Shown: piece by piece, positions 1 through 64,000 of the stretch
Layout of the letters: every line of letters starts with the position of its first letter
Numbering within the stretch: the stretch's first letter is position 1
IMG/VR virus record: IMGVR_UViG_3300036846_000743
Location: 1 to 64,000 of that record
DNA: 64,000 nucleotides
Source of the DNA: a virus
Strand: one strand, 5' to 3'
Notes under the pieces: generated by a model
What the model saw: the letters and a program-made list of their open reading frames with translations, nothing else
What the model was told of the DNA's origin: nothing
Databases searched by the model: none
Translations under genes and position numbers: made by a program

Positions 1-363
1 ATCAGCCGCCAGTGCACATGGCAGACAGTCGTCGTCGAGCGTGATGACGACATCGGCCCCATGCTCGAGCACCGCGGCCAGAAAGCCCCAGGTCTTGATG
101 CCCGAGTCGCAGCGGGCCAACCAGCCCGGCAGATCGTGAGAGTCACACGACCGGCTGATCGTACCCCAGTCGTAGCAGGTCAACCCATCCCAGCTGCCTT
201 CGACCCGCGGATCGTCGGGCGTGAACTGCGGACCGCCGCCATCCTGGACCAAGATCGTGACGTCCCAGGGGAACCCCTTCTTGCCATACCAGGCGTCGAT
301 GAACTCGCGGAACTGTTCCTCGCGGTTAGACGCGACGACCACGCCGACCTTACGCTCTTCCAC
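1..363 (-). CDS. Glycosyltransferase fragment, reversibly-glycosylated-polypeptide (GT75)-like
   Basis: The reading frame opens with GTG at position 363, preceded by an AGGAGA ribosome site, and runs off the left edge, giving 121 visible residues. Seen: an N-terminal strand VVVASNRE, then VQDGGG, CDSGIKTWGF near residue 90 and a TLDDDC acidic motif near residue 112. This order (strand, QDG, R/C-x-GIx-x-G, DDDC) matches the plant-type reversibly glycosylated polypeptide / UDP-arabinopyranose mutase family (GT75), where the acidic triplet binds metal and nucleotide sugar. The 3-prime half is outside the window. It follows the next glycosyltransferase-like gene by 10 bases, so the two probably form one operon. 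Family assignment is from motif recognition, not a search; a generic GT2-like enzyme is the alternative. Confidence 0.7.
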   Translation of the reverse strand, partial: MEERKVGVVVASNREEQFREFIDAWYGKKGFPWDVTILVQDGGGPQFTPDDPRVEGSWDGLTCYDWGTISRSCDSHDLPGWLARCDSGIKTWGFLAAVLEHGADVVITLDDDCLPCALAAD

Positions 364-373
364 GATGGTTCTC

Positions 374-1237
374 CTAGACGATGTCTTTGAACTCACGCGG
401 CATCGGAGCCAGATCAGCTGCCCTCGCTGGCGGGTTATCAATGTTGCGGTACCACCATTCCCTGAGCTGCTCCTCATCGTGGAACCGGTTCTGGGCGCCG
501 GCCGTGGGGTGATACCGGTCTGCCTCGTTCCAGTTCCGCGCAGAAGTCCGCTTCCACCTAGCCACAGCGATACGCCAGTCGACCTTGTGCAGGTGCAGGA
601 GCAACAGCTCAGGGTCCGCAGCCACATCGACAGGCATGAACTGGTCCGTGGTGCCCTCCACGCGGCTGAATGGCTGATGGAACCCGTTGTCCCAGTGCGG
701 CGGTATGCGCCAGATCAGAACCTTGGAGTAGAGCCATGACCAGTAATACCAGCCCCGACGCTCGAGAACATGACCGCCCAGCGGTAATACCTCGGCGGGA
801 TCGAGAGCAGGCTCGTGATCGATGCGGTGGACGACCTCGTAGCCGTTGCAGCGCGCGGCCGGCGCGCCTTTGAGGTACCAGTTATCGAGCCAGCGCATCA
901 GATCGCGTTTAGGAACCCTGCCAGGATGGAGCGTGACGATCTCGTCAACTTCGGTGAACATCACCGTGTCATAGGAACCGAGCAGGAACTCCGCAAACTG
1001 CTGAACTCGCTCACGCAGCCAGGTATGATCGAACGACGCATCATGGTAGACGCGGATCAGGTTGGTATCCTTGAAGACCGGGACCCGCAACCACTCGGGC
1101 CCGATGTCGCCCTCTTCGGGGAGCGGATGATAGAGCACATACATGTTGTTCGGTGAATAGTGGCCGCGGTAATACTTGTGCCAGAGCGGGAAGAAGAACG
1201 GCTCATCCTGAACGATCGTGAAAACAGCGTGTCTCAC
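374..1237 (-). CDS. Putative glycosyltransferase (DxD-like motif)
   Basis: 287 residues if started at GTG 1237, which has AAGGGAG eight bases upstream; the first residues VRHAVFTIVQDEP form a typical first strand. A later TVMFTEVDEIVTLHP segment resembles the metal-binding Asp-x-Asp region of inverting glycosyltransferases, and the C-terminal half is rich in Trp, His and Arg. No signal peptide or membrane segment is seen, so a cytoplasmic enzyme acting on nucleotide sugars is likely. Stop codon and downstream GT75-like start are ten bases apart. Its start region faces a plus-strand sulfotransferase, so the pair is divergently transcribed from almost the same point. Acceptor and sugar cannot be inferred. 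Confidence 0.6.
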   Translation of the reverse strand: MRHAVFTIVQDEPFFFPLWHKYYRGHYSPNNMYVLYHPLPEEGDIGPEWLRVPVFKDTNLIRVYHDASFDHTWLRERVQQFAEFLLGSYDTVMFTEVDEIVTLHPGRVPKRDLMRWLDNWYLKGAPAARCNGYEVVHRIDHEPALDPAEVLPLGGHVLERRGWYYWSWLYSKVLIWRIPPHWDNGFHQPFSRVEGTTDQFMPVDVAADPELLLLHLHKVDWRIAVARWKRTSARNWNEADRYHPTAGAQNRFHDEEQLREWWYRNIDNPPARAADLAPMPREFKDIV

Positions 1238-1250
1238 AGAGGGCACTCCC

Positions 1251-1961
1251 TTGCTATGCGTCATCGTGCTGCCAATACCTCGCAGCGGCTCGAGCATGGT
1301 AGCCGGTATCCTGGAACAGCTTGGCATCGACATGGGGCCGTGCAAGCCTCCCGACCTTGCCAACCCGCTTGGCTACTTTGAGGACATCAGGTTCTGGTGG
1401 ATGCACCGGTCCTGGTCGCGTCGCTACGAGACCGACAGTGCGCGGCTCCGGCTGAGACTGCCGTCCTGGAATCCCGCGCTGAGTGCGGTCGACCTGCGAC
1501 GTTATGACCGGTTGATCCGCACCTGCGAACAGCGGCCATGCTGGGGCGTCAAAGACCCGGAACTCTGTTACTACGCCTCGACTTTCGCGGCCACGCTGCG
1601 CCAGCCTTTCCGGGTGATCGCGACGACGCGCAATCTGAACGACGTAATCCAGAGCCTGGACTATGTGCGCCGTTCCTCGTCGGCCAACAATACGATGATC
1701 GCGCATGACTACGTCCGCCGGCAGACCTCGGCGATCGAGGAGCTGGAAGCGCACGGCATCGCCCCGACGATGCGGATCGACTATGACGCAGCCCTCGACG
1801 ATCCTGATGCCATGGTGCAACGGATCGCCGAGCACGTAGGGCTGCCCGTGACGGAGGCCGCGGCGTCGTTCATCTCGCCTGAGCTTCGCCGTCACGGGCA
1901 GGAACAGCCTGGGAATACGCTGCGTAACGACGATCAAGGGGTCACCACCTCGACGACGTAG
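1251..1961 (+). CDS. Sulfotransferase family protein
   Basis: About 236 residues from TTG 1251, which has GAGGG at a good distance; an ATG at 1218 is in frame but lacks a ribosome site. The N-terminus PIPRSGSSMVAGIL is a classical PAPS-binding loop of sulfotransferases, and RVIATTRNLNDVIQSLDY fits the second (3-phosphate) binding region. The family transfers sulfate from PAPS to sugars, lipids or proteins. It is one of few plus-strand genes, lies back to back with a glycosyltransferase-like gene, and its 3-prime end overlaps the converging neighbour by 28 bases. A role in sulfating a host or virion glycan is inference from this context. Confidence 0.75.
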   Translation: MLCVIVLPIPRSGSSMVAGILEQLGIDMGPCKPPDLANPLGYFEDIRFWWMHRSWSRRYETDSARLRLRLPSWNPALSAVDLRRYDRLIRTCEQRPCWGVKDPELCYYASTFAATLRQPFRVIATTRNLNDVIQSLDYVRRSSSANNTMIAHDYVRRQTSAIEELEAHGIAPTMRIDYDAALDDPDAMVQRIAEHVGLPVTEAAASFISPELRRHGQEQPGNTLRNDDQGVTTSTT

Positions 1962-2686
1962 TCCTTTTTGCGCACGCGAAAACAATGCTTCCCCAAGAAC
2001 CGGGTCGTAGGCTTCTGATCGTCCTCGAAGTTGTTCTCTGGCAGCTGCACGAACCGGTCCACGTAGGGCCGCTTCCCGTTCACGATCGCGATGACGATCC
2101 GGTCGGGGATCTTGGGGAACTCGATGGTGAAGTTGCGCAGCACATCACCATCGGCCTGATCCGGCGACGGATTGCCGGCCAGCCAGCTGGTGATCTCCTT
2201 GACCTCACGCTTCGGGACATGAATCTCATAGTAGTTGGCGGGATCGATCGGGAAGACGTGCTCCCGCTTGATGTTGGTCCAGGGCTCGCCGGCCACGTCG
2301 GTGAACGCGACGGTCCCGTTGGAGTCTCGCGTGATACCGTTCTCGTCAGTCAGGATGCTCTGTCCTGGAAACCGGTAAACGGCCTGCATGCCGACCATGT
2401 TGGCCGGGCGGGTCACAGGCTCGTCCGTAGCGACATCGCCGTTATCGCTGGGCTCCGCCGGGCCCTCTTCGGCTTCAGCCTCGGGCTCTGGCTCAGGGTC
2501 GCCAGCGCCGGTAGCAAAGTAGGCGTCGATGTACCCGCTCAGGGTCATCCCCTCGAGTTCATCCTTCAGGTCGGTGTATTCGCACAGGAGTGCGAGCTGC
2601 ACTTCGGCGTCGAGTCCTTTCGCGATGTGGTGACCCTGGATCGTATCCCAGGTCGTGACCTTCTGTGTGACCTTCTGCGTGGCCAT
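1934..2686 (-). CDS. Hypothetical protein with acidic linker
   Basis: 250 residues from ATG 2686 (GGAGA upstream). Not recognised. The first 60 residues look helical; then comes a linker rich in Glu, Pro and Ala (about residues 60-90), followed by a mixed domain with many Val/Ile strands and Lys/Arg near the end. The first residues contain a short tandem repeat, QKVTQKVT. No membrane segment or metal site. The 5-prime end lies inside a smaller overlapping frame (2559-2870). A structural or DNA-associated phage protein is possible but unproven. Confidence 0.6.
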   Translation of the reverse strand: MATQKVTQKVTTWDTIQGHHIAKGLDAEVQLALLCEYTDLKDELEGMTLSGYIDAYFATGAGDPEPEPEAEAEEGPAEPSDNGDVATDEPVTRPANMVGMQAVYRFPGQSILTDENGITRDSNGTVAFTDVAGEPWTNIKREHVFPIDPANYYEIHVPKREVKEITSWLAGNPSPDQADGDVLRNFTIEFPKIPDRIVIAIVNGKRPYVDRFVQLPENNFEDDQKPTTRFLGKHCFRVRKKDYVVEVVTP

Positions 2687-2870
2687 GCATATTCTCCGTT
2701 TTCTCGTCAAGTGGAACGATCAGCAAGAGGCCATCCGAGCTATCGAAATAGCAAGCGACACCATCAGTAGTGACCCGATCGCTCGTGCTGGGCTTCTTCC
2801 TGGTGCGTCCAGTTCGCAGCTTAACGGCAACACTATCATTGCCGCTACTCAGCGTTTCCGTTCTCGACAT
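2559..2870 (-). CDS. Small hypothetical protein, deeply overlapping the next gene
   Basis: 103 residues from ATG 2870 with AGGAGC seven bases upstream. The first 60 residues look like a real protein (Thr/Ser/Lys-rich start, then YFDSSDGLLLIVPLDEK). The last 43 residues are read through the start of the next gene in another frame and are rich in His, Arg and Gly, like a shadow frame. The ribosome site argues that translation begins here; the 128-base overlap is far longer than others in the operon. A frame error or programmed shift near 2690 is an alternative. Confidence 0.4.
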   Translation of the reverse strand: MSRTETLSSGNDSVAVKLRTGRTRKKPSTSDRVTTDGVACYFDSSDGLLLIVPLDEKTENMHGHAEGHTEGHDLGYDPGSPHRERTRRRSAARTPVRIHRPEG

Positions 2871-2894
2871 TTTTGGCTCCTGATACGGGAGACG

Positions 2895-2940
2895 ATCATA
2901 AAAGATCGACTCCAGGCCGGCGAGGGCGCACCTCGCCGGC
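2895..2940 (-). terminator. Hairpin, possible terminator
   Basis: A perfect 10-base-pair stem (GCCGGCGAGG at 2916-2925 pairing with 2931-2940, five-base loop) lies just after the stop of the 2958 gene in transcription direction. The following minus-strand DNA contains TCTTTTATG and a second small hairpin. It could end transcription of the upstream units; the U run is not directly adjacent, so strength is uncertain. Confidence 0.45.
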
Positions 2941-2957
2941 GCAGGTTATAGGCGTGA

Positions 2958-3215
2958 TCACACCCTGAAGCCCTTGCCATGCTTGTCGGTGGCGAACAGC
3001 GCGCCCGGACCGTTGCCCTCGGAGTCGCGCGCCGCGTAGATCCTGGTGCCGTCGCTCAGCACCAGCACGGACGGCGCCCCGTGACGACCCTTCTCCCAGC
3101 TCTCGGCTTCCAGCTCGGTACGGCTCATCTTGCGAAGGCTCACAATCACGCGGCCCGTCACGCCGTCAGGATGGAGTTCCTCGGGTTTCGGACTTGGTTC
3201 GGTCTTCTCGGCCAT
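2958..3215 (-). CDS. Small hypothetical protein
   Basis: 85 residues from ATG 3215, chosen because GAGGAGG sits six bases upstream. Not recognised. The N-terminal 25 residues are Lys/Glu/Pro-rich; the rest has alternating hydrophobic residues (VIVSLRKM, PSVLVLSDGTRIYAARD) suggesting a small beta-rich fold. Its 5-prime end overlaps the zinc-ribbon gene upstream by 50 bases, so the two are co-translated. It is followed by a hairpin. Confidence 0.55.
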   Translation of the reverse strand: MAEKTEPSPKPEELHPDGVTGRVIVSLRKMSRTELEAESWEKGRHGAPSVLVLSDGTRIYAARDSEGNGPGALFATDKHGKGFRV

Positions 3216-3423
3216 CTGGTTCCTCCTCGGAGTCAATGTCAACATCCACAAGGCGATAAACATCATCCCATTCAAGGCCGCAGCCGCCACATGTGACAGA
3301 CTGCCAGGCGTAGCCGGCGTCAGCGTTGAACGAGGCGCCGTTGAGATCATCGCTGCCGCAGCGCGGACACTTCGTGCCCTGGTGATCGATGTAATGCCGC
3401 CAGTCGAGCTGGGGCTCGCTCAT
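3166..3423 (-). CDS. Small zinc-ribbon protein
   Basis: 85 residues from ATG 3423. Two Cys pairs are visible, CPRCGSDD near residue 19 and CGGCGLEWDD near residue 46, separated by about 24 residues: a classical zinc ribbon. The C-terminus is acidic then polar. Such ribbons are common in small phage proteins and may bind nucleic acid or simply stabilise a small fold; no specific function is claimed. It overlaps the next gene by 50 bases. Confidence 0.6.
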   Translation of the reverse strand: MSEPQLDWRHYIDHQGTKCPRCGSDDLNGASFNADAGYAWQSVTCGGCGLEWDDVYRLVDVDIDSEEEPDGREDRTKSETRGTPS

Positions 3424-3438
3424 GTCCAAACATCCTCC

Positions 3439-3621
3439 TCATGTGATATCGCTGCTGTCCACGACCCGGAAGCTCTGACTAGCCGGGGCCTGGATCTCGA
3501 CCTTGATGATCCGCGGATCACTGCTCAGCCGATAGGAACGATAAACGGTGCAGATCTCGTTGGTCTCCTTGAGGATCACCTCATCGCCGTTGTGTAGCTT
3601 CAGCGCGTCACGTCTCCGCAT
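3439..3621 (-). CDS. Small beta-rich hypothetical protein
   Basis: 60 residues from ATG 3621. The pattern (LHNGDEVILKE, ICTVYRSYRL, IIKVEIQAP, FRVVDSSDI) suggests four or five short strands, like an SH3-type or KOW-like barrel. A longer frame exists from 3651, but ATG 3621 is the first residue of the compact domain. It overlaps the end of the upstream gene by 14 bases. Function unknown. Confidence 0.5.
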   Translation of the reverse strand: MRRRDALKLHNGDEVILKETNEICTVYRSYRLSSDPRIIKVEIQAPASQSFRVVDSSDIT

Positions 3622-3892
3622 CAGCTTCCTCCTCGTCCTCATCCCAGCCACTTTGGAACGTCACGCGGTAAGGCTGGCCCGGCACAGCGCACAGCGACGT
3701 CAGCTTGGCGCCGTTACCCATGGCCGCGTCGAACTCCTCGAGCGTACGGCCCCCTCGCCTCCAGGCAAACTGAAGCGCCCCCAGGTGCTCCTGGGTAGCA
3801 ATGCCGAAGTCGGCGATCGCCGCCGGCCGTGGCCAGACATCAAGCGCCAGGCATTCGAGCAGGTGTACGGTCAGATCACGGATCGCTGACAT
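3608..3892 (-). CDS. Hypothetical protein with acidic tail
   Basis: 94 residues from ATG 3892. The middle is helical (LLECLALDV, ATQEHLGALQFAWRR, LEEFDAAMG); the C-terminus, WDEDEEEADAET, is strongly acidic. Not recognised. Overlaps the upstream gene end by 17 bases and the downstream start by 14, which fits tight translational coupling in this run of small genes. Confidence 0.55.
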   Translation of the reverse strand: MSAIRDLTVHLLECLALDVWPRPAAIADFGIATQEHLGALQFAWRRGGRTLEEFDAAMGNGAKLTSLCAVPGQPYRVTFQSGWDEDEEEADAET

Positions 3893-4193
3893 GTTCGTCC
3901 TCCTTGGTTGGAGCCGGTACGGCGGCCGGCTCTCGCTTGTAGCCATAGATGCGAAGAGTCTTACCGTCGGCCATCTTGCATAGGATATCGTCGATGCCAG
4001 GTTCCATCGCCTCGTCGATCGAAGCGTACTGGGTTTGATCATCACGGACCAGCTGGCCCAGAACGGTCTCACCGTTATCGAGCCACTCGTTGATCCACTC
4101 GGCCCGCATCGCCATCTCGGTCTGCTGGAGGGTAAAATACATCCTCCCGGAAAACCGCCGGCGCTGCGGCCGAGCTTTGTTGGCCTCATTCAT
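3876..4193 (-). CDS. Hypothetical protein
   Basis: 105 residues. Start ATG 4193 overlaps the upstream stop as ATGA and has GAGGAAG nearby. The N-terminal 17 residues are basic (Arg/Lys), the rest mostly helical with LQQTEMAMRAEWINEWL. Not recognised; no metal site or membrane segment. Confidence 0.55.
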   Translation of the reverse strand: MNEANKARPQRRRFSGRMYFTLQQTEMAMRAEWINEWLDNGETVLGQLVRDDQTQYASIDEAMEPGIDDILCKMADGKTLRIYGYKREPAAVPAPTKEDEHVSDP

Positions 4194-4639
4194 GTGGCTT
4201 CCTCTTCCTTGTCGTCTTTCTCCGCGTCATGAGGCTTGGGCGCATCCACCCCCGGGAACTCGATCCCGAACGACTCGAGCAAGATGCCGACATCCTGCCA
4301 GCGATCGGCGTTCCATTCCTTCTCTTCGTCCCAGTGGTTCTCCCGGTAGTCGAACCAGAGGATATTCACGAGCTGCTGCTCGAAGGTCTGCGTCTCCATT
4401 GCAGCAAACGGGGTATGACGTTCGTTGATGCGAACTTCGCTGTAACCCTCGGGCACGGCATCGGCAAAGCCTTCGATCTTGTCTTCGGGCCTGGACCAGG
4501 TAAGTCCCAGGAACAGGCCCTTGAGCCGTTCCAGGGTACATATCGGCCCGAGCGCCCGTAGCTGGGTGGCACCAAATAGGCGCACCAGGATCCAGACCGG
4601 CCTGGGCAACAGGCCGGCCGTCTTCGGTTCTTGTGTCAT
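4190..4639 (-). CDS. Hypothetical protein
   Basis: 149 residues from ATG 4639. The first 50 residues are hydrophobic and basic (VWILVRLFGATQLRAL), the middle contains ERHTPFAAMETQTFEQQLVNILWF, and the end is acidic (EKDDKEEEAT). One internal segment is hydrophobic enough to associate with a membrane, but no clear transmembrane helix is seen. Coupled by ATGA overlap to the next gene. Not recognised. Confidence 0.5.
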   Translation of the reverse strand: MTQEPKTAGLLPRPVWILVRLFGATQLRALGPICTLERLKGLFLGLTWSRPEDKIEGFADAVPEGYSEVRINERHTPFAAMETQTFEQQLVNILWFDYRENHWDEEKEWNADRWQDVGILLESFGIEFPGVDAPKPHDAEKDDKEEEAT

Positions 4640-4647
4640 TGATAGTC

Positions 4648-4749
4648 TCACGCAGTCGGTTCAGGGATGTCGTAATGCGACGTGTCCAGCCGCTCGCATT
4701 TCGGGCATCCTACGCTGAGAGTCCGGCGCGGAACGCAGCATTTCGACAT
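4648..4749 (-). CDS. 33-residue Cys-rich microprotein
   Basis: A short frame from ATG 4749 to TGA 4648-4650. GGGGA lies eight bases upstream, at the end of the preceding gene. The peptide contains CC near residue 4 and CPKC near residue 20, i.e. four cysteines spaced like a tiny zinc knuckle, then an HYDIPEP tail. It fills a gap of otherwise unexplained length between two genes. Because it is so short, coding is inferred from the ribosome site, the Cys pairs and the tight packing. Confidence 0.45.
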   Translation of the reverse strand: MSKCCVPRRTLSVGCPKCERLDTSHYDIPEPTA

Positions 4750-4753
4750 CAGT

Positions 4754-5071
4754 TCAGTCCCCTTCCAGGATCCGGATATTGTTCTCGCCCCACGGGCTGC
4801 TCTCATCATTGCCTTGTCGCTGCGCGCCCGTACGGTTGATGCCGCGCGGGATCACGCTGCCAGGGTTCAACTTGATGACTAGCTCATGCAGACACTTCTT
4901 GCAGAACCGGCCATCGCGAGTGATGGCCTCCGCACTCTCGCAGCTAATGCAGCGCCCGTCTGGACGAGGGTCAGGCAGATCCGGCGCGCTTGGCCAGTCT
5001 CCCCTGGCCGGCCTGGCCGGCTCACCAGCTGGTATCGGCTGCGGCTCAAGTATCCGACGTCTTCTCCCCAC
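4754..5071 (-). CDS. Small zinc-finger protein
   Basis: 105 residues from GTG 5071, two bases after the upstream TAA, with GGGAG seven bases upstream. The N-terminal half is Pro/Arg-rich (ILEPQPIPAGEPARPARG); the C-terminal half has CISCESAEAITRDGRFCKKC, a four-cysteine zinc finger resembling the C4 type of DksA/TraR-like proteins. A role in binding RNA polymerase or nucleic acid is possible by analogy only. Confidence 0.55.
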   Translation of the reverse strand: MGRRRRILEPQPIPAGEPARPARGDWPSAPDLPDPRPDGRCISCESAEAITRDGRFCKKCLHELVIKLNPGSVIPRGINRTGAQRQGNDESSPWGENNIRILEGD

Positions 5072-5072
5072 G

Positions 5073-5345
5073 TTACTTCTCCCACCAAGGCTTGACGACC
5101 GGATCACGCGGACGGTCGTCAGCTTCCGGATCGACGTAATAATGACCCCGCCCGGTGCGGGAGTCAGTCTCTGAGCAGTTCTCCTTGAGCTGCATCAGGC
5201 AACGCATACGGCTTTTCGGACCGGTGCCGAACGCCTCTTCGGCCTCGCCACATTCCGGACAGGTTGCGCGCACCCCACGCTGGGACAGTCCAGACTTCTC
5301 ATCACGCAGGTTGACTTCCTCGAATTCCAGTTCGATCTTGGCCAT
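5073..5345 (-). CDS. Small Cys-rich hypothetical protein
   Basis: 90 residues from ATG 5345. Contains CPECGEAEEAFG near residue 29 and two further cysteines (RCLMQLKENC) about 20 residues later, a probable zinc ribbon. Acidic start, Asp/Pro-rich end. Stop TAA is directly followed by the GTG of the next gene. Function unknown. Confidence 0.55.
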   Translation of the reverse strand: MAKIELEFEEVNLRDEKSGLSQRGVRATCPECGEAEEAFGTGPKSRMRCLMQLKENCSETDSRTGRGHYYVDPEADDRPRDPVVKPWWEK

Positions 5346-5383
5346 GATTCGTCGCCTTTACTCGGTAAGCCATATCGTCCGGA

Positions 5384-5950
5384 TCACGGTTTGGCCCTCG
5401 CAGCGACGGGCTCGATAAATTCCCACCCGAGTATGTTGATGGTCGGGGCGAAGTCCGGCTGCTCCAGGTAGTAGATGTTCTGCTGGGTGTACATCGCTGC
5501 GATCCTGGCGTAGGCGTCCCGCGTCTGGGTCGGGTTCCCGATCGTCGTGCCCCAGTCCAGGGCCATCATGATCCCGTCGTAGGGCGGGCCGAAGCTCTTG
5601 ATCTTGGCGCCGTTATCGGCCTTGATGTCATCGCGAATGGCGTCCTTCTGGGCGCTGGAGAGCAACGCTATGTCCGCGTAGATGTCCCAGAGCCTCCGGA
5701 CGCGTTTGGGGGAGATGTCCAGGGTCATGACGGTCTGGTCGCCCTCGACGATCTGCTCCGGCGTGGCCTCGGGAAGATAGCTGATATCCACCACGAGCCC
5801 GTCGTCGCGAACAACGACATGCTTTTCGGGCGGGTATTCCTCCGCGGGATCCAGCGTGGCCACGCCGTTGATCGGTATGCCGTCATTGGTCAGCGCCATG
5901 TGGAACATCTGGACCGGCTCTTCGAGCGTCAAGTTGGGTACGTTTGTCAT
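5384..5950 (-). CDS. Hypothetical protein
   Basis: 188 residues from ATG 5950. Seen: LEEPVQMFHMALTNDG start, a central helical part (RRLWDIYADIALLSSAQKDAI) and a C-terminal part YYLEQPDFAPTINILGWEFI. No recognised motif, no signal or membrane segment. Lies in the small-gene operon. Confidence 0.55.
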   Translation of the reverse strand: MTNVPNLTLEEPVQMFHMALTNDGIPINGVATLDPAEEYPPEKHVVVRDDGLVVDISYLPEATPEQIVEGDQTVMTLDISPKRVRRLWDIYADIALLSSAQKDAIRDDIKADNGAKIKSFGPPYDGIMMALDWGTTIGNPTQTRDAYARIAAMYTQQNIYYLEQPDFAPTINILGWEFIEPVAARAKP

Positions 5951-6024
5951 CGGTCATCCCTCCGAAAGACTCGACTATGCTAGGTCTTGCGACCACAATC
6001 ATGGTTTCATCGGTTTGCCTTTTT

Positions 6025-6264
6025 TCACTCGGTGAGCCGGACCGTCCGGACGACTTTCCTGGCCCGATCTGCGATCTCTCTGGGACACTCGGAATGATCG
6101 ACATCCACGACGACCAGGAAGTACGGCCGGTTGTTCACGACTTTTTCCAGCCTGGGATAACGAACGTCCCAAGCTGCAATCTCTTCAGGAGTCGCGTCGC
6201 GGATGTATGGCGCGCTCTCCAGTTCCGAGCAGCCTTCGGCGCCCAGTAGAATCGTACAAGCCAT
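6025..6264 (-). CDS. Small hypothetical protein
   Basis: 79 residues from ATG 6264, overlapping the upstream stop (TGATG) and with GGGAGG upstream. Contains ATPEEIAAWDVRYPRLEKVV and a strand YFLVVVDVDH, then a basic helix. Not recognised. Confidence 0.5.
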   Translation of the reverse strand: MACTILLGAEGCSELESAPYIRDATPEEIAAWDVRYPRLEKVVNNRPYFLVVVDVDHSECPREIADRARKVVRTVRLTE

Positions 6265-6479
6265 CACACCTCCCCATCGATCATGGCCTGCGCGTCCTTG
6301 CGCTCATCGGCGTTGTGAATCTCGGCCCGCGTCCGCCAGTGGGCCATACCCAGCCAGCGGCCATAGGTACCCCGTCTGCCCCAGCGGCCGCCGAGCCGAG
6401 CCCAGTTGTCCTCCGGCCAGCCGAAGAACTTAGTGTTGCGGGACTTGATCTTGCGGATCTTCAGCCTGGTTGTCTTCAC
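6264..6479 (-). CDS. Small basic hypothetical protein
   Basis: 71 residues from GTG 6479 (AGGGAG eight bases upstream). The N-terminal 16 residues are very basic (KTTRLKIRKIKSRNTK), followed by Trp/Gly/Arg-rich sequence. High net positive charge suggests nucleic acid binding, but no family is recognised. Its start lies inside the last 50 bases of the upstream gene. Confidence 0.5.
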   Translation of the reverse strand: MKTTRLKIRKIKSRNTKFFGWPEDNWARLGGRWGRRGTYGRWLGMAHWRTRAEIHNADERKDAQAMIDGEV

Positions 6480-6912
6480 GCGTTGTCTCCCTGGTTTGGC
6501 TAGACGATGCCGTAGCGGCGCCAGCTCGAGCCCATTCGATACGGTAGTTGCCGATTGCTGCCTCGGCTTCATCGGTTGTGCAATTGAGCGTGTCACAAGC
6601 CGCCCAAACAGCTTTCGCGAACTCCTCGGGCGTGCCGTGTCTTTCTCGTAGCTCCGCTTGACCCGGCGATAGCACAGGTTTCCATGAAGGCCAGAGTATC
6701 TTGAAGCCTTCCTCCATCTCATCGATCAGGGCCCGGACCATATCCGGCTTATCGATCGAGATGCTGCGCTCGCCAATGCCCACCACGAACCGGTTCTTGC
6801 GTCCGCAGCCACAATCGCAAGCGGTCATGGCGCGAATGCTCGTCATGCCCTGGCCTGGGCCTGGTTTCCCCAGCACGCATAGTATGCGCTGCTCTCCATG
6901 TTTTGGTATCAA
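6430..6912 (-). CDS. Hypothetical protein with HGTPEEF repeat domain
   Basis: 160 residues. Start TTG 6912 is chosen because GAGGAGG is six bases upstream; an ATG at 6916 is out of frame and too close. The N-terminal third has CDCGCG; residues 92-135 carry HGTPEEFAKAVWAAC and a following EAEAAIGNYRIEWARAG. A near-identical module occurs in the next upstream gene (6925-7596), so the pair shares a duplicated domain of unknown role. Confidence 0.55.
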   Translation of the reverse strand: MIPKHGEQRILCVLGKPGPGQGMTSIRAMTACDCGCGRKNRFVVGIGERSISIDKPDMVRALIDEMEEGFKILWPSWKPVLSPGQAELRERHGTPEEFAKAVWAACDTLNCTTDEAEAAIGNYRIEWARAGAATASSSQTRETTREDNQAEDPQDQVPQH

Positions 6913-6924
6913 TCATGCCTCCTC

Positions 6925-7596
6925 TCAGCCGTTAAAACGCTTGATGTTGAGCCCAATGATCCTGGCCAGTAGCAAGCCCTGATCGAGTATCTTGTCGCTC
7001 ACCGCCCTGGCCGCTTCCAGGGTGGGAAACTTGAAGCTCGTCTGGCTGATATGCCTGCCACCGTCCACGTGAATGAGCACGGCAAACTTACCGTTCTCTT
7101 CGAGAATGCTGGCACAGATGACATCCGGAGCGGGTTCATCTGTCCGGTTCTCCTGGAGTGATCGATCGCCAGCGGCGACCCATTCCTTGCGATACCGGGT
7201 GATCGCTTCCATGGCCTCGCTGGCATCGATCATCTTGTCGTAGAACGCAGCCCACGTGGCCTTCTCGAACTCCTCGGGCGTGCCATGCGCGGCCTGGAGC
7301 TTGTCCTGGGTCGTCACCGTGCCTTCCTGTGGCGTCTGGCCCAGCCAGAACCGCGGATCACGTTGCGCCCTCTGGGTCCGATCCTTATGCTCATTGACGA
7401 CGTCCTGGGAATAGGCCATCTTCTTCTGGCCATCGTGGGAAACCTCCATGGGCCCGCCACAGTACAGGCAGCGAACCCGCGCCGCCCGGGTCATCTCGTG
7501 GCGTTTTGCAAAGCGGAACTTGCCGCAATCGCGACATTTCATCCTCAGTGCGTGTCGGGTGGCCCTCCCTATCCTGCGCATTTCTTCTTCGTTCAT
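6925..7596 (-). CDS. Zinc-finger protein with HGTPEEF domain
   Basis: 223 residues from ATG 7596. N-terminus has CRDCGKFRFAKRHEM and CLYCGG, a four-cysteine finger; residues 105-145 contain HGTPEEFEKATWAAF and AMEAITRYRKEWVAAGD, paralogous to the neighbour at 6430; the C-terminal 70 residues form a mixed domain (ICASILEENGKFAVLIHVDGG). A modular phage protein; function unknown. Lies directly downstream of the BRO antirepressor. Confidence 0.6.
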   Translation of the reverse strand: MNEEEMRRIGRATRHALRMKCRDCGKFRFAKRHEMTRAARVRCLYCGGPMEVSHDGQKKMAYSQDVVNEHKDRTQRAQRDPRFWLGQTPQEGTVTTQDKLQAAHGTPEEFEKATWAAFYDKMIDASEAMEAITRYRKEWVAAGDRSLQENRTDEPAPDVICASILEENGKFAVLIHVDGGRHISQTSFKFPTLEAARAVSDKILDQGLLLARIIGLNIKRFNG

Positions 7597-7605
7597 CACG
7601 CATCC

Positions 7606-9387
7606 TCAACCTTGTTTGATCTTGGGAACCGGGAATAGCAAAGTCGGGGTATCAGGCGGCAGGAATGTCCGCTTGAGCAGCACCCAACACGCCGGGTTGA
7701 ACATGAGCACCTTCACGTGCTCGCGTTCGAGTCGTTTCATGCGGAACACGGGGATATACAGGGGCGGCACCTCGATCCCTTTCTCCTCGGCCTCGAGCCG
7801 CGCGACTGTGTTCTTAACGACCTTGACGTTTTCCGCGCGGCAAAGCCGCTTCATCCATAAGGATGCCTTGCCGTAGTCTGGACAGTGATCGAGGCCGAAC
7901 GACTTATCGGTCAGCTTGGGTGCCCGCTTGAGGGCATCGGCCACGCCGTCCATCTCGACGTATTCCTTGGCCGTGGCGAACATCTGATGGCTCGGCAGGA
8001 TCAGCTGAATCGTCTGCCGGGACAGCTCCAGCTGCTCACGGTTGCTGACGGCAATGTCGGCCAGCCGGGCCACGGCCCCGGTCATGGTCGCAATCAGCTC
8101 GGCCAGCTCGCCGGGAGGAGCGCCATGGGCCTTGACGGCCTTCAGGACGATCGGTTCGAGCGTCGCCGGCAATTCCTCCAGGATGATCGCGCGGAACGCA
8201 GCACGCAGCTCCTCGTCCGTCAGGCCGGTCTTGGCACCAGGCGCTTTGTAATGGCCGTACTTGCGAATCGACGGCAAAACGTCGTGGTACACCCACCGTC
8301 TGAACCCCTCTGCATCCTTCTTGCGACTGGTCGAGATCAGTCTGTACAAGCCCGGTTCTTTGAGCGTGACGTGAGATTGGGGGCCGCCAGGGGTATCTAC
8401 TACGCGGAGCCCCTTTTCATCGGCAGGAACTCGCGACAGAGCCTGATGAGGTTGGGCGATACCGAGCGCATCGGTGACATAAAGCCCTACCCACTCAGGA
8501 TCTTCGTACGTCCCGAAGGTCGGACACGGATACTTGTCCATGAAGATATCCGGGACGCCTACCAGAGGCTGCTCGACCGGCAATTCGGGCTCGGGTGGTG
8601 GTGCTGAAGCCTCGACTGGCTTCTGGCCAGCCGCGATCGGTATGCCGTCGGCCAGCTGAAGCTCGCCGTCGGGGGCCATCATCGCCAGGCGCGGCAACAG
8701 TCGCGGCTCGGCTGGATGCCGACCCGCCCGCCACTCCGCCCGGTCCTGCGCCGTGGACAGCTGCGCGACGTGGAACGTCATCACGCGGGCTGCATCGTCG
8801 ACGGGGATGTCGAGGAGCGTAGGCTTGGCCCAGCTGGACAGCACCTTCGTGACGGCCGCCGTACCCAGGATCAGGACCGGCGTGACGTCACGCTCCAGCC
8901 TGGCGTCTCTCGCCTTGACCGCCGCCAGGAAGGTGGACTCGGGCATCCTTCTGCGCGTGGCGGTCCAGTGATCGATGGCCTCGTCCCAGGCCATGATCAG
9001 CTCGGCGTGATGCGCCGCGAAGGGGATGTATCTGGGCAGAACGTAGCGGATGAGATTGCGGCAGAACTCGATGTAGCCGCCGACGCGCATGTGGAACGCC
9101 TTCTGGATCAGTCCCTCCACAGCGAAAAGTGTTGTGCTCCGCATTCGCGTCTTGGTGTAGATCTTGTGCGGGTCCGGCACGCGCCGCACGTACTTCTCGG
9201 AGATCCCGCCGGCGATGTCGCTGGTGCTGTACTCGCCGGTAGCCCGGCGGCCGAAGCCGCTCAACCTCGCAACCTGCTGGGCCGGGGCCCAGAGAGTATG
9301 GTCCTGGCCGGGTTCGTGGAGAATGTCGACCTCCACGTCGCCATAGAACAAGATCGTCTGCGTCTCGTAGCCTTGGAGCGCTGGCAT
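7606..9387 (-). CDS. BRO-family phage antirepressor with two Bro-N-like regions
   Basis: 593 residues from ATG 9387. Residues about 285-380 match the Bro-N pattern: GLYVTDALGI, ADEKG, DTPGGPQSHVTLKEPGLYRL and WVYHDVLPSIRKYGHY. The first 120 residues also look Bro-N- or antirepressor-like (LWAPAQQVARLSG, TTLFAVEGLIQKAFH, YVLPRY), so the protein may carry two copies joined by a Pro/Glu linker (260-280). The C-terminal 200 residues resemble DNA-binding antirepressor tails. This family binds DNA or repressors to control phage lifestyle. The gene heads an operon and has a promoter-like element and palindrome upstream. Confidence 0.75.
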   Translation of the reverse strand: MPALQGYETQTILFYGDVEVDILHEPGQDHTLWAPAQQVARLSGFGRRATGEYSTSDIAGGISEKYVRRVPDPHKIYTKTRMRSTTLFAVEGLIQKAFHMRVGGYIEFCRNLIRYVLPRYIPFAAHHAELIMAWDEAIDHWTATRRRMPESTFLAAVKARDARLERDVTPVLILGTAAVTKVLSSWAKPTLLDIPVDDAARVMTFHVAQLSTAQDRAEWRAGRHPAEPRLLPRLAMMAPDGELQLADGIPIAAGQKPVEASAPPPEPELPVEQPLVGVPDIFMDKYPCPTFGTYEDPEWVGLYVTDALGIAQPHQALSRVPADEKGLRVVDTPGGPQSHVTLKEPGLYRLISTSRKKDAEGFRRWVYHDVLPSIRKYGHYKAPGAKTGLTDEELRAAFRAIILEELPATLEPIVLKAVKAHGAPPGELAELIATMTGAVARLADIAVSNREQLELSRQTIQLILPSHQMFATAKEYVEMDGVADALKRAPKLTDKSFGLDHCPDYGKASLWMKRLCRAENVKVVKNTVARLEAEEKGIEVPPLYIPVFRMKRLEREHVKVLMFNPACWVLLKRTFLPPDTPTLLFPVPKIKQG

Positions 9388-9428
9388 AAGAAACCTCCTC
9401 CTGGATAGGATCTAGCCCGTTCCACTGA

Positions 9429-9457
9429 TATATGACAGGTTTTTTCCGTGTGGTAAG
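9429..9457 (-). promoter_or_regulatory. Promoter-like element upstream of the antirepressor
   Basis: Minus-strand CTTAC, 15 bases, then TGTCATATA, ending 42 bases before the antirepressor start. The same TGTCATA box with a CTAAA box at the identical 15-base spacing occurs at 52283, 53181 and 55962, each upstream of a minus-strand gene. Here the left box matches only three of five bases, so this copy is the weakest. Confidence 0.45.
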
Positions 9458-9589
9458 TTCCCGGAAAGTCAAGGTGAGTTCTCGGTGAAGTTCCAGAAGT
9501 TCTCCCCCGTAGATCTTTATGCTAGTGACTCTGTGAGAGAGAACTTATAGGAAAGTCCCGCTCTGACACGCTTTTCTGGCACAGTCTCA

Positions 9590-9614
9590 TACCGTGACAT
9601 ATCGCGTCACGGTA
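9590..9614. repeat. Inverted repeat at the end of the 9607 gene
   Basis: TACCGTGAC (9590-9598), seven bases, GTCACGGTA (9606-9614): perfect nine-base arms overlapping the stop codon of the 9607 gene. There is no adjacent T run, so a protein-binding site (for example for the antirepressor or a repressor) or a weak terminator are both possible. Confidence 0.5.
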
Positions 9615-10311
9615 GGTTAGCTGCCAGCGGCTGGCCCATGGCCGCGCGCCAGTAGTCGGTCGGGATCTTGGCCTTGTGACCGGCCTTGTGCAGCGCCGCG
9701 TAGATCGCGGGCGCATCGTCTCCCCACCATGCCAGCGGCAGGTTGGCCAACCAGAACAGCTGGTAGATGTTGAAGTCACGGTCCTGGCCGCCGGTTAGCT
9801 CTACCAGCCGCTCCAGGGCACCGCCGGTCACTTCGAGCTGGGTGAGCTGGCGTCTTTCCGCTCGCTGTGACTCGGTCAGGCGTGGCGAGTCCTGGGACTC
9901 GTCGTGCGGACCGGCTGGATAGGGGCCGCGCCGCTCGAATGAAGCTCGCTGGCCACCGACATCATAGTCTCGTCCAATGCCGAAATACAGATACGGCTCG
10001 CGCATCTGGAAGCACCAGCGCGTAGGGTCAATCACCTGCTTGTCCGGGGTCTCGATCCAGCCGTGTCGCTGGAACGGCCAGCCATGTCTGGGATGCTTCT
10101 TGGAGACCGGACCATAGTAATGCCCGTAGCGATCGACACCCACTACGAGCTTGGCCTTGAGCATCTTGCATGAGATCTCGTGGCATCGGTTCACCCAGCG
10201 ATTGGCCTTGAGTCCGATCGCTTTCTCGACTTCCGCGATCGACGGCAGATCGAGTGCTGTGGTGTTCGAAGCCCCGGCCTTGGGCATGACAACTCTACGG
10301 CGCTTCTTCAT
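9607..10311 (-). CDS. Hypothetical protein with transglutaminase-like Cys-His-Asp pattern
   Basis: 234 residues. N-terminus is basic (MKKRRRVVMPK). Seen: NRCHEISCKML near residue 42, then RHGWIETPDKQVIDPTRW near residue 82 and YLYFGIGRDYDVGG. A Cys in a helix followed by HxW and a DPT segment is the usual catalytic order of transglutaminase-like (papain-fold) proteins, so a peptidase or amide-modifying activity is conceivable. The C-terminal 100 residues are helical. Lies between the proline-rich protein and the antirepressor. The fold call is inference from a short pattern. Confidence 0.5.
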   Translation of the reverse strand: MKKRRRVVMPKAGASNTTALDLPSIAEVEKAIGLKANRWVNRCHEISCKMLKAKLVVGVDRYGHYYGPVSKKHPRHGWPFQRHGWIETPDKQVIDPTRWCFQMREPYLYFGIGRDYDVGGQRASFERRGPYPAGPHDESQDSPRLTESQRAERRQLTQLEVTGGALERLVELTGGQDRDFNIYQLFWLANLPLAWWGDDAPAIYAALHKAGHKAKIPTDYWRAAMGQPLAANLP

Positions 10312-10699
10312 GCTTCAACTCCTGCTTGGTGAAATAACCGGATTGCACGCGGCAGCCGCGACGCCTGAGCCAGGCCATCTGCGCCGCGCGTGATGCCATG
10401 GGGTCGTACCTGGCCCACATCGCGATGTGCTGCCGGAGCTGAGGCGTCAGCCTGGTGCCGTGCTTCTCGTAGATGACGCGGAACCGCTCGCTGTTGACGT
10501 AAGTATCGTCGGCCCATCGCAGCACGCGATCCCAGCACCGACTACGGCTGTTCGACAGGGTCCTCGGCGCGTAGACCAGCGAAGCATTATTGCCCATGAC
10601 CATCGGCACGATAGCCATGAACATGCTGGGCGGCTGCGGCGGTGGGGGTGGTGGAGGTGGTGGCGGGGGCGGAGCCCAGCGCGCGGCAAGTGCGACCAT
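10295..10699 (-). CDS. Hypothetical protein with polyproline run
   Basis: 134 residues from ATG 10699. After MVALAARWA comes a run of twelve consecutive prolines, QPP, then a short hydrophobic stretch and a basic helical C-terminal domain (RFRVIYEKHGTRLTP, MASRAAQMAWLRRRGC). Twelve prolines would normally stall ribosomes without EF-P. Function unknown. Overlaps the 9607 gene start by 17 bases. Confidence 0.5.
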   Translation of the reverse strand: MVALAARWAPPPPPPPPPPPPQPPSMFMAIVPMVMGNNASLVYAPRTLSNSRSRCWDRVLRWADDTYVNSERFRVIYEKHGTRLTPQLRQHIAMWARYDPMASRAAQMAWLRRRGCRVQSGYFTKQELKHEEAP

Positions 10700-10714
10700 C
10701 AGAGGGATCCTCCT

Positions 10715-11818
10715 TCAGGTTCGTTTATCGCGGAAACAGCCGTAGCGGGCAACAAGCCGCCGGCCTTCGCGGATACTCAAATAGGCGAGAGCATCCTCGA
10801 CCGGCACCCGCGGGTTGATGAGCCCATCGGGATAACGCAGCGCCCTGGCCACGGCAGACACCACCACGCGACGTTTGGGCCTGGGTATGACGACATGGAG
10901 CAAGGGCTTATTGCTCCGTGCCAGCTCGTGCACCTTCTTGGGCACGTTGGCACCGTCGACGGCCAAGATCACCTGATGGACCTGGACCTCCCAGGGATAA
11001 GCATGATCATCGACGCAGCGGAAGTGAATCACTTCGAGCATGCCGCCGCCTGGCCCGGCAGCCTTCAAGAGCGCCTTGGACTCGCTCAGCCGATGAAGCC
11101 GGGCATCGGGCGCGCCACGGACGCGGCTATCCAGGAACGTGCTCAGGCCACAGCGCTGGATCGTGCCGCTGATCAACTGCCCGCTCTTGTCTCCCGTGAT
11201 CCGGACATTCCTCACAGGCTTTGGCACAGATCGCGGCAACCGGAAGGTGAAGATCCGCCGGACCAGGTCGTAAGGACTCTTGCTGCCGACTTCGACGTCC
11301 TTTATACTCCGTATAAAGGACGCCGACTTCTCAGGTTTCGGGCCAGTATCGACCGGCCGGACCCGCCGTTTTACCCCTGGTGGTGACGGAAAGAAGCGCG
11401 AGTCGATCTTCAACCAGTATTGCCTGACGTCGCGCGCCCAGCAGAACGGACAGATCTGCCTGAGCTTGCAAGGTCTACGACCTTCCTTCTTGTCGAAGGT
11501 CATGACAAAAGCCACCGGACAGGACATGGCGTTGGGCAATCGCGACTTCTTGCCAGGCAGGTTGAATGGCTTCCAGCCCGCCTCAGCCAGCTGGACGACC
11601 CTGCGACGCCACAGATGCAGTATCCAGGCCGTGGCATCTGAGATATCAGCGTCGCTCCTGAGCCGGCCGAAGGTGGGCCGCAGAACCGCGGAGAGCTGAA
11701 CCTGGTCTTGGTACCGCAACGGTACCGCCGAGACCCTGTAACCGGGATTGGGCGGCCTCTTGCGAAACCTGGAACCGTCCGATGGAGACGCCTCGACGTC
11801 TAGGAGCTTGTCTGACAT
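10715..11818 (-). CDS. Possible replication initiator protein
   Basis: 367 residues from ATG 11818, the first start after a gene-free, palindrome-rich region. Seen: a Cys motif CKLRQICPFCWARDVRQYW (about residues 118-136), a strand PWEVQVHQVILAV that resembles a degenerate HUH metal-binding strand, and a C-terminal RRLVARYGCFRDKR. This order (CPFC-x2-R, His strand, RR-x3-(F/Y)G-x-FR) recalls rolling-circle Rep and related initiators of plasmids. Evidence is motif resemblance plus position next to an origin-like block. Alternatives: a DNA-binding phage protein of another kind. Confidence 0.4.
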   Translation of the reverse strand: MSDKLLDVEASPSDGSRFRKRPPNPGYRVSAVPLRYQDQVQLSAVLRPTFGRLRSDADISDATAWILHLWRRRVVQLAEAGWKPFNLPGKKSRLPNAMSCPVAFVMTFDKKEGRRPCKLRQICPFCWARDVRQYWLKIDSRFFPSPPGVKRRVRPVDTGPKPEKSASFIRSIKDVEVGSKSPYDLVRRIFTFRLPRSVPKPVRNVRITGDKSGQLISGTIQRCGLSTFLDSRVRGAPDARLHRLSESKALLKAAGPGGGMLEVIHFRCVDDHAYPWEVQVHQVILAVDGANVPKKVHELARSNKPLLHVVIPRPKRRVVVSAVARALRYPDGLINPRVPVEDALAYLSIREGRRLVARYGCFRDKRT

Positions 11819-12055
11819 GGGACCTCCGTGGGGCCATTTGGGGCAGTTTGCGACAGTTTTCGCCAGATGCATTTGACCACGGAATGAGTGACATACGCTT
11901 GTCGCAATCATTCCAGGCTGCGCAAGTCTTGAAGGGTTCGAGACTTCTGGAGAATTAAACAAGTTGCACCAAGTGTTGCAACTATTGAAGCCTCGGACGC
12001 AAGTACTTGCTGGTATTGGTTTTAGTTAGCCTAAATATGGGAAGAAGACTTGTCA

Positions 12056-12087
12056 AGTCACTAGCCTATTGTTTTTTGCTAGTGACT
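12056..12087. repeat. Inverted repeat with 10-base arms
   Basis: AGTCACTAGC (12056-12065), 12 bases, GCTAGTGACT (12078-12087), perfect. One arm, GCTAGTGACT, recurs exactly at 9521-9530 upstream of the antirepressor, suggesting a shared binding site. Confidence 0.6.
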
Positions 12088-12101
12088 ACTACGTAGATAA
12101 C

Positions 12102-12145
12102 TTTTTGTGAGAGGTCGCCGCTTCGCGACCTCCCTCTCACAAAAA
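12102..12145. repeat. Long imperfect hairpin
   Basis: TTTTTGTGA + GAGGTCGC (12102-12118) pairs with GCGACCTC (12125-12132) and TCACAAAAA (12137-12145), with a four-base bulge: 17 base pairs in all. The flanks are T run on the left and A run on the right, so it is not a standard rightward terminator. Confidence 0.6.
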
Positions 12146-12251
12146 CGGAAAACTTTTTTGTTCGCTTTTTCGATCCGGTACCCAAGTCCTAGCGCCACCA
12201 TCTCGCGCGCCGATCCGGCGAAGCCCTTGAGTCGCCGTCACGGCACCGAGA

Positions 12252-12291
12252 TGCTACTTCCGAGGTAGCATTGCTACTTCCGAAGTAGCAA
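12252..12291. repeat. Tandem palindrome pair
   Basis: Two adjacent 20-base units, each TGCTACTTCCGA(G/A)GTAGCA, each itself palindromic. Directly repeated palindromes of this size resemble iterons or dimeric operator sites. Confidence 0.6.
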
Positions 12292-12426
12292 ACCTGCGGG
12301 ATCTAGCGCTATGTTAAGTCCCACAGGTTTTCGTCCTGAATTCCCGGGAAGGGGGAAATTCTTTCATCCGGCTTTCCCTATAGGGCCCTGTTTTTGGTTT
12401 TTTGAGACCCTACTCTCTTGTTTAGT

Positions 12427-12473
12427 GTTCACAGTGAACGCTCGCGTTCACTGACGTGAACGTTCACGTTCAT
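12427..12473. repeat. Cluster of GTTCAC/GTGAAC half-sites
   Basis: Five alternating half-sites (12427, 12434, 12446, 12456, 12462) plus a partial one in 47 bases, including GTGAACGC-TC-GCGTTCAC and a perfect GTGAACGTTCAC. The arrangement fits cooperative binding by a dimeric regulator or initiator. Confidence 0.6.
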
Positions 12474-12485
12474 ACCAGCCAGCTA

Positions 12486-12502
12486 ACTGTTCGAGGAACA
12501 GT
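12486..12502. repeat. Inverted repeat with 7-base arms
   Basis: ACTGTTC GAG GAACAGT, perfect arms, only a dozen bases after the half-site cluster. Confidence 0.5.
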
Positions 12503-12778
12503 GCGCACATGCCTAAGAGGATCCCCAACTGCTGATCGAGGCTGGTCTTTCATTTGCACCCGTCAGTCTTCCACTTCAGGGCTCGAGCTTTTCACAAAGA
12601 CCGGTTTTTCCCTCGAACTTTTTCATTTCGAAGTCAAAGTCTTTCGTGCGGCTTTCCCAGGAGGTCTGTTATCTAGCTCTAATGTTTAGATCCCCAGCCA
12701 GCCAGCGCTGGTTGGCCGCCAACCAGCGACAACCAGCGACAGCCAGAGCTGGCAGGCCCCTGAAGCGCGCAATCCATT

Positions 12779-12802
12779 GCCGCGCCAACAGCTTGGCGCG
12801 GC
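12779..12802. repeat. GC-rich hairpin with 10-base arms
   Basis: GCCGCGCCAA (12779-12788), CAGC loop, TTGGCGCGGC (12793-12802): a very stable perfect hairpin. Just to its left lie direct repeats AACCAGCGAC/AACCAGCGAC (12720-12740). Confidence 0.55.
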
Positions 12803-12850
12803 TCCAGTTGCGCCGCCAGCATTGGCGTCTGGCTTCGCTGATCACTTGGA

Positions 12851-12875
12851 GTAGTGAATGTTGGTTTTTCACTAC
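12851..12875. repeat. Inverted repeat with 8-base arms
   Basis: GTAGTGAA (12851-12858), nine bases, TTCACTAC (12868-12875), perfect. Confidence 0.5.
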
Positions 12876-12900
12876 CTTGACTTTCCGAAAGGGACTTTCC

Positions 12901-12966
12901 GTTCAGCAAAGTTCCGCTGGTTCATGAACCGGCGATGAACCAGCGAACCAAGAAACTTCGCTGAAC
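12901..12966. repeat. Nested cruciform-type repeat
   Basis: Outer arms GTTCAGC (12901-12907) and GCTGAAC (12960-12966), middle AAGTT/AACTT, inner arms CGCTGGTTCAT (12915-12925) and ATGAACCAGCG (12935-12945) with a nine-base loop. The nesting makes a branched or cruciform structure possible. Confidence 0.6.
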
Positions 12967-12970
12967 TCGA

Positions 12971-13011
12971 GGGTTGGTTTTCCAACCCTGGGAGGGTTGG
13001 TTTTCCAACCC
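12971..13011. repeat. Two identical 18-base palindromes
   Basis: GGGTTGGTTTTCCAACCC at 12971-12988 and again at 12994-13011, a 23-base period. Identical sequence in both copies argues for a functional binding site or recent duplication. Confidence 0.6.
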
Positions 13012-13174
13012 ATCTGGCGCAAGTCCGATGCAGATCCTATTTTCGCTCCGATGAAGATCCGATGATCGAGCGGTTGCTAGCCTTAATATTTAGGCACTAC
13101 TAGGCATGTGCGCACCGAAGCGTCCCGATGCGACTGGAGACGTCGCCAGCCGCTCAAATGTAACCAGAATGTGG

Positions 13175-13513
13175 CTATTCCTGGACTCTGCTGGACTTTG
13201 CTGGACCGACAACAGGGCCTTTGCTCATCAGTTCGAGAATGGTGGCCGAGACCTTGGTCTCGTCGAGATAGTCGGCGGGATCACTCCCGGAGAGAGCGCG
13301 CCGGACCTTGGTCTCGATGTCTACCACATCGAGCACGCCGATCGCCACCTCGGCGTGGTACATATCGAGCGCCAGCTCGGCAGCGTCGCTGCGAGAGCCG
13401 GCCTTGACCTTGTAGGTATGAGTGCCCAGGCCGGCCTCCGAGTCCATCTCAGCATCATCGATTGTGCAGCCTTCAGCCAGGGTCACAGTCACTTTCACGT
13501 CATAGGCAGTCAT
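13175..13513 (-). CDS. Small hypothetical protein
   Basis: 112 residues from ATG 13513. N-terminal strands (YDVKVTVTLAEGC) then SRSDAAELALDMYHAEVAIGVLDVVDIET, which parallels the neighbouring 66-residue protein (SPADAFVEVALNIHGETSVETLVDLET). The two are probably paralogs. The C-terminus has LMSKGPVVGPAKS. Function unknown. Confidence 0.55.
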   Translation of the reverse strand: MTAYDVKVTVTLAEGCTIDDAEMDSEAGLGTHTYKVKAGSRSDAAELALDMYHAEVAIGVLDVVDIETKVRRALSGSDPADYLDETKVSATILELMSKGPVVGPAKSSRVQE

Positions 13514-13543
13514 CAGGACCTCCTTGAATACGCAGCGTAACGG

Positions 13544-13744
13544 TTAAAGAACAGGATCGTTGGGGTCGATGTCATCGAGCACGTCTTGGCCGGTCTCCAG
13601 GTCGACCAGGGTCTCGACCGACGTCTCTCCATGGATGTTCAGTGCCACCTCGACGAAGGCATCCGCCGGGCTCTCAGCCTCGACCTCGATGTCGAACGGG
13701 CCCTTGCCGCCAGTTCCGGTAGCTCGATATTTGCGCACAGCCAT
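13544..13744 (-). CDS. Small hypothetical protein, paralog of neighbour
   Basis: 66 residues from ATG 13744. Acidic, strand-helix pattern: KYRATGTGGKGPFDIEVEAE, SPADAFVEVALNIHG. Shares its helix and following acidic strand with the 13175 gene. No known family. Confidence 0.5.
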   Translation of the reverse strand: MAVRKYRATGTGGKGPFDIEVEAESPADAFVEVALNIHGETSVETLVDLETGQDVLDDIDPNDPVL

Positions 13745-13797
13745 TTCGGGTTACTCCCTTCGTTGTTGATGTAGTGGGTTAGACCCCTTGAGTGAGT

Positions 13798-13846
13798 AAA
13801 AAGAATGGGCCGGCCCAAAGGCAGCGTCCTGCCCTTCGACCGGCCC
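13798..13846 (-). terminator. Rho-independent terminator
   Basis: Read on the minus strand: GGGCCGG, an inner GGCAG-GACG-CTGCC hairpin, CCGGCCC, then ATTCTTTTT. A stable stem followed by a T run, downstream of the 13908 gene. It separates that gene from 13544. Confidence 0.75.
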
Positions 13847-13907
13847 TCCGGGATCAGCGAGGCCGAAGCCCCGAATCACGGGCTGCCAGACCCGGCGCCG
13901 GGCCCAG

Positions 13908-14339
13908 CTAGTGCACAGGTGTGTCAGTAGGTGCGGGCGCTGGCGGATCAACCAGCTCGGCGATGGGCTCAGCGCCCGGCTTCGGCTTGATATTGAGCCG
14001 CAGCGCCACATTGATGCCGGACTCATCCCAGCCGATATCGAAAAAACCCCCAGCCTGGCTGAAATGGAAGTAGGTCAGGTCTATCTCCTCGAGCAGGTCC
14101 AAGAAGTCGAACTCGGCCAGCTCGTAGATCTCGTTGCCCTTCTGGCCGTTGCCTTCAGACTTCTCTTCTTCAACGACGATGTTGGGCCAGGCTTCCAGGG
14201 TATAGCACTCCAGGTTCCCGTCGTAGTAGCACTCGGTCTGTGCCCCGGCTATGAACCAGCAGCCCATAGCCTCGTCGAAGATCATTTGCAGGGCCTGTTC
14301 GAGCCGCTGGTAGATCCGAGCTTCTTCTTCCTCGGTCAT
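13908..14339 (-). CDS. Hypothetical acidic protein
   Basis: 143 residues from ATG 14339 (GGAGGATCC upstream). Starts MTEEEEARIYQRLEQAL, helical; middle KGNEIYELAEFDFLDLLEEIDL; C-terminus Pro-rich (PPAPAPTDTPVH). Net acidic. Not recognised. Followed by a strong terminator, so a single-gene or last-gene unit. The 150 bases upstream hold no gene. Confidence 0.55.
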   Translation of the reverse strand: MTEEEEARIYQRLEQALQMIFDEAMGCWFIAGAQTECYYDGNLECYTLEAWPNIVVEEEKSEGNGQKGNEIYELAEFDFLDLLEEIDLTYFHFSQAGGFFDIGWDESGINVALRLNIKPKPGAEPIAELVDPPAPAPTDTPVH

Positions 14340-14492
14340 CGGATCCTCCTACTATGCGTTGAGCTGACCAATACGAAACAGGGTAGGGATCACTTGCGTG
14401 GAACGGACCCCTTGGGAGTACCCTAAACAAAGCCAGGGAGTTCACCCAGCCCTCGCATTATCCGTTCTTTTTGATCCCAGTAACGTGCGACC

Positions 14493-15080
14493 TTACCGTA
14501 GATTCAAGGTCCAATAGGCGCCGAGGCCGGCGATACCCATCCAGCGCGCTGTTGGGTCTAACAGCGCTGCTCGATGACCAGCTGAGTTTAGCCACATCGA
14601 GCCGATGTTCGCGAACGAACCATAGGCCGCGTTCTGACGGCGAGCTGGGCCCATCACGAAGTGGCCCATGCCCCGGGCTGCCTGGTGGTTGTTGTTCTCG
14701 GCAGCCCAACTCGAGAGATTCGGGTCGTGACCGACCGCCGACAGGCCATAAGCAGCCCGGGTGGCGTTCAGCCAGCTCAAGAACCCGTAGGGATCAGTCG
14801 ATACCTCCGTGACCGGCTGTGTCGTGGCGACAGGCATGGTCGTGGTGGTAGCAACGGTCGTTGCGGCAAGAACGGCTTGCCCAGCGGCTGGATCAATTGC
14901 CGGCGGCACTTCAACAGTGCGATTGTCGATCCGCCGGAACTTCGTAGTGATCACCCAGCCATTCCCGTTGAGCTTACCGTAGCCTTCCCAGCCAGGTTGG
15001 TTAGTCAGCCGGAACCACTGAGGTTGATCTGACTGCGAACCTTGACCGAGAGCGACCAGAAGAAACAGCGTTGCTAGCAT
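14493..15080 (-). CDS. Secreted CAP/SCP-domain protein
   Basis: 195 residues from ATG 15080 (GGAGAATGAG upstream). A short signal peptide MLATLFLLVALGQGSQS, a Trp/Tyr/Gly region (residues 20-50), a Thr/Ala/Val-rich linker (residues 60-100), then a CAP-like domain: FLSWLNATRAAYGL, DPNLSSWAAENN, GMGHF, and MWLNSAGHRAALLDP. These match the N-x2-R...GL...L...A...GH order of CAP/SCP superfamily proteins, which are extracytoplasmic. Role in a phage is unclear; cell-wall or host-surface interaction is possible. Confidence 0.7.
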   Translation of the reverse strand: MLATLFLLVALGQGSQSDQPQWFRLTNQPGWEGYGKLNGNGWVITTKFRRIDNRTVEVPPAIDPAAGQAVLAATTVATTTTMPVATTQPVTEVSTDPYGFLSWLNATRAAYGLSAVGHDPNLSSWAAENNNHQAARGMGHFVMGPARRQNAAYGSFANIGSMWLNSAGHRAALLDPTARWMGIAGLGAYWTLNLR

Positions 15081-15106
15081 CTCATTCTCCGTACAAAAGT
15101 GTCGAA

Positions 15107-15148
15107 AGTCCTCAGAAAACGACGGACGGCCGACTATAGCGGCCGCCC
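15107..15148 (-). terminator. Terminator-like hairpin
   Basis: Minus strand GGGCGGCCG-CTATAGT-CGGCCGTCC (one mismatch) followed by GTCGTTTTCTG, positioned between the 15196 gene and the CAP-domain gene. Confidence 0.5.
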
Positions 15149-15195
15149 GCTGCGATGGGGAGTCCAATCTGCCCATCAGCATCCACGCATGGTGG

Positions 15196-15720
15196 TCACT
15201 CGAAGTCGCACGCGACATCGCTGGGGAACGCGCAGTCCTTGTCGCAATGCCTGCACCCCAGTCGTTCGTTGTGGCTGCCCTCATCGGCGACGTCATAGCG
15301 GCTCCTGATCATCAACGTGTCCTCCTTCAGGCTGATCAGGTCGCGCATGCTCGAGACATCCTCCACGTAGAAGAAGTTGTCGAGCCCGGTCGTGTGACAG
15401 TACGGACATTCCAGGTCATCTTCCTCGCCGGCTGCACCAGCCAGCGTGATAACCTCAAGCATCTTGTTCTGGCTTTGTTTGGGCTCTAGCCGCAGCAATG
15501 TGTAGTCCAGATCGAACAGCTCCCCGTCGAACTCGAGGGTGTATCGCGGCTTGCCGTGAGCGATATAGACCTGGACGATCTCGCCGGTCTTGCCCTGGCA
15601 TAACTTGAGACAAGCCCTGGGCACAGGTTCCAGGATCATTTCGAGATCCTTGCCGGCGTAGAGTTGCACCTTTCGGCCCAGCAACCTGGTATGCAGCTGG
15701 GCTCCTGTATCACTCGCCAT
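15196..15720 (-). CDS. Hypothetical protein with C-terminal zinc ribbon
   Basis: 174 residues from ATG 15720. The N-terminal half is strand-rich (GEIVQVYIAHGKPRYTLEF) and resembles a small barrel; the C-terminal half carries CPYCHTTGLDN and CRHCDKDCAFPSD, a zinc ribbon. Overlaps the upstream gene end by 11 bases. Function unknown. Confidence 0.55.
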   Translation of the reverse strand: MASDTGAQLHTRLLGRKVQLYAGKDLEMILEPVPRACLKLCQGKTGEIVQVYIAHGKPRYTLEFDGELFDLDYTLLRLEPKQSQNKMLEVITLAGAAGEEDDLECPYCHTTGLDNFFYVEDVSSMRDLISLKEDTLMIRSRYDVADEGSHNERLGCRHCDKDCAFPSDVACDFE

Positions 15721-16060
15721 GTGGTACCTCCGTAATTCCATCGGGACCTAGCCCGATCGACTCGAGAATGGCAGGCAGACAAGCTGCCGCCTTTTCATGG
15801 ATAACTTTGGACCCTCGTTCGGCAAACTGGACCTGATCGGGGTCGATCAGGTCCAGCGTGTAGTCGGGCGGATCGAATGAATGGTTGATACTGTAGTTGT
15901 CATGGTCAGTGATGTCCCGCCCAGTTCGTTCCCGGTAGATCGTGGCCGCTTTGGGGTGGGCCAGGATCGCGCAGGAGCTGCCGCTCCTGGTCTGGGCGTT
16001 GATCTTACTCAGGATTCTTTGCAGGGCCTTCCAGTCGGTCCTCGTCAGAACAATGACCAT
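15710..16060 (-). CDS. Hypothetical protein
   Basis: 116 residues from ATG 16060. Starts MVIVLTRTDWKALQRIL; middle contains SINHSFDPPDYTLDLIDPDQ; the end is helical. No family recognised. Start lies 56 bases inside the upstream gene. Confidence 0.5.
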   Translation of the reverse strand: MVIVLTRTDWKALQRILSKINAQTRSGSSCAILAHPKAATIYRERTGRDITDHDNYSINHSFDPPDYTLDLIDPDQVQFAERGSKVIHEKAAACLPAILESIGLGPDGITEVPHGE

Positions 16061-16283
16061 CGTCTTCTCCGATCTTGATCAGGTATAGCTCGGTCAGGAT
16101 CTCGTGATCCAGCACGATCCGCGGCCTGTCGCCGCTACGCGTGGCCCAAAAGGTCAGGATCCTGACGACTTCTTCCGGGCCATCCTGGAGCCACTCGGCG
16201 ACCGCCAGCTCGAAGTAGGCTCGTACGGCGGCCTCGTAGTCCTGCGTGAGCAGAGCGCGGAAGTCTCGTTCATGGTGCGTCAT
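16005..16283 (-). CDS. Hypothetical helical protein
   Basis: 92 residues from ATG 16283. Mostly helical (DFRALLTQDYEAAVRAYFEL), then EILTELYLIKIGEDDG. No known domain. Part of the overlapping small-gene string. Confidence 0.5.
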   Translation of the reverse strand: MTHHERDFRALLTQDYEAAVRAYFELAVAEWLQDGPEEVVRILTFWATRSGDRPRIVLDHEILTELYLIKIGEDDGHCSDEDRLEGPAKNPE

Positions 16284-16309
16284 CGGGATCCTCCTGGTTC
16301 ACCGGGGCT

Positions 16310-16819
16310 TCAGTTGTGGGCCGCCAGGCCGTCCGGATCCATCGGGGGGATGAGTTCAGCATCGACCAGAGACCGGAGCGTGGTGTGGCCAAGGTTGCGG
16401 GCCCCGAAGAAGAGGTCATCGTAGGTCACACCGGCCAGATCGCCGACCAGGAGGACCCGGCCCGGCGCCCGCGATTCGTCGGGCTTGAGGTACGCGAGGA
16501 TCGAGTCCAGCCGGGTTGCCATCCCATACATGCGAATGCCGCGCGCCCGGAGCACATCGGCGACGGGGGTCTGTGAGGTAGCGATCACACCGGCGAACGC
16601 CCACGCCTTGCCGGTGTGATCGCAGTCGCCGCAGCGCATCATCGAATTGTCGTCCCATTCCTGGTCCGACGTGTCGATATCGGTCTCGATGTTCGTAGGG
16701 TCATGCTGGTCGAGCCGGGCCCAGCACAGGACGGTCACGGCCAGCTGGTCCGTGCCACGGCAGCGCGGGCAGCAGTAGCGGGCATTGATGTCAGGCTTGC
16801 GTTTTGACTTAGTGGGCAC
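16310..16819 (-). CDS. Zinc-ribbon protein
   Basis: 169 residues from ATG 16819. CPRCRGTDQLAVTVLCWARL begins at residue 17, and CGDCDHTGKAWAF follows about 45 residues later after an Asp-rich segment: a zinc ribbon with a long insert, of a type often seen in phage and actinobacterial small proteins. The C-terminal 90 residues are mixed (GIRMYGMATRLDSIL, GRVLLVGDLAGVTYDD). Function unknown. Confidence 0.6.
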   Translation of the reverse strand: MPTKSKRKPDINARYCCPRCRGTDQLAVTVLCWARLDQHDPTNIETDIDTSDQEWDDNSMMRCGDCDHTGKAWAFAGVIATSQTPVADVLRARGIRMYGMATRLDSILAYLKPDESRAPGRVLLVGDLAGVTYDDLFFGARNLGHTTLRSLVDAELIPPMDPDGLAAHN

Positions 16820-16839
16820 TGGATCCTCCCCGTGCGAGT

Positions 16840-17184
16840 TCAGATCAGCATGTAGCCCGGCGGCTCGCCGGGCCTGGTACTGGGACCGTGGTCGTCGTCA
16901 TCAGCAGGATCAGCATCGCCCCGGCCATGATCAGCATCATCGTCGTCCTTGAATTCGGGATGGGGATTGCCCAGGTAGCGGCCACGAACGTATCCGCACC
17001 TGGGGCACTTCTGGAGCTGGACTGGCGTGCCGGTATCAATAGCCTCGTCGATCTCGGGAGTCGTGGGGGGACCAAAGTCCTTCCACACACATGTCTCGTC
17101 AGAACATTGCACCGGTGGCTTACCGATCCCGACGGCCATCGGGGTCGTGACCCAGGTGCCGTCTGGCAGCTTTATGTCTTGCAT
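16840..17184 (-). CDS. Zinc-ribbon protein with Asp-rich tail
   Basis: 114 residues from ATG 17184. CSDETC near residue 27 and CPRCGYVRGRYLG near residue 60 form two Cys pairs; a DDDDADHGRGDADPADDDDH tail follows. The acidic repeat tail contrasts with basic neighbours. Function unknown. Confidence 0.55.
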   Translation of the reverse strand: MQDIKLPDGTWVTTPMAVGIGKPPVQCSDETCVWKDFGPPTTPEIDEAIDTGTPVQLQKCPRCGYVRGRYLGNPHPEFKDDDDADHGRGDADPADDDDHGPSTRPGEPPGYMLI

Positions 17185-17192
17185 GGGTTCTC

Positions 17193-17372
17193 CTAGTCTT
17201 CGGTCTTACGTTTGTTGGGACAGCCATGCTCATGGCAGGCTACACCGTTGATGACGAGTGCCTCGCACTGCGAACACCCGACGCGATAGTGCCCGGTCTC
17301 ACGGTCATAGCTGGTCCGGTCGAAGCCCTGCTTGCGCAGACGATCGCCGGCCCGGTAATTCTTGTTGGACAT
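17193..17372 (-). CDS. 59-residue zinc microprotein (CHEHGCPN type)
   Basis: From ATG 17372 to TAG 17193. Contains CSQCEALVINGVACHEHGCP: four Cys and two His. The C-x2-C...G-x2-CHE-x-GCPN arrangement is, as far as I recall, a recurring pattern in small viral and metagenomic proteins without known function. The start lies inside the last 68 bases of the upstream gene. Metal binding is likely; function is not known. Confidence 0.6.
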   Translation of the reverse strand: MSNKNYRAGDRLRKQGFDRTSYDRETGHYRVGCSQCEALVINGVACHEHGCPNKRKTED

Positions 17373-17838
17373 CAGTCCCCTCGTCTTGGTGAAAGTCCTC
17401 GAAAGGGCATCTGCCTGACGGCGCAGGGGTCATCGATGTGATGTTCGAGTCATCCCAGCTCAACCCACAGACACCGCACGTACTTTTGGCTTCGGCTATC
17501 GCACCTGGTCCCAGCGGCTGGACCGGCCAATCAGCCGGAATTCTGTCCACGATGGTATCCTCACCGGCTTCGGCAGTGACCAATGCGTCATGATCCAGCT
17601 CAGACTCGAAGCCGGCCTGGTCGTGAGCACAGAGCTGCTCGTTCTCGGTCCAGAAGATCAGCGCCGAGACTTCGATATCCGGTTTGTCGGCATTCTCGTC
17701 GAAAGTCGCTCGAACTTCGTCGATAGTCATCTCGTCGCTGCCATGGCCGTCCATGCCTGCGAACGTGTAAGTTCGATTGGCCCAGTCGATCACCAGCGTG
17801 CCCAAGCAAGCCGTGTAGCTGTACAGGTCGATCGCCAT
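17305..17838 (-). CDS. Hypothetical protein with SGRCPFE motif
   Basis: 177 residues from ATG 17838. The N-terminal 115 residues are mixed alpha/beta and acidic. Then CGVCGLSWDDSNITSMTPAP followed by SGRCPFEDFH: a Cys-rich module that recurs, from memory, in many phage and actinobacterial proteins as CGxSWDD...PAPSGRCPFExxH. The C-terminal 25 residues extend past this. Probable metal-binding module; function unknown. Confidence 0.6.
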   Translation of the reverse strand: MAIDLYSYTACLGTLVIDWANRTYTFAGMDGHGSDEMTIDEVRATFDENADKPDIEVSALIFWTENEQLCAHDQAGFESELDHDALVTAEAGEDTIVDRIPADWPVQPLGPGAIAEAKSTCGVCGLSWDDSNITSMTPAPSGRCPFEDFHQDEGTDVQQELPGRRSSAQAGLRPDQL

Positions 17839-17839
17839 T

Positions 17840-18310
17840 TCAGTCGTTCTCCCGTTCGGCCGCCTCGTCGTCCCGCCGCATCTGCTCGAGATAGGCTGGG
17901 TTGGCCGGCCCGATCACGAACTCGACGGTGCCCACGTAATAGCAGTTGTCGCTGCCCTCGAAGACGATCTCACCGCAGATGTCCCAGGTACAGCCCCGAT
18001 CCAGGTTGGCCGCGGCTTGTTCCGTGACCTCGTCGAAGGTCAGGCCCGGCACTAGCTCCAGCTCGCCGGTCGAGATCACTGTCTTGACGGTCGTCGGCGG
18101 CCGGTCCATCTCCAGCTCGTCGCGGAGAAAGCTGATCGCGGTCTTGACGTTGATCAGGCTGGACGGGACCCGCGTGTCGATGTAGCTCGCGTCCGTGCTG
18201 CGGTCGATGCCGCCGAAGATGTTCCAGGCCATGTCGTAGATGATCTCGGCCTTGATATGATCAGGCAGATCGGCGATCCGCTGCTTCAGCTCTTCAGGTG
18301 TCCAGCGCAT
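17840..18310 (-). CDS. Hypothetical protein
   Basis: 156 residues from ATG 18310 (GAGGATGAC upstream; another ATG at 18316 is too close to the ribosome site). Starts MRWTPEELKQRIADL; later DRGCTWDICGEIVFEGSDNC; acidic-charged end. Not recognised. Confidence 0.5.
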   Translation of the reverse strand: MRWTPEELKQRIADLPDHIKAEIIYDMAWNIFGGIDRSTDASYIDTRVPSSLINVKTAISFLRDELEMDRPPTTVKTVISTGELELVPGLTFDEVTEQAAANLDRGCTWDICGEIVFEGSDNCYYVGTVEFVIGPANPAYLEQMRRDDEAAEREND

Positions 18311-18617
18311 CGTCATCCTCTTCTGCCATCTTTTTAGCAAGTCTGGCACGATAGTCGGCTGCCACGTCGGAACGCAGCGCGTACAGGTATGGCCTTGCAG
18401 TTTTATCGACGCAGAACAGCGAGTCCGGCCGCTGTACGTCTTTGTGCAGCAGGGACCCAATGGTCGCGGCCGGATCGGGTTCGAGCCGGACCGTCCCGTA
18501 CGGTTGTTTCAACCCAAGTTCATTGACGACCATGTACGCGAGTTCTTTCGTCGTACACCAGCCGCCAACTATGCTGAGGGCGTATGCTATTGCCGTCTTG
18601 TATGTGTATCTATGCAT
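18294..18617 (-). CDS. Small hypothetical protein, possible winged helix
   Basis: 107 residues from ATG 18617. The order helix-helix (TTKELAYMVVNELGL) followed by IGSLLHKDVQR and a strand pair (SLFCVDKTARPYLYAL) resembles a winged helix-turn-helix. No family recognised; DNA binding is inference. Overlaps the next start by 17 bases. Confidence 0.45.
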   Translation of the reverse strand: MHRYTYKTAIAYALSIVGGWCTTKELAYMVVNELGLKQPYGTVRLEPDPAATIGSLLHKDVQRPDSLFCVDKTARPYLYALRSDVAADYRARLAKKMAEEDDDALDT

Positions 18618-18652
18618 GATGCTCCTGGCATAGAAAAATGGGACCATCTCAT

Positions 18653-18955
18653 CTAAATGTCCACCGCATCGCTGTCACTCTCTTCGATGATGAATTCCAC
18701 AGGCCCACCTGGCGGATAGATGCGCAGGCTCATCTCCAGAGGCTCGATCCGGATCTTGTAGACTTCCGCGGCCCAGCCGGGACGACTGGCCTTGACCCGC
18801 AAGATGGCCAGTTCGCCGGCGGCGTCGACCATGGTGGTCTGGGCTTCGTGCAAACCTCGCAGGAGCGTCGCGACGATCTTGCGACGGCCATGCTCGACAC
18901 GGATGATCCGGTAGAGAATGCCGATGTAGTCAGCAGGTAGCGGATCGTCGTCAAT
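18653..18955 (-). CDS. Hypothetical protein, start uncertain
   Basis: The frame is open for 151 residues from 19108, but the first half lies inside the upstream gene. A tempting start is ATT 18955, which overlaps the upstream stop as ATTGA with GGGAG about 11 bases upstream; this gives 100 residues. Contents: YIGILYRIIRVEHGRRKIVATLLRGLHE, then VEFIIEESDSDAVDI. Not recognised. Confidence 0.4.
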   Translation of the reverse strand: MDDDPLPADYIGILYRIIRVEHGRRKIVATLLRGLHEAQTTMVDAAGELAILRVKASRPGWAAEVYKIRIEPLEMSLRIYPPGGPVEFIIEESDSDAVDI

Positions 18956-19460
18956 CGTAGGGGTCTCCCGTATGCTCCGCGCCGAGAACCGACTTGATCG
19001 GCTGAGCCGGCGGCTCCCCAGAAGGCGGATCCGCCGGTGCAGGTCCTGGCTCAAAGTTTTGCGGATTGCGCCCGTACCACTGCTCGCGATGCCGGACGGT
19101 CTTGTCAAACACGCCCAGACAGTCGTCGAGATACTGCGCCAGGATGAAGTCGGGCGTGTTCGACCCGTTCTCCTTGCTGTGCCGGTTGATCAGGCTTTCC
19201 AGCTCCTTGCGGAAGCTATCTGTGCTCTCGCCTCCCATGTACGTTCCTCCCATGCTCTCGATGAGCAGACATATCGTGGCAGAGATTGATGGTTTGTGGT
19301 TGCCGTTGAGCAGCGCGGAGCTGACTGCCGCGAACCAGCCGGTCTTGGCCGCTTCGCCGATCTTACCAGCCTGATCCAGGAACCTGCTGGCCATGTCGAG
19401 CTGGGCCATGATCCCTGTCTGCACGGCGACGAGCCCCCTGATGATCTCACGGGTGGTCAT
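18951..19460 (-). CDS. Hypothetical helical protein
   Basis: 169 residues from ATG 19460, overlapping the upstream stop as ATGA. Helical N-terminal half (IIRGLVAVQTGIMAQLDMAS, GWFAAVSSALLNG), a Gly-rich loop MGGTYMGGES, and a Pro-rich end. Not recognised. Confidence 0.5.
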   Translation of the reverse strand: MTTREIIRGLVAVQTGIMAQLDMASRFLDQAGKIGEAAKTGWFAAVSSALLNGNHKPSISATICLLIESMGGTYMGGESTDSFRKELESLINRHSKENGSNTPDFILAQYLDDCLGVFDKTVRHREQWYGRNPQNFEPGPAPADPPSGEPPAQPIKSVLGAEHTGDPYD

Positions 19461-19987
19461 TCTGGCTCCTGTAAAGAGTCCTGGAGTTCCGCGGCTCCCG
19501 CTTCGTTTTCATCGGCGTAGAGAAATTCCATGGCGTCATCCTTAACCTCGATATCAAACGGACCGGGATGAGTCAGCCGATCGTACAGGTTTTCGGCCAG
19601 ATCGTCCGTAGGGTAGCTCCGATCGCGGAGATTGTCGACATAGTCGGGCCCCCGTCGCAGCAGCTGCTCAGTGACGTCAAACCGGACCGGCTGCCCGTCA
19701 GCTATCACAGCGTCGTTCTTCCATCGCTGAGGAATGAACAAGGCCGTGATAGCGAACCGTGCCTCGACCAGCCGGATCAGGCAGCCCATGGCCACTTCCC
19801 TCATGCTCTCGGGCAGGCGCCAGATCTCTTTCCAGACCTTGCACAGATCTCCCCTGGTCGTAGCGGGATCGGCCAGATGATCCCAGTTGAACAGAACGAC
19901 CTTGACCTCGCTGACCTCATCGTCTTGATCGACTTCGTAGTTGGTCACGCCTTCCTGGGTATGGATCAGCACAGTCGGTGTTTTCAT
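19457..19987 (-). CDS. Hypothetical protein
   Basis: 176 residues from ATG 19987. Starts MKTPTVLIHTQEGVTNYEVD; central helical part (GDLCKVWKEIWRLPESMREV); then a segment FDVTEQLLRRGPDYVDNL; acidic end. No family recognised. Confidence 0.5.
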   Translation of the reverse strand: MKTPTVLIHTQEGVTNYEVDQDDEVSEVKVVLFNWDHLADPATTRGDLCKVWKEIWRLPESMREVAMGCLIRLVEARFAITALFIPQRWKNDAVIADGQPVRFDVTEQLLRRGPDYVDNLRDRSYPTDDLAENLYDRLTHPGPFDIEVKDDAMEFLYADENEAGAAELQDSLQEPE

Positions 19988-19988
19988 G

Positions 19989-20153
19989 TCATCTCCCTAC
20001 GCGGTTCAAGTAAGTTGCGATGCAGTACCAGTACCAGGCCCCTTGCTCTTCTGCGCGGGGCAGGCACCACCAGCAAAACCAGAAGCCGCAGATCTGCTGC
20101 TCGAGGTTATCGCGGCGTTCGCAGTAGTAGCATTCGTCGGTTCTCATGGTCAT
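19989..20153 (-). CDS. 54-residue Cys/Trp-rich microprotein
   Basis: From ATG 20153, overlapping the sigma-factor stop as ATGA, to TGA 19989. Contains CYYCERRD and CGFWFCWWCL, i.e. four or more cysteines with many aromatic residues. Probably a zinc-stabilised mini-domain translated together with the sigma factor. Not long enough for family assignment. Confidence 0.5.
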   Translation of the reverse strand: MTMRTDECYYCERRDNLEQQICGFWFCWWCLPRAEEQGAWYWYCIATYLNRVGR

Positions 20154-21019
20154 GGCTCGAAATACTTGGCCAGTTTGTGCAGGTCACGGGCAAGCCGATA
20201 GAAGCCGTAACGCTCGAAGTCACGGGCCCGCTGGCCACTACGACCGAGCACCTCACCAATCTGGTGAAAGGTCATCGGCGGATCGTCGCCCAGACCGTAG
20301 CGCAGCACAAGAGTCGCCGCCCACAGCGGCTTGAGATATTCCAGCGTGTTGTACAGCTTGTTCCCCAGCCACCTGCGCTCGGCGTAGTCCTCGACGGGAG
20401 GAAGATCGGCGACCAGGTTATCGAGCGCGTCCTGGTTCTCATCAGGATCACGCGCGCGTACCTGGAACGCCCGGCGCCCATGTTCCAGGATCTTGATCTG
20501 CCGTTTCTTGAGCCTGAGCGCCGCCGCCACTGTCGTCCAGTGCGGGATATCGCCGAGCGTGATCATGAGCAGCTGCTCAGCTTTATCCCACCTTTTCAGG
20601 GCTTTGCGAACGGCATCAGGCACGGAGACCAGCTGATCATCGAGATGGATGGCCTTGATGACCCGGTTCACGATGTGATAGCGAGCGTAGGTGATAAAGC
20701 GGGCATTGCCGCCGACTATATAGTCAGGTATGGCTTCGAGAAGGCCGAGGTTACCAGCCTGGATCAGGTCCATGACGCGAACCCGGGAATGTCTGCCTTC
20801 CTCACGGCAGCCGCGCGTGTAAGCCCGGTGGAACCAACCGGCGCACCAGATGACATAGCGGAGATGCCGATGAATCAACTCCTGTCTTGCCTCTTCGCAT
20901 CCTTGCTTGGTCCGTATGATCAGTTCCAGTTCTTGGGCAGGTGTCGGCGGATCTAGCCCCAGTTCTCTGATCTGGCGTAGGTAGGTGGAGCGGCCGCGAC
21001 CCGGTATGCGGGCCTTCAT
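20150..21019 (-). CDS. RNA polymerase sigma-70 family factor
   Basis: 289 residues from ATG 21019 (AAGGGGAGAAC upstream). Seen in order: a region 1.2-like helix STYLRQIRELGL; region 2 with DLIQAGNLGLLEAIPDY and ARFITYARYHIVNRVIKAIH (core binding and -10 recognition); a region 3-like middle; region 4 with LRYGLGDDPPMTFHQIGEVLG followed by an RDFER recognition helix. This is a group 1-3 type sigma factor shorter than RpoD. It would redirect host RNA polymerase to phage promoters. The motif CTAAA-N15-TGTCATA found elsewhere in the window is a candidate target (inference). Confidence 0.85.
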   Translation of the reverse strand: MKARIPGRGRSTYLRQIRELGLDPPTPAQELELIIRTKQGCEEARQELIHRHLRYVIWCAGWFHRAYTRGCREEGRHSRVRVMDLIQAGNLGLLEAIPDYIVGGNARFITYARYHIVNRVIKAIHLDDQLVSVPDAVRKALKRWDKAEQLLMITLGDIPHWTTVAAALRLKKRQIKILEHGRRAFQVRARDPDENQDALDNLVADLPPVEDYAERRWLGNKLYNTLEYLKPLWAATLVLRYGLGDDPPMTFHQIGEVLGRSGQRARDFERYGFYRLARDLHKLAKYFEP

Positions 21020-21055
21020 GTTCTCCCCTTCACGGCGGCCAGGCGCGCGGTCGAA

Positions 21056-23908
21056 CTAACCGCACGGCCCTGGATTGCCGCAGTTGTCGCAACGATAGCA
21101 GCGGGCCCCGTTGGGGACCATGACCGTGCCGCAGATGCGGCATGGCGGTCCCGTGAGCCGGGCCGTGGCCAGCCGTGAAGCCGTCATGGTAGCAACGCCA
21201 TTGCTTATGCTGTTGCCAGCGACGATAGTCGTCGATACAGGCTTCACATCGAAGTGATCTTCCGAGTGCCGCACGGGCACATTCTGCTCACGGTAGCCGG
21301 GGATGAACCGCATGCCCATCCATCTGAAGATGTAGTCAACGACACTCCGGGCAATAGGGATGTCCGGGTTCTTGGTGAATCCTGATGGATCGAACCGGGT
21401 GTACGTGAATTTGTCGACGTAGACACCGATGGGCACGCCGTATTGGAGGCCCATCGAGATCAGGGTGCCGATGGTGTCCATCAGCCCGCCGACGGTTGAT
21501 CCCTCCTTGGCCATCGTGATGAATAGCTCGCCAGGAGTGCCGTCGTCGTAGAGGCCGACGATCAGGTAGCCTTCGCAGTTACCGTCGATCGTAAACTTAT
21601 GGGTTACCGACCCGCGGGTATCTGGTAACCGGCGTCGGTAGGGCGCCGTCTGGATGGCCGCGGCCACCGTCGCCGCCATTGTTTCGATCTCCTGCTTCAT
21701 GACCACCGGCTGGCTCCCCTTGGAGCCATCCCGGAATATGGCCAGAGCTTTCAGGCCCAGCTTCCAGCCCAGCAGGTAGGCATCCCTGATCTGGTCGACC
21801 GTCGCGTCGGCCGGCAGGTTACAGGTCTTTGAGATCGCCCCCGAGACGAATGGCTGGGCCGCCCCCATCATCTTGACGTGGCCCGCGAACGGTATCGATC
21901 GCTCACCACTGGCCGGCACGAAAGCACAGTCGAAGACCGGCAGATCATGAGTCTTCATGTAAGGCGCGCCCTCGATCGTGCCGGTCTCCTCCATGTGGGC
22001 CAGGATCGCGGTGATGTGCTCAGGCTTGTAGCGCAGAGCTTCGAGCGCAATCGGCACCGTGTGATTGACGATCTTGAGCTGTCCGCCGCCGGCCAGGTTC
22101 TTGTACTTCACCAGGCCGATCTCGGGCTCGATGCCGGTGGTATCAGCTCCCATCATGAAAGCGATCGTGCCGGTGGGCGCGATCACCGAGATCTGACTGT
22201 TGCGATAGCCATGGGCCTGGCCGGCGCTGATGACCTCGTTCCATACCTTCCAGGCAATATCCGTCAGCTCATGATCGACCGACCCGGGATCGATCGCGAG
22301 CAGCGCACTACGATGCAGCTCCATGACCTTGAGCATCGGCTCACGGTTCTCGGCAAAGCCCTCGAACGGCCCTGCGACGCTGGCCAGCTCGGCTGAAGTC
22401 AGGTATCCCTGACCAGTCAGGATAGCTGTCAGGGCAGCGCAGGTAGCACGGCCCTCGGGGCTGTCGTAGGGCTTGCCCATGGCCATGATCAGGGCGCCCA
22501 GGTTGCAGTAGCCCAGGCCCAGCGGCCGGAAGCGATGACTGTTCTCGGCGATCTTGGGCGTCGGATAGCTGCCGTGATCGACCAGGATCTCCTGGGCCGT
22601 GATCATGATCCGGCAGGCTGCGCGGTAACGGTTCACATCGAATGAACCGTCTTCTCGCCGGAACTTCATCAAGTTGAGCGAGGCCAGATTGCAGGACGTA
22701 TCGTCCAGGAACATGAACTCACTGCACGGATTCGATGCGTTAATAGGACCGGTGTTGGGACACGTATGCCACTGCTGGATCGTGTCTTCGTACTGGAGCC
22801 CGGGGTCGCCGCAGGCCCAGGTACCCGTAGCGATCTTGTCCATGAGATCGACCGCGCTATAGACCGGCATCTCGCCGACGGGCGTGCCGGGCACGACCGG
22901 TACTGTCTGCCACTGAGCCCCATTATCAGCGGCCCGGAGGAATTCGCCGGTAGCCCGGACGCTCATGTTGCAGTTCTGGTAACGAACCGAAGCATAAGCC
23001 TCGCCATTGAAGTCGGGATCGTAGCCGGCGGCAATCAGGGCCTGGGCCTTGCGTTCTTCTTTGGCCTTGGCCTCGATGAACTCCAGGATATCTGGATGAG
23101 TGCACTTGAGTGACTGCATCTTGGCCGCGCGCCGGGTCTTGCCGCCGCTCTTGACCGTCGAGGCCACGCCGTCGTAGATCTGCATGAAGGACACTGGACC
23201 TGACGCCATGCCACCGCCTGAAACTTTCTCGCGGCTCGACCGGAGCGTCGACAGGTCGGTACCCGTGCCTGAGCCATACTTGAAGAGCATGGCCTCAGAG
23301 GTCGCCAGAGTCATGATGCCTTCCATGTCGTCGGTGACCGACTGGATGAAGCAGGCCGAGCCCTGGGGGTGCTTGTAGGCGTCCCCGGGCTGGACCTTGA
23401 CCGTGCTCTCCGTCTTCCGGTCCCAGTGCCACGACCGGCTGGTGCCCTGGATGCCGTACTGGTGATACAGCCCCACGTTGAACCAGACAGGCGAGTTGAA
23501 GGCCGCATACTGCTGGAGCAGCAGCACCACCAGTTCGTCGAAGAAGATGTCGGCGCTGGCCTGGTCGCAGAAGATCCCGTAGCTGATGCCCTGCTGGGTG
23601 ATCGTGCGCGCCACCCGGTGCACCAGCTGGCGGACGCTGCTCTCGCGCTCGGGCCGGCCATCTTCCAGCTGTCTTTGCGAATCACCGTAGAAGTACTTGG
23701 ATACCACCACGTTGGTGGAAACATCAGTGTAGCTGGCCGGAACTTCGGCATCGTCCTGCCGGAATATCTCCTGGCCCTTGTCATCGCGGATGACAGCCAT
23801 CCGTTTGGTCCAGCGAACCGACTCGAATGGATCTTGGCCCTCTTTGCTGAAGATGCGCTCGAAACCCAGCCCCGCACTGGGGGCTGCCGTGACCGCTACG
23901 GTATTCAT
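21056..23908 (-). CDS. nrdJ: Adenosylcobalamin-dependent (class II) ribonucleotide reductase
   Basis: 950 residues from ATG 23908 (AAGGAA upstream). Converts ribonucleotides to deoxyribonucleotides using coenzyme B12. Seen: redox Cys pair at C186 (GSACFIQ) and C406 (DTSCNLASLNL), the catalytic triad N393-C395-E397 in NPCSE, the SGGG and SGGKTRRAAKM segments, the APTGTIAFMMGADTTGIEPE phosphate-binding region, and a C-terminal CRICGTVMVPNGARCYRCDN zinc motif typical of NrdJ. No intein is evident. It sits downstream of a structured leader and a good promoter, and upstream of the sigma factor. Supplies dNTPs independently of oxygen. Confidence 0.93.
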   Translation of the reverse strand: MNTVAVTAAPSAGLGFERIFSKEGQDPFESVRWTKRMAVIRDDKGQEIFRQDDAEVPASYTDVSTNVVVSKYFYGDSQRQLEDGRPERESSVRQLVHRVARTITQQGISYGIFCDQASADIFFDELVVLLLQQYAAFNSPVWFNVGLYHQYGIQGTSRSWHWDRKTESTVKVQPGDAYKHPQGSACFIQSVTDDMEGIMTLATSEAMLFKYGSGTGTDLSTLRSSREKVSGGGMASGPVSFMQIYDGVASTVKSGGKTRRAAKMQSLKCTHPDILEFIEAKAKEERKAQALIAAGYDPDFNGEAYASVRYQNCNMSVRATGEFLRAADNGAQWQTVPVVPGTPVGEMPVYSAVDLMDKIATGTWACGDPGLQYEDTIQQWHTCPNTGPINASNPCSEFMFLDDTSCNLASLNLMKFRREDGSFDVNRYRAACRIMITAQEILVDHGSYPTPKIAENSHRFRPLGLGYCNLGALIMAMGKPYDSPEGRATCAALTAILTGQGYLTSAELASVAGPFEGFAENREPMLKVMELHRSALLAIDPGSVDHELTDIAWKVWNEVISAGQAHGYRNSQISVIAPTGTIAFMMGADTTGIEPEIGLVKYKNLAGGGQLKIVNHTVPIALEALRYKPEHITAILAHMEETGTIEGAPYMKTHDLPVFDCAFVPASGERSIPFAGHVKMMGAAQPFVSGAISKTCNLPADATVDQIRDAYLLGWKLGLKALAIFRDGSKGSQPVVMKQEIETMAATVAAAIQTAPYRRRLPDTRGSVTHKFTIDGNCEGYLIVGLYDDGTPGELFITMAKEGSTVGGLMDTIGTLISMGLQYGVPIGVYVDKFTYTRFDPSGFTKNPDIPIARSVVDYIFRWMGMRFIPGYREQNVPVRHSEDHFDVKPVSTTIVAGNSISNGVATMTASRLATARLTGPPCRICGTVMVPNGARCYRCDNCGNPGPCG

Positions 23909-23990
23909 GTCTGGTTCCTTGGGATCAGCAGGGAATACGGAGTCTCCTCGGGGCCGGCCTCGCGGTGAGGCGGCTGATGAAGTGCATCGC

Positions 23991-24043
23991 TCAGGCGGCT
24001 CTTGCCAGTCCCGAAGGACCGTTGGCATGCGAGGGCCGCCTGA
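23991..24043 (-). ncRNA. Structured leader hairpin upstream of nrdJ
   Basis: Outer stem TCAGGCGGC (23991-23999) with GCCGCCTGA (24035-24043), inner TGCCA/TGGCA, and an apical GTCC-TTCG-GGAC (minus-strand) with a very stable UUCG tetraloop. A second small hairpin (23957-23971) and repeated AGCCGCCT follow toward the start codon. The whole lies within the roughly 230-base leader predicted from the promoter at 24147. It may be a regulatory RNA element; it does not match the cobalamin riboswitch boxes that I know. Confidence 0.45.
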
Positions 24044-24146
24044 TCATATCGCACCTCCGTGTAAAGCCCGGTGCTCCATCAGTGAACAACAGTCGGCGTG
24101 GCCCGCTGGGTGTCATGCCCTGCCGCCGACCGTCTACCGGGGGTTT

Positions 24147-24175
24147 ATCCTACACGGCGCAGGCCACCTGGCCAA
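24147..24175 (-). promoter_or_regulatory. Sigma-70-type promoter of nrdJ
   Basis: Minus strand TTGGCC, exactly 17 bases, TAGGAT. The same architecture (TTGATC, 17 bases, TAGGAT, followed by a shared surrounding TGTAGGATA) occurs at 47077-47105. Predicted start near 24140, giving a leader of about 230 bases. Confidence 0.5.
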
Positions 24176-24222
24176 CCCAGGCCCTGTCGCGATCTAGCAG
24201 TTATGCCGCAACTGTAGGTATA

Positions 24223-24906
24223 TTACGTGTTTGCGTTGATATTATAGATCTCGGCGTCGAGAACACGCGCGCCATTGCCCTTGGGTTTCAGCCGGACCGC
24301 AGCAATCGCGTCGCGCGCGACGCCCGCTACCTCGTCGGCGAGCTTGTTGAGTCCGACCGTGCAGCGCGCGATCCAGTGAAAGTGGAAGATGTAGCCAGCT
24401 CGTTCGAGTTGAAGCAGAACGTTCCAGAGCGGCCGCTTCTTGCGGAGCTTGATCGCGGGCTGACCGCCCTGGGCCAAGAGGTTCCAGTGCTTGACAGTCG
24501 TATCATTATCCGTGAGCACGTGCACGTTGAGTATAGGTCGACCCGTCCGGATCGTAGCCGTGTGCCTGTGGAACTCGTCATACCACAGGATCGCGTGCAC
24601 GGCCGGCATCAGCTCGGCGATGGTGATCGAGCCCGTCGACATGCCGCCGTAGAAAGCACGTCTGCGGGCCAGATGCCGGTCAATCAGCGTGCAGCCCCAG
24701 CCGCACGGCTTGTCCCACCAGCAGCCAGCACCGTCGCCAATGATCAGGATGTCCCATGTATCGGGAATGCCGGCTTCCGTGATGATCTTATCGAGGCTCT
24801 TCTGAGCATACTCCGGTACCAGCGGAGCTGATGTCCTGTTTTGTTTCAACCCCTGGCGGAGATGGTACCCGTTGCGGTTGTGCTGCTTCTGCCTCTGCTT
24901 TGGCAT
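24223..24906 (-). CDS. RNase H-like protein
   Basis: 227 residues from ATG 24906. The N-terminus is basic. Then the RNase H fold order is visible: D58 in LIIGDGAGCWW, E98 in TIAELMPAVHAIL, D133/D135 in HVLTDND, and D191 in GLNKLADEVA. These four acidic positions coordinate two metal ions in RNase HI. Likely removes RNA primers during replication or processes RNA-DNA hybrids. The 119-base overlap with the upstream gene suggests the true start may be further downstream. Confidence 0.65.
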   Translation of the reverse strand: MPKQRQKQHNRNGYHLRQGLKQNRTSAPLVPEYAQKSLDKIITEAGIPDTWDILIIGDGAGCWWDKPCGWGCTLIDRHLARRRAFYGGMSTGSITIAELMPAVHAILWYDEFHRHTATIRTGRPILNVHVLTDNDTTVKHWNLLAQGGQPAIKLRKKRPLWNVLLQLERAGYIFHFHWIARCTVGLNKLADEVAGVARDAIAAVRLKPKGNGARVLDAEIYNINANT

Positions 24907-25198
24907 CAGTGAGTTTCCTCGCATACCGGCCAAGCATCTGATCGAGGATCTGGACATCACGCTGACTATTGGTTATCAGCTGCGTGCCGACCCGCACCCA
25001 GACATCAAACAGTCGCACGTTCTGATCAGGGCGGAGCTGTGGCCCCTCCGCGCCGATGATCATTGCCGACATGACACCCATCAGCTGTTTGGAGAGGAAC
25101 ATGACCCCGATAGCCTCGACCTCGGGGTGGTCAGCCATGATTGACCGACATTCTCTCTCGAGCCGCTCGCGGATATCCACGTCAAGCGTTTTCTTCAC
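24788..25198 (-). CDS. Hypothetical protein
   Basis: 136 residues from GTG 25198 (GGGAG eight bases upstream). Helical charged start VKKTLDVDIRERLERECRSI, a strand EAIGVMFLSKQ, and a Glu/Ala/Gln-rich C-terminal part. Not recognised. Its end overlaps the RNase H-like gene start by 119 bases. Confidence 0.45.
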   Translation of the reverse strand: MKKTLDVDIRERLERECRSIMADHPEVEAIGVMFLSKQLMGVMSAMIIGAEGPQLRPDQNVRLFDVWVRVGTQLITNSQRDVQILDQMLGRYARKLTDAKAEAEAAQPQRVPSPPGVETKQDISSAGTGVCSEEPR

Positions 25199-25538
25199 GG
25201 TTCTGACTCCCGCGATCGTAGCCATGTTCGTGGCCGAGCCACGCATTCAGGAGCCACGCCATTCGGCCCACGGCCAGCGCAACGAGCAAGATACGTAGAA
25301 TGAGCCCGGCCCACCTGGGAACGCCCATGGGTAAGGCCCAGAGCCCCAGGGTGAGCCAGATCGGAACTTGATAGTTCAGACACAGGCTGCACCCCATCAG
25401 CTCGGAGAACGTGTTCTCCCAGGTCTCGATCCGGGCGCGCCAGCCGGCGAAGATCGAGCCGTTGAGCCAGACGTCCACGACCGCTCCTGTCGCCAGGGCT
25501 AGCAGGATGACATCGATCAGAAGGTCGAATCCGTTCAT
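25182..25538 (-). CDS. Small integral membrane protein, DUF1360-like
   Basis: 118 residues from ATG 25538. Three probable membrane helices: residues 3-22 (LLIDVILLALATGAVVDVWL), around 55-70 (IWLTLGLWALPMG) and 75-95 (LILRILLVALAVGRM). Between them FSELMGCSLCLNYQVPIW has a CxxC that recalls DUF1360-type phage and Bacillus spore-associated membrane proteins. Could be a holin-like or envelope-modifying protein; not proven. Confidence 0.5.
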   Translation of the reverse strand: MNGFDLLIDVILLALATGAVVDVWLNGSIFAGWRARIETWENTFSELMGCSLCLNYQVPIWLTLGLWALPMGVPRWAGLILRILLVALAVGRMAWLLNAWLGHEHGYDRGSQNREENA

Positions 25539-25771
25539 GCTGGTAATTCGCCGGCTTCTCCCCATGGCCAGATATCGCTCTGGCCTCGATCAGGCGGCGG
25601 ACACCCGTTTTCATACCCGATCAAGCACGGATCAGGATGGGGTGGCACGAGCGGGTAGACGTGTACGGGATTGTTGCTTGGCGCGACCGACGGCAGGGGA
25701 TGACGCTGGGTGGGAAATATCCCTACGCGCTCCAGAAAATAGGCCGCCGATCGCGTCGTAGGATAGGACAT
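25535..25771 (-). CDS. Small Pro-rich hypothetical protein
   Basis: 78 residues from ATG 25771, overlapping the upstream stop (TGATG) and the downstream start (ATGA). Rich in Pro, Gly and aromatic residues; two Cys. No recognised domain. Confidence 0.45.
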   Translation of the reverse strand: MSYPTTRSAAYFLERVGIFPTQRHPLPSVAPSNNPVHVYPLVPPHPDPCLIGYENGCPPPDRGQSDIWPWGEAGELPA

Positions 25772-26103
25772 CAGTCTGCTCCGTGACTATCGTGTTCTGG
25801 CGTCATTGTGGGATCGTCATGCCGGTGAGTCAACGGCTTCTCCAGATCCCGTTTCAGAACCTCCAGGAGCGATAGGACCCGTTCCGGCGGCGGATGGTAG
25901 CGGCGCCGGCCCCAGGCGTAGTGGACCGACCAGTGCAGGCAGAGCAGGCTCACGTCGACGACGATGACGTGTTCCCGCCGCCCCGAGCCGTCGGTCAGTC
26001 GGGGCCGAACATAGACACGCATCGGCAGCGCCCACTCCCAGGTGGCGATCTCGATGGACCACCACAAGGGATAGGCATACCGGCGATGCAGCCTCCAGAT
26101 CAT
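25771..26103 (-). CDS. Hypothetical basic protein
   Basis: 110 residues from ATG 26103. Trp/Tyr/Arg-rich start MIWRLHRRYAYPLWWSIEI, then strands (HVIVVDVSLLCLHW), charged end. Not recognised. Confidence 0.45.
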   Translation of the reverse strand: MIWRLHRRYAYPLWWSIEIATWEWALPMRVYVRPRLTDGSGRREHVIVVDVSLLCLHWSVHYAWGRRRYHPPPERVLSLLEVLKRDLEKPLTHRHDDPTMTPEHDSHGAD

Positions 26104-26105
26104 GA

Positions 26106-26483
26106 TCAATCCCTGCCCACGAGCCCACGCCCGTGAATGTAGTCGGTCATGAACGCCGCGCGGACTTCCTTGGCGTTGGTACAGACCGCGTAAGCCATGA
26201 TCTCGCACGTGGCACCGTCGAAGACAGCGACGATCCGGCCAGCATCGAGATCACGCCGGAGTTCGGCGGTATCCTCACGGTCGAGCAGACGAATGCCGGG
26301 TTCGTCCGCTTCGGCCTTGATGATCGTCATGTCCAGGTCAGGGTTCCTGGGCTGATCAGCGTCGACGACCGCTTCGAAGGCGCGGGCGGCAACGGCCGAC
26401 CAGTTGACGGGCGGATCTTGGACGTCCATCCACGCTTTGAGCTGCGCTGGAATGCTGATTGTCATCCGTACATTCTTGGGCAT
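26106..26483 (-). CDS. Ribbon-helix-helix DNA-binding protein
   Basis: 125 residues from ATG 26483. The first 40 residues (MTISIPAQLKAWMD, NWSAVAARAFEAVV) show the strand-helix-helix spacing of CopG/Arc-type repressors. The C-terminal 80 residues (DTAELRRDLDAGRIVAVFDG) could be an effector or partner domain. A likely transcription regulator of this region. Confidence 0.55.
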   Translation of the reverse strand: MPKNVRMTISIPAQLKAWMDVQDPPVNWSAVAARAFEAVVDADQPRNPDLDMTIIKAEADEPGIRLLDREDTAELRRDLDAGRIVAVFDGATCEIMAYAVCTNAKEVRAAFMTDYIHGRGLVGRD

Positions 26484-26490
26484 AGTGTCC

Positions 26491-26700
26491 TCACAAGCAA
26501 AGGTTCAGTGTTGATCGGTTGCTGGAAATGATCTCGGCCTTCCAGCCTTCGATCCGTGCGTCGGACAGGGCCTCGATCGCCTGGTGCTTGGCATCGGCCG
26601 GATTGGCAGCGACGCCTTCCCAGGTGCCATGGGGGTGCCAGATGCCGTCATCATCCCGCCAGTAAACGGCGACCTTGTAAGCCCTCGGTGATCTATTCAT
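26491..26700 (-). CDS. Small hypothetical protein
   Basis: 69 residues from ATG 26700. Pattern YKVAVYWRDDDGIWHPHG, then a helix (PADAKHQAIEALSDA), then strand WKAEII: a small beta-beta-alpha-beta fold. Overlaps the methyltransferase end by eight bases. Confidence 0.45.
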   Translation of the reverse strand: MNRSPRAYKVAVYWRDDDGIWHPHGTWEGVAANPADAKHQAIEALSDARIEGWKAEIISSNRSTLNLCL

Positions 26701-27457
26701 TGCGATATCCGTCTCCTTGAAAAAACGCGGCTAATTCCTCGGGGTCGGGGCCCCAGTCAAACCGTGGGTAACGGCAACGACGAGGATCATAGGGTGGCAA
26801 CGATCCGCAATACTTGGCCCCGTAGACGCCGACGAAGAGCCCATTCCACCACCACTTGTCGGCTTCATAGTAGACCTCGACGTCGCTTCTGAGATTCGCG
26901 GTGAACAGCTTCCAGTGTGCCAGGGGATGCCATGAGCGAGCGGGCCGTGCAATCCGCATGCCTTCGCGGACCTGGAACGTATTCCAGTCGTCAACGACCA
27001 CGATACACGTGTCGGCCAGAGCGGGGGCAAGATATTCGATGGCGCGCTGTGTACCGGCCGTGCTGTGATCGGCGTCATAGAAAAGCACGTCGATCGGTGG
27101 CAGCCGATCGAGTTGAACTTCCCAGAGCGTGCTAGCGATCAGTTCGACCGGTGCCATTTCTCGATGTGCCGCCAGGTTAGCCTCGCAAATATCCTGCCCG
27201 CCGAACAGCTGGAAGTTATCGATCGTGATGAACCGGCCGTGATTGCCGTAGCTGGCTGAGAGCGCGGTGGCTCCATAGAATGTGCCTACTTCAAGGAAGT
27301 GGCAGTCATCGAAGCTGCACAGGTTATTCAGGAGCCGGCGATTCATCGCCGAGCTGAGCCCGTGGATGGCCAGCACGGACTCCGGGACCTTGGATACCCC
27401 GCGATAGGCATCAGCGATGGCACAGGTCGCATGCATGACGAGATCGACTGGCTCCAT
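26693..27457 (-). CDS. Class I SAM-dependent methyltransferase
   Basis: 254 residues from ATG 27457 (the frame is open further upstream but crosses the divergent gene). Motif I is FLEVGTFYGATALSAS, motif II GRFITIDNFQLFGG, a later IDVLFYDADHSTAGT, and VVVDDWNTFQV: the Rossmann-type order of the class I fold, of the Methyltransf_24 kind. Substrates of such enzymes include sugars and small molecules; here a glycan methylation is suggested by relatives in this window. Divergent from the terminase gene. Confidence 0.65.
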   Translation of the reverse strand: MEPVDLVMHATCAIADAYRGVSKVPESVLAIHGLSSAMNRRLLNNLCSFDDCHFLEVGTFYGATALSASYGNHGRFITIDNFQLFGGQDICEANLAAHREMAPVELIASTLWEVQLDRLPPIDVLFYDADHSTAGTQRAIEYLAPALADTCIVVVDDWNTFQVREGMRIARPARSWHPLAHWKLFTANLRSDVEVYYEADKWWWNGLFVGVYGAKYCGSLPPYDPRRCRYPRFDWGPDPEELAAFFQGDGYRNE

Positions 27458-27518
27458 TGTGCGGGGCTCCTCTCGCGTTGTAGCATCGGGCGGGGCCTGA
27501 AGTTCAAGGGAAGATAGC
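27458..27518. promoter_or_regulatory. Divergent promoter region
   Basis: 61 bases between the methyltransferase start and the terminase start. AAGGGAAG just before ATG 27519 is the terminase ribosome site. No clear promoter boxes were identified. Confidence 0.3.
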
Positions 27519-29459
27519 ATGTCGGTTGGGATCAAGACACCAGGCAAAGATGAACGAGTTGCGGAGCGACGTCTCAGAGAGACAGCCGCGGCACTGGCCG
27601 ATCTCAAGAAAGTCGAGCAAGACGGCCGCGCAATCAGCGACGTCGATCGGATCATCGCGATCCGGAAGCTGTGCGAAGCTGGCTCGATCCACACTCTGGA
27701 ACCGCTTCTGCCGCTCCTGTTCAACCTGAACGGCCGGCCATACAGTCTCTACGACTACTTCCCGTTCAGCCCGGTCTTCCGGACCCGGATGCCAACCAAC
27801 CTGGTCTTGATGACCGGCCGGCAGGTCTCAAAGTCCACATCGATGGCCAGCCATGGCGTGGCCCTGTCCAATTCGATCCCTCACTTCTCGACCCTGTTCG
27901 TCACGCCCCGCTACGAGCAGATTCGCCGGTTCTCGACCGAATATGTCGGCGCCTTCATCAAGCAGTCGCCGGTACGGGACCTGTGGGTCTCGACCGAGAC
28001 CACCGGCAACGTGCTCTTGCGCACGTTTAACAACGGCTCCCGGATGTTCTTCTCGTTCGCGCTGCTCGATGTCGACCGGGTCCGCGGCATCCCCGCCCAG
28101 AAGGTCGGCATCGACGAGGCCCAGGACATGGACCCCGATCACGTCCCCATCATCCGGGAGACCATGTCGGCATCCAAAGAATATGGGATCACCCAGGTTA
28201 CGGGCACGCCCAAGACGCTCGACAACCTCATGCACGGCGAGTGGATGCGGTCGAGTCAGGCTGAATGGTTCACGCCCTGCTTTCGCTGCGGCGCCTGGAA
28301 CATCGCCAGCCTCGAATATCATCTCGAAGCGATGCTGGGCCCGTTTCACGACGATATCTCCGAGGCCAACCCAGGAACGATCTGTCACAAGTGCCGGCGG
28401 CCTATCAACCCACGCTATGGCCGGTGGGTACATCGGCACCCTGATCGCCGCTGGAGCCGGTTAGGGCTGCATGTGCCCCAGCCGATCATGCCCCTGCACT
28501 ATGCGATCCCCAAGAAATGGTCCGAGCTACTCCAGAAACGGGAAGGGGCTGCGAATACGGCCCCACACGTCTTCATCAATGAGTCACTGGGCGAGTCGTC
28601 GGCCACGGGCAATCAGCTGGTCACCTTGCCTGACCTCCAGGAGGCGGCCGAGCTGGACTGGGAGAACAATCCCCTGGAACCGCACCCGGACGTGATCGCA
28701 CGGCTGTCTCGCTACCGGATGATCGTCATGGGGGTCGACTGGGGCGGTGGCGGCGAAGACGGGGTGTCCTTCACCGTCCTGGCCCTGCTCGGGTTTCGCC
28801 ATGACGGCAATATCGACGTGATCTGGGGCCGGCGGCTCCTGAACCCTCACGAGCACATCAAGGAAGCCGAAGAGATCTACAAGTACTACCAGCTGTTCAA
28901 ACCGACTTACATCGCGCATGACTACACCGGGGCCGGAATTCTCCGGGAGACCTTCCTGATCCAGGCTGGAATTCACATCGACCGGATCTTACCGATCCAG
29001 TACGTCCGGTCGGCAACGCACTCGCTCATGACATTTCACCAGGCCACGCCCCAGCACCAGCGATCACGGTATTCGCTGGACAAGACCCGCAGCCTGATCT
29101 ACGTGACCTCGGCGATCAAGCTCAAGATGATCCGGTTCTTCAAGTACGACTACAAGTCCGACGATATACCGGGATTGCTCCACGACTTCCTGGCCCTGAT
29201 CGACGAGAAACGGCCGGGAACCCACGCAGGCGACATTTACCTGATCAAGCGAGCCACCGGCTTCACCGATGACTTTGCCCAGGCAGTTAATATCGGCTGT
29301 GCCACGCTCTGGCATGCCAACGATGCCTGGCCCAACTTCGCCGCCGGCGCCAATTACCGGCTTACTCCGGATCAGGTGCGCCAGGCCGGGAATGTCGATG
29401 TTGGCTGGACTGACGACGATGTCCGTGCTGATGCCGGCGGATATTTCGCGAATCCATGA
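27519..29459 (+). CDS. terL: Phage terminase large subunit (GpA-like)
   Basis: 646 residues, ATG 27519. Packages DNA into the prohead: N-terminal ATPase plus C-terminal nuclease. Seen: Walker-type loop TGRQVSKST at 99-107, IDEAQD at 198-203, coupling motif TGTPKT at 228-233, a four-cysteine zinc knuckle (C254, C257, C289, C292), and nuclease acids D407 in GVDWGGGG, D468 in IAHDYTGAG and D584/D585 in TDDFAQAV. No small terminase subunit is recognised beside it. On the plus strand, with the methyltransferase divergent. Confidence 0.9.
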   Translation: MSVGIKTPGKDERVAERRLRETAAALADLKKVEQDGRAISDVDRIIAIRKLCEAGSIHTLEPLLPLLFNLNGRPYSLYDYFPFSPVFRTRMPTNLVLMTGRQVSKSTSMASHGVALSNSIPHFSTLFVTPRYEQIRRFSTEYVGAFIKQSPVRDLWVSTETTGNVLLRTFNNGSRMFFSFALLDVDRVRGIPAQKVGIDEAQDMDPDHVPIIRETMSASKEYGITQVTGTPKTLDNLMHGEWMRSSQAEWFTPCFRCGAWNIASLEYHLEAMLGPFHDDISEANPGTICHKCRRPINPRYGRWVHRHPDRRWSRLGLHVPQPIMPLHYAIPKKWSELLQKREGAANTAPHVFINESLGESSATGNQLVTLPDLQEAAELDWENNPLEPHPDVIARLSRYRMIVMGVDWGGGGEDGVSFTVLALLGFRHDGNIDVIWGRRLLNPHEHIKEAEEIYKYYQLFKPTYIAHDYTGAGILRETFLIQAGIHIDRILPIQYVRSATHSLMTFHQATPQHQRSRYSLDKTRSLIYVTSAIKLKMIRFFKYDYKSDDIPGLLHDFLALIDEKRPGTHAGDIYLIKRATGFTDDFAQAVNIGCATLWHANDAWPNFAAGANYRLTPDQVRQAGNVDVGWTDDDVRADAGGYFANP

Positions 29460-29604
29460 CCTGGCCGCGCCAACAGCGAGCGCGCGGAATAGACGAAGGG
29501 GGCACCCGGGGCAGGCTACGACCTGTAGACCGCACCCGGGTAACCCACCACACCAGAGCCACGAGCAATGTCGCGGAGGTACTGACGAGCAAAGCCGTGA
29601 CCAT
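29362..29604 (-). CDS. Possible small membrane protein
   Basis: 80 residues from ATG 29604 with GGAGG and AAGGAT upstream. One N-terminal hydrophobic segment ALLVSTSATLLVALVWWV, then a basic tail. Its last 98 bases overlap the terminase end, so the tail could be a shadow. The ribosome site is good; the coding call is weak. Confidence 0.35.
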   Translation of the reverse strand: MVTALLVSTSATLLVALVWWVTRVRSTGRSLPRVPPSSIPRARCWRGQVMDSRNIRRHQHGHRRQSSQHRHSRPGAPDPE

Positions 29605-29770
29605 GGATCCTTCCCTCCGTGGTTATAAGTTACGTTATCCGGGACGACCTGTGATCAGCAGGCCGGGGCCCGGATAACTACCATGCCGCAAGGTCCGGTG
29701 CCAAGGTGCTCAACACCGGGGGTCGGCAGCGACATGGGTCTGCCTCTAATTCGGTTACGCCGCGTAAGAC
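29460..29770. other. 311 bases between terminase and the acidic protein
   Basis: Apart from the small frame at 29362-29604 and the hairpin at 29634-29678, nothing recognisable. Terminase and the minus-strand gene converge here. Confidence 0.5.
29634..29678. terminator. Convergent hairpin, possible terminator
   Basis: GTTATCCGGG (29634-29643) pairs perfectly with CCCGGATAAC (29669-29678); inside is CCTG...CAGG. No T run, but it lies between converging units. Confidence 0.4.
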
Positions 29771-30115
29771 TCAAACGACTTCTTCCAGCGCGTCCTCCAG
29801 ATCGGCGTCTTCCTCATCGTCGTCATCATCCTCCTCGTCGAAGTCGTCCTCATCATCGTCATCGTCGAGACTATCGAGTTCGTCGTCGAGGTCCTCGTCG
29901 TCATCCTCCTCGAACTCTTCCGGGCTCATGTCGGCATCCTCGTCGATGTGCTCGACCTCTTCGCTTTCATCGACGATGCCGACGTCATCGTCATCATCGT
30001 CGCCTGCAAGGTAGCGCGCTTCACTGGCACTGACGTCATCACCTGCGAGATAGCCCGCTTCGCTGTCAGCGATATCCTCGGCCACATCACACTGATCATC
30101 CGGGGAAAAAGCCAT
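29771..30115 (-). CDS. Extremely acidic protein
   Basis: 114 residues from ATG 30115. More than half of the residues are Asp or Glu, with long D/E runs in the second half. The N-terminal part has a tandem repeat with YLAGDD twice. No Cys-rich motif beyond one Cys; no membrane segment. Strongly acidic phage proteins include DNA mimics that block restriction enzymes or nucleoid proteins, but composition alone does not establish that. Confidence 0.6.
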   Translation of the reverse strand: MAFSPDDQCDVAEDIADSEAGYLAGDDVSASEARYLAGDDDDDDVGIVDESEEVEHIDEDADMSPEEFEEDDDEDLDDELDSLDDDDDEDDFDEEDDDDDEEDADLEDALEEVV

Positions 30116-30125
30116 GTTGAAACTC

Positions 30126-32864
30126 CTATTTGGCGACACTGAGATCGAACCTGTCGTCATGCCGGCGATCGTCCATGTGCTGGCGCAACCAGCTTTCCGG
30201 TACGACCCACCCAGCAACGTAGTCCTGGTCCCGCTCCTCGAGCAGGACACCTGATGAGCGTAGACTCAGGGAGATCGCATCGACATCCAGCGCGATCGCC
30301 AGCCGTTTTGCGAGACTCTCGTTGACTCCCCATTTCGGTATATGAACCAGGTCTCCACCGAGTACAATGATGGCGCGCTGCGCATTGGCGCCTGGCGGCG
30401 ACAGTCGCAGCTCACCACTGTCAATCAATCGACACACTAGCCGGCCGAACCTGGCACTGCGCGCAGTGGGATCGTCGGCGTAGATGTATTGCCTGGCCCG
30501 GTCGACCACCCGCGACGAGGCAACCCGCCCGTACCAGGCGGCCAGGTCCCGATGAACCGCGTCGAGCAGACTTCCCCCGACATCCAGATCGAGCCTGCGT
30601 TCGCAGAGATCCTTGAGGTAGTTCACGAGCACCGTGGCGCCATGCTCCCGGACCCGATCTGTAGTCACACTGTTTGAACACATAAGCACGTGCCAGCCAC
30701 CTGTCACGGAGAGCACCTCGGCGGGCCATGAGCCCGCCGCGGCAACAACTCCAGGCTGGATCGTGCCCAGGGTTTCGGCATGGACGACGCCAGCAGGATC
30801 ATCGCTGAGTCCATTGTGCCGGATCATGAGCAATGGCCAGCGGTGACCCTGGTCCAGCAATCGCTGCGCCGCTACAGCCAACCCGCGCTTGTGGTAGCCG
30901 CCCGATGCATAGGCTTCGAGACAGCCAAAAGCCCGCGCCACCGCCTGGCCCGCGCCAACAGCTCCCGCGCCGACCAAAGCGGTCGAGCTTCTCGGCATGC
31001 CCAGGGCCGGCGACAGGATATCGGTCAGCAGACAGACGGTTGCCGCCCAGAACAGCTCGTTGGCCTCGTCGCTCCAGGCCAGAGCGACCCTGGCTCCGGG
31101 TGTCATACCATCGGGCATAGTCAGCCCGGAGCCAGGCATGATCGTCTCGGCAGGCACCACATAGTCAGGGGCCACGACCTCGCCGTTGCCACGCAGGATG
31201 AACTGGGGCAAAGCAAAAGCATTACGATCATCGTCCCAGCCGACCATGTCGAGGCCGTGAATTGATTGTGGCGGCTCGAGCTGCTGGGCGATGTTCAGTA
31301 TGAACCGTGACCAGTACGTACCGCCGATAATAACTTCACCCAGACCAGCCTGGCCCACCTTGGTCTTGAGCCAGCGCAGTGTATTCTTCTCGATCTCAGA
31401 GTCGGGCGCCCAGAATGGCAGCGACTGGCCCTTGTACTCGATGCGGCCCCGATAGGAGACGGCCCCACCGGCCGACCGGATCACCTGGTCGATCCGCAGG
31501 ATGGCGTCGCAGACCAGCTCACCGGTCGAAGAGACCCGCCAGGCCCCGCAGGACTCGATGACCGTCTTGCCGGAGATGGTTACACCTCTGGGCTTGCCCA
31601 CGTCCGTGAACAGGGCGGCCAGGCGTGCCCTGGTGTCGTCGGCACAGGCCCGCAGAAAGCCAGCGGTCTCGTCGGGCTTGAGCTTCAGCCCCAGGACCAG
31701 CTCTTCAGCCTTGGCAGGCGCCAGCTGGCTCAGGAGGGCCTCCAGGGCTGCATCCCAGGGCCTGGCGGCTGCCACCATGCCCTGAACAGCCAGGATCGGC
31801 CGTGATCGCTCCAGGTGCCCGGCAACGGCCTGCCCGGCAGGCGCCAGGGCGACCTGTCCGTCCGCCAGCCTGGCTCTGGTAAGCAATTGTCCATTAGGTT
31901 CGGGTGACCAATGAACCAGGTTCCGCCGCGGCAGTATCGGCCAGATGGACTTGAACTCCCGCCGGCCCCAGGCCCCGACCACGGGCAGGAACGTGTCGGT
32001 ATTGACCAGATGCCGGAGCTGGATCCGCAATGCCATCACCGGATCTTCGACCACCACGACTGTGGAACCGAACTCGCGGTGCATGGTAAGCGCAGCGTCC
32101 AGCATGCTCACGCCAATAGCATAGGGCACCCCGGCCTTGAAGGTGAGAATGGGGGCGAAGACAAAGTCCTCCGGCCAGTGCGCCTCGCGGCCGATGAACA
32201 TGAGGCCCGAGATGCGGCCCGGGACGTCGCGATAGGCGACGACCAGGAGATCACGCCAGCCGCGGCCCGGGAACAAAGGCGCCCATCCCACGCCGCCCAC
32301 TCCTGTCATGCCGTGCTTGAGCCGGTAGGCCAGAACGCCGGGCCGCAGGAGCTTCTCGGCCTCGATGACGGGACAATGGCCCACGAACCGACCGCCACGC
32401 CGTGGCCATTCGGGAGCATGCATCATGCCGGGAGCGATACCCAGCTTGCGCTGCGCCGGGCCGGTGCCGCCGATATCGCTGGTCGATGCACGGGCGGTAT
32501 CCCAGAACGCCAGCACCTGCTTACGGAAAGCGGCTTTCTTCTCTTGCAGATCGAGCTTCTCAGGCTCCAACAAGTTGGGTGGAATGGGCAATCCCCGGGC
32601 AACCAGCTTGAGGATGGCGCTGCCGACCGAGATCTGGCCGGCGGCCGCCGTCAGGTCGACGGGATCACCCGCGAAGCCGCATCCGGTACAATGATACCAG
32701 TGGCCTGGCTTCGCCGGCTCCTTGTAGACTGTGAGCGACTGTCGCTGGCACAATGGGCAGCGAACCAGGGCCGGTAATACCGAGCCCTGCACCGACACGC
32801 CGAGCACCGGCAGTACACTCGTCCAGGGCAAGTACGCGTTGAGGGAGGGACCCCGTGATGCCAC
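30126..32864 (-). CDS. DNA primase-like protein with CHC2-type zinc finger
   Basis: 912 residues from GTG 32864 (GAGGA upstream). Zinc finger CPLC at 36-39 and HCTGC at 58-62 with a His at 55, the CHC2/primase type. The middle contains strands and GVSMLDAALTMHREFGSTVV. The C-terminal half has STALVGAGAVGAGQA, a loop that resembles a P-loop but lacks the usual Lys. Overall a primase/helicase-like replication protein of large phages; which of the two activities is retained is not clear. Its start overlaps that of the divergent plus-strand gene by seven bases. Confidence 0.7.
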   Translation of the reverse strand: MASRGPSLNAYLPWTSVLPVLGVSVQGSVLPALVRCPLCQRQSLTVYKEPAKPGHWYHCTGCGFAGDPVDLTAAAGQISVGSAILKLVARGLPIPPNLLEPEKLDLQEKKAAFRKQVLAFWDTARASTSDIGGTGPAQRKLGIAPGMMHAPEWPRRGGRFVGHCPVIEAEKLLRPGVLAYRLKHGMTGVGGVGWAPLFPGRGWRDLLVVAYRDVPGRISGLMFIGREAHWPEDFVFAPILTFKAGVPYAIGVSMLDAALTMHREFGSTVVVVEDPVMALRIQLRHLVNTDTFLPVVGAWGRREFKSIWPILPRRNLVHWSPEPNGQLLTRARLADGQVALAPAGQAVAGHLERSRPILAVQGMVAAARPWDAALEALLSQLAPAKAEELVLGLKLKPDETAGFLRACADDTRARLAALFTDVGKPRGVTISGKTVIESCGAWRVSSTGELVCDAILRIDQVIRSAGGAVSYRGRIEYKGQSLPFWAPDSEIEKNTLRWLKTKVGQAGLGEVIIGGTYWSRFILNIAQQLEPPQSIHGLDMVGWDDDRNAFALPQFILRGNGEVVAPDYVVPAETIMPGSGLTMPDGMTPGARVALAWSDEANELFWAATVCLLTDILSPALGMPRSSTALVGAGAVGAGQAVARAFGCLEAYASGGYHKRGLAVAAQRLLDQGHRWPLLMIRHNGLSDDPAGVVHAETLGTIQPGVVAAAGSWPAEVLSVTGGWHVLMCSNSVTTDRVREHGATVLVNYLKDLCERRLDLDVGGSLLDAVHRDLAAWYGRVASSRVVDRARQYIYADDPTARSARFGRLVCRLIDSGELRLSPPGANAQRAIIVLGGDLVHIPKWGVNESLAKRLAIALDVDAISLSLRSSGVLLEERDQDYVAGWVVPESWLRQHMDDRRHDDRFDLSVAK

Positions 32865-34024
32865 AGCAGATCCTCGACCAGACGACCGATCTCAACGGTC
32901 AGGAACAATTCCGCCTGTGCCAGCTCTATGAGGCACCGGACTTCGTCAAGCAAGCCAGCGTCGAGCAACTGTGCGGAATGGAGACCACACCGCCGCACCT
33001 GTTCGCTGACCAATTGCACCGACGCTACCCAATGGGCACCAAAGCTGCAACCTGGTTGTCATCAGTCTTCTTCGTCGAGAAACGAGCCGAGCTGGCTCCC
33101 CGCGAAGCCGCAATGATCGACGCCAGGCTGATGGAGGCGGCCGACTACTGGGGGCTCGCGAACCAATTCGCTGCGCTCAAGGAGAAAGCCGCCGAGATGG
33201 CCCAGGACGACCTATCCAGGCTACCCAACGAAGACTTCGCATGGGTAGCCGGAACCGAGCGGCAGCTGCCGCTGCGCAATGCCCTGGAGGTCAAGGCCGC
33301 TGCGGAGTACCTGCACAAGTGGCGAGACGAGTTCGCCTTCCCCGATCGCCAGAAGATGGCTCGAGCAATTCTTCAGAAGGCTGCGCGCTACGGGGCTGGT
33401 CTCAGCGATCACGATGAGTTCCTCGAACGGGTGGCTGGCTTTGGCGGTTGCAGCGCGACCGAGGCCGCGCAGCTGGTCTACGATCGGGCCAAGCTGGCCC
33501 GCGCCAAGGATCAGGAAGTCGCGACCGAGCTGGAGAAGATGGCCCAGATGATCCTGGCCAATCCAGTCAAGTCACGCTCGCCCCACCGGCTGGCCAAGGT
33601 CGCCGAGACCATCGATCAGCTCGACAGGTTCCTGCATCTGCGTGACTATTCGGAGGCGATACCGAGGGCCGAAGACGTGCTCTTCAGGATCACCAAGAAG
33701 ACAGCCTCCGCTTTCGCCGAGCAGCACCTGGCGACCCAGAGCGGCAGCGTTTATGATCGCGACGACCTGGCCCGGCTGCGGACCAAGGACGTGCGGCGTT
33801 TCCTGGGCGACGAGCTGGCTGACGCCACCACCGGCGACGGTATTCATGTCGACGGTACCAAACTAGCTGAGATCGTACCCACGCTACCGCTGGGTGACGC
33901 CCGGATCTTCGATCAATTGTGCAGTGATGTTGGTGTTCGCCGGTTCGCCAAGGAGGCCGCAGCCAGGCAGGGACTCACCAGGCAGGACCTGCTTGGAATG
34001 GCGGCTGCTCATCGTCCCAAGTGA
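32858..34024 (+). CDS. Hypothetical helical protein
   Basis: 388 residues from ATG 32858 (AGGGAGGGA upstream). Mostly charged helices (LFADQLHRRYPMGTKAATWL, KAAAEYLHKWRDEF), no motif. A large internal region from 120 to 330 looks coiled. The 5-prime end overlaps the divergent primase start. First gene of a plus-strand cassette. Confidence 0.6.
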   Translation: MPQQILDQTTDLNGQEQFRLCQLYEAPDFVKQASVEQLCGMETTPPHLFADQLHRRYPMGTKAATWLSSVFFVEKRAELAPREAAMIDARLMEAADYWGLANQFAALKEKAAEMAQDDLSRLPNEDFAWVAGTERQLPLRNALEVKAAAEYLHKWRDEFAFPDRQKMARAILQKAARYGAGLSDHDEFLERVAGFGGCSATEAAQLVYDRAKLARAKDQEVATELEKMAQMILANPVKSRSPHRLAKVAETIDQLDRFLHLRDYSEAIPRAEDVLFRITKKTASAFAEQHLATQSGSVYDRDDLARLRTKDVRRFLGDELADATTGDGIHVDGTKLAEIVPTLPLGDARIFDQLCSDVGVRRFAKEAAARQGLTRQDLLGMAAAHRPK

Positions 34025-34042
34025 CAATCACGGAGGTCTTCA

Positions 34043-34318
34043 ATGAACATGCTGTACTCGGCGATCACGATCCTGATCGCCGTCACTTCGCTGCCGATCG
34101 TGTTCGCGGACGTCAGCTTGCTGACCGTCGTCATAGTTGTAGCCGCATTCCTGATCGCCGGTGCCCTGATTGCCCTGCTCGACAAGTTTCTGGGCGAGAA
34201 GATCGGTTACCCACGATGGTTTGTGCACATGGCTTACGGACTGCTGGCCCTGATCGTGGTCCTGTACTTGTGCAAGGAATTCGGGGTCTTCCAGTTGCTC
34301 AATTCAGTGCGAGTATAA
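34043..34318 (+). CDS. Small polytopic membrane protein
   Basis: 91 residues from ATG 34043 (GGAGGTCTTCA upstream). Three hydrophobic stretches: residues 5-22 (YSAITILIAVTSLPIVF), 26-45 (LLTVVIVVAAFLIAGALIAL) and 64-82 (AYGLLALIVVLYLC). Size and topology fit a holin-like protein, but nothing specific is seen. Stop TAA overlaps the next ATG. Confidence 0.55.
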   Translation: MNMLYSAITILIAVTSLPIVFADVSLLTVVIVVAAFLIAGALIALLDKFLGEKIGYPRWFVHMAYGLLALIVVLYLCKEFGVFQLLNSVRV

Positions 34319-34980
34319 TGGATCAAATGCTACTGGAATATTTATTCGAGGGTGATCCTTACGCCGGCTTTCCGGCGGACGACTATCCCCTGAATTATGA
34401 CAGCCCTGGCTTCAGCTTGCCCTGGAGATTGCTCAGCCATGTCGCAGAGATCAAGCCCAGCCGGATCATCGAGGTCGGTACCTGGAAAGGCAACTCGGCC
34501 TTCTTCATGGCCGACAAGATGACCGAGGCCGGCGCGCCATTCGAGATGGTCTGCGTGGACACCTGGCTGGGCTCGCGCGAGATGTGGGTAGCCGGGGAGC
34601 GCAAAGGGCGATGGGAGACGCTCAAGCTCAAGCACGGATACCCAACGCTCTTCTACCAGTTCCTGAGCAACGTTATTCACAAGGGATACCAGAAGTCGAT
34701 CATCCCGTTCCCGAACACGAGCTACGTCGCCTACGAGGTGCTCAAGCAACTGAACTATACGGCACAGTTCATTTACATCGACGCCAACCATGACTACGCG
34801 GACGTGTACAACGATATCACACACTACTGGGACCTGGTCGAGCCCGGCGGTATGCTGTGCGGAGACGACTACGGCTGGACCGGCGTGCACAGGGCGGTCA
34901 CCCAGTTCGCGGCCGAGAAAGGCTGCGACGTGAAGGTCGACACCAGCGAACAGTCCTGGCGGGGACTCAAGTGCAAGTAA
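34318..34980 (+). CDS. Class I SAM-dependent methyltransferase
   Basis: 220 residues, ATG 34318 overlapping the upstream stop. Motif I IIEVGTWKGNSAFFMAD, then FEMVCVDTWLG, FIYIDANHDYADVYND and GGMLCGDDYGWTG: the Methyltransf_24-type order, similar to the enzyme at 26693. The next gene is a glycosyltransferase-like protein, so sugar methylation is plausible. Confidence 0.65.
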   Translation: MDQMLLEYLFEGDPYAGFPADDYPLNYDSPGFSLPWRLLSHVAEIKPSRIIEVGTWKGNSAFFMADKMTEAGAPFEMVCVDTWLGSREMWVAGERKGRWETLKLKHGYPTLFYQFLSNVIHKGYQKSIIPFPNTSYVAYEVLKQLNYTAQFIYIDANHDYADVYNDITHYWDLVEPGGMLCGDDYGWTGVHRAVTQFAAEKGCDVKVDTSEQSWRGLKCK

Positions 34981-35819
34981 GAACAGTCACGCCAGCTGGT
35001 CGCGCCCGCTACGTGGCGATCCTGCATCAGTACCTGCTGCGTAACCGGCACATCATCGATAAGCACATCTGGTGGCGGAATACCGACCACGAGCCCGACG
35101 TTCGCTACCTGCGACAGCTGGTGGACGAGTTCCCTGACTTCTACGAGATCCAGGAGCAAAAAGAGCCCTGGTACAAGGACACGTTCAATATTCACCGGTT
35201 CTATCCAGACTGCGCTTGCGATCCGGACACGGTCTACATCAGGTTCGATGACGACATCTGCTGGATGGCCGACGACGCGATCGAGAAGCTCGTCGCCTGC
35301 CGGCTTGCCCACCCCAAGCCGTTCCTTGTCTTCGGGAACATCGTCAACAATGCAATCTGTAATTGCATTCATCAACAGATCGGAGCAATCCCGGCGGATC
35401 TGCCCCTGACCTGGAAAGCCACGTGCCCCTTCTCGTGGGAAAATGGCTGGGCCGGCTTTCTTTTCCATGAATTCTTCTTCAAGCACTGCATGGACAAGAC
35501 GCTGGATAGATACAAGTTCGGCATTCCCAACACACTCATTAGTTACGAACGGTTCTCGATCAGCGTCGCCTCCTGGCTGGGGAAAGACTTCGCCAAGTTC
35601 GGCGGCGAAGTGGGAGGCGATGAAGAATGGTGGCTCAGCGAGGTCAAGCCCGCCGAACTGAAACGGCCCTGCATGATCTGCGGCGATGCCCTTTTCGTTC
35701 ATTTTGCGTTTCATACCCAACGACCGTACCTGGAGCAGCGCTCGACCTGTCTGGCTGCATACGAGGTCCTTGCGAGATCGCACGACATCCAGGAAATACC
35801 CAGCTTGCTATGTGAATAA
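34971..35819 (+). CDS. Glycosyltransferase-like protein
   Basis: 282 residues from GTG 34971 (GGGGA upstream), overlapping the methyltransferase end. Contains YIRFDDDICWM, an acidic DDD motif typical of metal-dependent glycosyltransferases, followed by a conserved-looking CPFSWENGWAGF. No membrane segment. Ends just before a strong terminator. Donor and acceptor unknown. Confidence 0.6.
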   Translation: MQVRTVTPAGRARYVAILHQYLLRNRHIIDKHIWWRNTDHEPDVRYLRQLVDEFPDFYEIQEQKEPWYKDTFNIHRFYPDCACDPDTVYIRFDDDICWMADDAIEKLVACRLAHPKPFLVFGNIVNNAICNCIHQQIGAIPADLPLTWKATCPFSWENGWAGFLFHEFFFKHCMDKTLDRYKFGIPNTLISYERFSISVASWLGKDFAKFGGEVGGDEEWWLSEVKPAELKRPCMICGDALFVHFAFHTQRPYLEQRSTCLAAYEVLARSHDIQEIPSLLCE

Positions 35820-35848
35820 GGGCGTGGCCTGAAGGCCACGCCCTCTCT
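35820..35848 (+). terminator. Terminator-type hairpin
   Basis: GGGCGTGGCC (35820-35829), TGAA loop, GGCCACGCCC (35834-35843), perfect ten-base stem, followed by TCTCTC. Ends the plus-strand cassette. Confidence 0.6.
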
Positions 35849-35901
35849 CAGCTGGGCTCGCAGTCGCGCATAGCCCACGCCTGATCGCCGCCCCCGTCAT
35901 A

Positions 35902-36255
35902 TCAGGAAAGCGACGTTCGCCAGCAGTAGCCTTTGAGCCACTCTTTGATTGGATGGATAGACCCCGTAGGCACTTTCCGGATTGCCGTGATCGCTGCGTC
36001 GGCAGCATCGTTCAGCGCCTGGGCTGCGGGCTCGCTCTTGGGATCGCTGCTGTAGAGTTCCCAGCCGGCAGCATCTCCGGGTAGATCCGGCTTGCGACCG
36101 AGAACGGCATCGCGCAGCAAGCCCTGCCAGATCCCGTCCGGCTCCGTGTCGTACGCGCCCTGCTTCCGCCACTTCTTCTGCACTTCCTCGAAAGCATGGA
36201 CCGCGTCCCTAACTTGATCCAGGTGGCTCTTGGTTGGCTGCTTGGTCTGGCTCAT
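35902..36255 (-). CDS. Hypothetical protein
   Basis: 117 residues from ATG 36255. Charged helices (QVRDAVHAFEEVQKKWRKQG), then mixed. Overlaps the upstream gene by 47 bases. Not recognised. Confidence 0.5.
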   Translation of the reverse strand: MSQTKQPTKSHLDQVRDAVHAFEEVQKKWRKQGAYDTEPDGIWQGLLRDAVLGRKPDLPGDAAGWELYSSDPKSEPAAQALNDAADAAITAIRKVPTGSIHPIKEWLKGYCWRTSLS

Positions 36256-36799
36256 GACTTTCCTTTGCTGGAAATGAGACATAAACGGTCAGCGCCCCGT
36301 CCGTTGACTGCTTCGACTTGTTAGCGGCAGCCTTCCGGACCAAGGTGAGCAGACTTACATGATTGATCTCGAGCTGTGCCTGGACTGGCACATACTTGTA
36401 GCCGTCGCCATCCTTGATGCGAACCTGTGCATTGACGATCGTAAACGCCGTTGCCTCGCCGTCATTAGGACCGACGCCGATGGACTGGGCGCTCTGTCGC
36501 TTCATTGGTTCCTCCTTCTGTTCCTCCTGTGGTGCTTCGATAAAGCCAGCGTACGCAGTCATCGCCCACTGCACGGCACGTTCGCCAGATACTGTCATGA
36601 TCTCCTTGAGTGGCACGTGCTGGCCCTCCAGTGACTCCCAGAAGTACTCTGCGCACTGGAGCGCCAGCGCGTCGGCAACCTTGGCGACGGTATCATCGTG
36701 GCGAAGCATATCCTGAATGGCCCGAGCCCATTCTCCGATCTTTTCCTCCCGGGATACCGGCCTGATCTCGGGCCCATGACGTTCCGTGGGCCTGGTCAA
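36209..36799 (-). CDS. Hypothetical protein with an internal in-frame start
   Basis: 196 residues from TTG 36799 (GGAGG seven bases upstream, overlapping the upstream TGA). The N-terminal half is helical; from residue 99 (ATG 36505) a separate-looking domain begins, MKRQSAQSIGVGPNDGEATA, then strands (YVPVQAQLEINHVSLLTLV). A textbook AAGGAGG precedes ATG 36505, so a shorter 98-residue product may also be made from the same frame. Function unknown. Confidence 0.5.
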   Translation of the reverse strand: MTRPTERHGPEIRPVSREEKIGEWARAIQDMLRHDDTVAKVADALALQCAEYFWESLEGQHVPLKEIMTVSGERAVQWAMTAYAGFIEAPQEEQKEEPMKRQSAQSIGVGPNDGEATAFTIVNAQVRIKDGDGYKYVPVQAQLEINHVSLLTLVRKAAANKSKQSTDGALTVYVSFPAKESHEPDQAANQEPPGSS

Positions 36800-37014
36800 G
36801 ATATTCCTCCCAGGGCCCTGAGCAGCGACCGTAAAAGCAGAAAGAGCCCGACCACGCTGGCGATCCCTAATACGACCGCGACGATACAGCCAATCAGGCA
36901 GCCATAGTCGGCAATCTTGTCCACAGTCTTGGCGTGAAACGTCCACGTATTATCGGCCCGATCGTCAATTGGCCACGGGCTATCATGCGCACTCGGTGTC
37001 GGTGGCAGGGACAT
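36796..37014 (-). CDS. Small single-span membrane protein
   Basis: 72 residues from ATG 37014 (GGGAGG upstream). One hydrophobic helix (CLIGCIVAVVLGIASVVGLF), then LLLRSLLRAL. The N-terminal 35 residues are polar. Not recognised. Confidence 0.5.
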   Translation of the reverse strand: MSLPPTPSAHDSPWPIDDRADNTWTFHAKTVDKIADYGCLIGCIVAVVLGIASVVGLFLLLRSLLRALGGIS

Positions 37015-38197
37015 CGAACTTGACCTCCCAGCAGTCGGAACAGAGCTTGGCTCCGGCAGCATACTTGTTCCCACCATCAGACGGAGGAGCATAGAGATCA
37101 TGCAAGCTCTGCATGACCGTGCCGCAGGAGGCGCAGGTCAAGGACTGCTTCTTCTTGGCTTCAGCTTCCGCCGCGGCGGCGAGCATCGTCGCGGTAGGCT
37201 TGAGCTTCCTGAGCCGGCATTCCGCTTCGAGCCACTGCTTGACGTCCTGGTAATTGCCCCAGTCATTGTCGCCGAGATCCTTGGGACGATCACGGACCAG
37301 CTGGAGATACTCCTGCCAGTCATCGTTGTAACGATAAGCATGCTTGCCCAGGAAGGCCGCATGAATTGGCAGCAGGGCGCGGATGTACTGCACGATCTGG
37401 GTGGTCGACGAGTCACGATCGTCGCCGTTGGAATGGCGACTGCCGTATGTGCGGTTGGCATCGGCCTTGACCAGGACCTGGTCCAGCCCGAACTTGACCA
37501 GCTCGGCGCGCAAGACGGTATAGGCATCGGACGCGGCCACCCGCAGCTTGCGGGCGTACTCGACCAGATTGCTGGCGTGCTGCTCCTTCTTGGTGATGGT
37601 GGTCTTGGTCTTGCGGCGGGCCGCCGCCTTGGCGGGACGGTACTTGACGATCGAGTACCAGGTATCACGCTTGCCGATCACCAGGTCGGAGCCCCAGAAG
37701 TCAGCGTCTTCGCGCAGCCGCTCCTCGACCTCGGTGCTGATCAGCATATCCTCGCCGCCCAGGCAGAACTTCGTGAGCGTCGCGACCGGGTCCGGCAGCC
37801 AGTGCTTGATATACTTTTCGCCCCAGCTGTATTGGGGATGGTTCTTCGTGACCCGATAAAGCACCGAGTCCGCGAAGGGCATCGTGTGCAGCTTCAGGTC
37901 GCCCTCCTCGCAGATCTCGACCATGCTCACGCCGGGAACCGGCGAGATGCTTCGCTCCTCGAGCGCTTCCTTGATCTCCCGGCGCGAACCGCCAGCGATG
38001 AACTGGTCGTCGGGGAACAGTAGACAGTCGAGATTGTCGGTGAGCCGCCACCGCTCCGAGGGATGGCCGAGCGCGATGATGCCTTCCTCGTGATAAGGCA
38101 CACCAAGCCGCACGGCCCCGACGACTTCGCCCTTGAGCGGCTCTCTCTTGGGTAGCTCAGGATCATTACGGCCCCAGTGTCGTCTCCTTCTCCGCAT
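36983..38197 (-). CDS. Hypothetical protein with C-terminal zinc motif
   Basis: 404 residues from ATG 38197. Very basic start (MRRRRRHWGRNDPELPKREP). Mixed alpha/beta middle; a Lys-rich segment around residue 200 (KTKTTITKKEQH); C-terminal CASCGTVMQS and CSDCWEVKFD make a zinc ribbon. Large unknown protein, possibly nucleic-acid binding. Confidence 0.55.
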   Translation of the reverse strand: MRRRRRHWGRNDPELPKREPLKGEVVGAVRLGVPYHEEGIIALGHPSERWRLTDNLDCLLFPDDQFIAGGSRREIKEALEERSISPVPGVSMVEICEEGDLKLHTMPFADSVLYRVTKNHPQYSWGEKYIKHWLPDPVATLTKFCLGGEDMLISTEVEERLREDADFWGSDLVIGKRDTWYSIVKYRPAKAAARRKTKTTITKKEQHASNLVEYARKLRVAASDAYTVLRAELVKFGLDQVLVKADANRTYGSRHSNGDDRDSSTTQIVQYIRALLPIHAAFLGKHAYRYNDDWQEYLQLVRDRPKDLGDNDWGNYQDVKQWLEAECRLRKLKPTATMLAAAAEAEAKKKQSLTCASCGTVMQSLHDLYAPPSDGGNKYAAGAKLCSDCWEVKFDVPATDTECA

Positions 38198-38987
38198 GCG
38201 CTACCTCCTTCTCGTTGGATGTTCCCAGTGCCGCCTTCCGGTAGTGGGCAAGCACAGTCTGGCCCTGCGGGCTTAGCAGCCACTGCTTGAAAGACTCGGC
38301 GACGTCACGCCAGTCACCGTGCACCTCGTACCGCATGTGGTGTTCGAGGAACCGGACGCAGGCGGCCGGGTCCCGGAACCACTCGTCGTAGAAACCGCCC
38401 ATGTTGTAGTGGGCGATGTGCCCCAGATGCAGGTGCAGCCCCTCGTAGATCCGCCGGGTGAACCGGTCCCGGTCACAATGATTGCAGAGGAAGAAGATCA
38501 AGGCCCTGCGGAACAGGACCTTGTCTTCGGCCGAGTTGAACTTGGTCGGCGCGAAGTCGGCAGCCTGGTAGTTCAGCTTGGGCCGGATGATCGGCTGGGG
38601 CTTGGCCACCAGGACTTTGCACTGTGCACCGGCATGATTGTTGATAAACGTCCTGAACTGGGTCGAGTTCATGACGCAGATCCTCGCATACTCATGTTGC
38701 TGGCTCTCGCCGGCCTGTGCACGCGGATGATCACGATAATGATCCATGAGGACGACCTTGCCCTTGTTCTCCCAGCACACGGCGATGCCGTTGTACTCAG
38801 TGCCAATCAGGCCGTTCACGTTCAAGGCCCCGTAGAGGATGACGAAGAACGAGTCATCTCCGAAGACCAGACGGTGAATGCTCTGGACCCGGTCCAGTGA
38901 TGTGCTGCTGGTCAATGGGAACCTGGTACCACCATCCAGATCGACTGGTCCGGCCTTACGCTGCGTAACGACATTCTTGGCGGGCAA
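38166..38987 (-). CDS. Hypothetical protein
   Basis: 273 residues from ATG 38987. Starts with Lys/Arg-rich MPAKNVVTQRKAGPVDLDGG; then strands (FFVILYGALNVNGLI, GIAVCWENKGKVVLMD), a middle with FLCNHCDRDRF, and a helical C-terminus. Not recognised. The 180 bases on its 5-prime side hold a terminator. Confidence 0.5.
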   Translation of the reverse strand: MPAKNVVTQRKAGPVDLDGGTRFPLTSSTSLDRVQSIHRLVFGDDSFFVILYGALNVNGLIGTEYNGIAVCWENKGKVVLMDHYRDHPRAQAGESQQHEYARICVMNSTQFRTFINNHAGAQCKVLVAKPQPIIRPKLNYQAADFAPTKFNSAEDKVLFRRALIFFLCNHCDRDRFTRRIYEGLHLHLGHIAHYNMGGFYDEWFRDPAACVRFLEHHMRYEVHGDWRDVAESFKQWLLSPQGQTVLAHYRKAALGTSNEKEVAHAEKETTLGP

Positions 38988-39120
38988 GATAGCCTCCTGT
39001 TCGGGTCAGTTGGAATTGATCAGACAACATCCTTGAGCTGCTGTTCCTTATCCTGCGGCTTGGGAGCCAGCCGGCGGTTCGTCTTGTTCAACCGGCCTTC
39101 CGAATAACACGCAGAAACTG

Positions 39121-39149
39121 GGTCCGGCCAACACGGTGTTGGCCGGACC
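39121..39149 (-). terminator. Perfect hairpin terminator
   Basis: GGTCCGGCCAACAC (39121-39134) pairs with GTGTTGGCCGGACC (39136-39149), 14 bases each side; CAGTTTCTG follows on the minus strand. Downstream of the 39167 gene. Confidence 0.65.
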
Positions 39150-39166
39150 TTCCGAACCACTAATAC

Positions 39167-39892
39167 TCAGTCCATGCCGATCTGACGCAGGGTCGTACCA
39201 TCGACGGCCTTGTCGATGTAGGTAAGCCACGCGTCGAGCGTCTGCTTGCCCTCCTCGGTCCCGCGCATGGCATTCTCGGCGATACCAGCCCGCATGAGCT
39301 TCTCGAGTCGATGCGGGTTGAGCCGGTCCTTGGTGATGCGGGCCTCCCTGGCCTGAGTGGCTTGCTGTTCGCGCAGCTCAGCGATCTCATCACGCAGGTC
39401 TTCAGCATGCGCATCGGCGAGATTGTAGGTCTTGACCAGCCGGAGATCACCCTGGAACTGGAAGCCGACTTCGTACTTCAGGGTATCCGGATTCATGACC
39501 CCCTTGGTGGGCGTGAACGTGAGCCGGAAGCCCAGATCCGCTGCCAGTTCGACCAGGGCCTGGCATCGCTTCACGAAGTCGGGATCAGGAAGCTCTGCCT
39601 TGTAGATCTCTTCCAGCTCATGGAGCTTGACCATGATCTCGGCGGCCAGTCGCTGGGCCTCGCCGACCTGACGCTCCAGCCGCTCGGTCAGCCGGCTCTC
39701 GGCGTGGACCACGCCGACGGCGACCAGATTGTCGATACCGAGATCGAGTGCGATCTTGGTATTGGGGGGCCCCGCCGAGGCGGCGAGCACGATATCCGTG
39801 CCGTTAGGTTCGGCGCGCCTGGCCTCCACGACGGGCGCGGCGTGAGCCGGGCGCTTGGCAGTGCTTCTTTTCTTTGTCGTCGACTTGGACAT
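39167..39892 (-). CDS. Hypothetical protein with coiled coil
   Basis: 241 residues from ATG 39892. N-terminal 20 residues are Lys/Ser/Thr-rich. A long heptad-like segment (about residues 70-100, RLTERLERQVGEAQRLAAEI) and a second near 170-190 (EDLRDEIAELREQQATQA) suggest a coiled coil. Its 5-prime end overlaps the GP88-like gene. Confidence 0.5.
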   Translation of the reverse strand: MSKSTTKKRSTAKRPAHAAPVVEARRAEPNGTDIVLAASAGPPNTKIALDLGIDNLVAVGVVHAESRLTERLERQVGEAQRLAAEIMVKLHELEEIYKAELPDPDFVKRCQALVELAADLGFRLTFTPTKGVMNPDTLKYEVGFQFQGDLRLVKTYNLADAHAEDLRDEIAELREQQATQAREARITKDRLNPHRLEKLMRAGIAENAMRGTEEGKQTLDAWLTYIDKAVDGTTLRQIGMD

Positions 39893-40595
39893 GACGTTTC
39901 CTCTCCGGGGTCCAACAGATCCTACAGTTTGAGCACGTGATCTTAACCTGCCGTTTGATACCCTGCTCGTACGGACAGACAAGCACTCCGTTGGCTCGCT
40001 TGAGCGGCTGATGCTCGTTGTCGCGAAAGACCAGGTGCTGGTAGCCAGGGACCCGCGCGGGGTCTTCGCCACGATCCAGCAAGTAGGCAATCCGCACTCC
40101 GGGAATGACCGGGGCGCGCGGCATCTCGTGGTCCGTCGAGAACCAGAGATACATGTTCTTCATGGTTGCCAGCTCCGCCAAGACAGGCATGATATCATCC
40201 TGTGTCCAGCTCCGCGTGTAGCAGAGAAACGTGGTACGGTGGCACTGGCGCACGATCGACACCCACTTCCAGCCGTAGGCGGCTGAGTAGAAGTCACCGG
40301 CCACATGTATGCGGGCGACGGTGATACAGCGAGACTTGATCTCGGACACGGCATCATCGACGAAGCTGCGCTCACGAGTACGCTTCAGGTTCTCGATGTG
40401 CTTGCGCCGGACGTTCTCCATCATGAAGAAGCCCGTGTCGGCGTAGCAGATCGAGGCACAGAAGCGGCTCTTGCCAGGGCATGTCCGCTTGGCCGGGATC
40501 GAGAACGGGTAGATCAGCGGTCCCAGCTTGGCGATGTGCGGCTCACCGAAGAGCCTCGGCCTCCGTCTGCATGCAGCCATCATCGTGGCAGCCAT
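39804..40595 (-). CDS. GP88-like phage protein
   Basis: About 263 residues; ATG 40595 is the first reasonable start but no strong ribosome site is seen. Recognised by the order TCPGKSRFCASICYADTG, VARIHVAGDFYSAAYGWKWV, FLCYTRSWTQDD, LWFSTDHEM and a C-terminal CPY...CSNCRICW, which matches the phage GP88 family (Cys/Trp-rich, DUF-type, function unknown). Common in mycobacteriophages and other tailed phages. Confidence 0.7.
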   Translation of the reverse strand: MAATMMAACRRRPRLFGEPHIAKLGPLIYPFSIPAKRTCPGKSRFCASICYADTGFFMMENVRRKHIENLKRTRERSFVDDAVSEIKSRCITVARIHVAGDFYSAAYGWKWVSIVRQCHRTTFLCYTRSWTQDDIMPVLAELATMKNMYLWFSTDHEMPRAPVIPGVRIAYLLDRGEDPARVPGYQHLVFRDNEHQPLKRANGVLVCPYEQGIKRQVKITCSNCRICWTPERKRHVQVDDKEKKHCQAPGSRRARRGGQARRT

Positions 40596-40806
40596 ATCCA
40601 GCTGCCCCCAGAAGGGAATGGCCACGGGAGAGGGCCGCAGCCTCCTCCATGTTGACGTCGGCCGTGCCAAGGTCCACGAGGATCTCCACCTCGGTGTGCT
40701 TCATCGTGACGTGATCTTCAGCTTCGGACAGCGCATCCTCGAACTCGGTCCTGCCCTCGCAGAGAATGAGCTTGCCGAAGAAGTCGCGGTACTTAACGTG
40801 AAACAT
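40543..40806 (-). CDS. Small hypothetical protein
   Basis: 87 residues from ATG 40806. Acidic helical (EFEDALSEAEDHVTMKHTEV) with a Gly/Cys/Asp C-terminus. Not recognised. Overlaps the GP88-like gene start. Confidence 0.4.
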   Translation of the reverse strand: MFHVKYRDFFGKLILCEGRTEFEDALSEAEDHVTMKHTEVEILVDLGTADVNMEEAAALSRGHSLLGAAGYGCHDDGCMQTEAEALR

Positions 40807-40807
40807 C

Positions 40808-41134
40808 TCAGGTATCCACGATCCGGGAGCGCTGCTTGGGCTTGCTGATCCCCAGCCGGGGCTCTTCCACAGCAGCAGATGTAGATCGGACCGGTTGCGT
40901 ACCGGTCTCATCGACGTCAGCAGTGAGATGCACAGCCCGCTTGACATGCTTGCAGGTGCGCACACCATCTTTCTCGAAACGCCACGCCGGGCAGTCGCAT
41001 GAAGTGTCGCCGTCGGCCCACAGGATCGTGGTATAGATGGTGCGTCCGTTGCTGCTACGGGAAGTGAGGTAGTGCTTGGGCTGAATCACCTTGCCGCCAG
41101 TGATCTTTTTGCCTTCATGAAAATGGGACTTCAC
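40808..41134 (-). CDS. SWIM-like zinc protein
   Basis: 108 residues from ATG 41134. TSCDCPAWRFEKDGVRTCKH fits the C-x-C-x(n)-C-x-H SWIM zinc-finger pattern, which mediates protein or DNA contacts. Preceded by a region (GKKITGGKVIQPKHYLTSR) shared with the next upstream gene. Ends in RSRIVDT, as does that gene. Confidence 0.55.
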   Translation of the reverse strand: MKSHFHEGKKITGGKVIQPKHYLTSRSSNGRTIYTTILWADGDTSCDCPAWRFEKDGVRTCKHVKRAVHLTADVDETGTQPVRSTSAAVEEPRLGISKPKQRSRIVDT

Positions 41135-41155
41135 ACTGGACTCTCCTTTTGCCGC

Positions 41156-41803
41156 TCATGTATCGACAATCCGGGAGCGCCGTGAGACTGTGCGTGCTCC
41201 CGGCGCGCTGGCCGGCCTGGGTTTTGCCTGTGCGCCGGTCTCATCGAGGTTGTCGGTGAGTTCCAGAACCCGCCTGGAATGCGCGCACGAACGTGTTCCA
41301 TCGCGCTGCTTCGGGCCCCACCTGGGACAGTTGCATGAACTGGTCCCATCCTCCCACAAGGTTGCGGTATGGACAGTGAATCCATCGTCGCCGTGAAACG
41401 TGTAGCGATACCTGGCCTCGATCACCTTGCCGCCCATGAACTTTTTGCCAGATCGATAACTGGGCTCCATGTTCTCTTTCTCCCCGGACGCCGAGGCACT
41501 GTCTTCCCTGTACTGGACGACGGTCACCGGCAGTTCGACGATGGGCCGGCCTTTCTGGTCGGCGCGGTAGACACGAACGATGTAGACCTTGCCCAGTTCG
41601 ACATCGTCGAACTGGGCGTGCATAGCGTGACCATTGGGGTGATTGACTAGCGGCCTCGTGATTGCATACGCCGGGATCTTCTCGCGCGGTCTGAATGTAT
41701 TCAACACGAAGTCGAAGAATTCACCATCTGCGCGCCTCTCGATCGAATAGATCAAGGGGGTACCGGCCGCAGCCGGCTCCAGATAGCGGATCGTGATGCC
41801 CAC
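41156..41803 (-). CDS. SWIM-like protein with extra N-terminal domain
   Basis: 215 residues from ATG 41803. Residues 1-105 form a separate strand-rich domain; residues 112-215 are a paralog of the 40808 protein (GKKFMGGKVIEARYRY, SSCNCPRWGPKQRDG, RSRIVDT end). ATG 41470 (residue 112) has GGGGAG nine bases upstream, so the C-terminal part may also be made alone. This looks like a duplication in which one copy is fused to another domain. Confidence 0.55.
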   Translation of the reverse strand: MGITIRYLEPAAAGTPLIYSIERRADGEFFDFVLNTFRPREKIPAYAITRPLVNHPNGHAMHAQFDDVELGKVYIVRVYRADQKGRPIVELPVTVVQYREDSASASGEKENMEPSYRSGKKFMGGKVIEARYRYTFHGDDGFTVHTATLWEDGTSSCNCPRWGPKQRDGTRSCAHSRRVLELTDNLDETGAQAKPRPASAPGARTVSRRSRIVDT

Positions 41804-41823
41804 GAATGGGCTCCATCATCACC

Positions 41824-42855
41824 TCACACGTCGACCAGGCGGACCCGTTCGTTCAGGCGTCGACGGACCTGCTCCACCGCGGCGGAGTCCTTGGCGGCCT
41901 CGGCCACCGGTGCGATGGCCGCAGTCAGGTCGCCCTTGTGGGCCGAGAGCAGATCGGACCAGGTCATGGACCAGGTCTTGTTGGCCTCGGCGTCGACCAG
42001 CGCCAGGTCAATCGCTTTCTCCAGCGCCTGGGACGTAGCCAGGAGCTTGGTGTCGGTGATGGTACCCGCGAAGGCGCGGTTGAGCGCGATTGCGTCCAGG
42101 ACCGCGTTGAACGACTTCGGCTGGAGGATCTTGCCTTCCTGGAGCTGATGGATCAGAGCATCCAGTGCTTCGGCCAGGACCTTGCGGGGACCGGCCACCA
42201 GCTCGTCCATGGCCGCTTCGTAGTCATCGCGCTTGTTTGCCCTGACCTCGGCGAGTAGCTCCTTGTCGAGCCTGATAAACTCCTTGTACTCCTCGCTGGG
42301 AGCTTCGAGCCGCCGGATGTTGCGCACGCTGTAGCGAAACCGTTCGCCGACATTATCGACAGCTGGGATCAGCTTGCCGATGACCACGCCGTAGTCATCG
42401 CCCAGTGTCGGGCCCCACTCTGCCTGGTTATAGTCGATGACCTCGGCCTGGTAGCGGCCGACGAATTCCTCGACGCATTCGGCCAGAAAGGCCCTGGCCT
42501 GCTTCAGCTCGGCGAAGAACTGGTTCCTGGACGGCCCGGCAACAGCGCGGGCGCCGGAGAAGTTGATGGTAAACCGGTCAAGCACGTGATCCACCCGCGA
42601 GTAGCCGGGTGTCAGGACGCCATTCAACGTCTTGGGGATCAGACAGGCGATCGACTTCTTGACCAGTTTGTCCTTGACTTCCTGACCCTTGACCTCGACC
42701 TTGGCCTTGGCCTTGGGATCAAGGACGTGCTCGCCAGACCAGCGGTGCTTGACGATGTCCACCAGGTAGATATCTGCTTCCAGCTTGACGTCCTCGACGG
42801 CAACGCCATCGGTCAAGGCCGTATCATTCTGGGGTTCCATGGTCGCCGTGCTCAT
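41824..42855 (-). CDS. Hypothetical protein
   Basis: 343 residues from ATG 42855. Long helical protein with AKVEVKGQEVKDKLVKKS, FFAELKQARAFLAECVEEF, LIHQLQEGKIL. No motif recognised; might be a replication or virion assembly protein. ATGA-type overlap with the 42852 gene. Confidence 0.5.
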   Translation of the reverse strand: MSTATMEPQNDTALTDGVAVEDVKLEADIYLVDIVKHRWSGEHVLDPKAKAKVEVKGQEVKDKLVKKSIACLIPKTLNGVLTPGYSRVDHVLDRFTINFSGARAVAGPSRNQFFAELKQARAFLAECVEEFVGRYQAEVIDYNQAEWGPTLGDDYGVVIGKLIPAVDNVGERFRYSVRNIRRLEAPSEEYKEFIRLDKELLAEVRANKRDDYEAAMDELVAGPRKVLAEALDALIHQLQEGKILQPKSFNAVLDAIALNRAFAGTITDTKLLATSQALEKAIDLALVDAEANKTWSMTWSDLLSAHKGDLTAAIAPVAEAAKDSAAVEQVRRRLNERVRLVDV

Positions 42856-43196
42856 GTTGAATCTCGCGGTGAAAGATCGTCCGGCCTGCCGGCCGGCGCC
42901 GCGGCGTAGTCAATATCACGGCACTGCTCACACAGCAGCGCCGGCATGTGTTCGATGAGCCAGGTATGCTCACGCGCGAGGGCTTCATCCCTCGTGTCAA
43001 ACGGCCCGAGAACAACGGGCGAACCGAGCGGAGACATATCGGCTAACCAGCCGCCCCGCTCATTGTCGTACTCGACATGACTGGCCCGATTGATGACGGG
43101 GCGACCAAGGCCCGCCGCCAGGCGGATTGCTTCGTCGCTGTGGATGTAGCGCACAACCCCGTCCGGACCGATATCAAAGACCACTTCTTGCGCCAT
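42852..43196 (-). CDS. Small hypothetical protein
   Basis: 114 residues from ATG 43196. Starts MAQEVVFDIGPDGVVRYIHS, Gly/Pro-rich middle (MSPLGSPVVLGPFDTRDEAL), two Cys (CEQC) near the end. Not recognised. Lies next to the DUF2997 gene. Confidence 0.5.
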   Translation of the reverse strand: MAQEVVFDIGPDGVVRYIHSDEAIRLAAGLGRPVINRASHVEYDNERGGWLADMSPLGSPVVLGPFDTRDEALAREHTWLIEHMPALLCEQCRDIDYAAAPAGRPDDLSPRDST

Positions 43197-43202
43197 GGTC
43201 TT

Positions 43203-43397
43203 TCACCCCTGCGACTGCTGAACGTGCGTAGCAGCCTTGACGTCCATCTCCTTGGTAGGCGTGTCGGACGCCGGGGTGCCGAAGAGCTTCTCGTAGGGGG
43301 CCGTGGCGGCCTTGCATGCAGGGCCCTTGTAGCCCTTGGCCTCGATCATGACAGCCCCGGTGTCTTTATCGATCGTGAAGATGATCTCTTTGGCCAT
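43203..43397 (-). CDS. DUF2997-like small protein
   Basis: 64 residues from ATG 43397. The segment EIIFTIDKDTGAVMIEAKGY followed by KGPACKAATAPYEKLFG closely matches DUF2997 as found in cyanobacteria and other bacteria. DUF2997 genes often sit beside a Ycf46-type AAA ATPase, exactly as here. Function of the module is not known. Directly downstream of the AAA gene. Confidence 0.65.
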   Translation of the reverse strand: MAKEIIFTIDKDTGAVMIEAKGYKGPACKAATAPYEKLFGTPASDTPTKEMDVKAATHVQQSQG

Positions 43398-43398
43398 G

Positions 43399-45108
43399 TC
43401 AGTCTCCGGTGTTGACCTGTCGTGCTCGCTTCAAGGCCGCAACTGCGGGGGCCTTTTGGATGTAGACCGGCCGGGCCGACGTCTTGCAGTATTCGCGGAC
43501 CTGCTCGATGTCGTTGCGGTGTGTCTTGAACACGATATTCTGCGCCCGGTTGACGATCGTCTCGTCGATCTCCTCGAAGATCGGGATCGTCGTGCTGCGG
43601 CGGTAGGCTGCCAGCGCCCGGGACTGGGTAACCACGTCCTCCAGCTCGGAGCCTATGAAGTTATCGGTTCCGAGGATCAGGGTGTCCCAGTCTGCCGGTG
43701 TGAGCTTCACGCCGTTCTTGCCGGTGAGCTTGTCGATGTCAACGCCGCGCCGCTTGAAGTGACTGGCGATGATCTCCTTGCGGACATCGGAAGTCGGCAG
43801 GTCGGTCGCGAAGACGGCGTCGAACCGGCGAAAGAACTCCGGCTGGATGCCCTGGATCGTATTCAGGGTGCCGATGATGTAGCCCTTGTCGAGCGGGTTC
43901 TGGACCCGCTCCGACAGCCATGCCAGGATCTGGCCGACGGCCCGGAGCGATACCCCGGAGTCACCGTTGTAGCCGCCCGTCGCGAGCATCTTCTCCAGCT
44001 CGTCGATCACGAGCAGGTAGTGCCCCTGGGCCGACAGGGTCTCGGTGACCCAGCGCACATTGCTCTCGGTCTGGCCCACGATGCCGCCGAACAGGGCGGG
44101 CACGTTCAGGAGATAGACCGGGAACCGCTTGCCAGTCTGGTTGTAGAAGATCCGGGCTGCCAGCTTGCCCATCATGCTCTTGCCGGTGCCGGCCACGCCC
44201 ATCAGGAGCATGCCCTTGGGCCTATCAAGGCCCTTATCTTCTTGCTTGTAGCACTGGGCTTGCATGCCCAGGAACTCATGCACCTCGTCGAACCCGCGGA
44301 TATCGCCGTCCTGGGGCAGCCTGTTGAAGGGGATGTAGGTGAGGAAGCCCTGCTGCGAGATCAGCTCGGCCTTCTTCTGCTCGACCGTGTCAAGCACCTC
44401 CAGATCGAAGCCCTTGTGCGCATTGGCGGCCTCAGCCACGGCGTTCTCGAACTGGATCCAGGTCAGGCCGACGCCGATGGCGGCGAGGGCCTGGCGGATC
44501 TCATCGGTGCACTTCTTGCCGTCGGTGCCGGTCTCGACGCTGATCACGGTATCGACGTGCTCCTGCTCGGTAGGACGGGGATACTCGAGCGGCACGACGT
44601 ACTCATGCAGCTCGCGGTGGATCGGCTGCGGAGACACGAAGATGATCTGCCGCCGGTGCCCGGGGACCCCGTTCTTCTTGTCCTCGGCCTTGCAGAGGAC
44701 CAGGTCGTTGATCATCGTCTTGACGATCCGCCGGCAGGCCGGGCCGTCGGTCGGGTCCTCGAAGACGTCGTGGGGATCCAGGAAGACGAACACGCCCCGC
44801 TTCAGCCGTAGCGACTCCAGGGTGGAGATCATCTCCATGGCCGCGAGCATGTTGGTATAGTCGCTCCCCTTCTTGCTGGGAAAAGGGAACTCCTTGGAAA
44901 GGCCGGTCCGGTCGTCGATGCGGTTCCAGGTAAAACCGCGGACACGATCCCAGACGATGAATGCGCAATCGGGGTCAATCTCGTGCATGATCGCTTCGAT
45001 GTCCCGGAGGAACCGGCCATCCTCAGCAGTCCGCACGGATACGGTACCCTGGCTCGAACCCCAGAGGTTCTGAACCTTTCGCTTGACGTTCGGGTTGGTC
45101 ATCGGCAT
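43399..45108 (-). CDS. Ycf46-type AAA+ ATPase
   Basis: 569 residues from ATG 45108 (GAGGA upstream). Residues 1-200: an N-terminal domain with IVWDRVRGFTWN and QIIFVSPQPIHRELHEYVVP as in Ycf46. AAA domain: Walker A GVAGTGKS at 304-311, GGIVGQTESN, Walker B LLVIDE at 365-370, Arg residues 427-428. The GIVGxSE and LF segments are typical of Ycf46 rather than of FtsH or Cdc48. An energy-dependent remodelling enzyme of unknown substrate. Adjacent to the DUF2997-like gene. Confidence 0.75.
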   Translation of the reverse strand: MPMTNPNVKRKVQNLWGSSQGTVSVRTAEDGRFLRDIEAIMHEIDPDCAFIVWDRVRGFTWNRIDDRTGLSKEFPFPSKKGSDYTNMLAAMEMISTLESLRLKRGVFVFLDPHDVFEDPTDGPACRRIVKTMINDLVLCKAEDKKNGVPGHRRQIIFVSPQPIHRELHEYVVPLEYPRPTEQEHVDTVISVETGTDGKKCTDEIRQALAAIGVGLTWIQFENAVAEAANAHKGFDLEVLDTVEQKKAELISQQGFLTYIPFNRLPQDGDIRGFDEVHEFLGMQAQCYKQEDKGLDRPKGMLLMGVAGTGKSMMGKLAARIFYNQTGKRFPVYLLNVPALFGGIVGQTESNVRWVTETLSAQGHYLLVIDELEKMLATGGYNGDSGVSLRAVGQILAWLSERVQNPLDKGYIIGTLNTIQGIQPEFFRRFDAVFATDLPTSDVRKEIIASHFKRRGVDIDKLTGKNGVKLTPADWDTLILGTDNFIGSELEDVVTQSRALAAYRRSTTIPIFEEIDETIVNRAQNIVFKTHRNDIEQVREYCKTSARPVYIQKAPAVAALKRARQVNTGD

Positions 45109-45151
45109 TGGTTAGTCCTCGCTTGATCTATCAGAATAGCTGCGCAAGGAA

Positions 45152-45185
45152 ACGCCCGCTACGGGGCGTGCCGCGCAACGGGCGT
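45152..45185 (-). terminator. Hairpin, possible terminator
   Basis: ACGCCCG (45152-45158) pairs with CGGGCGT (45179-45185), and TTTCCTTG follows on the minus strand. Downstream of the 45203 gene. Confidence 0.45.
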
Positions 45186-45202
45186 AGGACTGAACATTGA
45201 AT

Positions 45203-45562
45203 TCACCGGCCAGCCTTGGGCGCAACGGGCTTGGGTTGCGGCTTGCCCTTGGGCTTGATCGCCGGCTTGGTCGTGGCACCTGTAGCAGAAACAAGACCAT
45301 CAGCAGCTCGCCTTGGTTTGGCCGGAGCACCAGCTACCTTGGCCGGATCGGTCGTGGCAAAACCGGGGGTCTTGACCACTTCCTGACCAGTATAAGGCTT
45401 GATGACTCCACCACGAAGCCCGCGGTGGTTATCGATGTCGTACTGGGCCGCTCGCATGGTGTTGAATACCTTGGGCCTGCCGCCGAACGTATGGTTCACG
45501 TTGGCATACAGATCTCCCTTTGCGACGACCCATCTCTTCTTCTGCTTGACGGTGGTAGGCAT
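45203..45562 (-). CDS. Basic protein with Ala/Pro/Lys tail
   Basis: 119 residues from ATG 45562. N-terminal 70 residues Lys/Arg-rich with NHTFGGRPKVFNTMRAAQYD; C-terminal tail Pro/Lys/Ala-rich. May bind nucleic acid; no family recognised. Followed by a hairpin. Confidence 0.45.
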   Translation of the reverse strand: MPTTVKQKKRWVVAKGDLYANVNHTFGGRPKVFNTMRAAQYDIDNHRGLRGGVIKPYTGQEVVKTPGFATTDPAKVAGAPAKPRRAADGLVSATGATTKPAIKPKGKPQPKPVAPKAGR

Positions 45563-45568
45563 CGTCAA

Positions 45569-46297
45569 TCACTCCTTGCCCAGAGCCTGGGCGAGTCTGC
45601 TTGCCAGCGCCCTGACGTCACCGTGCGCCAGGTGGAGCGCTTCAAGCTGTCCGATCAGCATTCGCAGGTTCGATCTGACGTGGTCATTGATCTCCTTGAC
45701 CTTGGCGGCCTCCGTCTGGGTGATGGCCGCGTGGGTCGCAGGATCGTCGAACTGCGAGTGGACCCGGGCAGCCTGGTTATGCCCACCGTTCCGGATCGCG
45801 ATCCGGAGCACGTCGGGCGGGTCGAGTATACCTTCCTGGTCCAGTGCCGCGCCGATATAGGCACGGACCTCCCTGGAAAACGGCTCCTCATCATCGTCGT
45901 CGGGGGGCGCCAGGAGCATCGCCTCGGTGATCCCCCAGGCGCATTCCGCTGCGTCGGCCGGGTCCCAGGTGGCCGGATCATAGAGCCCACCAGACAGGAC
46001 GTTGCAGATCTCGATGAAGCTGGGCGTGCTCTTGAAGAAGGCGTCCGAGGTGATGACGTGGATGCCAGCCATGAGCCGGTCGAAGTTGGCCCGAGGCAGC
46101 TCGACGCCGAAGTCATCCTGGATCTCGAGCAGGATCGTGCCCGGATGCCAGGCGTAACAGTTTTCGCCAGCCGCGTCCTTGGCGTCGTAGTATTCGTCAT
46201 GGAACAAGGTCACCAGCGTTGTCGCGAAAGACTTGGGATCCGTCCAGGTCACTGCTTGTTGCTGATGTCTCGCCGTGTGGGGCTTGAGCAGCGGCAT
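45569..46297 (-). CDS. Hypothetical protein
   Basis: 242 residues from ATG 46297. Helical; PSFIEICNVLSGGLYDPATW and ECAWGITEAMLLAPPDDDDEE are distinctive, the latter acidic. C-terminal helix VRSNLRMLIGQLEALHLAHG. Not recognised; might be virion-associated. Start overlaps the upstream gene by 101 bases. Confidence 0.5.
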   Translation of the reverse strand: MPLLKPHTARHQQQAVTWTDPKSFATTLVTLFHDEYYDAKDAAGENCYAWHPGTILLEIQDDFGVELPRANFDRLMAGIHVITSDAFFKSTPSFIEICNVLSGGLYDPATWDPADAAECAWGITEAMLLAPPDDDDEEPFSREVRAYIGAALDQEGILDPPDVLRIAIRNGGHNQAARVHSQFDDPATHAAITQTEAAKVKEINDHVRSNLRMLIGQLEALHLAHGDVRALASRLAQALGKE

Positions 46298-46757
46298 CCT
46301 TTCGCTCCCAGAGAGACACCCGCTCACCGCGGGTTATTGCTGTCAGTCGTTCGAGCAGCTCGTAGAGATTGTACGCGATGTATTCCGCCACGCAGGATAG
46401 CGCTTTGTCCCGGGAAATATCCTCACCCGTATTCATGTCCACCATGGCTTCGCCGGCCGAACTATGCCAGCCGACATAGCGGCGATCGACCACATGGAAC
46501 GTCATTCCGTGCGTTTCGTCGTCAGCTTCGAGCCAGCCCCAGAGTCGGGCCATGACCATCAACACTGATGGCTGATCGAAGCCGTGGCTCTTGAGAGTGC
46601 CGGCTGCCAGAATGAGAACGCCTTCCGTCGTGGCGATGATCTCGTTCATGGCCGGTACCGGTCGCTTGACAACAAGCTGGAAGAGTGCCTGTAGCTCAGT
46701 CTGGGTGAGTCCGGCCGCTTTGCCGGTACCGATGATTGGTGGCTGCTGTTCCGTCAC
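46197..46757 (-). CDS. Hypothetical protein
   Basis: 186 residues from ATG 46757, overlapping the 46754 gene as ATGA. Helical N-terminus (LTQTELQALFQLVVKRPVPA), then FDQPSVLMVMARLWGWL, and a polar C-terminal segment. Not recognised. Confidence 0.5.
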   Translation of the reverse strand: MTEQQPPIIGTGKAAGLTQTELQALFQLVVKRPVPAMNEIIATTEGVLILAAGTLKSHGFDQPSVLMVMARLWGWLEADDETHGMTFHVVDRRYVGWHSSAGEAMVDMNTGEDISRDKALSCVAEYIAYNLYELLERLTAITRGERVSLWERKDAAAQAPHGETSATSSDLDGSQVFRDNAGDLVP

Positions 46758-47035
46758 ATGCCCTCCTGGAACGTGAAGTCCTGCCGGAAACGAGAACCGT
46801 CGGGCAGGGGCTGCAAGGCCGCAAGCGGAGTGCCATCCGGATCCACCGGATAATGCCCGCTCTGGCTCGAGAAGCCGGGCTTGCTGATGAACTGGCGCGC
46901 CATACTCAGCGCGGTGTTCCTGGCTTCCAGTGAATTCACGTCGAGCGGCGTGGCCCCTTCGACGGTCACAGTGGCCTTCGGCCCGTTGACGCTAACCTTG
47001 CCGCCTTCTGGCTGATCAACGATCGTAACGCCCAT
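46754..47035 (-). CDS. Small hypothetical protein
   Basis: 93 residues from ATG 47035. Starts MGVTIVDQPEGGKVSVNGPK; then an ALSMARQFISKPGF helix and a YPVDPDGTPLAAL loop. Leads the operon with a promoter at 47077-47105. Not recognised. Confidence 0.5.
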   Translation of the reverse strand: MGVTIVDQPEGGKVSVNGPKATVTVEGATPLDVNSLEARNTALSMARQFISKPGFSSQSGHYPVDPDGTPLAALQPLPDGSRFRQDFTFQEGM

Positions 47036-47076
47036 GTTTGTCTCCCTGCTGGGTCCCGAGTCTTCAATCCTGGGCT

Positions 47077-47105
47077 ATCCTACAGGGCGACTGCGTGCTG
47101 ATCAA
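47077..47105 (-). promoter_or_regulatory. Sigma-70-type promoter
   Basis: Minus strand TTGATC, 17 bases, TAGGAT, about 40 bases before ATG 47035. Shares TGTAGGATA with the nrdJ promoter. Confidence 0.5.
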
Positions 47106-47172
47106 CCACGCGCGGTGACTTGCAATAGTTAAAACGAAAGCCAGAAGACCTAGCCGGCACGAGCGGGAAAGG

Positions 47173-47235
47173 CCCTCAAGGGTACGTCGAGGTGGGTGCT
47201 TGGGAAGCACACCCTTCGATCGTAACCCTTGAGGG
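47173..47235 (-). terminator. Long hairpin between 46754 and 47269 genes
   Basis: CCCTCAAGGGTAC (47173-47185) pairs with GTAACCCTTGAGGG (47222-47235) with one bulge; inside is GGGTGCTT-GGG-AAGCACACCC. The minus-strand flank is CCTTTCCC. A terminator for the 47269 gene or a structured RNA. Confidence 0.5.
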
Positions 47236-47268
47236 ATTCCCCCTGAATTCAACCTCGACGCATCGAGG

Positions 47269-48315
47269 CTATGGTCGCGGATCAAGCTGCGACAGTAGTA
47301 AAGCCAACTCGGGATCATCGTTGACACGAAAACGGTTGGTCAAGAATGCCCCGGGAGCATGGGGCGTTGGAACCGAATGCAATGACTCGGGTTCCTTGGC
47401 GCCCCTGCGGACGGGCTCGCACGTGGTGCCGCAGCCACCGCCGAATGCCGTCCAGTTGCCTAGCTGGGCCTCGGCGAGTGGCATATTCACCCGTTGTTCG
47501 TAGGGGATCTCCAGGTGAATGTCGACGGTGCGATCCGGCCCCTGCTCAGACCACATGTTGAGACCGCTATCGATCTTGGGAAGTCTGAGACGAAGTACGG
47601 TGAGAGCCCTGCTCATTCGCGTGAGGTTCCCGCCGCCAACCCGGTAGACGATCTCGTAGGTCCGGTTGTCACGCCAGTAATTTGGCTCTTCGTTGTCCGC
47701 TTGCAGCTGGGGAACCGGATCGGGTATCCGCGCGACCGGCCTCTCGACTTCCTGAGCTGCCGGTATCGGCGGCTCAAGCGTTTCGAGACTGGGCATGCGG
47801 GTGATCACGTTGGCCACTGCGGGCGGACTGGTTACCGGAGGTGCCTCGCGGCTGACCGTGCTGGTCGCGGGCGGGCTGGCTATCACAGGTGTCTCGCTGC
47901 GGGCTGTGTCGACCGCAGCAGGTGGGCTGGTTGCCGCAGGCGCCACGCTGCCAGCCGGGCTGGCCGCAGCAGGCGCACTGGCGATACTCCTCGGGTACAT
48001 CCAGTTCGTGGCGAGCACCACAACAGCGGCACCTGTCAGGATGCCAACGCCATAGGTCCGCAAGACACTGGCGAATGTCGCCCGACGTGGTGCCGGCTGG
48101 ATCACGATCGCAGGGGCAGGATCCAGGATGACCGGATCCGGAACTCCAACAGCCCTGGTATCTTGACCGGATGCAGCTGGCACGTGCTTCTGAAGTCTGC
48201 GCGGCCTTGCCGGCTGCGCAGCTTGCTGTTCGACTGACGCGGCGATCTCTTCGACCGCCCGTGTGAACGAGTCTGAGTCCGGTCCTCCGACCGGTCCTGT
48301 GTTCGAGGCTTTCAT
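47269..48315 (-). CDS. Bitopic membrane protein with Pro/Ala/Thr-rich region
   Basis: 348 residues from ATG 48315. Cytoplasmic N-terminal 85 residues, a membrane helix (YGVGILTGAAVVVLATNWMY), then a long Ala/Pro/Ser/Thr-rich stretch with repeated SPPA, and a C-terminal domain with IVYRVGGGNLTRMSRALTVL. The topology suggests a periplasm-spanning protein (as in TonB- or spanin-like proteins), but no family is recognised. First of the envelope-protein block, with two CCCCAAC motifs in its leader. Confidence 0.55.
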   Translation of the reverse strand: MKASNTGPVGGPDSDSFTRAVEEIAASVEQQAAQPARPRRLQKHVPAASGQDTRAVGVPDPVILDPAPAIVIQPAPRRATFASVLRTYGVGILTGAAVVVLATNWMYPRSIASAPAAASPAGSVAPAATSPPAAVDTARSETPVIASPPATSTVSREAPPVTSPPAVANVITRMPSLETLEPPIPAAQEVERPVARIPDPVPQLQADNEEPNYWRDNRTYEIVYRVGGGNLTRMSRALTVLRLRLPKIDSGLNMWSEQGPDRTVDIHLEIPYEQRVNMPLAEAQLGNWTAFGGGCGTTCEPVRRGAKEPESLHSVPTPHAPGAFLTNRFRVNDDPELALLLSQLDPRP

Positions 48316-48451
48316 GCTTATCTTTCTGTTGGGGTGGGAGACTTGGGTATTGGCAATCTCGTTGTTGGGGATTGGCTTGGTGGCGAACTCAGCGCCGGGT
48401 ATTTCTGCTAAGCGAGTTCTGCGACGTGGAACTTCCAGTAAACAACCGTAT

Positions 48452-48667
48452 TTACTGGTCAACCTTTTCCAGCAGAACCGCGAGCCAACCAGCGGTGACT
48501 TCAATCGACCTCGAATGGGAGTTAGTAGAATGAGCAACACCAGTGGATCCAACGGATGTCATGGACCTAACGATCCAACCTTGTTTGAGTAACTCGGTGA
48601 GATGTTCCTTAACATCTAGCTCGTTGGGTTTCTGCGTAGTAAGCCCGATCGTGATCAGTTTCTGCAC
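48452..48667 (-). CDS. Small hypothetical protein (DUF4177-like)
   Basis: 71 residues from ATG 48667. Pattern KEHLTELLKQGWIVRSMTSV and a C-terminal GWLAVLLEK resembles the fold of small DUF4177-type proteins. No signal peptide. Function unknown. Confidence 0.5.
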   Translation of the reverse strand: MQKLITIGLTTQKPNELDVKEHLTELLKQGWIVRSMTSVGSTGVAHSTNSHSRSIEVTAGWLAVLLEKVDQ

Positions 48668-48699
48668 TTCAACATTTCTCCAATGGCCGAACGATAAAG

Positions 48700-48730
48700 C
48701 TCACTTGTTCGGCCGGCACAAGTGAGCTGT
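48700..48730 (-). terminator. Hairpin terminator
   Basis: AGCTCACTTGT (48700-48710) pairs with ACAAGTGAGCT (48720-48730), perfect; the minus-strand flank is TTATCGTT. Confidence 0.55.
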
Positions 48731-48768
48731 CTAGGACATAGGGTGAGATATAAGAAAAAGGGTAAAGA

Positions 48769-48797
48769 CGGCGGCCGTAGTACGCGGCCGCCGTCGT
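48769..48797 (-). terminator. Strong Rho-independent terminator
   Basis: GACGGCGGCCG (48769-48779) pairs with CGGCCGCCGTC (48787-48797); TTTACCCTTTTTC follows on the minus strand. It ends the lipoprotein gene at 48812. Confidence 0.75.
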
Positions 48798-48811
48798 GCA
48801 AACAAGTTAGA

Positions 48812-49141
48812 TCACTTCTTAACGGGTGGTGCCGGAGCAGTCTTGGTTGTCGCTTCAGCCGGAGCCGGAGTGGCAGCCGGAGCAGCGGGCGGAGCAGGAG
48901 CAGCCGGAGCGGCAGTCAACGCAGGAGCGGCCACCTCGTCCACGATGGCGCGGACGATCACAGGCTTGTCATTGGTCGTGATCCTCACGACCTTCCTGCT
49001 GGTATTGGCCGGCACCTTGACCTCCGTCACTGTCGTATTTGTGCCTTCCGGAAAAAGATCCGGATCTCCGGTGCAGCCAACGGCGCCGAGGGTGGCAAAG
49101 ATCAGGGAAACGCACGCAAACCGACTCATGAACTTACGCAT
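48812..49141 (-). CDS. Small lipoprotein with Pro/Ala-rich tail
   Basis: 109 residues from ATG 49141 (GGAGTTTCG upstream). Signal peptide with lipobox FATLGAVGC near residue 23: lipid anchor on the Cys. Mature part: NTTVTEVKVPANTSRKVVRI then a tail of repeated Ala/Pro. Possible outer-membrane spanin-like or host-surface protein; strong terminator follows. Confidence 0.65.
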   Translation of the reverse strand: MRKFMSRFACVSLIFATLGAVGCTGDPDLFPEGTNTTVTEVKVPANTSRKVVRITTNDKPVIVRAIVDEVAAPALTAAPAAPAPPAAPAATPAPAEATTKTAPAPPVKK

Positions 49142-49257
49142 CGAAACTCCTAACGTAGTTGTGGTGGTGAAGCTGCTAACAAGCAGAAGAACCGAAGTTG
49201 GGGAAGTAGGAACGGCGGCTGCAACATGCAGTCGCCAACACTGAGATACACGACGGG

Positions 49258-49587
49258 TCAGCCTCCGGAGTCCGGCGCTGCTTTGTACGCGAGTGCAACT
49301 ATCACCAGGATGATCAACCAACCGAGCCCGTACAGGGCACCGATGAGGATCAGCCCGGAAACCATCAACAGGATGGTGTTTATCAACTTGCTGCGGAGTA
49401 CCCACCGGACCAGTACCATGACTGTCCTGCGCCAGAGCCATGTGGCGCACAGCCAGCGGAAAAAGATCCAGATACTCGCGATGGACGGTGAGAGGGTTAC
49501 GCTTTTACCCCCGACGACGACCACAGGATTGGCTAGAACAGCTGAGACATGAGCGTTGAAGCTGTTTACCTTCCTGTCTTCTTCCAT
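49258..49587 (-). CDS. Membrane protein
   Basis: 109 residues from ATG 49587. Hydrophobic segments IASIWIFFRWLCATWLW and INTILLMVSGLILIGALYGL / WLIILVIVALAY. No motif. Sits between the two lipoprotein genes. Confidence 0.55.
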   Translation of the reverse strand: MEEDRKVNSFNAHVSAVLANPVVVVGGKSVTLSPSIASIWIFFRWLCATWLWRRTVMVLVRWVLRSKLINTILLMVSGLILIGALYGLGWLIILVIVALAYKAAPDSGG

Positions 49588-49617
49588 GGCTTCTTTCGTA
49601 TCGCTGGAAATGAAAGA

Positions 49618-49642
49618 CGGCGACCACAACGAGCGATCGCCG
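49618..49642 (-). terminator. Hairpin, repeated at 50232
   Basis: CGGCGA (49618-49623) pairs with TCGCCG (49637-49642); minus-strand TCTTTCATTTCC follows. Nearly the same sequence recurs at 50232-50260. Confidence 0.5.
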
Positions 49643-49675
49643 ACATGATGGTTAGCTGAAGTCCGCACGGTCGGA

Positions 49676-50194
49676 TCAACTCGACCGTGATACGGTAACT
49701 CCATTGATCGTCGCCTCACTGGCAGTCAGCTTCGTGATCGGCGCATTATCGAACACGGTCACGGAATGGGACTTCCAGCAGACAATTGCCCAGACACGCG
49801 TTACATGGGCTGTCAGCTTACCGTCACGGACGCTCCACACGCCCTTGGCGTTACGCGTCGTGAACGTGCCGTCGCGTTTGAGGTCGACGTCGACCATCTT
49901 CCCGTTGACGCACAAGGCGTAGTGACCGGCGCAGTTTTCACTCGTGACCGGCAGCGGGCTGCTCGGAACAACCGTGACTGACAGCTGGCCGCCCGGAACA
50001 ACTTGCATGTTCGCGGAGGAATACGTGCCGCCGATGCGCACGTTGCCGCCTCCAGACGGGAGAGGCCAAGGTTGTTTGATCTCTCCCCCGGCACCGCTAT
50101 CAATCGTGAATTTGCAGCCTGTGGTGGTAGTGAGACCGGCAATCACGCAAGCCAACAAGACGAAGCGCATGAACCGGCCAGTGATCTTTCTCAT
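49676..50194 (-). CDS. Lipoprotein
   Basis: 172 residues from ATG 50194. Signal peptide MRKITGRFMRFVLLACVIAG then TTTTGC lipobox, lipid anchor on Cys 27. The mature domain is strand-rich with a GGGNVRIGGTYSS segment and two possible disulfide Cys (NCAGHYALC). No known family. Second lipoprotein of the envelope block. Confidence 0.65.
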   Translation of the reverse strand: MRKITGRFMRFVLLACVIAGLTTTTGCKFTIDSGAGGEIKQPWPLPSGGGNVRIGGTYSSANMQVVPGGQLSVTVVPSSPLPVTSENCAGHYALCVNGKMVDVDLKRDGTFTTRNAKGVWSVRDGKLTAHVTRVWAIVCWKSHSVTVFDNAPITKLTASEATINGVTVSRSS

Positions 50195-50231
50195 CGAAAC
50201 TTTTTCCTTCTACTACGTGTACGAGCTGAAA

Positions 50232-50260
50232 GACGGCGACCGCAACGAGCGATCACCGTC
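50232..50260 (-). terminator. Hairpin, repeat of 49618
   Basis: GACGGCGA (50232-50239) pairs with TCACCGTC (50253-50260) with one mismatch; T-rich flank. Shares long identity with the hairpin at 49618. Confidence 0.5.
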
Positions 50261-50275
50261 ACTGGAACTTAGTGA

Positions 50276-51190
50276 TCACCAGCTGCGCAGTCCGGGCATG
50301 GCATAGGTCCAGACCAGCCCGCACATGCAGAAGGTGAGGACGGTCAGCCCGAGCAGCCAGCCGACAGATGCCAGCTGCCGCTTCCATGTGACCGTCCTGA
50401 AGTGGCAGGCATTGGTGATGACGTCCATGATGCTGGCGACCAGCAGGGTGACGACCACCAAGGCGACGGCACACACGACCAGGCTCAAAGCATGGGTATA
50501 TACCCACCAGAAAGCAGCTATGACCGCTCGCCAGTAGAGCATGCCGGCACAAACGACGACGGCAGCCGCCACAAAGGCGGCAGCACCGAGCATGAATTGC
50601 TTAAACCATGAAGGGACCTTGCCCAACCCCAACCATACCTTGAAACCATCGATCTTGGTCCAGAACTTGCCGGCCAAGTTCGGCAGATACAATGGCGGTG
50701 GTGGACCCGGTGGACCCGGTGGAGCCGGTGGAGTCGGTGGAGCCGGTGGGATTGGCGGACCCGGCGACGGACTCGGCGATAGGCCCGGGAAAGCCGCCAC
50801 GGCTGCCGCCATGGCTGCCGCCATAGGATCGACAGCTGGCGGACCCGGAGGGGCTGGAGACGGAGCTGAAGCCGGAGCTGGCGGAGCCGCAGCAGCCGCC
50901 AACGCTAACATAGCCGTCTGGACAATCGCCTTGAGATCGCTGACTTCCTTGGCGAGTGCCTCGATGTCCTCGATCTTGACGGTCCTTTGGTTTGAAGCCG
51001 TCGGCGTTGAGTTCGCTGTCTTAGCTCCTCCTGCCTTCGCCGACGGCTTTGCTCCCGACCCTGCCACAGGTACCTGAACTGGTGCCTGCGCTGGTGCCTG
51101 AGCTGGTATCGGAGCCGGTATTGGAGCAGAATTAGCAGGTTGCCCATTAACGGGCACTGGGGGTGAAGCGGTCTGGGCCGCTGTACTCAT
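50276..51190 (-). CDS. Polytopic membrane protein with Pro/Ala-rich N-terminus
   Basis: 304 residues from ATG 51190. The first 180 residues are Pro/Ala-rich, with a helical segment IEDIEALAKEVSDLKAIVQT and a PPGPPGPPPP run; the C-terminal 110 residues hold about four membrane helices (MLGAAAFVAAAVVVCAGMLY, VVCAVALVVVTLLVASIMDV, WLLGLTVLTFCMCGLVWTY). Its leader has three CCCCAACA motifs at 11-base spacing. Function unknown. Confidence 0.55.
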   Translation of the reverse strand: MSTAAQTASPPVPVNGQPANSAPIPAPIPAQAPAQAPVQVPVAGSGAKPSAKAGGAKTANSTPTASNQRTVKIEDIEALAKEVSDLKAIVQTAMLALAAAAAPPAPASAPSPAPPGPPAVDPMAAAMAAAVAAFPGLSPSPSPGPPIPPAPPTPPAPPGPPGPPPPLYLPNLAGKFWTKIDGFKVWLGLGKVPSWFKQFMLGAAAFVAAAVVVCAGMLYWRAVIAAFWWVYTHALSLVVCAVALVVVTLLVASIMDVITNACHFRTVTWKRQLASVGWLLGLTVLTFCMCGLVWTYAMPGLRSW

Positions 51191-51261
51191 GGAAAGAACC
51201 TCCTGATATTTGTTGGGGATCTGTTGGGGTTTTGTTGGGGATCAAACAAGGCAATGCACAA

Positions 51262-51336
51262 GGCCGCCGCCTACTTCAACTCATTCCTCCGCTCCCCCCA
51301 ACAACAAGAGTAGAGAAGGAGGAGCCGGCGGCGGCC
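51262..51336 (-). terminator. Large nested hairpin
   Basis: GGCCGCCGCC (51262-51271) pairs with GGCGGCGGCC (51327-51336); inner TCCTCC/GGAGGA. Lies downstream of the 51389 gene. Terminator or structured leader of the next gene. Confidence 0.45.
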
Positions 51337-51388
51337 CCTGTACGGGGCGTATGTGGGTGGTGATCGGGTTGACTCGAACCGGAGCAGG

Positions 51389-51754
51389 TTACTTCGCTAT
51401 GCCGCCGCCAGGACCTTTCGGTTCCTGCGTATTGACATGAGCGAGCCTGTCCCGCATGTCCTCGAACAGACCTGCGAGCTTATCCACCTGGGAGGTGACA
51501 GCTTCCTTCGAGGTGTGGATGATCTCCGCAGACTTGCGAGCGTCTCCAGCGTTGTCAGCAGCCCGGCTCGCTTCATCCTGGGCTTCCTGAACCAACTTCA
51601 CGATCTTCTCCATGGCCTTCTCGGCCGCATGAGCCTGGCTCTGGGCCGCCCTCGCGGCATCCCAGGCTTCCTGGTTGTAATGCCACTGAACACAGCTGAT
51701 GACCACCATGAGAACGATCATGGCGGCGACGGAATGCTTCTTGACGAAATTCAT
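51389..51754 (-). CDS. N-anchored coiled-coil protein, spanin-like
   Basis: 121 residues from ATG 51754 (GGAGTATGCGCAG upstream). One N-terminal membrane anchor, VAAMIVLMVVISCVQWHY, then a long helical part with Ala/Glu/Lys heptads (EKAMEKIVKLVQEAQDEASR). This is the topology of an inner-membrane spanin subunit; the nearby lipoproteins could be partners. Assignment by topology only. Confidence 0.5.
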   Translation of the reverse strand: MNFVKKHSVAAMIVLMVVISCVQWHYNQEAWDAARAAQSQAHAAEKAMEKIVKLVQEAQDEASRAADNAGDARKSAEIIHTSKEAVTSQVDKLAGLFEDMRDRLAHVNTQEPKGPGGGIAK

Positions 51755-51904
51755 CTGCGCATACTCCTAGCTTGGTAGTTGGGGAACGAACACTGACTGG
51801 GGACGTGGACCGACCGAGCGATTGACATTCCCTCCGTCATGCGACGGAAGAAAGGGAACCGGCCGGCCCACGCTTACGGTTGGGGAACTAACAATCGAAC
51901 CTGG

Positions 51905-52207
51905 TCAGGAGCGATACTCTACCAGCCGATGAGCAGGAAGCTGCTCGAGAATATCGGACGGTAGGTATTCGCATTCGGGCAACAGCCCATCCCCGACATC
52001 CGGCGTAGCATCGAGGTCTTGTCCAGTGACCTCGCCGGCACACAGAGAGCAGAGCCACACGGTGAACTCCTCACCCGCGACTACCAGCAACACGACATGA
52101 GTCGCGTCGAGGTCTCCGCACTGCGTACAGGAACAACAGGAACACTCTGGCACACAGTCAACGATCCAGGCGTCGCTGTCGACATCTGGTTGAAGACGTC
52201 CTTTCAT
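51905..52207 (-). CDS. Cys-rich hypothetical protein
   Basis: 100 residues from ATG 52207. A cluster CVPECSCCSCTQCG near residues 18-30 and a later CSLCAG make eight Cys, pointing to metal binding. No signal peptide. Preceded by a CTAAA-N15-TGTCATATA promoter. Confidence 0.5.
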   Translation of the reverse strand: MKGRLQPDVDSDAWIVDCVPECSCCSCTQCGDLDATHVVLLVVAGEEFTVWLCSLCAGEVTGQDLDATPDVGDGLLPECEYLPSDILEQLPAHRLVEYRS

Positions 52208-52282
52208 TTGCTGGACTCCCTGCTACGATCACCATGCTTCCGGGCACGATGCCAGCGATCCACAACCTATGTAGATCAACGC

Positions 52283-52311
52283 TATATGACAGGAATCTGG
52301 GCGAAATTTAG
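52283..52311 (-). promoter_or_regulatory. Phage promoter candidate, copy 1
   Basis: Minus strand CTAAA (52307-52311), 15 bases, TGTCATATA (52283-52291), 76 bases before the ATG of the 51905 gene. Identical to copy 2 in both boxes and at five positions between them. Confidence 0.55.
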
Positions 52312-52327
52312 CGCCCAGAAACGAAAC

Positions 52328-52361
52328 GGCCCGGCTTGGAGGCAAACCTCCGGGCCGGGCC
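52328..52361 (-). terminator. GC-rich terminator
   Basis: GGCCCGG (52328-52334), GGAGG, CAAA loop, CCTCC, CCGGGCC (52355-52361); T-rich GTTTCGTTTC on the minus-strand flank. Ends the PEP-CTERM gene. Confidence 0.65.
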
Positions 52362-52393
52362 ATTTTCAGCAGGATAACGTGGTAGCGCGTTGC

Positions 52394-53092
52394 TTACGCC
52401 TTGCGGACGGACCTGCGGAAGTACCGTCTGTAGGCGAGCACACCAGTGAGCCCGATGCCCATCAGGGACATCGAGGCAGGCTCAGGCACGGCCTGCTGCG
52501 AGAAACTACCGTTAGCGACGATCGTCGAACCTGGCGTCGCGAACAACCCGGCAAAGCTATTGATCCCCCCACCGAAGGTAGTTCCGGTAAAGGTGAAGTT
52601 GATATCGCCGCCCTTGGCAAACAGCGAGTAGTCAAACCGTGGGTTGTCGTTCTCGATCAGACTGACGATCTTGCCGCTCATATTGAAAAAGTTGGGCAAA
52701 ACGGTCGGGGCAACACCAGTCGTGGCGGTGAACGTCAGCATCGCTTCAGCGCCCGGCACGTCGCCAACGGTCTTGGTATAGGTTGATGGCGACAGCGCCA
52801 ACGAGTAGGTCTCCGAGCCAGTAGGCGTCACCAACAAGGTGATCGGCCCGTTGACCGAGATCGGCTCAGGTGTCAGCAGTGACACGCCGTTGACCGTGTT
52901 CACCTGACTGAACAGATTGGGTATCCGCGCGATCTCGATCGTCGCGGTACCTCCCGAGATCCCCATGTTCGTCAGCTCGACACCGCCGATCGAACCGGAG
53001 TCGCTGAACACCACGGTACCGGCTTGCGCCGATCCCAGGCCGGCGATCGCAGCGACCAAAGCCATGGCAAAACAGAGAGAACGCATCTTCAT
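52394..53092 (-). CDS. PEP-CTERM domain surface protein
   Basis: 232 residues from ATG 53092 (GGAAGT and GGAG upstream). N-terminal signal peptide (RSLCFAMALVAAIAGLG, AQA cleavage). A Thr/Gly/Ser-rich middle with beta repeats. C-terminal VPEPASMSLMGIGLTGVLAY followed by RRYFRR is a classical PEP-CTERM sorting tag (PEP motif, membrane helix, basic end), cut by an exosortase. The protein would be exported and anchored or processed at the cell surface. Unusual on a phage-like replicon. Confidence 0.85.
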   Translation of the reverse strand: MKMRSLCFAMALVAAIAGLGSAQAGTVVFSDSGSIGGVELTNMGISGGTATIEIARIPNLFSQVNTVNGVSLLTPEPISVNGPITLLVTPTGSETYSLALSPSTYTKTVGDVPGAEAMLTFTATTGVAPTVLPNFFNMSGKIVSLIENDNPRFDYSLFAKGGDINFTFTGTTFGGGINSFAGLFATPGSTIVANGSFSQQAVPEPASMSLMGIGLTGVLAYRRYFRRSVRKA

Positions 53093-53119
53093 ACTTCCGA
53101 TACTCCATACTAGAGACAC

Positions 53120-53133
53120 GAACAGCGCTGTTC
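53120..53133. promoter_or_regulatory. 14-base perfect palindrome
   Basis: GAACAGCGCTGTTC about 30 bases before the PEP-CTERM start codon; a possible operator or translational element. Confidence 0.4.
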
Positions 53134-53180
53134 CGTACTCCACGCACGGAACCTGAAGCCCGGGCTATAGGGCTCCATAG

Positions 53181-53209
53181 TATATGACAGGCAGACGGCC
53201 GAAGTTTAG
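53181..53209 (-). promoter_or_regulatory. Phage promoter candidate, copy 2
   Basis: Minus strand CTAAA (53205-53209), 15 bases, TGTCATATA (53181-53189), about 90 bases before the PEP-CTERM start. Confidence 0.55.
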
Positions 53210-53275
53210 CCCCTTGTCCGCCTATCTGGACGGCCGGCCAGGCTGTTGCTTCTTTCCGACACGTGTGACCGCCGC

Positions 53276-53590
53276 CTAGAAAGTCCGGTCAGTAACTTTG
53301 TTGGCTGCGTTGACGTGCACAACGCGGACCTGCCTGGCCCGCAGGAATTGCTTGAAGCGGATCTTGTCCTGGGGCTGAAGCGCCGCCAGCTCGTTCTTGA
53401 ACGTCCGATATTCGGCCAGAACAGTCCGTTGTTTCTTGGGGCAGCGACCGCAGCCCCGGCCCTGCTTGACCTGAACCAGCCGGGCCAGATGGGGAAACTC
53501 ACTGCGAAAGTCTTCCCGCGCCACCAGCGAGTCGATCAGGCTGTTCTCGATCACGACAACGCCGCGCATGGTCTCTGTACCGGTCGACAT
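53276..53590 (-). CDS. Hypothetical protein
   Basis: 104 residues from ATG 53590. A CxxC in GRGCGRCPKKQRT plus basic helices (LAEYRTFKNELAALQPQDKI). First gene of the probable virion block. Not recognised. Confidence 0.5.
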   Translation of the reverse strand: MSTGTETMRGVVVIENSLIDSLVAREDFRSEFPHLARLVQVKQGRGCGRCPKKQRTVLAEYRTFKNELAALQPQDKIRFKQFLRARQVRVVHVNAANKVTDRTF

Positions 53591-53592
53591 GT

Positions 53593-54081
53593 TCAGCTCT
53601 CCGAGCCAATGGTGATCGGGGGTGCCGTGTTCTGCTGATCCATCACGTTGAGGGTCTCGACCAGCTGATTCACCTCGTACAGGATCGCATTGTACGCATC
53701 GTTGGCGATTGACCGGCTGCGCACGATCAGGTCGACGTAGTCGAGCCGGTACCAGGGCGGGCGCGCGTTCTGGACCGGCCAGTCCTCGGGAAAGTCCTCG
53801 AGATCGGCCGGACTGCAAACACCATCGAACGCCCCCATGTACTCGATGGCTACCGGCGGCTGATCAACGGTACCGGCCTGTACCCTGGTGGGCACAAGCC
53901 GGTAGCGAAAGATCTTGGTCGGCATCTGGACCGCCCCCGTGACGACAAGGGTGAACCGAAAGCCGTCGATCACGTTGGGCACGTACCCTTGCTGGAACGT
54001 GGGAACCAGCGTGATCTGCCGGATCCCGGTGCCGACAATCAGGGTATCCGCGGACTGATCGAGCGACTGCGTGGTGGCCAT
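53593..54081 (-). CDS. Hypothetical protein, possible virion component
   Basis: 162 residues from ATG 54081. Strand-rich (ADTLIVGTGIRQITLVPTFQ, FRFTLVVTGAVQM) with a long helical end (SIANDAYNAILYEVNQLVET). Neighbours are fibre-like proteins. No family recognised. Confidence 0.5.
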   Translation of the reverse strand: MATTQSLDQSADTLIVGTGIRQITLVPTFQQGYVPNVIDGFRFTLVVTGAVQMPTKIFRYRLVPTRVQAGTVDQPPVAIEYMGAFDGVCSPADLEDFPEDWPVQNARPPWYRLDYVDLIVRSRSIANDAYNAILYEVNQLVETLNVMDQQNTAPPITIGSES

Positions 54082-54126
54082 TTCACATCCTCCCTGCGTG
54101 ACACGTCGGCTGTCAGTCCGGCGAAC

Positions 54127-54582
54127 CTATCTCGGGGTGCGGTTGAAGTCCATGCTATCCGTTGCCCCGCACTCAGGACAGGTATTGTCCGGAAAGCCAA
54201 CCCTGGCCCTGTACGAGCAGTTGCGGCAGCGGATACGAAATTCCCGCGCGTCACCCTCCTCCTTCTGAAACGGCTCGATGTAAGTGACGCCCTGGCGGAC
54301 GAGCTTGTTCAGATAAACCAGCTCATCCAGGCAAACCTCGATGCGATCCATGAGGTCAGGCCCCGCGTGCTTAGGATCGTCCTTGAGCACAGCGTGGATG
54401 TCAACGGCAGACGCCGCGTACAGCTTGTGTACCTGGCGGCGCACGGCAGAACGAAAACTTATATACTCCTGTGTATGCTTTGCATTCTGGGTTGGCATCT
54501 GTACGGCCCTCGTAGTATGGCGATGCCGGGCGCAAAGAGAACGTATGTACTCCTGCATGCCCTCTGTGATCTTCTTTGGCAT
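54127..54582 (-). CDS. Hypothetical protein with C-terminal zinc ribbon
   Basis: 151 residues from ATG 54582. Basic helical first 110 residues, then CRNCSYRARVGFPDNTCPEC, a zinc ribbon. Might bind nucleic acid. Not recognised. Confidence 0.55.
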   Translation of the reverse strand: MPKKITEGMQEYIRSLCARHRHTTRAVQMPTQNAKHTQEYISFRSAVRRQVHKLYAASAVDIHAVLKDDPKHAGPDLMDRIEVCLDELVYLNKLVRQGVTYIEPFQKEEGDAREFRIRCRNCSYRARVGFPDNTCPECGATDSMDFNRTPR

Positions 54583-54616
54583 TCGTACCCCCTTCGTAGA
54601 AACGAACGAGCCTGGT

Positions 54617-55006
54617 TCAGTGTTTCAGCTCGAAAGACTCTTCTTCCTCGACGGTCACCGCACGCTTGGTGATCACCTCGTCGTTGCGAATGATGTAGAT
54701 GACAAACTCGTCGCCCTTCTTGCCGGCGATAAAAGCGTCGGGCACCAGGAAGCCCTTCGCCCAGACCAACTTCTTGGTGGCGGATTCCGTCGGAATGTCT
54801 GTGAGCGGTCGGAACGCACCCATCGCGAAGTCAAAGAACATGACGGGCCTGCATCCCTCGTCGGCATCATCCGCCTGGTCGTTCCTCTTTTTCTTCTTCT
54901 TGGGTTTCAGTTCGACTGCGTAAGCATAGATAGCTTTCCTGTCGCTCTTCGGCGCCAGGTAGCTGATCGTGAGCGGTTTGATCACAGCACTCTTCACCCA
55001 TCGCAT
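54617..55006 (-). CDS. Hypothetical protein
   Basis: 129 residues from ATG 55006. A basic run KPKKKKKRND and then strands (EFVIYIIRNDEVITKRAVTV). Not recognised. Confidence 0.45.
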   Translation of the reverse strand: MRWVKSAVIKPLTISYLAPKSDRKAIYAYAVELKPKKKKKRNDQADDADEGCRPVMFFDFAMGAFRPLTDIPTESATKKLVWAKGFLVPDAFIAGKKGDEFVIYIIRNDEVITKRAVTVEEEESFELKH

Positions 55007-55272
55007 GCCGACTGCCTCCCGGCTGACCACGCCATGAAGTAACGGTTGCCACCGTGACCGCCACGGCGATCTGCCAGCTTTTCCTGCTCGAACCGATCCA
55101 GCATCAGCTGGACCTGTTCGAGAACTTGCCTGTGAGGATATGCACGGTATGTCGGACGATCGTGCAGCAAACCGGTAGCTTCTTCAGCGCTCAGCCCGCC
55201 GGCTATGGTCTCGACCAGCAACTCTAACAGGTCAACCTTGAGCAGCTTGAGATCGATCGAAGATGGTTCCAT
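54994..55272 (-). CDS. Small hypothetical protein
   Basis: 92 residues from ATG 55272 (GGAGGTACGA upstream). Helical start (IDLKLLKVDLLELLVETIAG), basic Gly-rich end (RRGGHGGNRYF). Overlaps the next start by 13 bases. Confidence 0.5.
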   Translation of the reverse strand: MEPSSIDLKLLKVDLLELLVETIAGGLSAEEATGLLHDRPTYRAYPHRQVLEQVQLMLDRFEQEKLADRRGGHGGNRYFMAWSAGRQSACDG

Positions 55273-55289
55273 TCGTACCTCCGATAGTG

Positions 55290-55318
55290 AAAAAAATAGG
55301 CCGCCCCGAGGGGCGGCC
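55290..55318 (-). terminator. Strong Rho-independent terminator
   Basis: GGCCGCCCC (55299-55307) pairs with GGGGCGGCC (55310-55318); TATTTTTTTC follows on the minus strand. It ends the 55353 gene. Confidence 0.8.
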
Positions 55319-55352
55319 GGTTGCCGGTGCTGGTGGTGGTGAGTCGGTCCGG

Positions 55353-55895
55353 TCACTTCAGCGGCAGCTTCGAGCCCCTGAGCATCTCCGACACGAAGCG
55401 CAGCGAGTTCTGCCGGAACTTCTCCTGGGCTTCCTCGCCGCGAATGTCGGCGCGATCCATCAACGCCACGAGGCGACGCTGGGAATCCCGCTTGACCTCG
55501 ACGCTGGGCCAGCGATCGAGCGTGTCCGCGCTGTAGATTGCCGTGAGCACGGTCATCAGCTGCAACTTGTCGACGTCCGGCTTGGCTTCCAGCGCGGCAA
55601 GCTGCCGCAAGGCCACGTCGACCACGCTCGGCTTGGGCTTGGGCGTCGACCGGTACTGCGTGCGATCCATCAGCACCCCGAGCCGCTCCATGCAGGTCAT
55701 GCCAACATCCTTGTCGGGCCAATGGTTGCCGTGGTGCACGGTGAGGCCCAGCCCGGCAACCACGTCCAGGTCGAGCATGAACGTGGCGTCGAGGGGCCGC
55801 TGCTGTGCCCGTCGCTCCAGGTCTTCAAGGCCATCCATCAGCAGCTTGAACAGATCCGGTTCAGGACCGGCTGTCGCCAGCGAATCCGGTGACAT
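55353..55895 (-). CDS. Hypothetical helical protein
   Basis: 180 residues from ATG 55895. Helices (LFKLLMDGLEDLERRAQQRP), a HHGNHWPD loop, basic C-terminal helices (DSQRRLVALMDRADI). Not recognised. Preceded by promoter copy 3. Confidence 0.5.
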   Translation of the reverse strand: MSPDSLATAGPEPDLFKLLMDGLEDLERRAQQRPLDATFMLDLDVVAGLGLTVHHGNHWPDKDVGMTCMERLGVLMDRTQYRSTPKPKPSVVDVALRQLAALEAKPDVDKLQLMTVLTAIYSADTLDRWPSVEVKRDSQRRLVALMDRADIRGEEAQEKFRQNSLRFVSEMLRGSKLPLK

Positions 55896-55961
55896 TGGTG
55901 ATCTACCTTTCGTAGAAAAAGTTGGGTAGGACCACTCCACAACTAGGAAGTGGCCTTACTG

Positions 55962-55990
55962 TTTATGACATTTTTCCGGCTGATCTTTAG
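55962..55990 (-). promoter_or_regulatory. Phage promoter candidate, copy 3
   Basis: Minus strand CTAAA (55986-55990), 15 bases, TGTCATAAA (55962-55970), 67 bases before the start of the 55353 gene. The CTAAA box lies in a small hairpin CTGATC...GATCAG (overlapping region 55979-55995). Confidence 0.5.
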
Positions 55991-56003
55991 ATCAGTCAGC
56001 GCA

Positions 56004-56924
56004 TCAGGCTTCGTAAGCCTTCGACCAGAATTCCCGGTTCTTCCTGGCGACGTCGGCGGTGAACATCGGGAACCGGGTATCCTGTTTGCCCTCGCGGATG
56101 CCCGAGATGGTCACGACAAAGCGCGTGGGAATGCCGTGCGAAGTGTCGCCAACGTCCAGGAAGATTCGGCCGTTGTCGATCATGACGCCGACGGCACAGG
56201 GCAGATTGGGCGCCACGGCGATTGGCAGAAGTGAGCCCGACACGCAGACATCGAGGAACCGCTGGTCCAGCTGGACCATTACACGTTTCAGCTTCTTGCT
56301 GTTGGGAATATCATAGACATCGAAGAACCTGGCCTCGGGCATCTCGGCACAGAACAGGCCAACGTAGTCATCGTCGGCGTTATTGAGCGGCATGATGGCA
56401 TACTTGTCACCCTGTGCGCCGGTTTTCCCTTGGGTTCCCTGCGGGCCTTGCGCGCCATCAGAACCGTCCTTGCCGTCTGTACCGGCTTTTCCGGGGTATC
56501 CCTGCGGGCCAGGGTAGCCAATCCCGTCGTCGCCTGGAGGGCCTTGAGTGCCTGTGCCAGCGGGACCAGGATCGCCTTTGGGCCCCGCCGGGCCCGGCAC
56601 CGTACTGGCCGGGCCAATCGGGCCAGTCGGGCCGGGGGGACCATGCGGACCGATCGGACCTGGAACACCGACACCACCGATACCTTGGAGACCTTGGGGA
56701 CCCTGGGGACCTTGGGGACCCTGGGGGCCTTGGATACCCTGGATGCCCTGAATTCCGGACGGACCAGTGACCGGGATCGAAAGCCAGGCGTCGCAGTTCA
56801 TGATCGCCTGGGGCGCGTCGGGCACCGTGCAGTCGTTGATGAACGGCTCAATACCGATCGGGTGCAGATCCGGAGGGACCGGGCACTTCGTTGCATCGAA
56901 AATGGGGTCTGGAAAGTTAGGCAT
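56004..56924 (-). CDS. Collagen-like fibre protein
   Basis: About 306 residues from ATG 56924 (GAGGA eight bases upstream; stop of the previous gene overlaps as ATGCCTAA). Central region of about 35-40 Gly-x-y triplets, starting [15 protein letters not shown], then mixed triplets with Pro, Lys and Asp. A C-terminal globular part of about 130 residues ([20 protein letters not shown]) probably mediates trimerisation or binding. Collagen-like stalks are well known in phage tail fibres and bacterial surface proteins. Overlaps the previous fibre-type gene. Confidence 0.8.
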
Positions 56925-57927
56925 CGCCCAGGTCCTCGACAATCACTTCGACTGCATCGCCCAGGTCCTCGATGATCGTGCTGGCAGCTGCACAGACGGT
57001 CATGTCGTGCCGATCGAAGTCAACGATCAGGCTCGTGTTGTCGTCGGACGATGTGATCGTGGTGCCCACATCGGCAACCAGCAGAATGACGCTGGCCGTC
57101 AGCCCGTTAATGCCGTAGATGACCTCATCGCAGGCCGGCCCGCCGCTGAGCAGGCTGCTCCCGGGCGGAGGTTGCTCATCGGGCGTGAGTGGCAGCTCGC
57201 CGAGGGGCGCGTCCTCACCGCAAACCACGCCGGCGCCGCCGGCCAGCACCGCCATGAAGGTGATGGAATTGGTTCTGGTATTCTGGCGGATCGAAACGTT
57301 GAAGCCCTCCTTGAACCGCAGATCCCCCACCAGATTGCGTGCATTGATGATGTATTCGAGCGGCGAAGCAGGCAAGCTGCCGCCAGGACAATCATCCGGT
57401 GGTGTTACATGGGTGCGATCTTGATTGGCCAGATTGATCGTCCGGACATAGCTCCGGCTCAGGTTCTGGATCCGTGCCGGCTCGATCTGTGGGCCTGTGG
57501 TGGCCGCCAGCGTACCGTCTGCGGGCATCAAGGCGGCAAGGTTGTCCATTGGGCCGGTGACCAGGAAGCCCTCCCAGAGCGGCGGCTGGGGCGGCGGAGA
57601 GCTTCCCAGAGCCACAGCCGCAACGTAGTTGGTCGCGAACTCAGCATCAGTCAGATCACGACTGAACTTCAGTGCATATCCAACCAGGCCAGGTGCGCTC
57701 GAACGAAAGTCAAACGTGAACGTATTGCCTGCACGCGTGACCTGATGCAGGTATATAACGTCCTTGGTGTCGTCGAATTCGGAGTCGAGCCCCACCAGGC
57801 AGCCGAAGTCGAGCAGCGTATCCAGGGGCAGGCGGAATTCGGCTGGCTTGTCCGATAGCGCGTTCGAGAACGGGATCAGCGGATAGGCCCGTCCTTCGTT
57901 GTCGTTGCAGAATCCCGGCCGCGCCAT
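56917..57927 (-). CDS. Fibre/appendage-like protein (R-x-YPL family)
   Basis: 336 residues from ATG 57927. Starts with [16 protein letters not shown]; rest strand-rich with Gly/Asp ([14 protein letters not shown]), ends VEDLGDA. Related by the N-terminal motif to the genes at 57931, 58704 and 61813. Probable virion or host-contact protein. Confidence 0.6.
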
Positions 57928-57930
57928 GCG

Positions 57931-58701
57931 TCACCTCAGCTGTACCCCGTGAACTGTGCTGCCCACCAGACCGATGATCAGTGTATCCGGCGGCTTGGGA
58001 ACGATACGCAGGACCGTGTCGGGAGCGGAAGCATTCGCCACGGCGATCTGGAAGTTGCCCTCGGAGTCGGGTGCGATGCCATTGATCGTCTTGACGAACC
58101 GCGGGGGCGAGTATGACTGTGCCGGATAACAGAGCCGGCGCGCAAAGAGCGGGTCACCCACCACGTCGACCCGGATTGAGCCGTCGTCGTCCAGGCTGAC
58201 CTGAATGCCGTTCTCGCCAATGATCCAGGTATCGCCGGTGAGCAGGATGCCCTGCGACGCGAGCAGGCCGCGCACGCCTTCCTCGGGCGTGGAGATCGTG
58301 CAGCTGGCGGCGAACTCGGTGGCCCCGATGTCGAAGACATGCGCGCCCGTCGGCCATGACTGGGCCGACGCCAGTAAGATGGGATCGGCCACGAACAGCC
58401 CGGCAGGCCGGCCGTAGCCATCGGCCAGAGCAATCAAGTTCGGCGGCGCCAGCGGATCGAACGAGCCTGACGCGAGCTGGGGCCTGGTGGCGTCACCGAT
58501 CCAGATCGTGACGACGCGGTTCGAGACTTCGAGTGATGAGATGTAGACCCGCGGGCCGGCGCCGATCGGATAGACGACCGCATCGATGAGCATATCGGGG
58601 GTCAGACTGATCTTGTCCCGCGACAGGAGCGTAGCCGTGTCGGCGAACGGATAGAGCGAGTCCAGGTTCTCGTTGCGAAATTCCGGGTGAACAATTCTCA
58701 C
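57931..58701 (-). CDS. Fibre/appendage-like protein (YPF/ING family)
   Basis: 256 residues from GTG 58701, two bases after the TAG of the previous gene. N-terminus VRIVHPEFRNENLDSLYPFA matches the shared N-x-R...YP(L/F) motif. Near the end KTINGIAPDSEGNFQIAV carries the ING-x-P-x3-GNF motif common in tail-fibre proteins. ATG 58884 would extend it over the previous gene and is less likely. Confidence 0.6.
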   Translation of the reverse strand: MRIVHPEFRNENLDSLYPFADTATLLSRDKISLTPDMLIDAVVYPIGAGPRVYISSLEVSNRVVTIWIGDATRPQLASGSFDPLAPPNLIALADGYGRPAGLFVADPILLASAQSWPTGAHVFDIGATEFAASCTISTPEEGVRGLLASQGILLTGDTWIIGENGIQVSLDDDGSIRVDVVGDPLFARRLCYPAQSYSPPRFVKTINGIAPDSEGNFQIAVANASAPDTVLRIVPKPPDTLIIGLVGSTVHGVQLR

Positions 58702-58703
58702 GG

Positions 58704-60434
58704 CTAGCCCCCGAACGGATTGTCTGAATCCCAGAACGAGATGAAGCTGAACCGGCAGTGCGCGTTGTTGGCCCCGAACCCGATCTTGCCGCCGTGGATC
58801 AGGTTGATCCCCCAGGGCTGCATCACCTCGATCAATGTGAAGCTCGGGTCCTCGAGCGGCTTGAGCACGATGGTGAAGTTCCACAGGTCCTTGTTAGGGC
58901 CAGGATTGGGACTGATCGCGCTGTTGACGCTCAGCTCGTACCAGAGCCCGGGCTTGGGCCTGTTGGTGCCGAACGGGAACCCGACAGCCATGGTGAGCCC
59001 GCCGCGAAAGACATTGAACTCCAGGTAATTGGTGACCAGGTTGGGCCCGATGGAGAAAAAGGTCGGCATCCCGCCCATCGTGGGGTCCTGGGCAATGTAA
59101 TTGAGCACGATGGCGCCGTTCATCTGGGGCCCGGGCATGATCTTGATGTCGGTGCCAACGTTCAGATTCATGTTCAGGAAGTCATAGTCGCAGTCCCAGA
59201 TCGACACGCTCATCTTGGATGGGTTGGTGCAGGCGTAGCTCTGATTGATACTGGTGATCGTCGGGGCGGTTGTCCGGGTGGCCCGGTGCAGAGGTGGAAA
59301 GCCCGTGAACCCCAGAGTACGCCCGGGCGCAGGACCGGGCCCCGGGCCAGTTGCACCAGCAGGCTCCTGCGGCGAGTCGTCCGCTTCGATGGCCCAGTCG
59401 CCCTTCATCGGGACCCACGCCGACGATATGCCGAAGTCAAAGCTGTCGTAATAGGGCATCGGAACACAGCCTGCCGGCAATGGTCCCGGCGGTGTCGGCG
59501 TCGGCCCCGGCTCGGGTGTCGGCGGCAGTGGCGGCGGGCACTCATCCGGATACGTGCCGGGTAGGTTCCCTGCGCTGTCGGGCAGCGTATCTTGACCCAG
59601 ACAGACATCGGCCATGCCCAGCGACAGGTCCAGGGCAAAGCCGCCGCCACCCTCGAACGGCAGGTACTTCAGGATGTCGTAAGCCTTGCTGAAGTCGATG
59701 GTCAGATTGCCGTCACAGTCGGGCTGGACGGTGTTGATCATCTCGAGCACCGGCCTGCCACAGGTGTTGCTTTCAGGCCGACCTCCGCAAGGGCCCGTGT
59801 AGTAGCTGTAAACGTTGCGGTTCAGACTATCGATCAGGCCAATCACGATGGCGTCGACGTCGCCGCTATCGATGTTGCGTATCTCCTGCGTCACCGCGAT
59901 GTCGGTGCTGCCCAGAAGCTGGATCACGCCGGTCAGGGCCTGACTCAGGCCGAGCTTGCCCAGGGAACGGACCGGCAGGGGATCGTAGGCCAGGGCCACG
60001 CGGGGCAAGAGTAGCGACTGGCCCGGCGAGCTGAACCGGCCCGAGTAGGGCTCTTCGATGCCGCGGCCGAAGACCAGCCAGCCTCCGACGCCGCCGGCCA
60101 TGGGCTGGATTGGGTAGTGCCGGTTGGGTGTAACCGGCTTGGGCAGCGAGACCGACCCCAGGGGCTGCATGGCCACACCGTTCCGCAGCACACCACCCGG
60201 CGGCAGGACTGCGGTAGGAGTCGCCATGATCACGGCCGTGACGATACTTGGTCCGACAGTCACGCCGCTGAGGTAGGCGAACTGACCGATGGTCGTGGGG
60301 AACCGGATCCGGCAGTCGACCAGGATCTGGGGCGGTAGCTCCCGCCCGCCGTCGTCGCGCGCCGTCGCCGCGTCATCGAGCGGGTAGGCTCGGGTCGCAT
60401 TGGCTGCATACCAGTCCGGGTTCCTGATGCCCAT
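58704..60434 (-). CDS. Large fibre-like protein with lectin-like domain
   Basis: 576 residues from ATG 60434 (AGGAAGAACTG upstream). N-terminus GIRNPDWYAANATRAYPLDD; INTVQPDCDGNLTIDFSK in the middle (the ING-type motif); a Pro/Thr-rich linker (PPLPPTPEPGPTPTPPGP) and a C-terminal part (WYELSV, WNFTIV, IGFGANN) that resembles a concanavalin/LamG-like beta sandwich. Probable receptor-binding protein. Lectin call is inference. Confidence 0.6.
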   Translation of the reverse strand: MGIRNPDWYAANATRAYPLDDAATARDDGGRELPPQILVDCRIRFPTTIGQFAYLSGVTVGPSIVTAVIMATPTAVLPPGGVLRNGVAMQPLGSVSLPKPVTPNRHYPIQPMAGGVGGWLVFGRGIEEPYSGRFSSPGQSLLLPRVALAYDPLPVRSLGKLGLSQALTGVIQLLGSTDIAVTQEIRNIDSGDVDAIVIGLIDSLNRNVYSYYTGPCGGRPESNTCGRPVLEMINTVQPDCDGNLTIDFSKAYDILKYLPFEGGGGFALDLSLGMADVCLGQDTLPDSAGNLPGTYPDECPPPLPPTPEPGPTPTPPGPLPAGCVPMPYYDSFDFGISSAWVPMKGDWAIEADDSPQEPAGATGPGPGPAPGRTLGFTGFPPLHRATRTTAPTITSINQSYACTNPSKMSVSIWDCDYDFLNMNLNVGTDIKIMPGPQMNGAIVLNYIAQDPTMGGMPTFFSIGPNLVTNYLEFNVFRGGLTMAVGFPFGTNRPKPGLWYELSVNSAISPNPGPNKDLWNFTIVLKPLEDPSFTLIEVMQPWGINLIHGGKIGFGANNAHCRFSFISFWDSDNPFGG

Positions 60435-60463
60435 CAGTTCTTCCTAGCTGAAGGTTGACACGA

Positions 60464-61828
60464 TCAATAGAACCATGGCCCTGTCCACGTGCCTTGCGGG
60501 CTGTAATGGGGAACGTTTTCCTTGGTGATGGTGACGACCTCCCCGGTGATCGTTATCGTCGCTCCCCAGGGCGGCGAGAGCAGCATCTCGAACGTGCCGC
60601 GCCATCCCTGGACCCGCATGGCCGCTACCCCACCGACGTGAGCAGTATAGGAGCCATTGGGATTCTGCTCTGGCTTGTAGGGGGCCATTTGCTTCTTGCC
60701 GAACTGCGTAATGTAAGTCGAACCGGGCACGATCTGCCAGGGAATTGGCGGGTCGCTCACGAGGTTGGCGGTCAGCTGCCCGTCGTAGAGGCAGTCACCC
60801 GTCATGTTGCAAACCCCGAAGCTGAAGTCGATGAACCTGGGGGGCCGGATTCTGGCGTCAATCTGCACCACGATGTTCTCGCGGCATTCCTTCTGCGCGT
60901 TCCATCGTTCCTTGGCCACGATGAATTCGTCGCGGGTGGCCTCGGCCTTGGCGGACGTGGCCCGCAGCTTGGCTTCGAGATCCAGGATGGCGCGCTGGAC
61001 GTTGACGAAGTCATCGCAGTCGCAGCACGGTCCGCAGTTATTGCCCAGCGCGAGGGCGCCCGGGGTCGGCACGGCCGTGTTGCCGGCCCCGATGGAGATC
61101 AGCTGCCGGACGAAGTAGCACTTGTCAGCCGCGAGGGCGAAGTTGCCCTGGTCATCGGGCCCGACGCCGCCAATCCTGCGTATGACAAGATCAGGATCCA
61201 CGCAGCCCGGATAGCGGCCTATGCCATTGCCGGGGTTAGCGTTGTAGGTCAGCGCGGTCGTGTTGCTGAGCGGCTCGGCGTAAGGCTTGGGGATGATGTC
61301 CATGTTGTAGCCGCAGCGGAATACGATCTCATCCGTGACGAGTATGGCTGGGTTGTTCTTCTCGCTCAGATACAGCAAGCGCTCCGGTATCAGGTAAGAA
61401 GTTCGCTCATCGAGCACGCCGTTCACAGGAATGATCTCATCGGGCCAGTCAGGACGATCCTCGGGGACGGCTGTGTGCTGCACGACCCGGCAGACAGCGC
61501 CCTGGGGAAAGAGCCACTCATGGACGCGCAGCCGCGGGCCGAAGGGCTTCCAGTAATAGTGCGCGTCGGGCGAGTCGAACACGGTCGCGCCATTGGCATC
61601 GACGATCGTGATCTGGGCGCTGGAAGATACGTCGTCGAATGCCTCCTGAAAGCCCGACAGGAAAGAAACGCTGAACGGCAGCACGGCATCGTGGTTCTCG
61701 TGCGCCAGCCAGAGATCGGCGAGCAGCCCGACAATGTCATCACTGGGCTGCACGAACGGGAAATTGGATCCCTGAGCTTCGACGCCAGTGCCTTTGCCGC
61801 CAGTCGGTAGAATCAACACTGGATACAT
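60464..61828 (-). CDS. Fibre-like protein with coiled coil
   Basis: 454 residues from ATG 61828. N-terminal domain (MYPVLILPTGGKGTGVEAQG) differs from its relatives, but the middle has RRIGGVGPDDQGNFALAADK (ING-type), a CCDCD cluster and a helical segment (QRAILDLEAKLRATSAKAEA). C-terminal part strand-rich, ending PQGTWTGPWFY. Belongs to the fibre array. Confidence 0.55.
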   Translation of the reverse strand: MYPVLILPTGGKGTGVEAQGSNFPFVQPSDDIVGLLADLWLAHENHDAVLPFSVSFLSGFQEAFDDVSSSAQITIVDANGATVFDSPDAHYYWKPFGPRLRVHEWLFPQGAVCRVVQHTAVPEDRPDWPDEIIPVNGVLDERTSYLIPERLLYLSEKNNPAILVTDEIVFRCGYNMDIIPKPYAEPLSNTTALTYNANPGNGIGRYPGCVDPDLVIRRIGGVGPDDQGNFALAADKCYFVRQLISIGAGNTAVPTPGALALGNNCGPCCDCDDFVNVQRAILDLEAKLRATSAKAEATRDEFIVAKERWNAQKECRENIVVQIDARIRPPRFIDFSFGVCNMTGDCLYDGQLTANLVSDPPIPWQIVPGSTYITQFGKKQMAPYKPEQNPNGSYTAHVGGVAAMRVQGWRGTFEMLLSPPWGATITITGEVVTITKENVPHYSPQGTWTGPWFY

Positions 61829-62778
61829 CCTTGATCGTTCAAACGTGAACCTAAGATGATCTGGCTGAAGGTATTGAGCTGGAGCGCGAGCTGATCAACG
61901 AAGCTCTGAAGAGTCGCCTCACCCGTACCCAGGATCTGGAGTTCCTGGGTGACGTATTCCAGTTCCGCGCACCCGCAGCACGGCGACGAGCAGCTGTCGT
62001 TGAGTTGAAGACCGTTGCTGAGCGGATTGATCGTCAGGCAGCTATCACCGGTCAGGGAGAAGTCGCCATTGGGCAAGGGCGATACGCCGTTGATCCTGCG
62101 GATCGGTGGACCGATAGTTCCCTCGCAGGCGCATTGCTCAGTCAAGCCAGCACCATCGATGGCATCAAAACGAACCTCGGCCGGGACAGCCGGCGAGGTG
62201 TCAGTGGCCTGGGAGCCCGGGGTCACCGAGATCTGCATGTTGCTCCCTGACGACAGGATCACGTGCCCGGTCAGCCTGTCACTCAGTTCGCCGTTATTCA
62301 GGACCCGGAGCGACTGGATGCCGCGGATCATCGGCCGGATGCAATCACTGTCGAGCCCGCCGCCATTGATGTCGAAGGAGAACTGCCCGGTCGGCTGAAG
62401 ATCGATCGAACCGAGCTGGCCGATGACGAGCTTGCCCACCGAGTCATCGAACGGGTAAACCCCTGGCAGGGAATAGGTCGTGTTCGGTACATGCGTGACC
62501 TTGCTGATGATGGCCGAGGCAACAATGGCCACGCCGTCGCTGCTGTTGTACCCGATCGAGATGTTGTAGCCGGTCGCGAAGATCGAGATCGAGGCGAGAA
62601 AGAATTGATCAACGTCAACGTTGACCCCGGCATGCGCGGGGAAATAAAGCTCCAGGATAAAGTCATCGGGCAGCTTGAACGTGCCGGTGAGATCGGTCTT
62701 GGTGGCATCATCGGACAGCGGATAGGACCGCTGCGAGTTATGATTGAGCCACTCCAGGTTCCAGATACCTACTGGCAT
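61813..62778 (-). CDS. Fibre/appendage-like protein (YPL/ING family)
   Basis: 321 residues from ATG 62778. N-terminus GIWNLEWLNHNSQRSYPLSD; later RRINGVSPLPNGDFSLTGDS and a CCGCAE cluster followed by a helical stretch (LEYVTQELQILGTG). Shares N-terminal, ING-type and Cys-cluster motifs with 58704 and 60464. Probable adsorption protein. Confidence 0.6.
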   Translation of the reverse strand: MPVGIWNLEWLNHNSQRSYPLSDDATKTDLTGTFKLPDDFILELYFPAHAGVNVDVDQFFLASISIFATGYNISIGYNSSDGVAIVASAIISKVTHVPNTTYSLPGVYPFDDSVGKLVIGQLGSIDLQPTGQFSFDINGGGLDSDCIRPMIRGIQSLRVLNNGELSDRLTGHVILSSGSNMQISVTPGSQATDTSPAVPAEVRFDAIDGAGLTEQCACEGTIGPPIRRINGVSPLPNGDFSLTGDSCLTINPLSNGLQLNDSCSSPCCGCAELEYVTQELQILGTGEATLQSFVDQLALQLNTFSQIILGSRLNDQGCIQC

Positions 62779-62808
62779 TTATTGGTCTCCTTACCAATAG
62801 GTATCCGG

Positions 62809-64000
62809 TCATGGTCCAGTGACGAGCGGGACGGCCGTCAGGATGCCGGCGGGCCGCATGAGCCCTACCTCGCCGGGATAGCCGTCATTGCTGGTGCGCA
62901 CCAGGTTGACGAGGATCGTATCACCGGCCGTCACAGGGATCGGCACGCTCTCGACCTGGACGTACTGGTCGGAATTGATCAACACGTGAGTGTTGATGGT
63001 CAGCACCTGCTCGTTGACCACCCCCGGCAGATTGATCGGTGTCGTCACCGGCGGTGCCGGCGGCGCTGGCTGCGTTGGCGCCAGCGGTGGCTGGTTCAAG
63101 ATGCGATAGGTCGCCGTCATGATCGGCAGTGTGCCGTTGACCCCGCGGCCGATGAGCTGCATCCGTAGCGCCACCTGCGGGGTGTCCGGTATGCCTTTGG
63201 CCGGGACATTGAACCGCATCCGGATGCTGGTATCGCGGCCGGAGTCGAAGCCGATGTAGGGGATCTCCATGTAGAACCGTTCTTCGGTCTGGGCCAGCCG
63301 GATCAATTCAGCTGGTAGCTCACGCTCGCCGGACACGGTGTCGATTGAGATCTTGACCGTCCCCTGGTGCAGGATGCTGCCGTCGAGCTGTGGCGTCGGA
63401 TTGGTCGAAAGCAGCTCACATCCACTGTTGGCATCGGCTTGCAGGCCCTCGACCACGAGTCCCTGCCGGAAGGTGATCCCATCCAGGCGCTTGAAAGCGA
63501 TGGGGCCGGTGACCAGGTTCTCCGTGTCGACCAAGAACTCCAGGTCGAGATGTGCATACAGATCGCCGGTCGTCGCGTCAGCGTCATTGCAGTCGGTGAA
63601 CCGCAGCTCCGGGCTGTCCGCCGCCGGCTGCAAGCTGGTCACCGTCGTGCGCTCGGTAGTGAAGACCATCATGGTGTAGGACAGGATGATCTGGAAGTTC
63701 TCGGTGCGCGGGCACTCAGGCCCGGTAGCAGGATTGCCGGTCTCGTCTTCGACGGGAGCAGTCCAGTCGCTGGGCCATGGTTGATCGCCGTCGCAATCGC
63801 TCATCCACCAGATGCCGAAGCGATCAACCGAGCACAGGCCGCCAGGGCCCGCTGGTATCAGCGTCCCGCCCAGATAGTTCTCGCCGCGATCGAGAAAGAT
63901 AGCAGCTCCCGAAGGCGGGATCGGCGGGAAGATCTGGGCCAGCTCGGGATGCATGGCCAGGTTATAGCCAAAGGCCGCGCCGGTCGGTATCGGAACGCTA
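62809..64000 (-). CDS. Partial large fibre/virion protein
   Basis: The frame is open to the right edge, so the start is missing; 396 residues visible. Strand-rich, with LYAHLDLEFLVDTENLVTGP and a Pro-rich linker (PPLAPTQPAPPAPPVTTPIN). No ING motif seen in the visible part. Probably another structural or fibre protein of this block. Confidence 0.5.
   Translation of the reverse strand, partial: SVPIPTGAAFGYNLAMHPELAQIFPPIPPSGAAIFLDRGENYLGGTLIPAGPGGLCSVDRFGIWWMSDCDGDQPWPSDWTAPVEDETGNPATGPECPRTENFQIILSYTMMVFTTERTTVTSLQPAADSPELRFTDCNDADATTGDLYAHLDLEFLVDTENLVTGPIAFKRLDGITFRQGLVVEGLQADANSGCELLSTNPTPQLDGSILHQGTVKISIDTVSGERELPAELIRLAQTEERFYMEIPYIGFDSGRDTSIRMRFNVPAKGIPDTPQVALRMQLIGRGVNGTLPIMTATYRILNQPPLAPTQPAPPAPPVTTPINLPGVVNEQVLTINTHVLINSDQYVQVESVPIPVTAGDTILVNLVRTSNDGYPGEVGLMRPAGILTAVPLVTGP

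Follow-up and report, generated by a model that had tools for sequence, protein, structure and literature searches.

We found that a block of eight genes (47269-53092) in a viral sequence of 64,000 nucleotides (hereafter the window, the whole stretch analysed) is, by comparison with two related phages, a variable accessory ('moron'-like) locus and not a conserved cassette. With moderate confidence, we read it as a moron-like locus of a jumbo phage, made of short, separately spaced and mostly envelope-targeted units that would alter the surface of the infected cell. The best remaining reading of the block would be host-surface remodelling, one of the two roles, together with lysis, that the original prediction had offered.

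The window represents bases 1-64000 of a 226,073-base IMG/VR virus record (G000), which by its gene content is that of a jumbo myovirus, a jumbo contractile-tailed phage. PHROGs matches in the record include a tail sheath, a major head protein, a family A DNA polymerase and a UvsX-like recombinase, and the window codes for a sigma-70-like factor (20150-21019) and a class II ribonucleotide reductase. In one ORF of the record (209681-213331), a uracil-DNA glycosylase superfamily domain lies N-terminal to DNA polymerase A. The block sits between an AAA-ATPase module and collagen-repeat and other probable tail genes; the adjoining probable tail module (53276-63954) includes the collagen-repeat protein (56004-56924), which itself belongs to a conserved gene string. 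The G+C content is 0.57-0.61 in the block and about 0.61 around it, with no deviation from the genome. When genome_contigs were scanned for a host, the sole match was to a Bacteroidetes MAG, through a distantly related AAA protein, and the PADLOC, PDB sequence and Rfam searches returned nothing of weight.

Transmembrane (TM) segments, signal peptides and lipoproteins were called from hydropathy and lipobox patterns, and by these the products of seven of the eight intact minus-strand ORFs look envelope-targeted. From the low-coordinate end, the block encodes a bitopic, Pro/Ala-rich protein of 348 aa with a C-terminal domain and one TM segment at 84-102 (47269-48315), a lipoprotein of 109 aa with an AVGC lipobox and a Pro/Ala-rich C-terminus (48812-49141), a small membrane protein of 109 aa with two to three TM segments (49258-49587) and a second lipoprotein of 172 aa with a TTGC lipobox, for which profile searches gave no family match (49676-50194). 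These assignments agree with the original prediction, which had listed a bitopic protein, another membrane protein and two lipoproteins. Its polytopic protein with a Pro/Ala tail (50276-51190) does carry three TM helices, but these are C-terminal and the Pro/Ala-rich part is the N-terminus. The anchored coiled-coil protein (51389-51754) was modelled as a single helix (2-109, pLDDT 82.5) with a TM segment at 1-19, although a possible lipobox (VISC) offers an alternative to this TM anchor. The next product, of 100 aa (51905-52207), is indeed Cys-rich, with nine Cys in CxxC-type groups, but it lacks a signal peptide and is probably a cytoplasmic zinc ribbon; it was not counted as an envelope protein, and the description of the whole block as envelope proteins is narrowed accordingly. 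The last gene (52394-53092) encodes a protein of 232 aa with an N-terminal signal peptide (MKMRSLCFAMALVAAIAGLGSAQA, a hydrophobic stretch called by hydropathy only), a beta-rich part, and a VPEP motif, TM segment and basic tail. It had been named a PEP-CTERM protein and exceeds the cut-offs of both Pfam (PF07589, 26.8 bits; cut-off 20.7) and NCBIfam (TIGR02595, 18.9; cut-off 16), while its structure model was uninformative (mean pLDDT 29.8). PEP-CTERM is a sorting tag that is normally processed by a bacterial exosortase.

The gaps among the eight genes measure 81-496 nt. Within the largest lies a likely ninth gene (48452-48667, minus strand, GTG start), encoding a soluble 71-aa product with no TM segment and no family match found, and the true gaps would then be about 81-233 nt. 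Nowhere else in the record do eight gaps of 70 nt or more follow one another, and same-strand gaps outside the block have a median of 30 nt, a comparison that is approximate because genes outside the block were called with a home-made caller. The change of gene style and the separate spacing of the block genes, both part of the earlier claim, are therefore supported.

Hairpins or terminators had also been proposed for most gaps. RNAfold gave stems in all block gaps, and a simple hairpin score was significant against shuffles in five of nine of them versus 29% of 76 other gaps; this excess is modest, and a consensus terminator scan was near chance (9 found versus 6.8 +/- 2.2 expected). All on the minus strand, terminator-like hairpins follow the PEP-CTERM gene (52326-52365; RNAfold, GGCCCGGC...GCCGGGCC then TTTCGTTT), the three-TM gene (50232-50260; 0/40 in the shuffle test), the second lipoprotein gene (49618-49642; terminator scan, repeat and shuffle test) and the first lipoprotein gene (48767-48795; GACGGCGGCCGCG...CCGCCGTC then T-rich, fold and shuffle test). 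On the same strand, a long hairpin separates the coiled-coil and Cys-rich genes (51800-51873; fold and shuffle test), another follows the small membrane protein gene (49213-49237; 0/40 shuffles), and the gap between the first lipoprotein gene and 48452 holds a second one (48698-48728; RNAfold). With their surroundings, the hairpins at 50232-50260 and 49618-49642 form a 91% direct repeat, suggesting unit-wise duplication or shuffling.

A repeat within the block pointed to a promoter-like motif, CTAAAcTTCg..GTCATATA. We trained a matrix on seven sites and scanned it over the record and its two relatives with reversed sequence as the control, which yielded 16 sites above 15 bits, against a maximum of 14.1 bits in the control. 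The training sites account for seven of the 16, and three of the remaining nine are at this locus; 14 of all 16 are followed, after about 70-260 nt, by a start codon that has a Shine-Dalgarno-like sequence. The sites in our record are at 9422, 52276, 53174, 55955, 119557, 178549, 197501 and 209513, with further ones in both relatives. Within the block, the motif precedes only the PEP-CTERM gene (53174-53209, minus strand, 42.2 bits) and the Cys-rich gene (52276-52311, minus strand, 44.9 bits), both training sites, and it recurs at the orthologous place in two of the two phages having the former gene and in all three phages for the latter. Only three such sites of the window belong to this locus, leaving most block genes without one; a stock sigma-70 promoter scan stayed at chance level. 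Hairpins in most gaps and the motif before these two genes support separate control of some block genes, as read from the sequence, and the shared motif offers a testable regulatory element for this uncultured jumbo-phage group. The record also contains 24 copies of CCCCAAC, 10 of them intergenic on the minus strand, and eight of these 10 (48328, 48364, 49197, 51212, 51223, 51234, 51778 and 51879, minus strand) are concentrated upstream of four block genes, in their leaders; the three-TM gene alone has three of them (51212-51240, minus strand). The corresponding leaders of both relatives were found to lack CCCCAAC.

The two relatives, of 141 kb (G001) and 161 kb (G002), were retrieved with the AAA-ATPase (43399-45108) and with 45569-46297 as queries, respectively, and both are collinear with our record over long stretches. 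They are incomplete records, yet the locus is fully covered in both. Querying viral_contigs directly with the PEP-CTERM and coiled-coil proteins yielded no relative, and alignments of the PEP-CTERM pair and of 41824 added none beyond these two. Orthologs flanking the block share 38-82% identity. Of the block proteins themselves, the Cys-rich one alone is clearly present, in place, in both relatives (30% identity in G001 and 38% in G002); the PEP-CTERM protein has an ortholog in G001 only (locus L011, 60% identity) and the bitopic protein is weakly matched at its C-terminus (29%, E 5e-6, G002, L012 7064-8542; E 0.07, G001, L011 5376-6641). The pair of PEP-CTERM genes diverges with dN 0.39 and dS 1.42, and the gene is, by a dN/dS of about 0.27, under purifying selection. 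In contrast, neither the lipoproteins (48812 and 49676) nor the coiled-coil, 109-aa membrane and three-TM proteins were matched at E 0.01 in any part of the two incomplete relatives, whose locus is occupied by other small membrane proteins. Because the flanks are kept and most of the set is absent, we regard the block as a variable accessory locus. The cassette as a fixed set does not survive this comparison, as absence of the set from relatives is the outcome that the original prediction had named as speaking against it; what stands is a locus common to all three phages. The variable region spans about 47-56 kb and has the conserved genes 53276 and 53593 inside it, which separate the block from a second variable stretch (54127-55895) of soluble proteins that match the relatives barely or not at all. 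Not every gene of the locus is an envelope gene, as 51905, 48452 and, further along the variable region, 54127-55895 show, which counts against the envelope reading.

The conserved, purifying-selected PEP-CTERM gene, the long gaps, the hairpins, the promoter-like and CCCCAAC motifs, and the replaced interior between conserved flanks were all counted in favour of a moron-like envelope locus. Under this reading, the N-anchored helix would, like the lipoproteins and membrane proteins, go to the host envelope during infection, and the PEP-CTERM protein would be exported, with the exosortase of the host then sorting it to the cell surface. Jointly, the block proteins may give the infected cell an altered surface, most plausibly so as to exclude competing phages, and turnover of the genes would mirror conflicts with the host envelope and between phages; surface remodelling and superinfection exclusion are in this sense the function that we infer. 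Known phage morons, such as lambda lom and rexAB and the Ltp-type superinfection-exclusion lipoproteins of Streptococcus thermophilus phages (PMC3952083), likewise comprise variable envelope or surface genes whose position between conserved phage modules is fixed. Such genes have control elements of their own, to which the promoter-like motif before two block genes and the hairpins in most gaps may correspond. However, most known cases are expressed from prophages of temperate phages, whereas this is a jumbo phage for which lysogeny is not demonstrated, and here several units stand in a row. The deviating G+C content typical of morons was also not found in the block. Both relatives carry other genes between the conserved flanks and no empty site was seen, so the insertion of units remains a proposal.

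An alternative is that the block holds recently captured host envelope genes, passengers of little use to the phage. Bacterial PEP-CTERM genes have the same style, most of them standing alone as single-gene units behind a long intergenic region (PMC1569441), and five of the eight block genes have no counterpart in the relatives. We nevertheless consider mere passengers unlikely: the PEP-CTERM gene is shared at 60% identity with a relative and bears the mark of purifying selection, a phage promoter-like motif precedes it in both phages having the gene, and the G+C content of the block equals that of the genome.

Lysis, the second role originally suggested, is in our judgement quite improbable. 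In such a module, the coiled-coil protein would be the inner-membrane spanin, the lipoprotein at 48812 its outer-membrane partner and the membrane protein at 49258 the holin. An N-anchored long helix and a Pro-rich lipoprotein do recall the two-component spanins Rz/Rz1 of lambda, and 51389, with its i-spanin-like predicted single helix, N-terminal TM segment and lipoprotein genes nearby, gave weak matches to Rz-like spanins (best E 2e-4). These came among other coiled-coil matches to many unrelated models, and identification of 51389 as a spanin from HMM matches alone was rejected. Unlike Rz and Rz1, the candidate partners are not adjacent but separated by over 2 kb and three other genes, with neither lipoprotein gene (48812 or 49676) next to 51389, and the spanin-like pieces have no homolog in either relative. 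Scans of the neighbouring genes found no lysis family and no endolysin nearby; SLT, phage-lysozyme and Amidase_2 domains were absent from all three records, the only endolysin-type signal in these domain scans being a sub-threshold M15 match in G001, though a divergent endolysin may have escaped them. Finally, that the block encodes exchangeable accessory tail or fibre-associated proteins of the virion is highly improbable, since its signal peptide, lipoboxes and exosortase tag imply export by the host cell whereas tail proteins assemble in the cytoplasm, even though the block adjoins the probable tail module with its collagen-repeat protein.

Returning to the moron-like locus, the most interesting part and the wider and better lead is the phage-encoded exosortase substrates. 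We tentatively propose that phages of exosortase-bearing bacteria commonly encode substrates of the host exosortase and so display phage proteins on infected cells via host sorting; this locus would be one instance, its lipoproteins and membrane proteins reaching the envelope by parallel routes. If phage PEP-CTERM proteins are indeed sorted in this way, they would provide a direct handle on phage surface remodelling of poorly studied environmental bacteria. The protein at 52394 resembles the substrates of the bacterial PEP-CTERM/exosortase (EpsH) system in its signal peptide, VPEP motif, TM segment and basic tail over the cut-offs, and in being encoded by a single gene after a long intergenic region. 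It differs in that the gene is phage-borne and no exosortase was found in any of the three phage records, so that sorting would need the host. Bacterial species with PEP-CTERM proteins possess an outer membrane and exopolysaccharide genes (PMC1569441). Among viruses, TIGR03118 exosortase-interaction proteins have been listed among the proteins of hot-spring viruses derived by horizontal gene transfer (HGT; PMC11003980), and our literature search found no other report of virus-encoded exosortase-interaction proteins. Those proteins are likewise virus-encoded with a putative exosortase-interaction C-terminus, but they belong to another family and were there only listed as HGT-derived.

Further candidates came from the same phages and from IMG/VR. 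Our record has a second PEP-CTERM C-terminus (128695-129159), without an obvious signal peptide, and in G001 such a C-terminus (139498-139575) is joined to a choice-of-anchor E domain. The four PEP-CTERM proteins used as queries matched none of 50,697 annotated phage records. A DNA pattern used to scan IMG/VR for similar C-termini (loci L039-L118) returned at least 80 loci, at least 41 of which had at least 43 correctly laid-out C-termini from several unrelated families; many IMG/VR contigs may carry host DNA, and these loci are to be taken as a lead and not as a count. Spot checks revealed phage genes near some of them, namely a terminase and a helicase-primase (L047), a terminase (L118) and a primase (L055), and the L118 locus also adjoins a transposase. 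Tandem PEP-CTERM-like pairs were present at L055 (8070-9637), L117 (1796-3402) and L083 (1738-3353).

Follow-up and report, generated by a model that had tools for sequence, protein, structure and literature searches.

A probable sigma-type promoter family in a lineage of giant bacterial viruses with an RNA polymerase of their own

Transcription from a sigma-70-type promoter starts some 7 nt past the −10 box. The promoters of sigma-28 (FliA/SigD) follow the consensus TAAA-N15-GCCGATAA, with a spacing of 14–16 bases. T4 gp55 and the SPO1 factors associate with the core enzyme of the host, whose sigma-70 serves the early promoters of T4; the PeSL cassettes of T4-type phages combine an early promoter with a stem-loop. 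The early promoters of phages of the phiKZ/AR9 type are read by a virion RNA polymerase and consist of a single AT-rich box of about 10 nt at −10, and the RNA polymerases (RNAPs) of these phages have no sigma homolog (PMC7598289, PMC7824862, PMC13282480). Reviews describe jumbo-phage multisubunit RNAPs as being without sigma homologs (PMC13282480, PMC7824862) and sigma factors as being encoded by those jumbo phages that lack an RNAP (PMC7598289). The virions of Salmonella phage Arash hold the RNAP subunits beta and beta' together with the sigma factor Gp10, in a study that describes no promoter (PMC10585845).

The window analysed here is a stretch of 64,000 nucleotides within a phage record of 226,073 bases. 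The sequence CTAAA-N15-TGTCATAWA was found three times in the whole record, each time intergenic and inside the window. An exact search thus confirmed the three minus-strand copies of the original prediction, with both boxes 15 bases apart and an ATG 66–88 nt past the site. The sites and the genes that follow them are:

52283..52311, minus strand: promoter copy 1, CTAAA-N15-TGTCATATA, exact, intergenic; ATG of 51905–52207 75 nt past the site
51905..52207, minus strand: open reading frame for a 100-aa Cys-rich protein after copy 1; no Pfam or PHROG match
53181..53209, minus strand: promoter copy 2, CTAAA-N15-TGTCATATA, exact; ATG of 52394–53092 88 nt past the site
52394..53092, minus strand: gene for a PEP-CTERM protein after copy 2 (PF07589, E 5.1e-6), 60% identical in G001
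55962..55990, minus strand: promoter copy 3, CTAAA-N15-TGTCATAAA, exact; ATG of 55353–55895 66 nt past the site
55353..55895, minus strand: open reading frame for a 180-aa protein after copy 3; no family match (Pfam, PHROG)
9429..9457, minus strand: weak copy, CTTAC-N15-TGTCATATA, two mismatches, intergenic; 41 nt before the ATG of 7606–9387
7606..9387: antirepressor-like gene after the weak copy, with a Bro-N/Ant domain

An order-1 Markov model predicted 0.00005 exact copies for the window and 0.00017 for 224 kb, and a reversed control pattern had no match in the record. When up to three mismatches were allowed, the window contained six matches (1.35 expected), a number reached in 0 of 100 shuffles. 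A further good copy with one mismatch lies beyond the window on the plus strand (119557–119585). The copy before the antirepressor-like gene, originally described as a weaker one, carries the usual TG past the −10 box and is a plausible weak member of the family. The partial plus-strand copy proposed at 12031–12059, which reads TGTCAAGTC and has three mismatches, was dropped, as it is missing the −10 core. Weak matches in coding sequence, e.g., at 24219, 121258, 162962, 189770 and 205703, were dismissed. Apart from ribosome sites, G000 yielded no further strong motif upstream of genes; a GGCGC-N16-CTGGCC dyad repeated in this genome was rejected as a second motif, its copies having no common flanks.

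Across relatives the spacing was either 15 or 16 bases, so that the identical 15-base spacing first proposed holds for the window copies and not for the lineage. Pairs of CTAAA and G[TG]CA[TC]A in 12 genomes occurred 30 times at N15 and six times at N16, with 0–5 pairs (typically about one) at each of 17 other spacings and a flat reversed control; eight of the 12 genomes had been fetched after a search with a fixed N15 pattern, which favours N15 in those genomes. G001, picked by protein alone, had four pairs at N15, two at N16 and none at other spacings. Seven more genomes, whose choice did not depend on strong motif matches, had 12 pairs at N15, two at N16 and 0–4 elsewhere; they include G034, in which the first pattern had found no site and which has five variant copies, all at N15. 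In four of these seven, the sigma-carrying records G029, G032, G037 and G043, the portions read contained no site of the CTAAA-type form.

The check set in the original prediction turned out in favour of the motif, which was commoner before genes than within them. The sites are excluded from coding DNA, with 12 of 45 falling inside open frames of at least 200 codons, compared with 1552 of 1800 random positions, and 39 of 46 lie within 260 nt upstream of an open reading frame led by a ribosome-binding site (median distance 72 nt). The −10 form in the 46 sites is NG(T/G)CATAWA. Its G and C are present in 46 of 46 sites by construction of the set, and they are invariant between clades too. Two conserved boxes at a distance like that of −35 and −10, a variable spacer, placement before gene starts and conservation in relatives support a promoter with the architecture of the sigma-70 type, as originally claimed, and the repeats form a genuine promoter family common to a lineage of RNAP-carrying giant bacterial viruses. 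The promoter layout would be CTAAA as −35 box and [T/C/G]G[T/G]CATAWA as extended −10 box, separated by 15 or 16 bases. With only 4–9 sites per genome, the family is too small to serve all genes. Because the spacers are semi-conserved among members of a clade, a number of copies may stem from cassette duplication and would then not count as independent evidence.

A hairpin starts 3–6 nt beyond the −10 box. In a family-wide fold test, the mean z was −1.72 just past this box and −0.16 to −0.85 elsewhere. At the three window copies, the hairpins are:

52256..52278, minus strand: hairpin predicted for the 5' end of the copy 1 transcript (fold and family-wide enrichment)
53154..53177, minus strand: hairpin predicted for the 5' end of the copy 2 transcript (fold and family-wide enrichment)
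55926..55959, minus strand: hairpin predicted for the 5' end of the copy 3 transcript (fold and family-wide enrichment)

The hairpin and a start-like TG position are conserved downstream of the −10 box at the predicted start. We infer that the start region lies a few bases past the −10 box, usually with the TG, and that the hairpin would form at the 5' end of the transcript, where it may protect the mRNA or aid early elongation. As in T4-type PeSL cassettes, the promoter is paired with a stem-loop and scattered before small ORFan genes, and the semi-conserved spacers within clades suggest a similar spreading; the differences are that the promoter here appears to be of a phage-sigma type and that the hairpin begins at the presumed transcript start.

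The description of the downstream genes as late or envelope genes is unsupported, since one product belongs to the PEP-CTERM proteins and no family matched the other two. Gene order at copy 1 matches that at G001 105677, where the downstream product is likewise Cys-rich. The positional counterparts of copy 2 are G001 104650 and G028 4094, and the position of copy 3 is comparable to G001 102271.

One sigma-70-family protein considered as the factor for the motif is encoded in the window:

20150..21019, minus strand: sigma-70-family protein (PF04542, E 9.3e-6)

This protein, the one originally proposed as the factor, carries sigma regions 2 and 4 and is related to Arash gp196. It had no homolog in the motif-carrying relatives, and an IMG/VR query with it returned no relatives. 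Because the motif-carrying relatives lack it, it is probably not the factor that reads the motif, contrary to the original assignment. These relatives have homologs of a conserved sigma-70-family protein at record positions 70212–71003, outside the window, which co-occurs with the motif. The conserved protein has the regions 2, 3 and 4 of the sigma-70 family (PHROG sigma, E 9.5e-7; PDB SigA, E 6.3e-18). Its profile spans SigA regions 2–4 and its fold is sigma-like; region 2 was detected by profile and fold but not by Pfam, whereas Sigma70_r3 was found in 25 of 25 orthologs and r4 in 11 of 25. By profile it scores nearer to SigA than to FliA. Genomes differ in the third −10 base, which is G in G030, G031, G045 and G034 and T in others; as a lead, residues close to the double glutamine of sigma region 2.4 vary in some of these genomes. 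The patterns used retrieved no relative from 84,980 prokaryote genomes, which therefore offered no clue to the host.

A multisubunit RNAP with Pfam beta and beta' domains is encoded at record positions 116389–125329 and conserved in relatives. RNAP, conserved sigma and a capsid gene occur together in nine genomes (G000, G001, G010, G028, G030, G033, G036, G041 and G044). The 'Moraphages' (PMC12619734) were rejected as the parent lineage because they have no RNAP. The lineage resembles phages of the phiKZ/AR9 type in having a phage multisubunit RNAP, a motif before scattered small operons, a few tens of sites or fewer and a proposed role as infection begins. It differs in having two boxes with a set spacing and an evident protein of the sigma-70 family in place of a single −10 box and an RNAP without sigma homolog.

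In Arash, a cultured distant relative, the RNAP shows 33% identity across 99% of the query, and Gp10, encoded in the structural gene cluster, is homologous to the conserved sigma (E 2e-12). Since the Arash polymerase and this homologous sigma are both in virions, the element is probably the promoter of a packaged phage RNAP–sigma holoenzyme. Arash has no excess of the CTAAA motif and carries instead a GGTATAAG motif without a conserved −35 box, so carrying over its virion result is an analogy. We infer that the conserved sigma most likely reads the element together with the phage RNAP, that the holoenzyme would be packaged in the virion and fire these promoters on the entering DNA, and that the downstream genes, for the most part small ones without conservation, would belong to the early class. 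Early timing is more likely than late. The element with its spacing, placement and conservation, the hairpin and the company of sigma and RNAP genes are computational results on which these proposals build. Taken as a whole, this reading of sigma-type promoters, conserved phage sigma, phage RNAP, packaged holoenzyme and early genes is the one we consider probable.

The conserved sigma might instead direct the host core RNAP in the middle or late period. Most sigma-bearing jumbo phages use the host RNAP (PMC7598289), and the position of the sigma gene among structural genes fits a protein made late; the phage, however, has its own beta and beta', Arash virions contain both sigma and RNAP (PMC10585845), and structural genes hold few strong sites, which makes this alternative unlikely. 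That the reader is the window protein, with its sigma regions 2 and 4, or a host factor with no relation to it, for instance sigma-28 or sigma-32, is more doubtful still. TAAA and the spacing are shared with sigma-28 promoters and CATAT is like the sigma-32 −10 box. The resemblance to sigma-28 first suggested thus extends to the −35 box and the spacing but not to the −10 box (TGTCATAWA versus GCCGATAA), whose invariant G and C fit neither GCCGATAA nor CCCCAT; furthermore, relatives carry the motif without the window sigma.

Any conserved bipartite intergenic site could be an operator, and the downstream hairpin is structural, so the sites might bind a phage regulator or act as an RNA element containing both boxes. 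We consider this very improbable: the sites are directional before ORFs led by ribosome-binding sites, their boxes have a −35/−10-like distance with one base of play, the second box is AT-rich, the TG start region lies at a fixed distance and a sigma factor co-occurs. Hardly credible, finally, is an N4-type hairpin promoter or cruciform in which an upstream stem displays CTAAA in its loop. Such a loop can be drawn for several G000 copies, e.g., TCTGGGCG-CTAAATTT-CGCCCAGA at copy 1, but the sites lack the conserved upstream hairpin with a conserved loop: it is absent from many G001 copies and unenriched over the 46 sites (mean z −0.46 and −0.31), and an Rfam search gave no match.

Reviews deny sigma homologs to RNAP-encoding jumbo phages, whereas here a sigma factor, a phage RNAP and a matching promoter family co-occur. 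Sigma-dependent initiation with a phage core thereby becomes testable, the element can serve as a signature by which a class of genes is predicted in such phages, and coevolution of the promoter–sigma pair can be traced over many genomes. We give an even chance to the broader proposal that the lineage packages a beta/beta' core and a sigma-70-family factor, both its own and together a complete holoenzyme of bacterial style, and that infection begins at −35/−10 promoters which coevolved with this sigma and give hairpin-led transcripts. If true, this would be a natural, self-contained and host-independent system of sigma-dependent transcription.

The bipartite element CTAAA-N15-TGTCATAWA matched exactly at only three places in the entire 226-kb phage record (G000), each at the very position of the original prediction, and an order-1 Markov model predicted 0.00017 exact copies in 224 kb. 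Of two further copies then proposed, the one at 9429 was plausible as a weak member of the element family, and the one at 12031 was dismissed because it lacked the -10 core. The features concerned were:

52283-52311, minus strand: element, copy 1
53181-53209, minus strand: element, copy 2, before the PEP-CTERM gene at 52394-53092
55962-55990, minus strand: element, copy 3
119557-119585, plus strand, outside the window: further copy with one mismatch
70212-71003, outside the window: conserved sigma-70-family protein
116389-125329, outside the window: multisubunit RNA polymerase (RNAP)

The copy at 119557-119585, viewed with the following 150 bases, resembled a good promoter oriented against the adjoining genes. 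Since the sole RBS-led product nearby was a 32-aa hydrophobic peptide, its transcript may encode a small membrane peptide or be a non-coding RNA. Within the intergenic stretch 12031-12140, GTCACTAGC...GCTAGTGAC formed a perfect inverted repeat, and a further hairpin was G+C-rich; the stretch looked origin-like or terminator-like. The PEP-CTERM protein, unusual for a phage, was conserved in the relative G001; its presence is a hint that the host uses exosortase sorting.

G001 (IMGVR_UViG_3300047160_005727, 141 kb) was found by protein search (AAA protein 75% identical) and carried eight good copies with spacers of 15 or 16, several sharing gene order with the window copies. Counterparts of copy 2 lay at 104650 in G001 and at 4094 in G028. 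A scan of IMG/VR with the element pattern alone returned 58 stretches, approximately the chance level by our own estimate; among these were G010 and G013, whose proteins were colinear with those of G000, many at 25–45% identity. In 12 related genomes (1.84 Mb), of which G010 and G013 were admitted through the motif itself and eight were fetched after a fixed-N15 pattern search, so that N15 was favoured, exact CTAAA and G[TG]CA[TC]A boxes were paired 30 times at N15 and 6 times at N16, versus 0–5 times at each of 17 other spacings; the reversed pattern was flat. Two checks were free or nearly free of this selection. G001, chosen by protein, had four pairs at N15, two at N16 and none at other spacings, and seven additional sigma-carrying genomes, fetched later and mostly for having few or no earlier hits, had 12 at N15 and two at N16, against 0–4 at each other spacing. 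No sites were found in four of these seven (G029, G032, G037 and G043, each partly read). G034, previously with zero hits, carried five variant copies, mostly GGGCATATT, every one at N15. Spacers were semi-conserved within clades, where cassette-like spreading of copies is possible.

The enrichment in intergenic DNA that the original prediction had named as a check was seen. Only 12 of 45 collected sites fell inside open frames of at least 200 codons, compared with 1552 of 1800 random positions, and an RBS-led ORF followed within 260 nt in 39 of 46 cases (median 72 nt). In four genomes with genes called by a simple home-made caller, all sites but one with at most one mismatch lay between genes or at the edge of a gene; intergenic DNA made up 10–13% of these genomes. 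The 36 nt directly past the -10 box folded better than their shuffles, with a mean z of −1.72 (57% below −1.5), compared with −0.16 to −0.85 at other offsets. The stem usually started 3–6 nt beyond the box, on or close to a TG that was itself conserved, presumably coinciding with the predicted transcript 5' end, and its sequence varied from site to site. In several G000 copies, CTAAA lay in the loop of an inverted repeat upstream; this repeat was missing from many G001 copies and was not enriched over all sites. Judged from sequence, the element is very probably a promoter.

The sigma factor encoded in the window (20150-21019), originally proposed as its reader, had no homolog in the motif-carrying relatives. 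The 263-aa protein at 70212-71003 is a divergent member of the sigma-70 family, matching a PHROG sigma (E 9.5e-7) and, as a profile, PDB SigA (E 6.3e-18), with Sigma70_r3 found in 25 of 25 orthologs. Its predicted structure (mean pLDDT 79, pTM 0.43) comprised sigma2-sigma3-linker-sigma4 helices, and the top Foldseek matches were sigma subunits; the global TM was low, probably due to flexibly linked domains. An IMG/VR search with the alignment of this sigma gave 32 loci. Sites were present in about three quarters of the read genomes whose conserved sigma was at least approximately 40% identical, or which were colinear with these, with clade variants of the -10 box (GTCATAWA, GGCATAWA, GGCATATT, GTCATTAT); in records with more distant sigmas, site counts were not clearly above their own controls. 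That some sigma-carrying genomes had no sites is a weak point, and by these comparisons the conserved phage sigma is the likely reader.

RNAP, conserved sigma and capsid genes occurred together in G000, G001, G010, G028, G030, G033, G036, G041 and G044; some of the set was missing in G013, G031 and G045, where the record or the stretch read was incomplete. The RNAP beta/beta'-N gene of G000 (119827-125329, minus strand; L036/L037) carried a LAGLIDADG insertion and was spread over two overlapping frames, of which the second began immediately past the insertion; its G001 counterpart was a single 1489-aa frame. This arrangement could reflect an intein combined with a frameshift, an intron, or a misassembly. 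In G010 (80382-87222, minus strand; L116), the homologous gene was split into two proteins whose facing ends resembled the N- and C-terminal portions of an intein, pointing to a split intein within this phage polymerase.

The nearest cultured phages were Salmonella phage Arash and three Vibrio phages. Arash virions contain RNAP beta, beta' and the sigma Gp10, and a possible role of the polymerase in early transcription was suggested (PMC10585845). Gp10 and the conserved sigma were homologs (E 2e-12). In Arash (OQ632216), of which 174 kb were read, an undescribed upstream motif, GGTATAAG-(TAA..GTGTAA), was present 31 times (L127–L130). Its -10-like box and start region were conserved, and it had no conserved -35; it is likely an Arash promoter class. 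RNAP-encoding jumbo phages have been described as having no sigma homologs and single-box early promoters (PMC7598289, PMC7824862, PMC13282480); this lineage differs in both respects. Our literature search found no account of this promoter or lineage; subscription journals and preprints were mostly outside its coverage, and an earlier description is possible.

In the best-supported account, a phage RNAP–sigma holoenzyme, by analogy with Arash probably carried in the virion, would start transcription at CTAAA-N15/16-NG(T/G)CATAWA promoters. A weak point is that Arash is distant and its motif differs from the CTAAA element. Use of the phage core enzyme is reasonably probable, and early timing is slightly favoured. 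The resulting transcripts would carry a 5' hairpin and mostly small unconserved genes.

Follow-up and report, generated by a model that had tools for sequence, protein, structure and literature searches.

The open reading frame g73 encodes a protein of 232 amino acids, extends from an ATG to a stop codon (included in the coordinates), and lies in the window, that is, the 64,000-nucleotide stretch analyzed here, which comprises bases 1-64000 of a 226,073-bp IMG/VR record (G000) (Table 1). The N-terminus, MKMRSLCFAMALVAAIAGLGSAQA^GTVV, includes a basic n-region, a hydrophobic core, and an AxA-type cleavage motif, an anatomy typical, as read from the sequence, of Sec signal peptides of the AxA type. 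At the C-terminal end, AVPEPAS is followed by a hydrophobic stretch and then by RRYFRRSVRKA, with the sequence ending in QAVPEPASMSLMGIGLTGVLAYRRYFRRSVRKA. The protein matches Pfam PF07589 with 26.8 bits (cut-off, 20.7; 31.2 bits in the genome search) and NCBIfam TIGR02595 with 18.9 bits (cut-off, 16), and no Pfam domains beyond PF07589 were found in it. The PEP-CTERM protein with a full signal peptide that the sequence-only reading had placed at this position is thereby confirmed, with the open reading frame exact and both profiles above their cut-offs. A PEP-CTERM search of the whole 226-kb record yielded an E value of 8.7e-8, with no matches in 14 control genomes, and among 50 related jumbo-phage records the sole match at E<=0.01 was a true g73 ortholog, which together exclude a chance match for the tail.

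The mature protein is rich in Ser/Thr/Gly and has a K+R content of 2.8% (1.1-2.8% across three orthologs), which agrees with the reported paucity of basic residues in PEP-CTERM proteins (PMC1569441). An AlphaFold2 model based on three sequences was poor (pLDDT 50), and Foldseek searches with this model against BFVD and PDB gave no significant match; given the poor model and the lack of a named homolog, a surface function cannot be read from the mature domain. The best-scoring NCBIfam model for g73 is PepA (NF033554), a flocculation-associated matrix/floc protein. Membership in this family was rejected because the score, 31.4 bits, is far below the cut-off of 80 and is probably due for the most part to the tail that the two have in common.

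Table 1. Features of the g73 locus and of the phage genomes discussed in the text (coordinates refer to the window unless another genome is named)
Feature	Coordinates	Strand	Evidence
PEP-CTERM protein g73	52394..53092	-	ORF, PF07589, orthologs in G001 and G004, dN/dS
g73 predicted signal peptide, residues 1-24	53021..53092	-	sequence; cleavage motif and GTVV common to three orthologs
g73 predicted PEP-CTERM sorting signal (VPEP box, hydrophobic stretch, basic end)	52424..52492	-	PF07589 match
Promoter-like motif CTAAACTTCG-N11-TGTCATATA, upstream of g73	53177..53211	-	PWM score 34.5
Intrinsic-terminator-like hairpin, downstream of g73	52319..52365	-	strong GC-rich hairpin, T-containing tail
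Second promoter-like motif copy, before small CxxC ORF	52279..52313	-	same motif search
Small CxxC (zinc-finger-like) ORF, downstream neighbor	51905..52207	-	ORF comparison by eye
g74, conserved upstream neighbor	53276..53590	-	61-72% in G001, G002, G004
Variable cassette g66-g72	47269..51754	-	N- and C-terminal hydrophobicity scan
Terminase large subunit	27519..29459	+	PHROG 675, E 6.4e-50
g73 ortholog in G001	104909-105604	+	full-length, 60% identity
g73 ortholog in G004	3232-3942	-	full-length, 53% identity

The first 126 bases of the record recur exactly, 129 bases from its end, which suggests a circular, complete contig, and the genome is probably complete. Besides the terminase, a hallmark scan revealed a ribonucleotide reductase and an anti-repressor; a capsid protein is encoded at 103203-104144, RNA polymerase subunit-like proteins, corresponding to multi-subunit RNA polymerase genes, occupy 116389-125329 (-), and nearly all genes lie on one strand. 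The size of 226 kb, the overlapping ends, the terminase, the capsid protein, and the RNA polymerase subunits identify this genome as that of a jumbo phage. The phage-like character proposed from the window alone is thus borne out by the hallmarks, the overlapping ends, and a size above 200 kb, and a bacterial chromosome or plasmid drops out as the source of the window, the record being a real phage. The beta-like RNA polymerase ORF (121859-125329) has an additional C-terminal segment that weakly matches a thymidylate synthase PHROG, perhaps an intein-like insert. Judging from the capsid sequence, the phage is far from any isolated phage: the nearest isolates, Salmonella phage Arash and Vibrio phages D69, D148, and D181, also have large genomes but are very distant (28-29% identity, as found for D69 and Arash), and the isolated-phage collection containing them gave no g73 match.

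A terminase search of IMG/VR recovered three contigs, G001, G002, and G003 (85%, 84%, and 58% identity, respectively), and a capsid profile search recovered 74 loci. When G000 and 53 related records, many of them fragments, were scanned with PF07589, 3 of the 54 proved to be carriers, namely, G000, G001, and G004, the capsid proteins of which are 93-94% identical, so that, within the records scanned, the tag is restricted to a single close subclade. The near-absence of matches elsewhere in the group implies that chance matches are rare; because many records are fragments, absence of the tag from any single one is weak evidence, with the exception of G002, in which the syntenic site is readable. 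The two orthologs score 25.3 and 21.5 bits with PF07589, both above the cut-off of 20.7, and both adjoin the same neighbor, g74. In the alignment of the three proteins, AVPEP[AS]S, the cleavage site, and the mature GTVV are invariant or nearly so, the predicted cleavage sites being SAQA^GTVV in g73 and SVQA^GTVV and AAYA^GTVV in the orthologs, with an invariant GTVV start. Despite their common origin in one metagenome, G001 and G004 share only about 75-80% nucleotide identity and, hence, are different phages. The dN/dS values for g73, 0.27 (G000-G001) and 0.24 (G001-G004), are rough, given that synonymous sites are close to saturation (dS of 1.45 and 1.61); those of the nearby genes g74, g75, and g61 are 0.25-0.40. 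A ratio of about 0.25 indicates that the gene is maintained under purifying selection, and its retention under such selection in two sister phages identifies it as phage cargo rather than contamination.

The promoter-like motif upstream of g73 follows the consensus CTAAAnTTCG-N11-tGTCATAtA and is present at the orthologous site in G001 and G004 as well as at other intergenic sites, at a PWM threshold that gives about 1 chance match per genome-sized control. A sigma-70 consensus scan found nothing, and the motif differs from the sigma-70 consensus, so that its role as a promoter is putative. Hairpins similar to the one downstream of g73 lie 3' of both orthologs, and CxxC ORFs similar to the downstream neighbor occupy the matching position in G001 and G002 (compared by eye). 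Each of the three carriers has one motif copy before the PEP-CTERM gene and a second one after its hairpin. In G002, which is colinear in this region, g73 is absent between g74 and the small CxxC ORF, and the junction contains one terminator-like hairpin and one motif copy. The simplest reading of these arrangements is that motif, gene, and hairpin were gained or lost together. With its presence in G000, G001, and G004 and absence from G002 between conserved neighbors, g73 looks like a moron, a self-contained unit of promoter motif, gene, and terminator in which promoter and terminator activity are predicted from the motif and the hairpin. G001 alone has, between the motif and the start of the PEP-CTERM gene, a terminator-like hairpin with a T run (about 104800-104840, +), possibly an attenuator or a small RNA.

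A search of the record for exosortase genes was negative, which would leave the supply of the enzyme to the host. The narrowing of the host range to PEP-CTERM bacteria, as previously proposed, is a sound inference, and, if the host exosortase processes the product, g73 would provide clues to the hosts of an uncultured jumbo-phage clade, since the product would be usable only by Gram-negative bacteria with an exosortase. Other approaches to the host gave negative results: family scans detected no host-specific families among the window proteins, the record contains no detectable tRNA genes, and the terminase profile had no match in GTDB contigs. Likewise, relatives of g73 were not found in GTDB contigs, IMG/VR beyond the subclade, INPHARED, or PLSDB, and a two-sequence g73 profile recovered only G001 from IMG/VR. 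The donor, which according to the earlier suggestion might be traced by comparison with chromosomal PEP-CTERM proteins, was accordingly not found in these collections. Short PEP-CTERM tail queries had no matches among 50,697 isolated-phage records; the second of these queries, which did recover annotated PEP-CTERM genes from five plasmid records, is thus functional but not sensitive. The open-licence papers searched contained no account of a PEP-CTERM protein in a phage.

Phage morons that change the host envelope include Bor and Lom of lambda and Llp of T5, the products of which take the lipoprotein or outer-membrane-protein routes. Similar to these, g73 appears to be an autonomous promoter-gene-terminator unit (activity deduced from sequence features) that is found sporadically between core genes and has a predicted envelope-directed product; unlike them, it would use the host exosortase. 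The PEP-CTERM sorting system itself is already known. The features that g73 shares with the PEP-CTERM/exosortase (EpsH) system (Haft et al. 2006, PMC1569441) are the signal peptide, the near-C-terminal PEP box, the transmembrane helix, and the basic end, along with a body poor in basic residues, the lack of inner transmembrane segments, and the lack of a known homolog outside the tail. In contrast to that system, g73 is phage-borne, on a record without an exosortase.

Taken together, we consider it probable, with considerable reservation, that g73 is a moron whose product travels via the host exosortase to the cell surface or matrix and remodels the infected cell. In such a scenario, the unit of phage-type promoter motif, gene, and terminator would have been inserted between two jumbo-phage genes. 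During infection, the host Sec pathway would export the product, with loss of the signal peptide, and the C-terminal helix would hold the protein in the inner membrane such that the PEP box faces the periplasm. The host exosortase would then recognize the PEP box and process the tail, after which the mature protein, rich in Ser/Thr/Gly and poor in basic residues, would be released to the cell surface or the exopolysaccharide matrix. The most probable gain for the phage would be a remodeling of the infected cell's surface that, for instance, masks receptors, excludes superinfecting phages, or alters aggregation. Surface remodeling or superinfection exclusion fits best with a moron that adjoins other envelope-directed genes, the cassette g66-g72, several products of which are predicted to be envelope-directed, including the lipoprotein-like g67 and g69 and the transmembrane proteins g68, g70, and g72; tblastn searches of the relatives gave no match to the cassette. 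Floc formation in Zoogloea resiniphila requires PEP-CTERM proteins (PMC9012009). If the host exosortase does process g73, a phage product would enter a dedicated bacterial surface-sorting pathway, which would give a handle on the function of PEP-CTERM proteins and connect infection by phages with the formation of matrix or biofilm in PEP-CTERM bacteria.

The same PEP-CTERM anatomy, with a PEP box that is kept while the rest of the protein diverges to 53-60% identity, would also be expected of a decoy that competes with host PEP-CTERM proteins for the exosortase or the anchoring site, with a resulting reduction in host surface proteins or matrix that favors the release of phage or the adsorption of its progeny. 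We regard such a decoy as unlikely since the mature domain is constrained as well, with many invariant positions and the low dN/dS, beyond the needs of a tail carrier. Alternatively, given that the adjacent cassette of lipoprotein-like and transmembrane proteins possibly includes lysis genes, g73 could play an envelope role at lysis or be a virion component, the tail being a mere membrane anchor. This appears quite unlikely: the tail exceeds the curated PEP-CTERM cut-offs in all three orthologs, and the absence of the gene from the near relative G002, otherwise colinear, indicates that it is no essential virion or lysis part.

The restriction of g73 to a few related phages, and the fact that its product is a typical PEP-CTERM protein lacking any named domain, would suit a passenger gene from a host that brings the phage no benefit, a highly improbable explanation for a gene that is kept at one locus in three phages at near-saturated synonymous divergence, under purifying selection, and with a phage-type promoter motif. 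An assembly error that joined a bacterial gene into the phage contig, for which one could invoke the lack of a known g73 relative in isolated phages, has virtually no probability and is refuted by the orthologs at the same locus in G001 and G004, two further phages with limited nucleotide identity to each other.

Two further PEP-CTERM tags in the group bear on the proposal that g73 is an exosortase-dependent moron, and they point in opposite directions. G001 encodes a second PEP-CTERM protein, unrelated to g73 (139465-140220, -; 251 amino acids), that has a signal peptide and scores 20.3 against the cut-off of 20.7 as a protein and 25.1 in the genome scan; this protein counts in favor of the proposal. 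The second tag of G000 (128716-128781; 30.2 bits in the genome scan, 28-30 bits overall) follows a Gly6 linker in a 164-aa ORF with internal repeats (128695-129189, -), in which no signal peptide was found and the composition of which is unlike that of a surface protein. This signal-less tag does not fit simple exosortase targeting and counts against the proposal, as does the occurrence of the tag in only three of the group records, many of which are fragments. Neither of the second proteins was found in any other viral record. Whether this jumbo-phage lineage repeatedly acquires and maintains exosortase substrates, hijacking PEP-CTERM sorting and thereby defining an exosortase-based class of morons, appears to us evenly balanced.

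Several other window genes deserve mention. An RpoD/SigA-family sigma factor (20150-21019, -) contains Pfam sigma-70 regions 2 and 4, is the best match to TIGR02997 among the window proteins (E 1.4e-23), and had no tblastn match in G001-G003. A sulfotransferase-like protein, just under the Pfam cut-off, and two PF13578 methyltransferases (1296-1961, +; 26693-27457, -; 34327-34980, +) are possible surface or nucleotide modification genes. Finally, a collagen-like repeat protein (56004-56942, -) is conserved in the sister phages.
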